Below are positions 1 to 25,746 of a stretch of DNA of 25,746 nucleotides, in pieces (the stretch's first letter is position 1; each line of letters begins with the position of its first letter). The notes under the pieces were generated by a model. That model made no database searches and was not told the origin of the DNA. It worked only from the letters and a program-made list of their open reading frames with translations. Made by a program: the position numbers and the translations under genes. Source of the stretch: a virus; the IMG/VR virus record IMGVR_UViG_3300010354_000570, positions 1-25,746 of that record; one strand, given 5' to 3'.

Positions 1-77
1 AAGTAGCTTGACGTCCCCTTCGCGCGACCGCTCACCCAGTAAGCGACTTCCAGTACGCCTGAACCAAGGCTAAGCAT
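1..77 (-). CDS. Partial CDS, probable tail protein (N-terminus only)
   Basis: A minus-strand reading frame starts with ATG at 77 and runs off the left edge without a stop. It reads MLSLGSGVLEVAYWVSGRAK and a few more residues. An AAGGAG ribosome-binding site lies at 92-87, nine bases before the ATG, and the stop of the upstream tail-completion gene is at 96, so the two are probably co-transcribed. In HK97-like genomes the gene after the tail-completion protein is usually the major tail (tube) protein; that identity is inferred from position only, because 25 residues are too few to recognise a family. Confidence 0.6.
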   Translation of the reverse strand, partial: MLSLGSGVLEVAYWVSGRAKGTSSY

Positions 78-95
78 AGTAATTTGCTCCTTGCG

Positions 96-494
96 TTAAG
101 ACTTAATTAGGTTGTACCGAATAATTCTTCGGTATTCAAGTGCCTCATCGTCGTACCCATCCGCTTCATATACCTTGGAGCAGAGGTGCACTACGACGCC
201 GTTAGGACCCGAAAGCCGCTTTCGGTTGATCAGCGTGTCAACCCGGGCAGAGATCGCATTCAGTTCAGTAGTACTGGCCCCACTGGAGATGAGGACATCC
301 ACTGTTGGACGATCTACTGGCAGACCAACATCCGCTGAGCCGCTAAGCACAGCAATCCGAATCGCCGGCAAGACGCTCTTACCGACATGGGTAATGGGGT
401 ACACCTTCTTGTCCGTGTTTGAGCCGGAGAGTAGCCCCTGGAGCGTGGCATCCCCACTCAACGCGGTAAAGAACGATTCGTACACACCAACCAT
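96..494 (-). CDS. Putative tail completion / tail terminator protein (DUF3168-like)
   Basis: A 132-residue protein if it starts at ATG 494 (MVGVYESFF...). A TTG at 536 would add 14 residues, but neither start has a clear ribosome-binding site. The pattern, an N-terminal helix, a central beta-rich part (KVYPITHVGKSVLPAIRIAV) and a C-terminal strand ending RRIIRYNLIKS, resembles small tail-completion proteins that close the tail tube at the head-proximal end. Position supports this: it follows the connector, head-closure and gp10-like genes on the same strand and precedes a truncated tail gene. About 1.9 kb carrying three opposite-strand genes separates it from the gp10-like gene. The family call is by length, context and general pattern, not by a diagnostic motif. 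Confidence 0.6.
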   Translation of the reverse strand: MVGVYESFFTALSGDATLQGLLSGSNTDKKVYPITHVGKSVLPAIRIAVLSGSADVGLPVDRPTVDVLISSGASTTELNAISARVDTLINRKRLSGPNGVVVHLCSKVYEADGYDDEALEYRRIIRYNLIKS

Positions 495-561
495 ACCCGT
501 ACTGTACGCGTATTTGCTAGGCAAGCCAATGGGCAAATGATCTACGCAGAACGCTGACTAG

Positions 562-590
562 TGGACATTTTGTTCTGTTACAGTAACAAT
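562..590 (+). promoter_or_regulatory. Promoter with palindromic operator candidate, leaderless start
   Basis: TGGACA (562-567) and AACAAT (585-590) are separated by 17 bases. The predicted start falls at 597-598, on the ATG of the next gene, so the message would be leaderless. A perfect 13-base inverted repeat, TGTTACAGTAACA (576-588), overlaps the -10 and could bind a repressor. Confidence 0.5.
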
Positions 591-597
591 ACGCGGC

Positions 598-897
598 ATG
601 GCAAAGGCACGAATCCCCATGAGCCCACAACCCTCCGAAGACGAGGGCGCCGATCTTTCCTATTGGAGGGGACATATGGACGCAAAGATGGACGACTTGA
701 CACGAAGAGTTAGTAGCATTGAAGACAAGGTTAATACTATCCATGAAGACGTTCAGAAGATCGTGGTAAGCCTTGAAAAGCGCGATGCCACCGACGGGCA
801 GGTCAAGGGGATTCTCCGATGGCTCGCCCCAGACTCCGCAGCCGCTATTGCCATTATCGTAGCAGTCATTGCTATTGCCTTGAGGTTTATTCCTTAA
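598..897 (+). CDS. Small coiled-coil protein with C-terminal membrane segment (holin/XhlA-like)
   Basis: A 99-residue protein. Residues 1-20 are a polar tail, about 22-65 form a charged amphipathic helix (YWRGHMDAKMDDL, VSSIEDKVNTIHEDV) likely to be a coiled coil, and about 80-97 form one hydrophobic segment (AAAIAIIVAVIAIALRF). This helix-plus-anchor layout is seen in XhlA-type holin accessory proteins and in other small phage membrane proteins. No lysin is adjacent, so a lysis role is only a possibility. Start choice is open: ATG 598 fits a leaderless transcript, while ATG 676 has a strong GGAGGGG six bases upstream and would give 73 residues. It opens a plus-strand island inserted in the minus-strand structural block. 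Confidence 0.6.
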   Translation: MAKARIPMSPQPSEDEGADLSYWRGHMDAKMDDLTRRVSSIEDKVNTIHEDVQKIVVSLEKRDATDGQVKGILRWLAPDSAAAIAIIVAVIAIALRFIP

Positions 898-905
898 TCC
901 ACTTT

Positions 906-924
906 TCCACAACATGATTGTGGA
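906..924. repeat. Inverted repeat, possible operator
   Basis: TCCACAA (906-912) and TTGTGGA (918-924) form a perfect 7-bp inverted repeat with a 5-base spacer, just after the stop of the small membrane protein and 20 bases before a TATACT -10. It has no T-tract, so an operator is more likely than a terminator. Confidence 0.4.
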
Positions 925-944
925 CATCCGCCTGTTTTGTGTTG

Positions 945-950
945 TATACT
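945..950 (+). promoter_or_regulatory. Candidate -10 box TATACT
   Basis: TATACT lies 62 bases before the GTG of the HTH gene. No -35 is visible at 16-18 bases. The same hexamer occurs in three other leaders in this window (4314, 8968, 19884), which supports a promoter. Confidence 0.4.
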
Positions 951-1011
951 ATTCTCCATTGGGGCAACGTAGCGCCTGTGGCTGTTGCCAGCCAGGGCAG
1001 AAGGGTACCCA

Positions 1012-1263
1012 GTGGGAAGTGAATATAACGCGCTTGAGGAGTTGCGGAAACTCCAATCTACAAAGCAACGCGGGGCAAAATGCACCGCAGGTGTACTAGA
1101 AAGGACGCTACCGGCAGAAGACCGAGTGGCGTTTGGTGAGGCGCTCAAAGACGAGCTGATTGACTCAAATACAATCAGCGTTTGGCTTGAGCGAAAGGGA
1201 TATTCCATCAAGCGGCACACCGTCGCTCGACACCGACGAAGGGAGTGCCAGTGCAATGGGTAA
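1012..1263 (+). CDS. Small putative helix-turn-helix DNA-binding protein
   Basis: An 83-residue protein from GTG 1012, which has AGAAGG eight bases upstream; an in-frame TTG at 985 lacks such a site. The C-terminal half (SNTISVWLERKGYSIKRHTV) followed by ARHRRRECQCNG looks like a helix-turn-helix with a basic tail and a CxC end. Small HTH proteins of this kind often sit next to metallophosphoesterase or terminase genes in actinophages and are sometimes annotated as small terminase subunits. No terminase large subunit is in the window, so I leave it as DNA-binding. It overlaps the next gene by 8 bases (ATGGGTAA), which suggests translational coupling. Confidence 0.6.
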   Translation: MGSEYNALEELRKLQSTKQRGAKCTAGVLERTLPAEDRVAFGEALKDELIDSNTISVWLERKGYSIKRHTVARHRRRECQCNG

Positions 1264-2464
1264 GCTTGATGAACTAAAGGCAATCCAGTCAGAGATTGCA
1301 GATACCAAGCGTCCAGCCCGAAAGCATCCAGAAGGCTGGGAGCCAGGTATTACATGGAATGGCAATGAAGGGACGGTCACGACGAGTGGCTTACCTCTTA
1401 ACGAAGCCGCTGATTGGTCTGCCGTTCTCAAGGTGTGGGGTCTTGACCCAGATCACTTTGAGGTTGTGGAGCCAATCCTTTTCAATGTCTGGGGCAACCC
1501 AGAAGGCGTTCCGAACCGCCAGTGGAAAGGAAAGGTCATCCGCAAGACCGTTGAACGCGGTGTTGACCTAAATGAACTAATTGACGAGATTAAAAAGCAT
1601 AAGCCTAGTAAGGTTGCAACATTTGAGGGCGATACCGCACTCGTGGTTGCTATCTCCGACCTACAGGTTGGCAAGGGCGAAGGCGGTGGATCTGAGGGCA
1701 TTGTCCGCAGGTTCCTTGCTGGCATTGACGAGGTTGAGCACCGATGGAAGGAGCTCACCAAGACTGGCAGAAAGCTTGACCGCCTTGTCGTCCTTGGCCT
1801 CGGAGATCTGATTGAGTCTTGTGATGGTCACTACGCAATGCAGACCTATCAGAACGATCTGGATCGGCGAGAGCAGGTCAAGGTTGTCCGCAGGCTTCTG
1901 GTCAAGGCGATTACCTCATGGGCTAAGTTTGCCCCTAAGGTCATCGTTGCTGCGGTACCGGGAAATCATGGTGAGAATCGCCGCGCCGGAAAGGCATACA
2001 CGACCTTTAGCGACAACGACGATGTTGCTGTCGTTGAACAGGTTGCCGAGATTTGCGCTGCAAACCCTGAGGTCTATGGGCATGTGTCGTTCTTCCTCCC
2101 GCAGGATGAACTGACACTTACCATTGATGTCCACGGAACGATCCTTGGACTTGCCCACGGGCATCAAGCCCGCAGGGGTGGAGCCGTGTCAGCAGCGAAG
2201 ATCAAGGCTTGGTGGAAGGATCAGGCCTATGGGATGCAGAGGGTGGCAGACGCCACGATTCTGGTCACGGGGCACTATCACCACCTCTCCGTCCTTACGG
2301 AAGGAATCCGAACGCACATTCAGGCTCCGTCTTTGGACGGTGGCTCGCAGTGGTTCACGGAAACGGCTGGCGTGCAGTCCGCACCTGGTCTGGTGACTTT
2401 TACGATTAGTAGTCGAGGCTGGGATGACCTTCGGGTGCTTCCCTGCCTTAGCGAGCCCGCTTAA
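1256..2464 (+). CDS. Calcineurin-like metallophosphoesterase
   Basis: A 402-residue protein from ATG 1256, with GAAGGGAG upstream; a longer TTG-initiated frame from 1160 would overlap the HTH gene heavily and is unlikely. The metallophosphoesterase motifs appear in order: ISDLQVGK (residues 133-140), GLGDLIES (181-188), VPGNHGE (234-240), AHGH (300-303) and GHYHH (339-343). The usual DxH of motif I is DLQ here, an apparent substitution at a metal ligand; D135 is kept. This class hydrolyses phosphodiesters with two metal ions, and phage members are often annotated as SbcD/Mre11-like nucleases, but the substrate here is unknown. The first 120 residues are not recognised. The gene ends convergent to the gp10-like gene with a 17-base overlap. 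Confidence 0.85.
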   Translation: MGKLDELKAIQSEIADTKRPARKHPEGWEPGITWNGNEGTVTTSGLPLNEAADWSAVLKVWGLDPDHFEVVEPILFNVWGNPEGVPNRQWKGKVIRKTVERGVDLNELIDEIKKHKPSKVATFEGDTALVVAISDLQVGKGEGGGSEGIVRRFLAGIDEVEHRWKELTKTGRKLDRLVVLGLGDLIESCDGHYAMQTYQNDLDRREQVKVVRRLLVKAITSWAKFAPKVIVAAVPGNHGENRRAGKAYTTFSDNDDVAVVEQVAEICAANPEVYGHVSFFLPQDELTLTIDVHGTILGLAHGHQARRGGAVSAAKIKAWWKDQAYGMQRVADATILVTGHYHHLSVLTEGIRTHIQAPSLDGGSQWFTETAGVQSAPGLVTFTISSRGWDDLRVLPCLSEPA

Positions 2465-3014
2465 CGCTATCTGAAATGTACTTGTGGAGGGCCTTGCCGT
2501 ATAGGTAGGCAAGGTCCTCCCCAAGCATTTTGAGCGCTCTACCGCGTTGGAACTGCTCAATTCCCTCGGCAAAGAATCCATACATCTCTTCTGGGTAGCG
2601 GAAGTACGGCTTACCGCTGTATTCGTCAATTGGATCTCCGCCATAAACAACGCGAATAGATCCATCCTTATGGACCTGCTCGCTATAAATGCTAAACGGA
2701 GCCCCAAAAGCTATAAGGGATTTCTGTAGGCGCCCAGTCTTGACGGGCGTTCCTAAACCAAATCCAGCAACACTTCGCTTGTTGTCTTTCGTTCTTGGGC
2801 GTGTTTTCCTGAAAATGGTAGCAAGGCTCGTTCCGTACTTTCGTCCGTAGACTGCAGACCGCATCATCTCCAGACCCTTGCCCTGCTGCTTTAGTAGTTC
2901 TCGTCTTGCGGTCTTGGTGTCTACCGCCTTGGCAAGGGCGCGCAATCCGCTCAAAGCCTCGTTGATACCACCCAGACCGCTGCGACTGCCCTTACCAATC
3001 GTTACCTGTGCCAT
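2448..3014 (-). CDS. HK97 gp10-like neck/tail-joining protein
   Basis: A 188-residue basic protein with an N-terminal helical region (NEALSGLRALAKAVDTKTAR), a central segment TPVKTGRLQKSLIAFG and a C-terminal YPEEMYGFFAEGIEQFQRGRA. The V-K-T-G-R-L-x-x-S pattern followed by a strand is typical of HK97-gp10-like proteins, which act at the head-tail junction. The start ATG overlaps the stop of the head-closure gene (TAATG at 3016-3012), as expected for a coupled head-completion operon. The frame ends inside the 3' end of the convergent metallophosphoesterase gene. Confidence 0.75.
   Translation of the reverse strand: MAQVTIGKGSRSGLGGINEALSGLRALAKAVDTKTARRELLKQQGKGLEMMRSAVYGRKYGTSLATIFRKTRPRTKDNKRSVAGFGLGTPVKTGRLQKSLIAFGAPFSIYSEQVHKDGSIRVVYGGDPIDEYSGKPYFRYPEEMYGFFAEGIEQFQRGRALKMLGEDLAYLYGKALHKYISDSVKRAR
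2486..2520. terminator. Hairpin at convergent gene ends, possible terminator
   Basis: GGAGGGCCTTGCC (2486-2498) pairs with GGCAAGGTCCTCC (2508-2520) over 13 bp with one G-T pair and a 9-base loop. It lies 22 bases past the stop of the plus-strand metallophosphoesterase, inside the last codons of the minus-strand gene. There is no T-tract, so termination is a guess. Confidence 0.35.
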
Positions 3015-3343
3015 TAGCGCTCTACCCGCTCAGCCCTCACGATCAGATGATGCTTTAGGCTTTCCTGCTCAATGCCGATGACGGTGTATGTATATCCATC
3101 GGCTGTAAGGGTATCGGTCTGCCCAGGGCGATCAGTTCCAGTTAAAAATGGAAGCCAGAACCGATATACCTGCTTCTCAAATGGGCCGGTTCCGCTCTGG
3201 TAATCAGATCCCTGCTGCTGCTGGTAGTGACCCTTCTTCGTCCATACCGTGCTTGTAGTTACTGTTGGGGTGCCATCTGCGGCGTGACCAGTCTGACCCT
3301 CTCGCGTCAGCGTGATGTTGGTTACAAAACCCGGTAGCGCCAT
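3014..3343 (-). CDS. Head closure / head-tail adaptor protein
   Basis: A 109-residue, beta-rich protein: MALPGFVTNITLTREGQTGH, a GTPTVTTSTVWTKKGHYQQQ segment, then DRPGQTDTLTADGYTYTVIG and a C-terminal KHHLIVRAERVER. Size and order, between the connector and the gp10-like protein, match the SPP1 gp16/HK97 gp7-type stopper that closes the head before tail joining. It overlaps both neighbours by one base through TAATG junctions, and both junctions share the sequence GCGCTAATGGC. The call is mostly from synteny and fold-like pattern. Confidence 0.7.
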   Translation of the reverse strand: MALPGFVTNITLTREGQTGHAADGTPTVTTSTVWTKKGHYQQQQGSDYQSGTGPFEKQVYRFWLPFLTGTDRPGQTDTLTADGYTYTVIGIEQESLKHHLIVRAERVER

Positions 3344-4254
3344 TAGCGCACCGAGATGAACCGGTACGGATCAAGGATCGTGCATGCGGCAGAAGGAATC
3401 TGCAGCACGCTTGCACCGCTAGCCGGCTTATCAGAATACATTTCCATCTCGCCAACGCGTAGGCGCGATAGCCCATTGAGACCCTGCTTGGCGAGGCTGT
3501 CGCGGGCAATCAGATCCACGGCAGTTAGCGCAACTGCATCCTTGACGTCGGTCGGGGCATATTGGTAACCGTGGGTATAGGTGATCTCAGCCACAGGCTC
3601 AATCAGCCCAAGGGCAACAATCGCTGGGAATAGCGAGTAGGTCACGTTTGCAAGGCTCGTGATCTCCACATACCCACGGTCAGGATTGACATAAATATCA
3701 TTGACTGTGAAAGCTGCATTCTGCTGGTTGCTGACGTATACCTTGAATGCGCTTACGGCAACAATTGGCTTCTCTCGAGGGTAAACACGGCGGGTCTTCT
3801 GCTGCCAAGAATGGCGCTCCGTCGTCTGGCGGTATTGGAATGAATATCCAACATAAGAATCAACGATGCGCGATGCAGTACCGATAAAGGCGTCTAGCGT
3901 TGAGTCTGGGAGATCCGCGCCAGTGGAGTCGGTGAGGTCGCCAAGTTGGTAGTCCCTAAATTCCTCGGCAGTCAAATACCCAAGGGTTTTGCCCCGCACC
4001 GTCGTCCATGATGTGGCTGCGCTGGTTGAGCTGTTGATGAGTCGGTATGTATGAAAATACCCCTCAGCCGCCCCATCGTCGTCGTACTGGTACTTGCTGA
4101 CCAGAGGGACAAGCGTGACTACTTGACCGAGGCTTGCCCATGTTCCGGTACGGGCGTCAGCATCGGCCTTTGTGCTTGCCCTGCCAATCTCAATCTTGTT
4201 ATAAGATGCGATCTGGGTGGCAATGTCTGGAACGGGAATTTGTACTCGGATCAT
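3343..4254 (-). CDS. Head-tail connector protein (gp6/gp15-like) with N-terminal extension
   Basis: A 303-residue protein. Residues about 110-290 carry the helical connector pattern: LTAEEFRDYQLG, TLDAFIGTASRIVDSYVGYS, then a beta hairpin region with YPREKPIVAVSAFKV and a final helix VKDAVALTAVDLIARD. Such proteins form the ring below the portal. The first 105 residues (beta-rich, with WASLGQVVTLVPLVSKYQYD and EGYFHTYRLINSS) look like a separate beta-sandwich, longer than the usual 100-200-residue adaptor. No ribosome-binding site precedes ATG 4254; a TAGACT/GACAAT promoter places the transcript start on the ATG. It is the first gene of a three-gene coupled operon. Confidence 0.75.
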   Translation of the reverse strand: MIRVQIPVPDIATQIASYNKIEIGRASTKADADARTGTWASLGQVVTLVPLVSKYQYDDDGAAEGYFHTYRLINSSTSAATSWTTVRGKTLGYLTAEEFRDYQLGDLTDSTGADLPDSTLDAFIGTASRIVDSYVGYSFQYRQTTERHSWQQKTRRVYPREKPIVAVSAFKVYVSNQQNAAFTVNDIYVNPDRGYVEITSLANVTYSLFPAIVALGLIEPVAEITYTHGYQYAPTDVKDAVALTAVDLIARDSLAKQGLNGLSRLRVGEMEMYSDKPASGASVLQIPSAACTILDPYRFISVR

Positions 4255-4260
4255 GCCTAG

Positions 4261-4289
4261 ATTGTCGCTAAAATCGCCCCATTAGTCTA
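4261..4289 (-). promoter_or_regulatory. Candidate leaderless promoter for the connector operon
   Basis: On the minus strand TAGACT (4289-4284) and GACAAT (4266-4261) are 17 bases apart, each matching 4 of 6 consensus positions. Seven bases beyond the -10 is the A of the connector ATG at 4254. Confidence 0.4.
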
Positions 4290-4313
4290 CCCACCCATGA
4301 TCTACGGGTGTGC

Positions 4314-4319
4314 TATACT
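4314..4319 (+). promoter_or_regulatory. Extended -10 promoter TGC-TATACT
   Basis: TATACT at 4314-4319 is preceded by TGC, giving an extended -10. The predicted start near 4326 leaves a very short leader holding AAGGGAGG before ATG 4339. It diverges from the connector promoter. Confidence 0.5.
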
Positions 4320-4338
4320 TTGCCGCAAGGGAGGTCCT

Positions 4339-5229
4339 ATGGGTAAGAAGGCACGAGAGAACCGAGCACGGCAGATCGCCGAAGAGCAGGGCGTACAGAA
4401 TCAAGACTTGCCAAAAGTATGGGTTTCTACACCATCACTAGATGGCAGTATGTCATGGGGATACACCAAGAGTGTTCTTGACATTCAGCGAGCGTGCTCT
4501 AAGTTTGGCTTAAAGTTTGGCTGGCGAGTGGTCTGGGGAAATTCTATCCTTCCCCTTGCCAGAAATCGCATTGTTCAGCAATTCATGGCAACTGGTTATG
4601 ACTTCCTTGTCATGCTTGATGGCGATATTGAGGTTGATGCCAAAGATATCCTTGCTGCCGTACTTAGCGGCAAGCAGTTTGTGGCAATCCCATGCTCTAA
4701 GCGTGCAATGAATTATGACCGCCTGCAGCAGTTTACTCTTGCCGCTGGTCCGGATGCCCCGTCACATTTCCTCTCCTCGTATTTCTGCCCACCAAACTTC
4801 ATCGTTGGCGAGGACTCCACCGAGAACCTTGACCAGATTGCTAGGGATCTCAATCTTGTGCGGGCGCAGAAAGTCGGTACGGGATGCATCGTCCTGCACC
4901 GATCTGTCTTTGAGAAGTTCCAGGAGGCGTTCCCAGGCAGGGCATACCTAGAGCCAGACATGGAAGCCAAAGATCCCAAGAAGGCAGCTCCGATTCAAAC
5001 TTTTGAATACTTCCGATATGCCCTAGATGAAGAGGGTTTCTTCATTGGTGAGGACTACATGTTCTGCAACGACTGGCGCGCTGCTGGCGGTGAGATTTGG
5101 CTCAAGGTTGACGCTATTACGCGGCACTATGGCGTAACTAACTTCACATGGGATGCAGCTGCACTGCAGCCAGTAAGCGTCAAATACCCTGACGGCGACG
5201 AGAGCGAAGGCGGCGACAACCAAGGTTAA
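4339..5229 (+). CDS. Glycosyltransferase-like protein (GT-A fold)
   Basis: A 296-residue protein from ATG 4339, chosen because AAGGGAGG lies directly upstream; the frame is open 14 codons further. After a basic helical start, residues 26-100 have the GT-A layout: KVWVSTPSLDGSMSWGY, then LPLARNRIVQQFMA and DFLVMLDGDIEVD, where D94-x-D96 is the probable metal- and nucleotide-sugar-binding DxD. Later VGTGCIVLHRSVFE and EGFFIGEDYMFCNDWRAAGG resemble the acceptor-side and ED motifs of family 2-like enzymes. It would transfer a sugar, but donor and acceptor are unknown; modification of phage structural proteins or the host surface is possible. It has its own promoter and sits as a single plus-strand gene inside the minus-strand head operon, like a moron. 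Confidence 0.7.
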   Translation: MGKKARENRARQIAEEQGVQNQDLPKVWVSTPSLDGSMSWGYTKSVLDIQRACSKFGLKFGWRVVWGNSILPLARNRIVQQFMATGYDFLVMLDGDIEVDAKDILAAVLSGKQFVAIPCSKRAMNYDRLQQFTLAAGPDAPSHFLSSYFCPPNFIVGEDSTENLDQIARDLNLVRAQKVGTGCIVLHRSVFEKFQEAFPGRAYLEPDMEAKDPKKAAPIQTFEYFRYALDEEGFFIGEDYMFCNDWRAAGGEIWLKVDAITRHYGVTNFTWDAAALQPVSVKYPDGDESEGGDNQG

Positions 5230-5413
5230 ACGCCTCATTGAGGTTTTTGCGATGGACCATTGCAAGCCCATCTTTGAAGTGGTAACTACTGCCATCTGAA
5301 AAGATGACATTCCCCTCAAACGGACCAGCAACTTGGACCTTTTCAAACGGGTCATAGTTTGCTGCCGCCTGCCTAGCAATCTTCTTGGCTAGTTCGTATC
5401 CTTTGTCGTCCAT
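5180..5413 (-). CDS. Small hypothetical protein between capsid and connector
   Basis: A 77-residue protein: MDDKGYELAKKIARQAAANY, then DPFEKVQVAGPFEGNVIFSDGSSYHFKDGLAM and a strongly basic end (CRRLRSRRRQGI). I do not recognise it. Residues 25-50 look like a small beta-sheet. Its last 50 bases overlap the end of the opposite-strand glycosyltransferase, so the arginine-rich tail may simply reflect the overlap. There is no good ribosome-binding site; TACCAT at 5425-5420 could be a -10 for a leaderless start. The capsid terminator lies just upstream. Confidence 0.5.
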   Translation of the reverse strand: MDDKGYELAKKIARQAAANYDPFEKVQVAGPFEGNVIFSDGSSYHFKDGLAMVHRKNLNEAFNLGCRRLRSRRRQGI

Positions 5414-5430
5414 ATTCCGATGGTAACAGA

Positions 5431-5458
5431 AAGGGGCCGGGCTTTCGCCCGACCCCTT
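5431..5458 (-). terminator. Rho-independent-type terminator after the capsid gene
   Basis: Read on the minus strand, AAGGGGTCGGGC, loop GAAA, then GCCCGGCCCCTT form a 12-bp stem with one G-U pair, followed by TCTG. It lies 24 bases after the capsid stop codon and would reduce transcription into the distal head genes. Confidence 0.8.
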
Positions 5459-5482
5459 CCCAGATCAATCGTCAGTTGACGA

Positions 5483-6721
5483 TTAGACCGTTACGCGAAC
5501 CTTCGCGTTGAACTGCGGAGCCTTGTTCGCGAGACCCGTCATCACATACATGATGTAGAGGCGCGAAAGGGCACCGTTGACCCCGACTGGGATCTCGAGG
5601 GTCGTGATGCTGTCCGCTCCAAGGAACGGCATGCTCCACGAATCCTCGTCCACGATGTACATATCGCGGTAGTTTGCGGTCGTTGGCGAGGTGACCGTGT
5701 ACGAACCAATGGAGTCGCCCGCAACCGCAAGGATTGGGAGCGCGCCAGCAGCCGTCACAACCGAGCCGAACGTCGCGCCTGCAGCCTGATCGGCCTGCGC
5801 AGGAGCGTTGTAGCGGACAAGGTTCGTCAGCTCGTTAACAAGACCAGCGTAGTCCGTCGGCGAGCAAAGGATCGCCGATGGGTTACCACCGTTGTCAAGC
5901 ACCGAGGCAACAGCGCTGTTGATCGTGGCGAGGTAGGCAGCAGTGCCCTTCGTCGCGATCACGCCCTGACCAGCGGCTGTCCCGAGAAGCTTGCGGAGAC
6001 CGTCAAACCCGTTCGCGTCATACGCGCCGAGCTCGGTGGTCGCGCCGGCACCCGAGGTAACCGTGGCGTTGCCCTGGAACAGGGTCTTCTGAAGCTTGTG
6101 GGCGATGGCGTCCACGCCACCGGCAAGCTCAGCCGAAAGGCCGTTGTAAGGCGAGCCGCCGCCCGAAAGGGCGAACTGCTGCTTCAACGTGATACCACGG
6201 CGGGTCGCCAGAACGGCGATGTTCGTGGTCTGTCGGCTATAGGTGTTGTTATCGTCCGTGACCGTGCCGGTCTCGGTCTGGAACACCGCGTCGCCGTAGG
6301 CGGTCTGCTGGTTGAACGCGTGCACGAGGCCGTTTGCAGGCTCCTTGCGGATGCGCTCCCAGAATGGGAACCGCTTTACGAACAGCGAGTAAAGGATTGG
6401 CTCAAGGTCCTGGCGGATAAGAGCCGCACCATTGCTGCTGTCAAGCAACTTGGTGATCTGTGGGTTGGCCGCTGCAAGGCGGTTAAGGACATCAGCCGAA
6501 GCCTGCTTCCCCGTCTCACGACCAGCCTGAATGTCAAGAGCCTCGCTGAGCTCAGCCTTGTTCATCTTTGAGAACTTCTTGCGAAGTTCGCGCTGAACAG
6601 CATAAGCCTCAGCGACGTCGAGATCGTCAGATCCGCCCGTGCGGCCGACGATTGCGGTGTCGTTCAGGGACTCAAGGCCCTTCTGAACGTCCTGCAGCTT
6701 CTCGCGAAGTGCGTCGCTCAT
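5483..6721 (-). CDS. Major capsid protein, HK97 fold
   Basis: A 412-residue protein. Residues 1-85 are helical and charged (LREKLQDVQKGLESLN, AVQRELRKKFSKMNKAELSE), like an HK97 delta/scaffold domain removed by the protease. The rest follows the HK97 capsid pattern: a conserved arm and E-loop start (SLFVKRFPFWERIRKEPANG, QTAYGDAVFQTETG), a long helix region (GGVDAIAHKLQKTLFQGN) and the A-domain SPTDYAGLVNELTNLVRYN, then EIPVGVNGALSRLYIMYVMTG near the end. AAGGAG lies nine bases before ATG 6721. It is directly downstream (5 bases) of the prohead protease gene and ends in a strong terminator, the usual arrangement for high capsid output. Confidence 0.9.
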   Translation of the reverse strand: MSDALREKLQDVQKGLESLNDTAIVGRTGGSDDLDVAEAYAVQRELRKKFSKMNKAELSEALDIQAGRETGKQASADVLNRLAAANPQITKLLDSSNGAALIRQDLEPILYSLFVKRFPFWERIRKEPANGLVHAFNQQTAYGDAVFQTETGTVTDDNNTYSRQTTNIAVLATRRGITLKQQFALSGGGSPYNGLSAELAGGVDAIAHKLQKTLFQGNATVTSGAGATTELGAYDANGFDGLRKLLGTAAGQGVIATKGTAAYLATINSAVASVLDNGGNPSAILCSPTDYAGLVNELTNLVRYNAPAQADQAAGATFGSVVTAAGALPILAVAGDSIGSYTVTSPTTANYRDMYIVDEDSWSMPFLGADSITTLEIPVGVNGALSRLYIMYVMTGLANKAPQFNAKVRVTV

Positions 6722-6726
6722 TTTAA

Positions 6727-8766
6727 TTACTCCTTAGCGTCAAGAAGACGCGCAATGAACGGATCAAGCCATGGGGCTTTTTCACCGTTCGTGGACTTTT
6801 CCGTGTTGATTGCTACCTGCTTACGACCCATTGGGACGTTGATCAGGCGACCAACGAGATCCAGAGCCTTAGCAAGTTCTCCCTCGACCTTGGCCTTCTC
6901 CGCAGACAGTTCGGTTACCACGGACTTAACCGCGACAACCTCCTGCTGCGCAGCGATGGCTGCATCGAGCGCCGACTTGGCGATGGCAGCGACTTCCTCC
7001 AGAGAAGTAGCGGCAGCATCTTCGGCAACCACATCCGCAGCAGCCTCTTCGGCGACAGCGGCAGGGGCTTCCTCAACGGCTTCAACAGCCGCTTCAGAAT
7101 CAGAAATTTGGGCCTCCTCAACGACAGCCTCGCCGTCCTTCTGGACGCCAAGACCTTCAAGGACCGCAGCGCGGTCCTCATCGGTGAGGTCGGCAAGAAT
7201 CCCGTTGATTCCAGCAAGGACCTGATCGCTCACACCACTCTTGTAGCGTGGGCTCTTGTCCCCGTCGGACTCTGGCGCCTTGGGCGCATCAGCGGGCTTA
7301 GGTGCAGGCGCTGGCTCAGGAGCCGGCGCTGGTGCAGGGGAAGGAGCTGGAGTTGGCTCAACAGCCTTCTCCACGATCTCCTCAACGTCATCGCCGCACT
7401 CGCAGCCACCCTCAGGGCAGTCGCATGGCTCGGCGGAAGCCTGAATCGCCTCAGGAGCGGCTTCCTCTTCCTTCTCCTCCGCAACAGCGGCAGGAGCGGC
7501 TACATCAGCAGGCTTATCGCCTTCGGTGCTGACAGTTACGGTCACGCGGGTCTTCTTCTCCGCGTCAACGACCTCATCCGCAGTGGCGGTCTCAACGACC
7601 TCCCCGGCGACGAGATCCTTCTCGGTCTCGGACATCTCTGTCTCCTCGTCTTCCTCCGCCTCTGCGGGCGGATTGCTTCGGGTGAGTGCGCTGAACTTTA
7701 CAGCCACATACACACCAGTTTCTTCCCAGTCTTCGCCGTGTGGGGCGTAGACACAAATGATTGCCACCGGATCTTCCGGTGTCGCGTCCAAACTCTCTTC
7801 AAGGTTTGGAAGCGAGACGCTACCACGAGTGACGATTTCGTCAATCTCACCGTAGCCAAGTTGCTCGCCGATCTGCCAATTGACGTAATCGCCAATCGTA
7901 AGCTCGTCAGGAGCAGCCTTGTGCGCGTCTTTTTCAACATCCTCCGCAGGCTTGAGTGCTTCAATCTTGCGGAGCGTAGAAAACTTGTGACCAACCAACT
8001 TGTCGGTCTCACCCCAGCCATTGCCCTGTGGGCGGTAAATGCGGATCAGGGCCGCTGGGTCTTCTGCAGTTGCATTGATCTTGAAGTCTGAATCAGGAAC
8101 GCCAAGGACACCTTCGCGCATCACATGCTCAATGCGGCCCTGGGCAGCGCCGCCGCTGGCATCCCATCGGACATAGTCACCCTCGGCAAGATCCTTGGGA
8201 CCAGCCTTCTCAGAAACCTCAATCTCGCCAGCCTGTTCAGCCTGCTTGAGGCTCTTTAGGGCGTTCTGCAGATAGGAGCGCTGATTGGCAGGGATGCCAA
8301 CCACAGATGTCTCAAGGAGGCGAACGCTCTCAATGACGTAGGTGTCTTCCCCGCCATTGCCCTTCTTCTTGGAAACCTTATCAACTCGAGCGCCAATGGA
8401 AAGACCGAGCTTGACCCCACGCTTGATTGCGCGGTAGGTCTTCATGGCAAGGGGGTTCTCGTCTTCGCCGACAACTCGGACGTCCACGTCAAGGTCATAG
8501 ACCTCGGCTCCGCTTTCGTCATCAAAGCGCTTGACAATCCGGGCATCGGTGACCGACCCGAAAATGTCGTCTGGAACATTGTAGTTATGGTTGAGGAAGA
8601 CGGTCATATTCTGCTTTGCCGTCTCTTCCATGGACTTCAGGGCGGAGAGGGTCATCTCATCCCCATGAAGGTCCCGAATTGTTGAGGAAGTCGTGCCCAC
8701 CACATGAAGGTCGCCGTTCTCGGCGGTATAAGCCTTCAGGGCATTCGTATAAAGTTTAAAGTCCAC
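6727..8766 (-). CDS. Prohead protease fused to tandem Tudor/SH3-like repeats and a scaffold-like tail
   Basis: A 679-residue protein from GTG 8766, with GGAGG upstream. Residues 1-170 match the HK97 S78 protease: VFLNHNYNVPDDIFG (H60), GVKLGLSIGARV (S123), and LLETSVVGIPANQRS (E152), the expected His-Ser-Glu triad. Two related repeats follow, about 188-270 (EGDYVRWDASGGAAQGRIEH...TAEDPAALIRIY) and 284-363 (IGDYVNWQIGEQLGYGEIDE...TPEDPVAIICVY), resembling Tudor/SH3-like GD-V-W domains. Residues 365-580 are low-complexity Glu/Ala/Pro with a Cys cluster CDCPEGGCECG (448-458) and a Pro-Ala run (471-499). Residues 585-645 form a probable coiled coil. Function: capsid maturation; the acidic tail probably acts as scaffold and may be self-cleaved. 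It is much longer than a stand-alone protease (about 200 residues). Confidence 0.85.
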   Translation of the reverse strand: MDFKLYTNALKAYTAENGDLHVVGTTSSTIRDLHGDEMTLSALKSMEETAKQNMTVFLNHNYNVPDDIFGSVTDARIVKRFDDESGAEVYDLDVDVRVVGEDENPLAMKTYRAIKRGVKLGLSIGARVDKVSKKKGNGGEDTYVIESVRLLETSVVGIPANQRSYLQNALKSLKQAEQAGEIEVSEKAGPKDLAEGDYVRWDASGGAAQGRIEHVMREGVLGVPDSDFKINATAEDPAALIRIYRPQGNGWGETDKLVGHKFSTLRKIEALKPAEDVEKDAHKAAPDELTIGDYVNWQIGEQLGYGEIDEIVTRGSVSLPNLEESLDATPEDPVAIICVYAPHGEDWEETGVYVAVKFSALTRSNPPAEAEEDEETEMSETEKDLVAGEVVETATADEVVDAEKKTRVTVTVSTEGDKPADVAAPAAVAEEKEEEAAPEAIQASAEPCDCPEGGCECGDDVEEIVEKAVEPTPAPSPAPAPAPEPAPAPKPADAPKAPESDGDKSPRYKSGVSDQVLAGINGILADLTDEDRAAVLEGLGVQKDGEAVVEEAQISDSEAAVEAVEEAPAAVAEEAAADVVAEDAAATSLEEVAAIAKSALDAAIAAQQEVVAVKSVVTELSAEKAKVEGELAKALDLVGRLINVPMGRKQVAINTEKSTNGEKAPWLDPFIARLLDAKE

Positions 8767-8796
8767 GGAGCCTCCGTTGCTACTATGACTTTACCA

Positions 8797-8825
8797 ATGA
8801 TTTACCGAAGGTTTATCTGCGTCAA
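8797..8825 (-). promoter_or_regulatory. Candidate promoter of the protease-capsid operon
   Basis: Minus-strand TTGACG (8825-8820) and AATCAT (8802-8797) are 17 bases apart. The start would be near 8790, giving a leader with GGAGG before GTG 8766. TTTACC on the plus strand occurs repeatedly here (about 8790, 8801 and 8857), possibly operator half-sites. Confidence 0.5.
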
Positions 8826-8964
8826 GAGGTGATGTTTCTACCACCTTTAGACCCATTTACCGACCCTTTTCGGGATAATACACCAGATTGTAACATATTA
8901 GGCACGCTTGTGCGATCTGCGGATAAGATTTCTTAACTGAATCTAAGCACAACCTTAATCTGCG

Positions 8965-8973
8965 TGTTATACT
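8965..8973 (+). promoter_or_regulatory. Extended -10 promoter TGT-TATACT, leaderless
   Basis: TATACT at 8968-8973 is preceded by TGT. The base seven positions after the hexamer is the A of ATG 8980, and there is no ribosome-binding site in between, so the downstream gene is predicted to be leaderless. Confidence 0.55.
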
Positions 8974-8979
8974 AGCCTC

Positions 8980-9459
8980 ATGCTTCCATGCACCTTGTGC
9001 AACGAGATCAACTACTCCGGGGATCAGATCAAGGATCTGGCCCGGGCGCTGATCCGACTCCAGCGCCAAATCCAGCCGGTTATTGAGTCCTACGAAAAGG
9101 GGCGTCGCTGCCACCCCCGCTGCGCCTCTTGCGGCATCCTGGCTGGGGCCGAGCACCTTGTGACCGAGCTTGTACCGGAGCCAATGATCCCTAGGGCTAG
9201 GGGGCAGAAGCGCTATAACGTCTGCCAGTGGTGCTATGCCGACCTGCACAAGAGCCGACAGAGCGTTCCCCAGCGCAGGAAGATCCAACTTCGGGTAGAC
9301 GAGATGCTGAAAGGGGAGGACGAAGAGACAGCAGACACAGATATTGACAGCATTATGCGCGCCATTCACAATGAGCTTGCATCCTTTGGGGCATCCCAGA
9401 TTCATAGCCACGAAGAGATTGACCCCGAAGAGGGGGACGATGCCGACCCCGAGCGTTGA
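8980..9459 (+). CDS. Hypothetical zinc-finger protein
   Basis: A 159-residue protein with three Cys clusters: PCTLC at the N-terminus, CHPRCASC around residue 45, and CQWCYADLH around 83, enough for one or two zinc sites. The middle is helical and basic; the last 40 residues are very acidic (EEIDPEEGDDADPE). I do not recognise a family; a treble-clef or HNH-like fold lacking catalytic residues is possible. It begins the plus-strand block that contains the portal and diverges from the protease-capsid operon. The predicted transcription start coincides with the ATG, so translation would be leaderless. It overlaps the next gene by 20 bases. Confidence 0.6.
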   Translation: MLPCTLCNEINYSGDQIKDLARALIRLQRQIQPVIESYEKGRRCHPRCASCGILAGAEHLVTELVPEPMIPRARGQKRYNVCQWCYADLHKSRQSVPQRRKIQLRVDEMLKGEDEETADTDIDSIMRAIHNELASFGASQIHSHEEIDPEEGDDADPER

Positions 9460-9664
9460 GTCAACGCTTGAGGTACAGTTCACAGATGGGGTCTTTGTGG
9501 TCCCAGTCTGGTGGGCTCGATCACTTAACAAGCGCACGACAACCTATGTCAATGGGATTCGCGTAGTGAACTGCTCCCTTGACGAAATGCGTAAATATGT
9601 GAATACTGACGCTGTAGAGGCCCACTGGGCAGACGCGATCAGAAAGCAGAGAAGCGGAAGGTAA
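9440..9664 (+). CDS. Small hypothetical protein upstream of portal
   Basis: A 74-residue protein from ATG 9440, chosen because GAAGAGGGGG precedes it and because it is coupled to the end of the zinc-finger gene. The frame is open further upstream, but that part only mirrors the overlapping gene. The sequence (VESTLEVQFTDGVFVVPVWW, TTTYVNGIRVVNCSLDEMRK) suggests a small beta-sheet followed by a helix. Not recognised. Its stop is two bases before the portal ATG, so it is probably co-transcribed with the portal. Confidence 0.55.
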   Translation: MPTPSVESTLEVQFTDGVFVVPVWWARSLNKRTTTYVNGIRVVNCSLDEMRKYVNTDAVEAHWADAIRKQRSGR

Positions 9665-9666
9665 CA

Positions 9667-11859
9667 ATGGCTGAGCAACGCTCACTACTTCAGCGACTTT
9701 TCGGCGGCGGGGCTGAGACCACCGTGGAAAAGGCGACCCCATCCCTAGTTCCAGATGCTGGACCATACGCCCGTGGTGCCTATGGTCTAAACACTATTAC
9801 CAAAATGAGCACGGAGCAATTGCGCCGGTGGTCACGAAACAACCCATGGATTCGCGCCGCAGTCAACCTTCGCCGACAGCAGATTAGCCGAGCAAAGTGG
9901 GACATCGTCAGCACGGACGCCGGAGACAGCGCCGATCCACGAACCGTCCAGAAACTTCGCGAACTTTTCCGCCGACCAAACCCAAAGGGCGACTCATGGC
10001 GCTCATTTATTGAGCCAGTCATTGAAGACATCCTTGTCCTAGACCAGGGCGCTATTGAAGTTGAGAAGAAGGTTGGATCGCGCGTTGGCGCAGACCCAAT
10101 CGCATATCTCTGGAGCAAGGACGCTGCGCGAATTGCTTTTGATACGACATGGGACGGACGCGATGAAAGCAAGCCGCGATACTACGAGCTTGATGGCGCC
10201 GGAAAGCAGGTAGCCGTCTACAAGAACGACGAGTTGATTGTCGTTATCGCAAACCCAGTTACTTATAGCCCAATTGGTCTTTCGCCGCTTGAAGTACTTG
10301 CCGAGACCATCGCCGCCGACCTTGATGCTGCGGCTTACAACGCTAAGGCAGTTTCACAGGCTGCGCCTCCGGGCGTTCTTCACCTTGGCGAGGGCGTGCG
10401 CCCAGACCAAGTTGACTCCTTCAAGGCTTACTGGGAAGCAGAGGTGGCCGGCAAGAGCCAGATTGCGATTACTGGTGGCGGCAAGGGCATGCAGTGGCTT
10501 CCGCTCGCGGCCTCCAACCGAGACATGCAGTTTATGGAGTGGCAGGTCTATCTTGCCCGAAAGATCTGTGCCGTGTTTGCCGTGCAGCCACAAGACATCG
10601 GTATTGGATTTGATATTAACAAGAGCACTGCCGAAACCAATGCCGCTTTCACTTACGACAACGGCATTGTGCCGCTGGCCGAGTTGATTGCCGAGTATCT
10701 GACGCGAGAGGTGGTTGCTCGTTACGATGCCGACCTTCGCTTTGTCTTTACCGAGATTGGTCGCACCGCGCAGCAGACCATTGCTGAATACAACAAGATG
10801 GCGCTCGGAGGTCTGCCATGGCTCCGCATCAATGACGCGCTCCGAGAGCGTGGCCAAGACGGCATCGGCGAGATTGGCGACCAGATCCTCTTCCAGACCC
10901 CAAAGGGCTATGTTCCGTCGGATCGCTATGGTGAATACCTTGACAAGGTTGTGTTCGGGACCGCTGCTGTCAACGAGCCGCCAACACCAGATGGGTCTGA
11001 GCCAGGGGGAATCCCCAATGGCGAAGACATGGAGCCAGATCCGGGCTCAAACAACACGCCCAATCAGAATCCGTCCGAGCCGGATGCGCAGTTGAAGTTG
11101 ACCATTGAGATTGACGAGACAAAGGCTGCTGGCGACTCCATCATCGTTTCCGACATTGATGGCACCCTGACCACATCTGATGGCAGCGACAAGGTTAACG
11201 AGACTGTTGCGGACTACCTGCGCCAGAAGTCTGAGACGCACCGCATCTTCATCATTAGCGCTCGATCAGTGAAGCGCCTAGAGGAGACGCGCGCATGGCT
11301 TGAGGAAAACGATATTCCTCACGATGCCGTGCACCTCAGCGACTTCCCTGCCGGAGCTGGGCTGCAGTTCAAGAAATACAAGATGTCCAAGATTCTCAAG
11401 GAAAGCGGTCGCGTTGTTGAGGCAATTGAAAACGATGCCGATGTCCGAGATGCCTATCGTGCTCTTGGCGTTTCAAAGGTTCATGGACCAGCAGAAGTTG
11501 CTGATAAGCATGCCGCAGCAGACTATTCTGGGATTAGCCTAAATGTTCCAGCGGCTGTCAAGGCAGAGGCAAAGCGTGGTCTTGACTGGCGTCAAGAGTT
11601 TGGTCGTGGCGGCATCGGACCAGGTCAAACGACGGCTCGTATGCTTATTAGCAATACAATGACAATCCCGCGTGTTCGCAAGATGCGAGCCTTCTTGGCT
11701 CGCCACGAAGTTGACAAGCAGGGTGAGGGCTTCAAGCCAGGTCAGCCAGGCTTCCCGTCTGCTGGTACAATTGCGTGGGCGCTCTGGGGCGGAGACCCTG
11801 GGGTTGCATGGTCAAACAAGGTGATGCGCCAAGTTGAGGCTCGCGAGCGGAAGCGCTAA
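9667..11859 (+). CDS. Portal protein fused to a HAD-type phosphatase and a C-terminal domain
   Basis: A 730-residue protein with GGAAGG five bases upstream of ATG 9667. Residues about 35-430 are a phage portal protein: MSTEQLRRWSRNNPWIRAAV, PIGLSPLEVLAETIAADLDA, AQAAPPG-like SQAAPPGVLHLGEG, and VQPQDIGIGFDINKSTAETN. Residues 435-470 are a Pro/Asn/Gly linker. Residues 485-615 carry HAD motifs: VSDIDGTLT (D496, D498), FIISARS (S531), a Lys-rich FKKYKMSK (566-573) and ENDADVRDAY (D590, D595). Residues 620-730 form a third domain with FGRGGIGPGQTTARML, FLARHEVDK and AGTIAWALWGGDPG, a module I associate with other phage head proteins. Portal subunits form the dodecameric DNA channel. Twelve copies of a phosphatase on the vertex would be unusual; possibly the tail is cleaved off by the protease. 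Confidence 0.85.
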   Translation: MAEQRSLLQRLFGGGAETTVEKATPSLVPDAGPYARGAYGLNTITKMSTEQLRRWSRNNPWIRAAVNLRRQQISRAKWDIVSTDAGDSADPRTVQKLRELFRRPNPKGDSWRSFIEPVIEDILVLDQGAIEVEKKVGSRVGADPIAYLWSKDAARIAFDTTWDGRDESKPRYYELDGAGKQVAVYKNDELIVVIANPVTYSPIGLSPLEVLAETIAADLDAAAYNAKAVSQAAPPGVLHLGEGVRPDQVDSFKAYWEAEVAGKSQIAITGGGKGMQWLPLAASNRDMQFMEWQVYLARKICAVFAVQPQDIGIGFDINKSTAETNAAFTYDNGIVPLAELIAEYLTREVVARYDADLRFVFTEIGRTAQQTIAEYNKMALGGLPWLRINDALRERGQDGIGEIGDQILFQTPKGYVPSDRYGEYLDKVVFGTAAVNEPPTPDGSEPGGIPNGEDMEPDPGSNNTPNQNPSEPDAQLKLTIEIDETKAAGDSIIVSDIDGTLTTSDGSDKVNETVADYLRQKSETHRIFIISARSVKRLEETRAWLEENDIPHDAVHLSDFPAGAGLQFKKYKMSKILKESGRVVEAIENDADVRDAYRALGVSKVHGPAEVADKHAAADYSGISLNVPAAVKAEAKRGLDWRQEFGRGGIGPGQTTARMLISNTMTIPRVRKMRAFLARHEVDKQGEGFKPGQPGFPSAGTIAWALWGGDPGVAWSNKVMRQVEARERKR

Positions 11860-11862
11860 CCT

Positions 11863-12045
11863 GTGGGCGCGGAGAAGACATACCACCCACAACCGTGCTA
11901 TTGTCTTCCTTGCCGAGTCATGGCAGCAGAGAAAGTGATAGAGAAGAAGGGAGGCTCTGATGAGTCACAACTACGAGGAAGCGTACCGACAGGGACACGA
12001 GTACAACGAGCTCGTCGCAGCGTATCTAAAAAGAAACGGGATTGA
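11863..12045 (+). CDS. Doubtful small Cys-containing frame after portal
   Basis: A 60-codon frame from GTG 11863, three bases after the portal stop. It contains HPQPCYCLPCRVMAAEKVIE, a compact Cys motif that may bind zinc, and a basic end (RARRSVSKKKRD). The last 86 bases overlap the next gene in another frame, so only the first 30 residues have independent support, and there is no clear ribosome-binding site. It fills an otherwise empty 100-base gap. Treat as possible only. Confidence 0.3.
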   Translation: MGAEKTYHPQPCYCLPCRVMAAEKVIEKKGGSDESQLRGSVPTGTRVQRARRSVSKKKRD

Positions 12046-12460
12046 TTGCGAAGTCCCAGAACTAGAGATCGCTGAGCGCCCAGAAGACTGGTCAAAGTTT
12101 ACCAACAACGAGAAGGACATCATCCTTGGGACCGGAGAGGTTCTTGAGGTCAAGTCTATCAATCAGAACTTTACCGGCGATCCGTCGTCGTGGCCGATGC
12201 CGCGCGCAATCGTTGATACCTATAGTGGATACCATGGTAAGAAGACTCGCCCATTGGCATATGTCTTCGTTAGCCAGCAAACAAAACAAATGCTGGCAAT
12301 CTCTACTGAGAAGCCAAGCAAGAATTGGGTTGTTGAGCGAAAATACGATAAGTACCGCAATAAAGAAGATGACTTCTACTTTGCGCCAAAAGGCGAATTG
12401 CGACCGATTGATAAACTGGTCAACTACCTGAAAGGTCGCAATGAAGCGCTCAAGGATTAA
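11960..12460 (+). CDS. Putative PD-(D/E)XK-fold nuclease
   Basis: A 166-residue protein with GAAGGGAGG upstream of ATG 11960. A helix with E17 (QGHEYNELVAAYLKRNG) precedes EKDIILGTGEVLEVKSIN, in which D53 and E63-V-K65 fit the D-(x)n-ExK active site of PD-(D/E)XK nucleases. The sheet continues with LAYVFVSQQTKQMLAIS. The fold assignment rests on this one motif. Such proteins cut DNA in recombination, repair or restriction. It overlaps the HNH gene by 20 bases, so the two probably form a translationally coupled pair. Confidence 0.5.
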   Translation: MSHNYEEAYRQGHEYNELVAAYLKRNGIDCEVPELEIAERPEDWSKFTNNEKDIILGTGEVLEVKSINQNFTGDPSSWPMPRAIVDTYSGYHGKKTRPLAYVFVSQQTKQMLAISTEKPSKNWVVERKYDKYRNKEDDFYFAPKGELRPIDKLVNYLKGRNEALKD

Positions 12461-12764
12461 GCGGACTATCCGTCATAAAGATCCAGTAACCCTTGGCACA
12501 GCCCATGAGGTGTTGCGCCGGGATGGCGGGTGCGTCGGTCCTAGGATTGGCATGTACGGGAGCTGCGGAACCCAGTTTGGTCCATCTGATAGGTTTAACA
12601 TTGAGTTGGACCATGTTAATACCTCTGGGCTCGGCAAGCGTGGGCCATCCATCCCAGAGAATCTTGTCTCCCTTTGTGGTTTGCACCACCGGATCAAGAC
12701 CGAGCAATCGCGGGTCTGGCGAGAGAAGCTCAACGACTACCTAAGGAAAATCTACGAAAAGTAG
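12441..12764 (+). CDS. HNH endonuclease
   Basis: A 107-residue protein with GAAAGG upstream of ATG 12441. The HNH motif is clear: ELDHVNTSG (D57-H58), PENLVSLCGLHHRIKTEQS (N74, H82-H83), and zinc ligands C31, C42 and C79. The N-terminus is very basic (MKRSRIKRTIRHKD). HNH proteins next to the portal in HK97-like phages often assist terminase in packaging-site cleavage, and stand-alone ones may be homing enzymes; position near portal favours the former. Nothing flanks it that looks like an intron. Confidence 0.8.
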   Translation: MKRSRIKRTIRHKDPVTLGTAHEVLRRDGGCVGPRIGMYGSCGTQFGPSDRFNIELDHVNTSGLGKRGPSIPENLVSLCGLHHRIKTEQSRVWREKLNDYLRKIYEK

Positions 12765-12783
12765 ACCCTAGACATCCCTGCCC

Positions 12784-12812
12784 TTGACATGTCAATGGGA
12801 GGGCTATAGACT
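12784..12812 (+). promoter_or_regulatory. Strong promoter with palindromic -35 operator candidate
   Basis: A perfect -35 TTGACA (12784-12789), 17-base spacer and TAGACT (12807-12812). The -35 is half of a perfect 12-bp palindrome, TTGACATGTCAA (12784-12795). The predicted start, 12819, is the A of an ATG that opens a 12-codon upstream frame (MKNGGATAWQIA) ending at 12857, inside the following gene. This is the probable promoter of the recombination/replication operon. Confidence 0.75.
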
Positions 12813-12841
12813 GGGGGCATGAAGAACGGAGGGGCAACGGC

Positions 12842-13069
12842 ATGGCAAATTGCGTGAACTGTGGAAAGCCAGTTACGTCGCCTGACGCTGCTCGGTGCTG
12901 GTGGTGCAATCATGCCCACCGATCCTCCTCCGCTCTCGTTTCGCTTGAGGTCCGAGCGAAAGAGATTAGGGATCTGAAGGATGCTGGAATGACGATGGTG
13001 GACATTGCAAGGAAACTTGGGGTGAGCCGGCAGCGTGTGTACCAGATTCTCGGAAAGGTGAAAAAGTGA
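12842..13069 (+). CDS. Zinc-ribbon plus helix-turn-helix regulator
   Basis: A 75-residue protein with GGAGGGG seven bases before ATG 12842. Residues 4-22 hold CVNCGK...CWWC, a four-Cys zinc ribbon. Residues 37-75 (EVRAKEIRDLKDAG, MTMVDIARKLGVSRQRVYQI) are a sigma-region-4/resolvase-type helix-turn-helix. It is the first gene of the operon and lies just after a promoter with a palindrome on the -35, so autoregulation is a natural inference. Stop and next start overlap (GTGA). Confidence 0.75.
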   Translation: MANCVNCGKPVTSPDAARCWWCNHAHRSSSALVSLEVRAKEIRDLKDAGMTMVDIARKLGVSRQRVYQILGKVKK

Positions 13070-13353
13070 CGGAAACTCGAGAGATTGAGTTGGAGCTTCG
13101 TGGTCGTTCTTGCTTTGTTGCGGCGCTTGAGTCGCACGAAACAGCATCGGCTCTCGGCAGCAATCAGTCAGCAGAGAAGGAAGCCATTCTTCTTTCAGTC
13201 GTGGATGATGCGCATGCACTCCTAGAAGGTTCGCTTAGCGATAGCGGCGAAAGCCTAAGCGCTGAAGACCGACTCTGGATTGATCGTGGCATTAGCTTCG
13301 CCTGCGAGGAATGGATTCGCTCTCCGGAAGACATTAACACGGTAGGTGTCTAA
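13066..13353 (+). CDS. Hypothetical acidic protein
   Basis: A 95-residue acidic protein from GTG 13066, coupled to the previous gene by a 4-base overlap. The start TETREIELELRGRSCFVAA suggests a beta strand; the rest is mainly helical (SAEDRLWIDRGISFACEEWI). Not recognised. Its position in the recombination operon suggests an early role. Confidence 0.6.
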   Translation: MTETREIELELRGRSCFVAALESHETASALGSNQSAEKEAILLSVVDDAHALLEGSLSDSGESLSAEDRLWIDRGISFACEEWIRSPEDINTVGV

Positions 13354-13624
13354 ACTTAGTGGGGAAAAGGGGAGGGAATGGCGCCTTATGCAGCGCGCAA
13401 CATGCGCACACATCTGGCAGATCATTGACGACTCTTGCATTCCTCACGATGTGGTGGCAAAATACCTGCAGTGCCATCCGCAGTACCTACGGGACCTGCG
13501 GTTTGGGCATGTGAAAATGAGCCAGCCGATGAGGGCTAAGATCAGCGACTTTCTCGGAGTTCCTGAGGAAGAGTTGTTTAGGGAGTATCTGCTCAGAGCA
13601 GCAGATCTCAAGAAAGGAAGGTAG
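13346..13624 (+). CDS. Putative XRE-like DNA-binding protein
   Basis: A 92-residue protein if it starts at GTG 13346 (8-base overlap with the previous gene); ATG 13388 is an alternative. Residues 20-78 (AHIWQIIDDSCIPHDVVAKY, LQCHPQYLRDLRFGHVKMS, then MRAKISDFLGVPEEELF) have the helix pattern and closing 'xxxLGVPEEELF' phrase typical of Cro/C1-type (XRE) helix-turn-helix proteins. It could be a repressor of early functions. The first 15 residues are doubtful. Confidence 0.55.
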   Translation: MSKLSGEKGREWRLMQRATCAHIWQIIDDSCIPHDVVAKYLQCHPQYLRDLRFGHVKMSQPMRAKISDFLGVPEEELFREYLLRAADLKKGR

Positions 13625-13630
13625 GAAGAA

Positions 13631-14221
13631 ATGGCATATGGCAACAGCGCAGCGCCTGAGAAGCGCAAGGCATTTGCGGCAGACTATGTTGAGGTAGCAG
13701 ACCGCATTAAGGCGTGGTATGACGCCTATCCAAACGCTCGCATTGAGACCGAGCTCGTGCAACTCACCGACAAGATCGTCGTGATGAAGGCACAGGTCTT
13801 CCGTGGCGAGACGCAGGACGAGAAGCCGGCTGGAATCGGACACGCCTCGATGGCAATCCCAGGCAGTACACCATACACGCGCGGTTCGGAGTTGGAGAAC
13901 ACCGAGACGAGCGCTGCTGGTCGCGCGCTAGTTATGGCCGGTCTCCCGTCCAAGAAGGTTGCTTCTGGCGATGAGATTCGCGCCAAGAGCGGGGCAGCTC
14001 CAAAGGCTGATCCAATCGTTGCTGCGGCAAAGAGCATCTTCGCCGATGAGCCAGGCGATGAGAGCCCGATTGTCCTCAACTGGCTTGATGCAATCCAAAC
14101 TGCTGCGGATGCAACAGAGTTGCAGAGGGTTGGTCAGGATATCGCTGGTCTTGACTTGAATGAAAATCAGCGTGGCGTTCTGCAGAACGCTTGGAAGAAC
14201 AAGCGCGCGAAGTTCGCCTGA
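13631..14221 (+). CDS. Putative single-strand annealing protein (ERF/Rad52-like)
   Basis: A 196-residue protein with GGAAGGTAGGAAG before ATG 13631. The core, YVEVADRIKAWYDAYPNARI, then beta strands ELVQLTDKIVVMKAQVFRG and the conserved ENTETSAAGRALVMAGL, matches a family that occurs beside RecB/Cas4-like exonucleases in many actinophages. The ETSAxGRAL motif recalls ERF/Rad52-type recombinases, so strand annealing is the most likely role. Residues 120-196 are a linker and a small helical domain (NWLDAIQTAADATELQRVGQ). The next gene starts within its stop codon (TGATG), supporting an exonuclease-annealase pair. Confidence 0.55.
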   Translation: MAYGNSAAPEKRKAFAADYVEVADRIKAWYDAYPNARIETELVQLTDKIVVMKAQVFRGETQDEKPAGIGHASMAIPGSTPYTRGSELENTETSAAGRALVMAGLPSKKVASGDEIRAKSGAAPKADPIVAAAKSIFADEPGDESPIVLNWLDAIQTAADATELQRVGQDIAGLDLNENQRGVLQNAWKNKRAKFA

Positions 14222-15093
14222 TGGAACTCGTCAGGTACGACGAGCGGCATCCAGAGTACGTCAGCGTCAGCGAGTTGCGGGAGTTCCTCTCCTGCCCGCT
14301 GCGCTGGTGGTACAAGTACCGCTTGGGTCTTTGGACAGATAAGACGACACCATTCTTCGCCCTTGGAACTTCGGTGCATTCCGGTCTGCAGAACTGGTAT
14401 GAGCCAATCAATGGCGGCAAGAAGACTGGCGACCTTGGTAAGGCATATGACGCCTACAAGTTGACTTACGCGCAAGAGTCGCAGAAGGTTGACTGGATGG
14501 CGGAGAAGGATGCAGACCCGATTGGTCAGCAGGCGATGGGCCAAGAGATGCTTCGTGCTGCACTCACCGAAGGAGACAACTGGGTTGCCCATGCGGTTGA
14601 GCGGACGATGTATGCCGAGATCAAGCACAGCCGTCTTGGCAAGTTGCCGGTCAAGCTCAAGGCTCAAGTGGATATGATCACCACAAACAAAGATGTCGTC
14701 GAGCATAAGACGGCTTCTCGCAAGTGGGAGGAGGGTCGTGAGCACGGGGACATTCAGGCGACAGCCTATGTACTTGCCGTTCGCGAAAACTTTGATCATG
14801 ACCCAGAGGTGACCTTCAACATCATCAGCAAGAGCACCAAGGCTCCGAATGTTGACCGCAGGGTCACGCGTCGTGGTCAGGATGCGCTGGATAAGTTGTA
14901 CATCTCGGTCCGAGCGTTCCTTGACGCGCAGGAGAAAGGGGTCTACCCTAATCCTTCGTCGTGGGCGCACGCCACATGTGAGTACAGGGAGATTTGCGAT
15001 AAATGGGAAAGTCACCCACAACTACTTCCAGAGCGGAAGATTCTCAAAACGCTAGTTCCGGGTCTGCGCGACCTGAAAACAGCCAAGGAATAG
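14221..15093 (+). CDS. Cas4/RecB-like PD-(D/E)XK exonuclease
   Basis: A 290-residue protein from ATG 14221; the frame is open ten codons upstream, but the TGATG junction favours this start. Motifs: SVSELREFLSCPLRWWYKYR (C25), FALGTSVHSGLQ (H53), LKAQVDMI (D151), VVEHKTASRKW (E161, K163) and QATAYVLAV (Q179, Y183), the PD-(D/E)XK set of the Cas4/AddB/RecB nuclease family. C25, C253 and C259 could hold an iron-sulfur cluster, but the fourth Cys of the usual set is not evident. It would resect DNA ends for the annealing protein encoded just upstream. Confidence 0.8.
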   Translation: MELVRYDERHPEYVSVSELREFLSCPLRWWYKYRLGLWTDKTTPFFALGTSVHSGLQNWYEPINGGKKTGDLGKAYDAYKLTYAQESQKVDWMAEKDADPIGQQAMGQEMLRAALTEGDNWVAHAVERTMYAEIKHSRLGKLPVKLKAQVDMITTNKDVVEHKTASRKWEEGREHGDIQATAYVLAVRENFDHDPEVTFNIISKSTKAPNVDRRVTRRGQDALDKLYISVRAFLDAQEKGVYPNPSSWAHATCEYREICDKWESHPQLLPERKILKTLVPGLRDLKTAKE

Positions 15094-15407
15094 CTGGTAG
15101 GACGCTGCCCGAGTGGCACGAGTGGATCGTCCAGAAGAACCCGCAGGGTCGGATGGGCGATTTTATGTCGGAGGTCATGGGAAAACCGCTTGATAAGCGT
15201 CAGCGCTCGCATCTTGCGGCCATCTATAAGGATTATCCGGGCGGAGTACCAGCATTGATGGGGGCGATCTGCTTTGTGGCGATTAAAGAGCCAAAAGGCG
15301 ATCCGATTGTGTATCTAAAGCAGCTTTCTGAGAAGAAAAGGTATGGACAGCGCGGTCAAGAGCCGCGAGATAAGGAGTTTAGTCGTGATGAGTACATTGA
15401 GTCCTGA
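15003..15407 (+). CDS. Hypothetical protein upstream of helicase loader
   Basis: A 134-residue frame from ATG 15003 that overlaps the exonuclease gene by 91 bases. The first 30 residues (Ser/Thr-rich) lie in the overlap and are doubtful. No other good start exists before ATG 15153, although LPEWHEWIVQKNPQGRMGD, encoded before that ATG, looks genuine. The rest (LDKRQRSHLAAIYKDYPGGV, PALMGAICFVAIKEPKGDP, IVYLKQLSEKK) is a compact helical domain. Not recognised; since it is just before the DnaC-like loader, a replication role (initiator or primosome component) is plausible. Confidence 0.55.
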   Translation: MGKSPTTTSRAEDSQNASSGSARPENSQGIAGRTLPEWHEWIVQKNPQGRMGDFMSEVMGKPLDKRQRSHLAAIYKDYPGGVPALMGAICFVAIKEPKGDPIVYLKQLSEKKRYGQRGQEPRDKEFSRDEYIES

Positions 15408-16062
15408 TACATCGGCTCGCGAAGACAAGATTTTGACAAAAGCAGGCGTTCCGCCGCGCTATTTGCCTCATACTTTCGCAAATTTCACTCACCACGAGAA
15501 AAATAAGACTGCATTTGAGATCGCTTCGGAGTGGGCAGCGCTCAAAGACCCAAAAGATCGTGGATTTATCCTCCTTGGTCAGCCCGGCGTGGGCAAAACT
15601 CACCTTGCGGTCGCTGCACTGCGTGAAGTTGCGCGACTTTGGAGCCTTGAGAGGGAGGAGGAGGCAGGTGAAGACGTCTATCGCGACCCAAAGACGATGA
15701 TTGAGCAGAATATGCTCTTCATCAATGTCCCAATCTTCATGGATCAACTGCGGCAGGGCATCAAATTCACAGAAAGCAAGGCAAATGATGTGTGGGACTT
15801 TGCTATTAATCGAGCGTCGGTGGTCGTTTTGGACGATTTCGGCAAGGAGAAGATCACTGATTGGGTCACCGAGCGACTCTATGTCCTCATTGAGAGCCGA
15901 TATCAGAACTTGAAGTCCACAATCGTCACATCCAACCGTACCCTAGACGAGCTTGATGGGTTAGGATATGGTGCAGCGGTGAGCCGGCTGCAGGAAACTG
16001 GACGCGGAGTCATGATTGATATGAGGGACTTTCGCCCAGAGTTAGGTAGGAAGGGCCGATGA
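15388..16062 (+). CDS. DnaC/IstB-like AAA+ helicase loader
   Basis: A 224-residue protein from ATG 15388, with AAGGAG ten bases upstream. Walker A GQPGVGKTH (64-72), Walker B VVVLDDFGKE (145-154), sensor-1 IVTSNRTLDE (179-188) and an arginine-finger-like AVSRLQE (197-203) define a DnaC/IstB AAA+ ATPase. It would load the replicative helicase; the helicase itself is not in the window, so a host helicase or a phage one elsewhere is the partner. It overlaps the preceding gene by 20 bases and the methyltransferase by 4 (ATGA). Confidence 0.85.
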   Translation: MSTLSPDTSAREDKILTKAGVPPRYLPHTFANFTHHEKNKTAFEIASEWAALKDPKDRGFILLGQPGVGKTHLAVAALREVARLWSLEREEEAGEDVYRDPKTMIEQNMLFINVPIFMDQLRQGIKFTESKANDVWDFAINRASVVVLDDFGKEKITDWVTERLYVLIESRYQNLKSTIVTSNRTLDELDGLGYGAAVSRLQETGRGVMIDMRDFRPELGRKGR

Positions 16063-17540
16063 ATAGGGTATTAACACATGCATCATTCTTTAGCGGTGTA
16101 GGGGGGGTAGATCTTGGGTTTGAACGAGCCGGAATCCGAACAGTCAGCGTCAGCGAGATTGACCCATTCGCCCGATCAGTCCTTGCCAGCCGATTCCCAG
16201 ATGTCCCCCAGCTTGGAGACATCGTGGCGCTTGCAGATCGTGAGCTTTCCAAGTCTGTACAGCAATCAGCCGACGAAGTTCAACGATGTAGCCGACCCGT
16301 TGACGGTATCGGCTGGACCCCCAGCAGTGATGATTGGAAGGCAGCAGATATTTGGAGCGCAGGATTCCCCTGCCAAGACCTCTCAGTCGCTGGAAAGCGG
16401 AAAGGATTTACCGATGGAAAACGATCAGTCCTCGCCTTCACCTTCCTTGACCTTGTGGAACGATTCCGCCCTCGGTGGCTCGTGTTGGAAAACGTCCCAG
16501 GTCTCTTCACTTCCAACGACGGAAGGGACCTCCTCGCCCTCCTCCGTGAAGTGGACCAACTCGGGTATGGTATTTCGTGGAGAACTCTTGACGCGCGCTT
16601 CTTCGGAGTCCCCCAAAGGCGCCGTCGAGTATTCCTTGTCGCGAGTCTTGGAAGCGACCGCGCCGGAGAGGTTCTTCTTGAGTGCGAAGGCGGCTGTGGG
16701 CATTCTCAGGCGAGCGAATCGTCGTGGCAGGCAACTGCCGGAGGCTCTGAACAGCGCCCTCTCGTCGCTGGCGCTCTCCTCGCCAGATACCATAAAGGAG
16801 CTACCAGTACCGTTGAAAACGGACAACTCGTCGTCACCACAGCCCTCACCAGAGGGGGACTCGGTGGAGGCTTCGGACCAGACGACAACGACGCCCAGGG
16901 AAACAAACTTGTCGTCGGTTCGGAGGCTTACGCCAGTGGAGTGCGAGCGCCTGATGGGTTGGCCGGACGGGTGGACGATTCCAACTTCCGATCAATGGGC
17001 GCCGCGATCCCGAGCCAAGAAGACGTCCAAGTAGATCACTACACCTACAGCGTCCGAGAGGACGCAAAGGCGGAGAACTTCTCGGCGACACCGATTGATA
17101 CGGCTCGCGCACTCAATGCAGTCTGGCCAAGCGTGCAAAGCCACCATGCGCAGACATTCATTGCGTCCGTGTACCGTAAGAGCAAGCGCGCACAAAGTAA
17201 CCAAGATGATGAGACATGGGTAGATGATGGCGTCGCCAATACACTCAATGTCTTTGATTCTGGAGATACGCGAACAACGCATGCAGTCGTTGGTTCCCAC
17301 TATGATGGATATAACCAGAAGTTTGAGCAAGATGGACCACACCGAACGCTTCGTATCGGGCGCGATTCATCAGACTTTGTTGTCCCCCCAGCAGGAGTGC
17401 CGGCAGAGAGCCCGCTCTTGCCGCTGGGCATGGATTCAAATCGGTACAAGGTCTGCGGAAACGGCGTTGTTGCAAATGTGGCAGAATGGATTGGACACCG
17501 ACTAGTACATGTTGATAAGAAGTGGACGGAGATGCGATGA
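16059..17540 (+). CDS. dcm: C5 cytosine DNA methyltransferase with split or duplicated C-terminal motifs
   Basis: A 493-residue protein. Motif I FFSGVGGVDLGFERAG (10-25), motif IV GFPCQDLSVAGKRKGF (102-117; nucleophile C105), motif VI LVLENVPG (141-148), motif VIII PQRRRRVFLVAS (185-196) and motif X NRYKVCGNGVVANVAEWIGH (461-480) are all present. The reaction is SAM-dependent methylation at carbon 5 of cytosine in a specific DNA sequence; the large segment 205-455 would recognise the target. Motif IX, normally RLTPxECxRLxGFPDGW before motif X, is absent from this frame: it is read in the +1 frame at 16918-16980. A motif-X-like SNFRSMGAAIPS (308-319) follows at once in this frame. A past frameshift and insertion, or frame switching, is suggested. 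SAM synthetase follows with a 4-base overlap. Confidence 0.85.
   Translation: MNRVLTHASFFSGVGGVDLGFERAGIRTVSVSEIDPFARSVLASRFPDVPQLGDIVALADRELSKSVQQSADEVQRCSRPVDGIGWTPSSDDWKAADIWSAGFPCQDLSVAGKRKGFTDGKRSVLAFTFLDLVERFRPRWLVLENVPGLFTSNDGRDLLALLREVDQLGYGISWRTLDARFFGVPQRRRRVFLVASLGSDRAGEVLLECEGGCGHSQASESSWQATAGGSEQRPLVAGALLARYHKGATSTVENGQLVVTTALTRGGLGGGFGPDDNDAQGNKLVVGSEAYASGVRAPDGLAGRVDDSNFRSMGAAIPSQEDVQVDHYTYSVREDAKAENFSATPIDTARALNAVWPSVQSHHAQTFIASVYRKSKRAQSNQDDETWVDDGVANTLNVFDSGDTRTTHAVVGSHYDGYNQKFEQDGPHRTLRIGRDSSDFVVPPAGVPAESPLLPLGMDSNRYKVCGNGVVANVAEWIGHRLVHVDKKWTEMR
16114..17034 (+). CDS. Overprinted +1 frame inside the methyltransferase gene, possibly expressed
   Basis: This frame is open for 306 codons inside the methyltransferase gene. 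From codon 84 (16363) it reads DSPAKTSQSLESGKDLP, then WTNSGMVFRGE, SSESPKGAVEYSLSRVLE and ERFFLSAKAAVGILRRANRR, phrases I associate with small phage proteins annotated beside cytosine methyltransferases. It ends with VRRLTPVECERLMGWPDGWT, the canonical motif IX of C5 methyltransferases, then stops at 17034. A TTG at 16114 follows a G-rich tract. It may be a second overlapping protein, the product of a frameshift, or an old frame of the same gene. Expression is not shown by the sequence. Confidence 0.35.
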   Translation: MGLNEPESEQSASARLTHSPDQSLPADSQMSPSLETSWRLQIVSFPSLYSNQPTKFNDVADPLTVSAGPPAVMIGRQQIFGAQDSPAKTSQSLESGKDLPMENDQSSPSPSLTLWNDSALGGSCWKTSQVSSLPTTEGTSSPSSVKWTNSGMVFRGELLTRASSESPKGAVEYSLSRVLEATAPERFFLSAKAAVGILRRANRRGRQLPEALNSALSSLALSSPDTIKELPVPLKTDNSSSPQPSPEGDSVEASDQTTTTPRETNLSSVRRLTPVECERLMGWPDGWTIPTSDQWAPRSRAKKTSK

Positions 17541-18613
17541 AAAGGACTGCTGAATCGGTTACCGAAGGACACCCAGACAAGATCTGCGACCAGATCTCTG
17601 ACGCGATTCTTGACGAGTATCTAGCACAAGACCCACTCTCTCGAGTCGCGGTTGAGTGCGCGATTAATGGCGACAGCCTATGGATCTTTGGCGAGGTGAC
17701 GAGCGAGGGCACAGTTGACCATCGCCGCATTGCGCGCAATGTCCTCCATGACATCGGCTATGACTCTGCATCCTGGCTCAACCCAGAACTCCTTCGTATT
17801 GATGTGAGCGTTGGTAAGCAGTCACCAGACATCGCCCGTGGCGTGGTTGGCGGCGAGGAGATCGGAGCCGGTGACCAAGGGATCGTTTACGGCTACGCAG
17901 CACTAGAAACCAGCGACTACATGCCCCTGCCGATCCATGCCGCGCACAAGCTGGCTAGGAGCCTCGCTAGGGCACGAAAAAGCGGTGAAGCGCCCTTCCT
18001 GCGCCCTGACGGCAAAACGCAGGTCTCCGTGGCGGAAAACGGGCTTGTAGAGGCTGTCGTGGTGTCCACACAGCACCATGAGAATGTAGAGCCTGACCTT
18101 CTGAAGGACTTCATCCGTAGCCTTGTCCAGCGCGACCTTGGCGAGATCCTCTTGCCTGGGGCGACGATTCACATTAATCCGACTGGTCGGTTTGTCATTG
18201 GCGGACCAGCTTCAGACTCTGGGTTGACTGGCCGCAAGATTATCGTGGATACATACGGCGGCGATGCGCATCATGGTGGCGGTGCATTTAGCGGAAAGGA
18301 TGCCACGAAGGTTGACCGCTCTGCCGCATATGCAGCACGGCACGCAGCCAAGTCGCTGGTCGCCAACAACTACGCCAGCAAGGCTGAAGTTGCAATTGCT
18401 TATGTCATCGGTCAGGCGGAGCCAGTGCAAATCTCTGTCCGTACCTTCGGCACAGGCAACGACCGCATGGCAGAAAACTTTGTCAAAGGCGGTTGGGATT
18501 TCCGACCAGCAGCGATTATTGAGCGATACAAACTGCGTCGTCCGATCTTCCGAGAAACATCCGTGTACGGACACTTCGGCGGAAATAGCCGCGAGTGGGA
18601 GAAGGTGCTCTGA
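17537..18613 (+). CDS. metK: S-adenosylmethionine synthetase
   Basis: A 358-residue protein from ATG 17537 (ATGA overlap, GGAGATG upstream). It makes S-adenosylmethionine from methionine and ATP. Signatures: TEGHPDKICDQISDAILDEY (9-28), GAGDQGIVYGYA (110-121), INPTGRFVIGGPASDSGLTG (213-232), and GGGAFSGKDATKVDRSAAYA (247-266), which hold the ATP, Mg and triphosphate-binding residues. It is slightly shorter than the usual 380-400 residues, ending soon after ETSVYGHFGG. Directly downstream of the DNA methyltransferase, it could raise SAM supply during infection, also for the methyltransferase at 22522. Confidence 0.95.
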   Translation: MKRTAESVTEGHPDKICDQISDAILDEYLAQDPLSRVAVECAINGDSLWIFGEVTSEGTVDHRRIARNVLHDIGYDSASWLNPELLRIDVSVGKQSPDIARGVVGGEEIGAGDQGIVYGYAALETSDYMPLPIHAAHKLARSLARARKSGEAPFLRPDGKTQVSVAENGLVEAVVVSTQHHENVEPDLLKDFIRSLVQRDLGEILLPGATIHINPTGRFVIGGPASDSGLTGRKIIVDTYGGDAHHGGGAFSGKDATKVDRSAAYAARHAAKSLVANNYASKAEVAIAYVIGQAEPVQISVRTFGTGNDRMAENFVKGGWDFRPAAIIERYKLRRPIFRETSVYGHFGGNSREWEKVL

Positions 18614-19104
18614 TGTCGCTTGATGAGACGCTTGATCACGCGCTGATCCCAGCAGTGAAAAGCGCCTACATTTACGGGTTGCCAGTCCCACAGGGATCTG
18701 CACGCGCGTTCAATCGCGGCGGCAAGATCGTGGTGACGAGTGACAACCAAAACCTGAAGAAGTGGCGCGAGTTCTGCGCATTTGTGCTTCGGAAGGATAT
18801 TTCTGCTGGCGTGACCATTGATGGTCCCGTTTGTGTTGATCTGGCGTTCTATTTTGAGCGCCCGAAGTCCCATCTCAACGGCTCTGGAAGCCTGCGGAAG
18901 GGATACAGTCAACACCATATCGTGAAGCCGGATCTGGACAAGTTGGTGCGAGCCATCCTTGATGCCGGAACCGACGGATCGGTATGGCATGATGATGCGC
19001 AGGTCGTCCGCTTGACGGCCAGTAAGAATTATGTGCAGGCATCTGGGGCGGAGGCGCTTCCTGGCGTGCGCGTAAAGGTATGGAAGGAAGGACCTAATGA
19101 TTAA
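18613..19104 (+). CDS. rusA: RusA-type Holliday junction resolvase
   Basis: A 163-residue protein; ATG 18613 overlaps the metK stop (TGATG). The RusA core is visible: YIYGLPVPQGSARAFNRGGK (19-38), VDLAFYFERPK (75-85), KPDLDKLVRAILDA (105-118) with D107 and D109, and WHDDAQV with D128, the spacing expected of the three catalytic aspartates. RusA dimers cut four-way DNA junctions. The family usually has about 120 residues; here it has an N-terminal extension of about 15. It overlaps ssb by 8 bases and belongs with the annealing protein and exonuclease in a recombination operon. Confidence 0.9.
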   Translation: MSLDETLDHALIPAVKSAYIYGLPVPQGSARAFNRGGKIVVTSDNQNLKKWREFCAFVLRKDISAGVTIDGPVCVDLAFYFERPKSHLNGSGSLRKGYSQHHIVKPDLDKLVRAILDAGTDGSVWHDDAQVVRLTASKNYVQASGAEALPGVRVKVWKEGPND

Positions 19105-19495
19105 GGTTCAGTTGATCGGTCGCGTAGGCTCAAAGCCTGAGCTGCGCACCACCAAGGCGGGACGACCCGTTGCGAACTTCAACATCGCTGTGTCGGCGGG
19201 GAAGGATGCCAATGGCGAGTACGTCTCCAAGTGGTATCCCGTCACCTGCTGGGATGGTCGTGCCGAGCTCGCAGTCAAGATCGTGGAGAAGGGCGACCTA
19301 CTCTTGATCGAGGGCAGCCCGGAGATCAGCACTTGGGTTGATAAGAAGGAAGAGGAGCATGTTGAACTGATGGTTCACTGCAAGTTCCTGCAGATCCTTG
19401 CCCGCAGCAAGCGCAAGGATGGCGACGAAGCGACCCCGGTTGCAGCAGTCAATGTTCAGGATACAACGCAGATCTTTGACGATCTTCCGTTCTAA
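19097..19495 (+). CDS. ssb: Single-stranded DNA-binding protein
   Basis: A 132-residue OB-fold SSB. MIKVQLIGRVGSKPELRTTK opens the fold, followed by GRPVANFNIAVS, YPVTCWDGRAELAVKIVEKG and LLIEGSPEISTWVDKKEEE. It ends FDDLPF, the acidic tail that recruits partner proteins. The linker is short. It covers single strands made during replication and recombination. It overlaps rusA by 8 bases, with GGAAGGA ahead of the ATG. Confidence 0.9.
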   Translation: MIKVQLIGRVGSKPELRTTKAGRPVANFNIAVSAGKDANGEYVSKWYPVTCWDGRAELAVKIVEKGDLLLIEGSPEISTWVDKKEEEHVELMVHCKFLQILARSKRKDGDEATPVAAVNVQDTTQIFDDLPF

Positions 19496-19512
19496 TCGTT
19501 AAGGCGTGAACG

Positions 19513-19872
19513 ATGCTCCCAGCACACAACACCAAGATTGCGTGGTATCTGATCTCTCAGAGCCAACTACTTGGAATCGTGAAGGCTGGGGGCATCTTCC
19601 GTCTTTTTTGTTTTGATGACTTACGTCTTGACCTTGAGGCAATGGACATTCACGGTAATGAGTGGGCGATGGACTTTGAGGAATTTGCCGATGAAGCGCG
19701 AATCTTCAATCATGAGGATTATCCGGAGTTCCTAGAGTTTTATCCACAATCTGCAAATCAGATGATGCTAGAGATGGTATGGAGGGGGAGTACGAAACTC
19801 GCCACACCACTGCTTGGCGAGTTGGTTCGTACCTTCAAGCCGGTGCAGTACGGGAGGATCAGGAAAGACTAG
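19513..19872 (+). CDS. Hypothetical protein downstream of ssb
   Basis: A 119-residue protein 17 bases after ssb, with AAGG upstream of ATG 19513. It starts with KIAWYLISQSQLLGIVKAG and contains an acidic helical centre (WAMDFEEFADEARIFNHEDY, PEFLEFYPQSANQMMLEMVW). No motif is recognised. It ends the recombination operon; a new promoter follows at once. Confidence 0.6.
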   Translation: MLPAHNTKIAWYLISQSQLLGIVKAGGIFRLFCFDDLRLDLEAMDIHGNEWAMDFEEFADEARIFNHEDYPEFLEFYPQSANQMMLEMVWRGSTKLATPLLGELVRTFKPVQYGRIRKD

Positions 19873-19880
19873 CGTCCGTT

Positions 19881-19889
19881 TGGTATACT
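19881..19889 (+). promoter_or_regulatory. Extended -10 promoter TGG-TATACT before thioredoxin
   Basis: TATACT at 19884-19889 is preceded by TGG, an extended -10; no -35 is obvious. The start would be near 19896, leaving about 28 bases of leader that include GGAGG before ATG 19924. Confidence 0.5.
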
Positions 19890-19923
19890 ACCCGTCCCCA
19901 AACCAACAGTAGCGGAGGCCGAT

Positions 19924-20253
19924 ATGGCGATCAAGGCGACAGACGATACATTCCAGAAGCAGGTACTTGAATCCACCAAGCCAGTCATCGTGGATCTTTG
20001 GGCGCCGTGGTGCCAGCCCTGCAAGCAGATTGAGAAAGACCTTGCCGAGATTGAGGCGCAGTACGGAAATCGCGTCACGGTGGTCAAGATCAATGTGGAT
20101 GAGAATCCGGGCGTCGTGCGCCATCTGGATATTAAATCCGTCCCTACGCTCTTGTTCTATGCTGGGTTAAACGCCGCGCCAATCTCCATCATCGGGGCTA
20201 CCACATCCAGACAGATTATCTCTCGCTTCCGTCTGTCCGAGCTACCCGCGTGA
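19924..20253 (+). CDS. Thioredoxin-like protein with WCQPC active site
   Basis: A 109-residue thioredoxin fold: KPVIVDLWAPWCQPCKQIEK with the redox pair C30/C33, VVKINVDENPGV, and SVPTLLFY with the cis-proline P74. The usual thioredoxin site is WCGPC; Gln replaces Gly, which should shift redox potential. Phage thioredoxins can serve as reductants for ribonucleotide reductase or, as in T7, as polymerase processivity factors (there the host supplies it). It has its own promoter, separate from the ssb operon. A T-rich, GC-poor tract follows (20265-20290). Confidence 0.9.
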   Translation: MAIKATDDTFQKQVLESTKPVIVDLWAPWCQPCKQIEKDLAEIEAQYGNRVTVVKINVDENPGVVRHLDIKSVPTLLFYAGLNAAPISIIGATTSRQIISRFRLSELPA

Positions 20254-20338
20254 TGGTTCCCCCCACCGTCCGAAATTTTTTATTTTTCCGGGCACCGTCT
20301 CCCCTCCCTCCCTGCTGCCGCAGTACGGGGTGGAGCCG

Positions 20339-20866
20339 ATGACTCAACCACACATCGAGTCAACGCTAATTGAATATGTAGAGGTCAGTACGCTCACGCT
20401 TCACCCGCGCAATGCGCGTGACGGCGACATTGGAGCCATCATCACCAGCATCCAGCAAAACGGCTGGTTTGGGACCTTGGTGGCACAGAAGTCCACACGC
20501 TACATCCTTGCGGGGAACCACCGCTTCCAGGCAGCTCGCCAGTTGGGAATGACCCATGTCCCTGTGTTCTGGGTGGACTGTGATGACGAGCGAGCCCTTG
20601 CGATCCTGATCGCGGACAACCGAACGAGCGATATCGGGCGTTGGGACGAGCAGGGGCTCATTGACATCCTCTCTGACCTGCAGCAGAGCGATATGCTCCT
20701 TGGGACGGGCTACGACGATGAGGACCTTGCAAAACTCCTTGGAGACGCAGGCTCAGAGGTGGTGGAGAAGGATGAGCGCTTGATTGAGTGCCCCAAATGC
20801 GGGGAGCGCTTTAGTGCGAACGAGAAGCGTCGTCCCCAAAAATCGTCCCCAGATCCGGAGCTTTAA
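20339..20866 (+). CDS. ParB-like nuclease-domain protein with C-terminal CPxC
   Basis: A 175-residue protein from ATG 20339, with GGGGTGGAG upstream. Residues 12-95 are the ParB/sulfiredoxin-like domain: YVEVSTLTLHPRNARDGDIG, a helix AIITSIQQNGW, then LAGNHRFQAARQLGMTHVPV with the GNHR box. Residues 98-145 (DNRTSDIGRWDEQGLIDILS and following) resemble the segment found in phage ParB-like proteins linked to methyltransferases. A CPKCGERF element near the C-terminus may be half of a zinc ribbon. It could bind DNA or act as a nickase; true partitioning is unlikely without a ParA. The 85-base gap before it holds a T-rich tract. Confidence 0.75.
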   Translation: MTQPHIESTLIEYVEVSTLTLHPRNARDGDIGAIITSIQQNGWFGTLVAQKSTRYILAGNHRFQAARQLGMTHVPVFWVDCDDERALAILIADNRTSDIGRWDEQGLIDILSDLQQSDMLLGTGYDDEDLAKLLGDAGSEVVEKDERLIECPKCGERFSANEKRRPQKSSPDPEL

Positions 20867-21062
20867 AGCCGAGCGGAACCCCATCCCACAGGATACGGAA
20901 CTCCCCGCCCTTGCCGGCTTCGTAATCCTTCTGGAGCCACTCGCCGATGATGGACATCGTGTCCTCTTCGGTCAAGGCGACGTCTGACGCCCCGTCGTGC
21001 TCAATGCGCCATAGGGGGATCTTGCCTGTTACGCGTGTAACGCGGTAAGTATTCACCCCCAT
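20811..21062 (-). CDS. Small hypothetical protein on the opposite strand
   Basis: An 83-residue minus-strand protein from ATG 21062, which has AAGGG six bases upstream; the frame is open slightly further. NTYRVTRVTGKIPLWRIEHD, SDVALTEEDTMSIIGEWLQK and GEFRILWDGVPLGFK read as a plausible alpha/beta protein. The last 56 bases overlap the 3' end of the ParB-like gene. It fills a gap that would otherwise be about 285 bases between two plus-strand genes. Not recognised. Confidence 0.55.
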   Translation of the reverse strand: MGVNTYRVTRVTGKIPLWRIEHDGASDVALTEEDTMSIIGEWLQKDYEAGKGGEFRILWDGVPLGFKAPDLGTIFGDDASRSH

Positions 21063-21091
21063 ATTGTACCCTTGGGCAGCCACACTGGCAC

Positions 21092-21120
21092 TTGCCAAGC
21101 GGTCTACAATCCCCTAGAAT
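21092..21120 (+). promoter_or_regulatory. Candidate promoter of the zincin operon
   Basis: TTGCCA (21092-21097), a 17-base spacer and TAGAAT (21115-21120) form a sigma-70-type promoter; the start near 21127 leaves a short leader with AAAGGAG before ATG 21153. Confidence 0.6.
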
Positions 21121-21152
21121 CACCAAGATAGCCAACCCACAAAGGAGCCCCA

Positions 21153-21647
21153 ATGGCACGCCCGAAATGGACCAAGTCGTTCTTTTTCCAGCTTGACTAT
21201 GGTGCCGGCATGCCCATCAAGGCGCTCAACATGTGGCAGAAGAATCTGGACTTCCTTCAAGCCCTGCTGATCAAGTACAACCTTGACCTTGTGCAGGTCT
21301 ATATCCACTGGCACAAGGACCCCGATGAGATCCACTACTGCGGCGTCACATGGATGGACGAGAAGCGCATGGCGTTCTGCTCCGGCAATGACAAGGAGAC
21401 GATGCTCCATGAGGTCGCGCACCTGCTGATGATGTATCCAGAACACGATGAGAAGTGGGCCGATCAGTTGCTCACCCTGCATCAGGAGAACCTCAAGGGC
21501 TCCGACCTCCGCAAGGCGGATTCCGAGCTGTGCAAGGATTACTCCGCCGCAGCGAAAGCCTACAAGAAGCGCTATAAGAAAGACCCGCCGAAATTCGTTC
21601 GGCGCAAGCGCAGCAGTTATGTGGAAGTAACGCCAAAAACGGCATAA
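21153..21647 (+). CDS. Putative zinc metallopeptidase (SprT-like zincin)
   Basis: A 164-residue protein with AAAGGAG before ATG 21153. The signature is METMLHEVAH-like: TMLHEVAHLLMMYPEHDEKW, where H86 and H90 bind zinc, E87 is catalytic and H98 fits the third ligand (HExxH-x7-H). A WHKDPDEIHYCGVTWMDE hairpin precedes it. The C-terminus is highly basic (YKKRYKKDPPKFVRRKRSS) and may bind DNA, as in SprT/Spartan-type proteases acting near DNA. The substrate is unknown. Confidence 0.65.
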   Translation: MARPKWTKSFFFQLDYGAGMPIKALNMWQKNLDFLQALLIKYNLDLVQVYIHWHKDPDEIHYCGVTWMDEKRMAFCSGNDKETMLHEVAHLLMMYPEHDEKWADQLLTLHQENLKGSDLRKADSELCKDYSAAAKAYKKRYKKDPPKFVRRKRSSYVEVTPKTA

Positions 21648-21667
21648 GCACGATAGGGGGAGGAATC

Positions 21668-22033
21668 ATGAAGCAGACGAAACTCAAGGAAAACGCTTTT
21701 ACGTTCTACCAGCGCAGCGCCGCCCGGACGGCGCGTGATCATCACGACTTCAACGATCCGCGACACACGCGTATCGCCGTTGCCTCTATGGGGCTGGCGG
21801 GGGAATCAGGCGAGTTGATTGACGCTCTTAAGAAGTGGGTTGCCCACGGGCATGAGTTGAACCTCACCCATGTGGAGAAAGAGCTTGGGGATATCCTCTG
21901 GTATGTCGCCGAGATCGCCACGGTGCTAGACCTCAAACTTTCCGAGATTGCCGAGAAGAACTATGACAAGTTGTCTGCTCGATACCCAGAGGGATTTTCA
22001 GAGGAGAGGAGTAGAAATCGTGGAGCTTCTTAA
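21668..22033 (+). CDS. MazG-like nucleotide pyrophosphohydrolase
   Basis: A 121-residue protein with GGGGAGGA before ATG 21668. GLAGESGELIDALKKW (43-58; E46, E49) and VEKELGDILWYVAEIATVLD (69-88; E72, D75) give the ExxE...ExxD metal site of the MazG/dUTPase-2 superfamily, which hydrolyses nucleoside triphosphates to monophosphates plus pyrophosphate. Phage MazG proteins may clean the nucleotide pool or adjust alarmone levels. It overlaps the next gene by 14 bases. Confidence 0.85.
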   Translation: MKQTKLKENAFTFYQRSAARTARDHHDFNDPRHTRIAVASMGLAGESGELIDALKKWVAHGHELNLTHVEKELGDILWYVAEIATVLDLKLSEIAEKNYDKLSARYPEGFSEERSRNRGAS

Positions 22034-22340
22034 GAATCGCGCGCGTATCTGCGTTCTCAATGGGGTTGACCGTCATTTGGTTGTCTACGATCCGAACAAG
22101 GGCGTCTGGGCGATCCTGCGCATTGTGCAGACGAAAAACGAGCAACTCTACGATGCCCACATCAACGACGACGGGAGTATCTGGCACAGCACCAACGATG
22201 TGTTGGAGATCATGGAGCAGGAGTCTGGTGTGAAAACCATGACTGCCGACAACCGCGTGGAAATGAATAAGATCCTCCACGAGATTCGCACTGGCGATAG
22301 CGAGATAGATCTGCACGACATCAATCCGGAGTTGAACTGA
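22020..22340 (+). CDS. Hypothetical protein
   Basis: A 106-residue protein from GTG 22020, chosen because GAGAGGAG precedes it and the longer frame only overlaps the MazG gene. RARICVLNGVDRHLVVYDPN, GVWAILRIVQTKNEQLYDAH and DGSIWHSTNDVLEIMEQESG suggest a beta-sheet followed by helices. Not recognised. It is coupled to its neighbours (14-base overlap before, TGATG after). Confidence 0.6.
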   Translation: MELLKNRARICVLNGVDRHLVVYDPNKGVWAILRIVQTKNEQLYDAHINDDGSIWHSTNDVLEIMEQESGVKTMTADNRVEMNKILHEIRTGDSEIDLHDINPELN

Positions 22341-22522
22341 TGGACTCCTACTACGACGAGCCGTCCCGCGTCTGCATCCGCTGCAAGGAAGATTGGCCGG
22401 ATGACGAAGAGTTCTATCGCCCAGGGCATAAGAAGTGCATTGCGTGCGAGTATGAAACAAGGCATTCGGCTCCATCACGCCAGCCAGCCACAAGGAAAGC
22501 CAACGAAACAAAGAGGCGCTGA
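22340..22522 (+). CDS. Small zinc-ribbon protein
   Basis: A 60-residue protein whose ATG overlaps the previous stop. CIRCKEDWPDDEEFYRPGHK and CIACEYETRH give a C-x2-C...C-x2-C zinc ribbon, followed by a basic, disordered tail (SRQPATRKANETKRR). Such phage proteins are common and bind DNA, RNA or proteins; the role here is unknown. Its stop overlaps the start of the methyltransferase. Confidence 0.7.
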   Translation: MDSYYDEPSRVCIRCKEDWPDDEEFYRPGHKKCIACEYETRHSAPSRQPATRKANETKRR

Positions 22523-23103
22523 TGCCGTGGTCTAGCGGACGGGGTATCGCCGAACTCACTGCGTGGATCAACGAGATGGGGATTACGACCGTGCTGGATG
22601 TTGGCGCTGGAGCAGGTTATTACGGATCTGCGATTCGGAAGGCGTGCCCATCGGTCACCGTCCTTGATGCCGTAGAGGTCTTCCCGTACTACCGGGAACG
22701 CTTCGCGTTGGATGAGATGTACGACACCGTGACGGTCGCCGATGTTCGGCACATCAACGAATTCCCCTACGACTTGGTAATCCTTGGCGATGTCGTCGAG
22801 CATATGCCGCGAGCAGACGCCGTCCGGTTGTGGTCCGACATCTCCTCCTCTGCGCGATACGCGTACATCTGTATGCCGATTGGCTGGTGTGAGCAGACTG
22901 GAAAAGATGTTCCTGATGACGATACCGATACCTGCATCACGAATCCGTATGAAGCGCATGTGGAGCCAGAGGCAAGCACCGAGGAGATTCTGCGCCTCTT
23001 CCCAGGGATCTTCCGCCACGAGCTGCACGATCTCGTCAACGTGAACCACGATCCGACCTTCCAGATCGGATGCTTCTACGCCGCGTTTACTGCCTCCTCT
23101 TGA
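22522..23103 (+). CDS. Class I SAM-dependent methyltransferase
   Basis: A 193-residue protein. Residues 23-35 (TVLDVGAGAGYYG) are motif I, with VLDAVEVFP as the acidic second strand and YDLVILGDVVEHMPRADAV as the motif II/III region typical of Methyltransf_11/23-type enzymes. ICMPIGWCEQTGKD and HELHDLVNVNHDPTFQIGCF close the sheet. The substrate cannot be read from the sequence; a small molecule, protein or sugar is likelier than DNA because no DPPY or PC motif is present. Last plus-strand gene of the window. Confidence 0.75.
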   Translation: MPWSSGRGIAELTAWINEMGITTVLDVGAGAGYYGSAIRKACPSVTVLDAVEVFPYYRERFALDEMYDTVTVADVRHINEFPYDLVILGDVVEHMPRADAVRLWSDISSSARYAYICMPIGWCEQTGKDVPDDDTDTCITNPYEAHVEPEASTEEILRLFPGIFRHELHDLVNVNHDPTFQIGCFYAAFTASS

Positions 23104-23262
23104 CACTTATCTAGGGGCACGCGCGAAAAAAAATTCAGCGCCCGGGGGAGAGAACCGGTCTGGCCTTGACAGTCAGATGGGGGGTTGGTGAAAAATCGGC
23201 ATGGGTGTCCCGCAAAGCCGGGGCGGGGGGTGGCCGGTGGGGCGCGGGGGGTTGAGCGCAAC
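23104..23262. other. Non-coding strand-switch region with G-rich tract
   Basis: This stretch separates the plus-strand operon from the minus-strand cassette array. It holds an A-tract (eight A near 23127-23134) and a strongly G-rich run at about 23219-23251 with four runs of at least four G, able in principle to form a G-quadruplex. No gene is seen. TTGACA at 23166 has no matching -10. Confidence 0.5.
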
Positions 23263-23292
23263 AAAAAGGGGCGACGCTTTCGCGCCGCCCCT
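23263..23292 (-). terminator. Rho-independent terminator of cassette gene 1
   Basis: On the minus strand AGGGGCGGCGC, loop GAAA, GCGTCGCCCCT (11-bp stem with one G-U pair) is followed by TTTTG. It lies 25 bases after the stop of the 148-residue gene. Confidence 0.9.
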
Positions 23293-23317
23293 CTTCGCCG
23301 CTTTCGCGGCGCGTTGC

Positions 23318-23764
23318 TTACGCTTCGCGCTGGTAAAGCGTTTCGCCGCCCGTTGCGATGCTTACGATGCGCGCCGTTGAGAAAGCGCGATGCCCATGTC
23401 GCGGCGCCATGCCGTAGCATGCGCTACCCTCTCGCGACGACGACGGGCATGCGGTAGGCATGCCGTACTCTTCGGGCGCCGAAAGCAAAAGCGCGACGCT
23501 TTCGTTTCCGCTCTTCGCGACGACGACGCCGCGCTTCGCATCGTAGCGCCCCGATGTCGTAACGATGGCGCCGCCATCGGCGGCGACGCCAAGCGTCTTG
23601 ACGCGTGCGATGCCGCGCCCATCGGCGACGGCGCGCTTCGCGGCGCTCTCAATGCGCTTCGCGATTACGGCATCGGATACGGGCGCCGTTTCCGATACGA
23701 CGACGACGATGCGCCCCTTTGCCGCTTCCATCGCGGCGACGATGCGCTTTGTTGCTTCCGTCAT
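23318..23764 (-). CDS. Cassette gene 1: hypothetical protein
   Basis: A 148-residue protein from ATG 23764, chosen because GAGTGAAAGGGG precedes it and the promoter start falls 58 bases upstream; the longer frame would begin upstream of the transcript. Residues 1-105 look like an alpha/beta protein: KRIVAAMEAAKGRIVVVVSE, DAVIAKRIESAAKRAVADGR, GIARVKTLGVAADGGAIVTT, then YDAKRGVVVAKSGNESVALL. The last 40 residues are odd in composition (Cys, Ser, Arg, Met) and encoded by DNA rich in GCATGC and CGACGA, so a frameshift near the 3' end is possible. Because of the GC bias other frames are open too; promoter, leader and terminator decide the strand. Not recognised. Confidence 0.6.
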   Translation of the reverse strand: MTEATKRIVAAMEAAKGRIVVVVSETAPVSDAVIAKRIESAAKRAVADGRGIARVKTLGVAADGGAIVTTSGRYDAKRGVVVAKSGNESVALLLSAPEEYGMPTACPSSSREGSACYGMAPRHGHRAFSTARIVSIATGGETLYQREA

Positions 23765-23828
23765 GTTGCTTTCCCCTTTCACTCTCGCGGTACCCGTTGC
23801 GCTCTTGCGCCCCTTCGCCGCTAGGCAT

Positions 23829-23857
23829 AGTGTAAAGCATGCCGCCAGAAAGCGCAA
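23829..23857 (-). promoter_or_regulatory. Promoter of cassette gene 1
   Basis: Minus strand: -35 TTGCGC (23857-23852), 17-base spacer TTTCTGGCGGCATGCTT, -10 TACACT (23834-23829). Seven bases on is an A at 23822 starting AGCGGCG. Confidence 0.7.
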
Positions 23858-23882
23858 TAGGGGCGACGCGCCAGACGCAACG

Positions 23883-23974
23883 GATTGTTACAATGGCCGA
23901 TTGTTACAAAGCTGCGGATTGTTACAATGGCACGAATCGTGCCACGAGCTGGCGATTGTTACAACGTAACAATC
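23883..23974. repeat. GATTGTTAC iteron cluster I
   Basis: Five exact copies of GATTGTTAC: direct at 23883, 23899, 23917 and 23954, and inverted at 23966. The last two form GATTGTTAC-AAC-GTAACAATC. Two copies are followed by AATGG and one by AAAGCTGC. The cluster lies upstream of cassette gene 1 and downstream of gene 2. Confidence 0.85.
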
Positions 23975-23992
23975 CAGGGCGGCCAATGTAAC

Positions 23993-24023
23993 AAAAAAGG
24001 GGGGCGGCTCTCGCCGCCCCCCT
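23993..24023 (-). terminator. Rho-independent terminator of cassette gene 2
   Basis: On the minus strand AGGGGGGCGGC, loop GAGA, GCCGCCCCCCT is a perfect 11-bp stem followed by six T counting the last stem base. Confidence 0.9.
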
Positions 24024-24036
24024 CTTCGCTAGGCTC

Positions 24037-24219
24037 TTACCATGCGAGGCGCTTCTTCGCCGCCTCAATCCTAGCGATGAGTCCTTCACGCTCTCGCGCT
24101 TCCTCTTGGCGCGCTTTCTCCTCTCGCTGGTACTGCTCCGCTTCCCGCTCTGCCCGCTCCGCCTCTTGGCGTAGGTCTGCCGTCGTCATGGTGTCGTACC
24201 AGCCGTTCATGCTTGCCAT
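24037..24219 (-). CDS. Cassette gene 2: small coiled-coil protein
   Basis: A 60-residue protein from ATG 24219 with AAGGAG eight bases upstream. After MASMNGWYDTMTT, residues 14-58 are one long, highly charged helix (LRQEAERAEREAEQYQREEK and on), a probable coiled coil that may dimerise. The start codon sits inside GTAACAATGG, which matches one side of the iteron sequence. Not recognised; likely an early small protein acting through binding. Confidence 0.7.
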   Translation of the reverse strand: MASMNGWYDTMTTADLRQEAERAEREAEQYQREEKARQEEAREREGLIARIEAAKKRLAW

Positions 24220-24268
24220 TGTTACACTCCTTCACTCTTGGCGGCGGATTGTCCGCCGCTCTTCCTTG

Positions 24269-24297
24269 ATTGTGCCAGAAAGCGCGAGAATCCGCAA
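24269..24297 (-). promoter_or_regulatory. Promoter and leader hairpin of cassette gene 2
   Basis: Minus strand: -35 TTGCGG (24297-24292), spacer ATTCTCGCGCTTTCTGG, -10 CACAAT (24274-24269). The predicted start A at 24262 begins AGAGCGG. The leader then folds into GCGGCGGA-CAA-TCCGCCGC (24259-24241) before AGAGTGAAGGAG. Confidence 0.7.
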
Positions 24298-24315
24298 CCC
24301 CACGAATCGGCCATT

Positions 24316-24362
24316 GTAACAATCGAGATTGTTACGTTCCAGCTCGCGCTCTGGATTGTTAC
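24316..24362. repeat. GATTGTTAC iteron cluster II
   Basis: An inverted copy at 24316-24324 and direct copies at 24327-24335 and 24354-24362. The first two form a 20-base palindrome-like dyad with a GA spacer. The third runs into GGCC and then directly into the TAACC array. Confidence 0.85.
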
Positions 24363-24366
24363 GGCC

Positions 24367-24436
24367 ATAACCATAACCTATAACCCTAACCCTAACCTAT
24401 AACTATAACCCTAACCGATAACCCTAACCCCTAACC
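24367..24436. repeat. Telomere-like TAACC array A
   Basis: Eleven units of 6-8 bases ending in TAAC (CATAAC, CTATAAC, CCTAAC, CCCTAAC and variants) in 70 bases. On the minus strand this reads TTAGGG/TTATAGG-like and contains at least five GGG runs. No coding frame explains it. Confidence 0.9.
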
Positions 24437-24444
24437 GCTAGGGC

Positions 24445-24468
24445 GGGGGCGGCGTTGCCGCCGCCCCC
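24445..24468 (-). terminator. GC-rich stem after cassette gene 3
   Basis: Minus strand GGGGGCGGCG, loop GCAA, CGCCGCCCCC is a perfect 10-bp stem six bases after the stop. There is no T-tract; the GGTTAGGGG array follows instead, so termination is likely but not certain. Confidence 0.6.
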
Positions 24469-24474
24469 TAACCC

Positions 24475-24666
24475 CTACCGCTTCAATAGGGCGGCGATGT
24501 CGTCCGCCATTGTCGCGCCCCATAGGGGGGCGGGGGCGAAGAATGCCAGAATCGCCTCGTCTGGGAAGCGTACCGCGTGGATTGCCGCCTCTTCGCGGCG
24601 GTCATACTCGCGCTCCGCCGCCTCTTCCCAACCCGTCCCCATGTCGTCCAACTCGTTGTAGTCCAT
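24475..24666 (-). CDS. Cassette gene 3: small acidic hypothetical protein
   Basis: A 63-residue protein from ATG 24666, preceded by GAGTGAAAGGGG; the longer frame would start upstream of the transcript. It is acidic and helical: MDYNELDDMGTGWEEAAERE, then YDRREEAAIHAVRFPDEAIL, a hydrophobic AFFAPAPLW and a final DDIAALLKR helix. Not recognised. Small acidic proteins from such arrays may inhibit host factors, but nothing in the sequence proves it. Confidence 0.65.
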   Translation of the reverse strand: MDYNELDDMGTGWEEAAEREYDRREEAAIHAVRFPDEAILAFFAPAPLWGATMADDIAALLKR

Positions 24667-24715
24667 TGTCCTACCCCTTTCACTCTGGGGGCGGATTGTC
24701 CGCCCCTCTGGTACT

Positions 24716-24744
24716 ATTAGAACACGCCAGAGCGCCAGAGTCAA
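24716..24744 (-). promoter_or_regulatory. Promoter and leader hairpin of cassette gene 3
   Basis: Minus strand: -35 TTGACT (24744-24739), spacer CTGGCGCTCTGGCGTGT, -10 TCTAAT (24721-24716), start A at 24709 beginning AGAGGGG. The leader folds into GGGGCGGA-CAA-TCCGCCCC (24706-24688), sharing the core GCGGACAATCCGC with gene 2. Confidence 0.8.
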
Positions 24745-24755
24745 TACCCCCCGCC

Positions 24756-24787
24756 GATTGTTACAAAAGCTGCTGCCGGATTGTTAC
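24756..24787. repeat. GATTGTTAC iteron pair III
   Basis: Direct copies at 24756 and 24779, separated by AAAAGCTGC-containing sequence similar to that between copies 2 and 3 of cluster I. The second copy again ends in GGCC. Confidence 0.85.
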
Positions 24788-24815
24788 GGCCACACCCGCG
24801 CTATCCGCTAGGGCG

Positions 24816-24841
24816 TAACCCATAACCTATAACCCCTAACC
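24816..24841. repeat. Telomere-like TAACC array B
   Basis: Four units (TAACC, CATAACC, TATAACC, CCTAACC), then CGCTAGGGGG and the stem of cassette gene 4. Confidence 0.8.
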
Positions 24842-24845
24842 GCTA

Positions 24846-24871
24846 GGGGGCGGGGTATAACCCCCGCCCCC
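24846..24871 (-). terminator. GC-rich stem after cassette gene 4
   Basis: Minus strand GGGGGCGGGG, loop GTTATA, CCCCGCCCCC, a perfect 10-bp stem seven bases after the stop. No T-tract; TAGCGGTTAGGGG follows. Confidence 0.6.
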
Positions 24872-24878
24872 GCTCACG

Positions 24879-25076
24879 CTACGGGAGACTCTGGTAGCAG
24901 TCTCGGCATGTCGCCCAGAGCGCCCCCGTCTCTGGATTCTTGATGGCGGTGTAAGAGCGGCGCTCACACTCTTCGCCATCATCATAGAGCGCGCTCTCTT
25001 CGTGGCAGAGCGCCTCACAATGAAGCGCGCCGTCTCTGGCGTCCTGCCAGAATTGCTTCTCCTGCTCTCGTGTCAT
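24879..25076 (-). CDS. Cassette gene 4: small Cys-containing protein
   Basis: A 65-residue protein from ATG 25076, preceded by GAGTGAAGGGAG. An N-terminal helix (TREQEKQFWQDARDGA) is followed by HCEALCHEE, EECERRSYTAI and TCRDCYQSLP. The spaced Cys pairs (C-x3-C and C-x2-C, plus one) suggest a zinc site. Not recognised. It is transcribed alone. Confidence 0.7.
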   Translation of the reverse strand: MTREQEKQFWQDARDGALHCEALCHEESALYDDGEECERRSYTAIKNPETGALWATCRDCYQSLP

Positions 25077-25122
25077 CGTTGCTCTCCCTTCACTCATGAG
25101 GGGTGTCTCCCCCTCTGCCTAT

Positions 25123-25151
25123 ACAATGCCAGACAATCGCTCTGGTGTCAA
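25123..25151 (-). promoter_or_regulatory. Promoter and leader hairpin of cassette gene 4
   Basis: Minus strand: -35 TTGACA (25151-25146), spacer CCAGAGCGATTGTCTGG, whose ends CCAGA/TCTGG are inverted, -10 CATTGT (25128-25123), start A at 25116 beginning AGAGGGG. The leader holds a GAGGGG/CCCCTC hairpin (25115-25098). Confidence 0.75.
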
Positions 25152-25164
25152 TAGAGCGCCACCG

Positions 25165-25196
25165 GATTGTTACGTCGAGCGCGCAGCTTTTGTTAC
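25165..25196. repeat. GATTGTTAC iteron pair IV
   Basis: An exact copy at 25165-25173 and a partial copy TTTGTTAC (25189-25196) followed by GGCC. AGCTTT between them is the reverse complement of the AAAGCT seen in other pairs. Confidence 0.75.
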
Positions 25197-25211
25197 GGCC
25201 TAGCGGCGGCG

Positions 25212-25256
25212 TAGGGGTTAGGGCGTAACCCCTAACCCCTAACCGATAACCCCTAA
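25212..25256. repeat. Telomere-like array C forming a hairpin
   Basis: TAGGGGTTAGGG (25212-25223) and CCCTAACCCCTA (25230-25241) are a perfect 12-bp inverted repeat, followed by TAACCGATAACCCCTAAG that reaches the stop of gene 5. It stands where the terminator of gene 5 would be. Confidence 0.8.
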
Positions 25257-25441
25257 GCGTCTAGCGTTGCCCCGCAAGCGAAGCACGGCGGGGTGTCATC
25301 ATTGACATCGGGGCTATAGATGGCGCCCATGTCATAGGAATCGTTGTTGCGGTCAGCGCACGGCACGCAGAGAACGATTCCTGCGCGGTCATCCACATAG
25401 CCAACCAGAACGATTCCAGAACCCGTTTTCGTCATTCCCAT
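25253..25441 (-). CDS. Cassette gene 5: small zinc-ribbon protein
   Basis: A 62-residue protein from ATG 25441, preceded by GAGTGATAGGAGAGAG. The longer open frame lies partly upstream of the predicted transcript and is not used. GIVLVGYVDDRAGIVLCVPC, then DMGAIYSPDVNDDTPPCFAC form a compact zinc ribbon with two C-x2-C pairs. Acidic overall. Not recognised. It has the longest leader of the array (about 115 bases). Confidence 0.7.
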   Translation of the reverse strand: MGMTKTGSGIVLVGYVDDRAGIVLCVPCADRNNDSYDMGAIYSPDVNDDTPPCFACGATLDA

Positions 25442-25562
25442 CGTCTCTCTCCTATCACTCTCGCCCACACTAGGGCTATTGAGAGGGGCGGGATTTGGAA
25501 CACCGACAACGGCTACCGCATGCGGTAGGTGGCGTGTGGCCTCCCTCAACCCCTCTGCAAGC

Positions 25563-25591
25563 AGTATTGCACACACCAGCGCTGGTGTCAA
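25563..25591 (-). promoter_or_regulatory. Promoter of cassette gene 5 with 16-bp palindromic operator
   Basis: Minus strand: -35 TTGACA (25591-25586), spacer CCAGCGCTGGTGTGTGC, -10 AATACT (25568-25563), start A at 25556 beginning AGAGGGG. ACACCAGCGCTGGTGT (25573-25588) is a perfect palindrome overlapping the -35 and spacer. In the leader, CTACCGCATGCGGTAG (25513-25528) is another perfect 16-bp palindrome. Confidence 0.85.
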
Positions 25592-25746
25592 GCGCCGAGC
25601 TGCGAGCGTTGCGCCTGGTGCAACAACGCCGGCGCCCGGTCGAGTAGTGGCCGGCCCCATAATCCCGGGAGCTATAACCAGGGGCCTAACCGGGCGAGCT
25701 ATAACCGGGGCCCGCAGTCGAGGCCTGGTGGAGCTGCTCGATGCGC
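25592..25746. repeat. Right end: GC-rich region with GAGCTATAACC direct repeats
   Basis: No gene is seen from 25442 to the window end: the first part is the promoter and leader of cassette gene 5. The rest is GC-rich, with two copies of GAGCTATAACC (25669-25679 and 25696-25706) each followed by GGGGCC nearby, and a CCTAACC unit between them. The TAACC theme therefore continues to the end of the window. Confidence 0.6.

Follow-up and report, generated by a model that had tools for sequence, protein, structure and literature searches.

The window, the whole 25,746-nt stretch of viral DNA analysed, probably carries one end, cut short, of a modular array in which small accessory phage genes sit in autonomous expression units and are predicted to be transcribed separately. 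Each unit comprises a sigma-70-type promoter (TTGAC or TTGC, a 17-bp spacer and often TGn before the -10) and a +1 A, followed in most units by a hairpin, then by GAGTG/Shine-Dalgarno and a single small ORF, with a GC-rich stem at the 3' side.

The five promoters of the array, all on the minus strand, are located at 25563..25591 (TTGACA-17-AATACT), 25123..25151 (TTGACA-17-CATTGT, with TGG 5' of the -10), 24716..24744 (TTGACT-17-TCTAAT), 24269..24297 (TTGCGG-17-CACAAT) and 23829..23857 (TTGCGC-17-TACACT). These -35/-10 pairs and 17-bp spacers had been reported in a first-pass annotation, and re-reading of the sequence agreed at all five. As also claimed there, the promoters align base for base, ungapped and in phase, and an A lies 7 bases past each -10, correctly placing the predicted +1 positions at 25556, 25116, 24709, 24262 and 23822, respectively. 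The window was then scored with a matrix of 40 columns, for which 38 promoters from relatives, and none from the window, served as the training set. Using this relatives-only matrix, the five promoters took the top five scores of the whole 25.7-kb window (27.3, 25.7, 24.6, 19.6 and 18.0 bits), followed by a next-best site at 11.8 bits; the only sites above 17 were those of the array. The maximum over 100 shuffled windows was 17.4 bits, barely below the fifth window promoter (18.0), and the -35s of promoters 4 (TTGCGG) and 5 (TTGCGC) are weak.

Downstream of each promoter, also on the minus strand, the units follow a common layout. Unit 1 has a long, structured leader (25442..25556) and a gene for a 62-aa CxxC/CxxC protein (25253..25441) of family F1, with homologues in the related phages G006, G015 and G012; its 3' stem (25205..25252) is built from TTAGGGGTTA-type repeats. 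The promoter and leader of unit 1 share 85% identity over 142 bp with the stretch 5' of a different gene in G002. The gene of unit 2 (24879..25076, 65 aa) most likely starts at 25076, 3' of a leader (25077..25116) that runs from the 5' hairpin GAGGGG/CCCCTC through GAGTG to a Shine-Dalgarno sequence; its 3' stem (24846..24871) has no U-tract. In unit 3, a leader (24667..24709) with the 5' hairpin GGGGCGGA/TCCGCCCC, AGAGTG and a Shine-Dalgarno sequence precedes a gene (24475..24666) for an acidic 63-aa protein of family F2, which has several copies within the G006 array, and a 3' stem (24445..24468). The leader of unit 4 (24220..24262) is organized in the same way around the 5' hairpin GCGGCGGA/TCCGCCGC, with AGAGTG and a Shine-Dalgarno sequence; its 60-aa product (24037..24219) belongs to family F10, the final unit of the G006 array, and the gene is followed by an intrinsic terminator (23992..24024, stem and T6). 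Unit 5 carries AGAGTG and a Shine-Dalgarno sequence in its leader (23765..23822), with a possible larger GCGG...CCGC hairpin that a simple stem test missed, a 148-aa gene (23318..23764) of family F4, whose homologues in G012, G013 and G028 lie under other promoter elements, and an intrinsic terminator (23262..23293, stem and T5).

None of the five proteins matched a Pfam or PHROG family. The unit-5 protein gave no match in the phage collection, and as a single sequence none in viral contigs, where an alignment did give matches; the only matches for its structure model (pLDDT 67) were two unnamed phage proteins. The model of the unit-1 protein was too poor in quality for use. An Rfam search of the array and leaders returned only tRNA at gathering scores, and weak sRNA matches in the window were judged to be chance.

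The earlier claim that each gene has its own promoter and 3' stem is upheld, as a sequence prediction, by the promoter model and the stem calculation. Every one of the five genes has a GC-rich stem after it (z = -2.4, -1.8, -3.5, -5.4 and -5.5), and over 70 units the mean z is -2.55, with z < -2 in 45. Only two of the five window stems, those of units 4 and 5, are followed by a U-tract, so read-through is possible at the other three. A hairpin of at least 5 bp stands at the transcript start in 56 of the 70 units, vs 10.9 ± 3.1 in dinucleotide shuffles. This element, missed by the first-pass annotation, covaries among units: its arms occur in 48 distinct versions with pairing kept despite the sequence differences, and arms swapped between units pair in just 6.2% of cases.

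Related uncultivated phages carry arrays of 6-24 units. The expected conservation of the promoter design was found, with clusters of matches in G002/G026, G006 and G015 and nearly none elsewhere; at the corresponding place in G010, a methyltransferase-anchored relative, there was no array. The description of the genes as singly transcribed would fit the window, with one gene per unit, and is not universal, as some units in relatives hold two. Families in the relatives' arrays include RadC/JAB, DUF7249, DUF1281_C and DUF3846, by which the array genes look accessory; a role in host takeover or anti-defence may be envisaged, these families being the only hints.

The repeats that separate units are genome-specific. 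In the window, four exact copies of GATTGTTACAA cluster between units 4 and 5 (23883..23964) and more lie at 24314-24324 and 24756-24766, giving six copies at ≤1 mismatch vs 0.25 expected; a GGTTATAGG/TTAGGGGTTA-type block spans 24360..24440, with others at 24809-24845, 25205-25255 and 25660-25713. Since the contig ends inside repeats, 155 bp upstream of promoter 1, the window array is probably incomplete. Gain and loss of whole units, anticipated earlier, was seen on comparison across relatives: G028 and G012 differ by one two-gene unit, present or absent at the same place with breakpoints in GTTATG repeats, and G002 and G006 have conserved unit order with single-unit differences. The intergenic repeats are thus breakpoints of unit gain and loss, which the earlier reading had missed. 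Two other sequences, GGGTATGGGG (G009) and TTAGTTAGTTA (G014), were rejected as promoter elements because the genes lie on the opposite strand and both sequences are intergenic repeats.

A further feature absent from that reading is a genome-specific exchange of the -35 zone. The element here, spanning ~-37 to -24, hardly varies among the units of one genome but bears no relation to that of another genome, and occurs once per unit in the relatives' arrays. TTGAC occupies this zone in the window, G002, G006, G009 and G015, and close relatives carry CATAGTAGGTTT, CGGTGGATT, CGGTGGGATCG, TCATAGGCAGCG or CCTAAATGAATC; the non-TTGAC relatives lack TTGACA and keep the extended -10 (TGG-CATTGT). Across 11 collinear orthologous units of two phages, the element is 31% identical, near chance, against 90% for the -10, leader and gene start, and the core proteins of this pair are mostly 92-100% identical. 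Nearly all units of an array thus appear to have switched promoter element at once, and the same gene families are found under different elements.

What reads the -35 zone is plausibly a trans-acting factor, perhaps a small sigma-region-4-like protein. The candidate in the window (12842..13069, plus strand) is a 75-aa protein with a zinc ribbon and a sigma-region-4-like HTH, its role being a putative one; such proteins occur in most array-bearing relatives. One possible explanation, put forward tentatively, is that the element is the site of a phage activator or sigma-region-4-like specificity factor, in lineage-matched pairs, with the array switching as one regulon and the TTGAC version of the window being the state readable by the host. 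This scheme resembles the sigma appropriation of T4 middle promoters. It is consistent with the near-invariance of the element within genomes and its divergence between them, and with the retention of the extended -10 in swapped arrays without TTGACA. A search for a complete phage sigma factor with regions 2 and 4 in 12 records (possibly incomplete) found no region 2 and only the short region-4-like protein, and the latter is 60-65% identical between element types B and C and 89% within C, whereas most core genes show 92-100%. However, all zinc/HTH proteins share one recognition helix, SRQRVYQ, and equal discordance was observed in the adjoining HNH gene and two genes of the virion-gene region. 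Moreover, G030 combines a B-type protein with one C-like unit, the prediction that the G031 protein would be C-like failed, and no homologue was detected in G014 (type D).

Alternatively, though we consider it unlikely, the element could be an operator for a phage repressor governing immunity or timing, and diversification of immunity specificity would then make whole arrays switch together, a situation likened to Cluster A stoperators and Cluster K ESAS. The many identical sites, one per unit and overlapping the promoter, would suit an operator, and there are precedents in the repeated upstream element of Cluster K, known to change by subcluster (PMC3203893), and in the repressor and stoperator sequences of Cluster A, which differ among phages (PMC6550527). 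The element here, however, takes the place of the -35 rather than flanking it. Recent copying among units, which would make the promoters and hairpins duplication relics without function, could account for the paralogy of several units (families F0, F2 and F3) and for leaders before unrelated genes, but is very improbable given 48 hairpin-arm versions still paired far above shuffles and an element kept within genomes while flanking sequence diverged. Equally hard to credit is that the array forms a standard polycistronic early operon, transcribed from a distal promoter past weak or chance internal ones: three window stems lack U-tracts, but the promoter model ranks the five sites first to fifth in 25.7 kb and relatives hold one element per unit.

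In the modular-array reading, host RNA polymerase would transcribe the units one by one, probably early in infection. The 5' hairpin and 3' stem may shield both ends of each short message and insulate each gene from its neighbours, and therefore any unit could be moved without disturbing the others; recombination in the repeats would insert, remove, duplicate or move units. In close relatives the -35 element is swapped in concert across the array and the extended -10 retained, a phage-specific factor plausibly standing in for -35 recognition. We cautiously propose an early regulon whose access code can be exchanged, in which the -35-zone sequence is shared array-wide and may be rewritten between lineages with near-identical core genes, in step with a small specificity factor replacing host-sigma -35 recognition.

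As for the host, portal homology to a single contig from an Anaerolinea MAG (54% over 411 aa) points to an Anaerolinea-like bacterium; no array-like motif was seen on that contig, making this only a weak guess.

Phage morons are autonomous genes, gained and lost mostly as single insertions, that each bring along a promoter and a terminator. Each window unit likewise has its own predicted promoter, as a moron-type autonomous unit does, but up to about two dozen units here share one design. Typical integron cassettes, in contrast, have no promoters of their own. The Cluster K SAS is a 13-bp translation-start sequence, and its ESAS repeats do not support RNA pairing; the likeness lies in a repeated element at the starts of many small non-structural genes, and in an inverted-repeat consensus that shifts by subcluster, as the -35-zone element does by genome (PMC3203893). 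The suggestion that the elements here differ from SAS is supported, as GGGATAGGAGCCC before starts gave 9 matches at ≤3 mismatches where 7.4 were expected, and the array contained none of them. The array also resembles the stoperators of Cluster A (PMC6550527) and the 17-bp palindromes of Cluster O, the latter also with recombination between repeats (PMC4351075), in having many site copies per genome, but neither of those sites has a set position in the -35 zone of a one-gene unit.

The portal protein is distantly SPO1-like (~26% over half its length). The SPO1 host-takeover module has 26 mostly small, clustered early genes whose promoters and ribosome binding sites are of high-expression type, a layout similar to the array, but the module genes are partly in operons, and the available part of its description mentions neither modular repeats nor genome-specific -35 elements (PMC6873191). 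SIRV2 and other archaeal viruses have regulons of early anti-defence genes, 3-12 per virus; these use BRE/TATA promoters, and the portion of the account at hand describes no transcript-start hairpin or wholesale element swap between near-identical viruses (PMC11065993). With its bacterial-type promoters, the array is an analogue of such regulons and not a member, and early timing and anti-defence function are for it predicted at most.

The array brings dozens of small phage genes, most of them nameless, into a natural set that shares a single recognisable control element, and candidates for host takeover and counter-defence may therefore be picked by promoter instead of homology. The concerted -35-zone swap in near-identical phages offers a clean natural experiment in regulon-wide change of promoter specificity and the factor driving it.

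The window record is an incomplete virus of 25,746 bp, and its final 2.5 kb carries five minus-strand genes, described in the first-pass annotation as singly transcribed cassettes with one shared promoter design. Direct reading of the strand bore out each -35/-10 pair, its 17-bp spacer and the A seven bases beyond the -10. When 38 promoters of three relatives, none of them from the window, were used to train a position matrix, the five sites came out first to fifth in the window (27.3 to 18.0 bits), followed by a next site at 11.8 bits; the highest score among 100 shuffled windows was 17.4 bits. The weakest of the five is on its own only just above chance, and its position and phase agree with the other four. 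A generic sigma-70 scan of the window detected promoter 1 only. The five-promoter array is confirmed.

Searching with the portal protein revealed numerous uncultivated relatives but none that was both close and cultured; queries with array DNA, cassette proteins or a leader pattern led on to longer arrays. The related records G002 and G026, which look like two contigs of one phage, gave 13 and 15 promoter hits. Further longer arrays were found in G006 (24), G015 (8), G028 (16), G013 (13), G029 (7), G012 (6), G031 (at least 8) and G014 (7), and about nine TTGAC units were counted by eye in G009. The promoter design is kept in relatives, and outside the arrays the TTGAC type is virtually absent from these records. 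Elsewhere in the window (2448-11859), the minus strand carries the capsid gene and several others of virion type, and the plus strand carries the portal gene, which holds an internal HAD/kinase-like region. Judged from translations only, a DNA methyltransferase-like gene adjoins an S-adenosylmethionine synthetase-like gene (16059-18613).

The initial description of the units missed a hairpin at the transcript 5' end. In window units 2, 3 and 4, a 6-8 bp stem begins 2-4 bases past the predicted start, and after it come GAGTG, a Shine-Dalgarno sequence and then the start codon; the leaders of units 1 and 5 are longer and fall outside the scoring of the simple stem test. Stems of at least 5 bp beginning within 7 bases of the start were present in 56 of 70 units from six genomes, with 10.9 ± 3.1 expected from dinucleotide shuffles. 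These units contain 48 versions of the arms, and when arms were swapped among 40 distinct arm pairs, only 6.2% of combinations paired, which is the informative figure because own arms pair by construction. The pairing is conserved and the sequence is not. In other systems, a stem close to the 5' end guards messages against 5'-end-dependent decay, and by analogy the hairpin may do so here. At the 3' end, most units have a fold in the 70 nt past the stop that is more stable than those of shuffled sequences (mean z -2.55; z below -2 for 45/70); in the window, a U-tract follows only units 4 and 5, and the stems of units 1-3 may be terminators, stabilisers or both. Operator-like TTGTTAC-N3-GTAACAA palindromes and half-sites also occur between units (window 23883-23964; 3487-3503 and 4391-4407 of the related stretch L105).

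Analysis of over-represented words per record revealed a single upstream element per genome: CTCCATAGTAGGTTT upstream of 13/13 units found in G013, TTCGGTGGATT in G012, G028 and G029, TTAGCGGTGGGATCG or close variants in G031, TCATAGGCAGCG or variants in the DNA stretch L061, and CCTAAATGAATC in G014. These elements replace TTGACA at about -37 to -24, with a TGG-CATTGT-like extended -10 downstream. Core proteins of G012, G013 and G028 are mostly 92-100% identical. G013 and G028 share eleven units that are orthologous and collinear; in these, the 16-nt element is 31% identical, near chance, whereas the -10/leader/gene start is 90% identical; across non-orthologous units within one genome, element identity is 97% (G013) and 82% (G028). 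Each leader thus goes with its gene, and each element with its genome. This rule is not absolute, since G030, whose core genes match those of G013 at 99-100% identity, carries one unit with a type B element and one C-like unit; import of units is apparently possible. Concerted element change has a smaller-scale precedent, since the repeated start-linked SAS/ESAS element of Cluster K mycobacteriophages differs in consensus by subcluster (PMC3203893). The Cluster K SAS is absent here, which supports the earlier remark that the elements differ. In a limited search of open-licence literature, no system turned up that joins covarying 5' hairpins to a wholesale exchange of the -35-zone element between near-identical phages.

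Sigma region 2 was not encoded in the 12 records searched. A candidate reader of the -35-zone element is a short protein (window 12842-13069) that combines a zinc ribbon with a sigma-region-4-like HTH and is present in most records. It is 60-65% identical between B-type and C-type phages, a divergence far above that of most core genes (92-100%); however, the neighbouring HNH gene and two virion-region genes are equally divergent, and its recognition helix is invariant. The main alternative to reading by this zinc-ribbon/HTH protein is that the element is an operator for a repressor.

Gain or loss of whole cassettes, proposed initially, was found between G028 and G012, which differ by one transcription unit (promoter, two genes and stem) with breakpoints in GTTATG-type repeats. 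Unit order is common to G002 and G006 with single-unit differences, some gene families are duplicated inside one array, and leaders are also found ahead of unrelated genes, the window's long unit-1 leader standing before a different gene in G002. The structured leader GAGGTAAGACCACC...GGTGGCACC (L105:30-100 and L105:5878-5946; L107:4409-4473 in G006; L110:2835-2904 in G015) is common to unrelated genes, RadC-like ones included, and looks like a movable cis-regulatory RNA. Promoters at about 9533 and 10092 of L107 have no convincing gene behind them and may mark units whose gene has been lost. G006 (L107:4031-4268), G015 (L110:900-1120) and G009 (L113:4545-4790) share a conserved unit that has an array-type promoter and no obvious protein gene; it is predicted to specify a non-coding RNA, about 220-240 nt long and closed by a terminator. 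Ten pairs are changed on both sides among the three sequences, and no Rfam match was obtained where searched. A second structured-looking stretch without a gene lies inside the G015 array (L110:3347-3640).

Among known systems, the SPO1 host-takeover module is a functional analogue of the array (PMC6873191). The closest concept is the early anti-defence gene set of archaeal viruses, mostly single genes with their own promoters and a shared regulatory sequence (PMC11065993). The five window array proteins matched no Pfam or PHROG family. Relatives' arrays encode RadC/JAB, DUF7249, DUF1281_C and DUF3846 proteins, of the sort seen among the accessory genes of mobile elements. The first-pass interpretation of the array is partly supported: the promoter and 3' stem of each gene, the conservation of the design in relatives and the gain and loss of whole units bear it out. 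A regulon of early host-takeover or defence-related genes is a candidate reading; the gene families of relatives would fit an accessory, possibly counter-defence, role.
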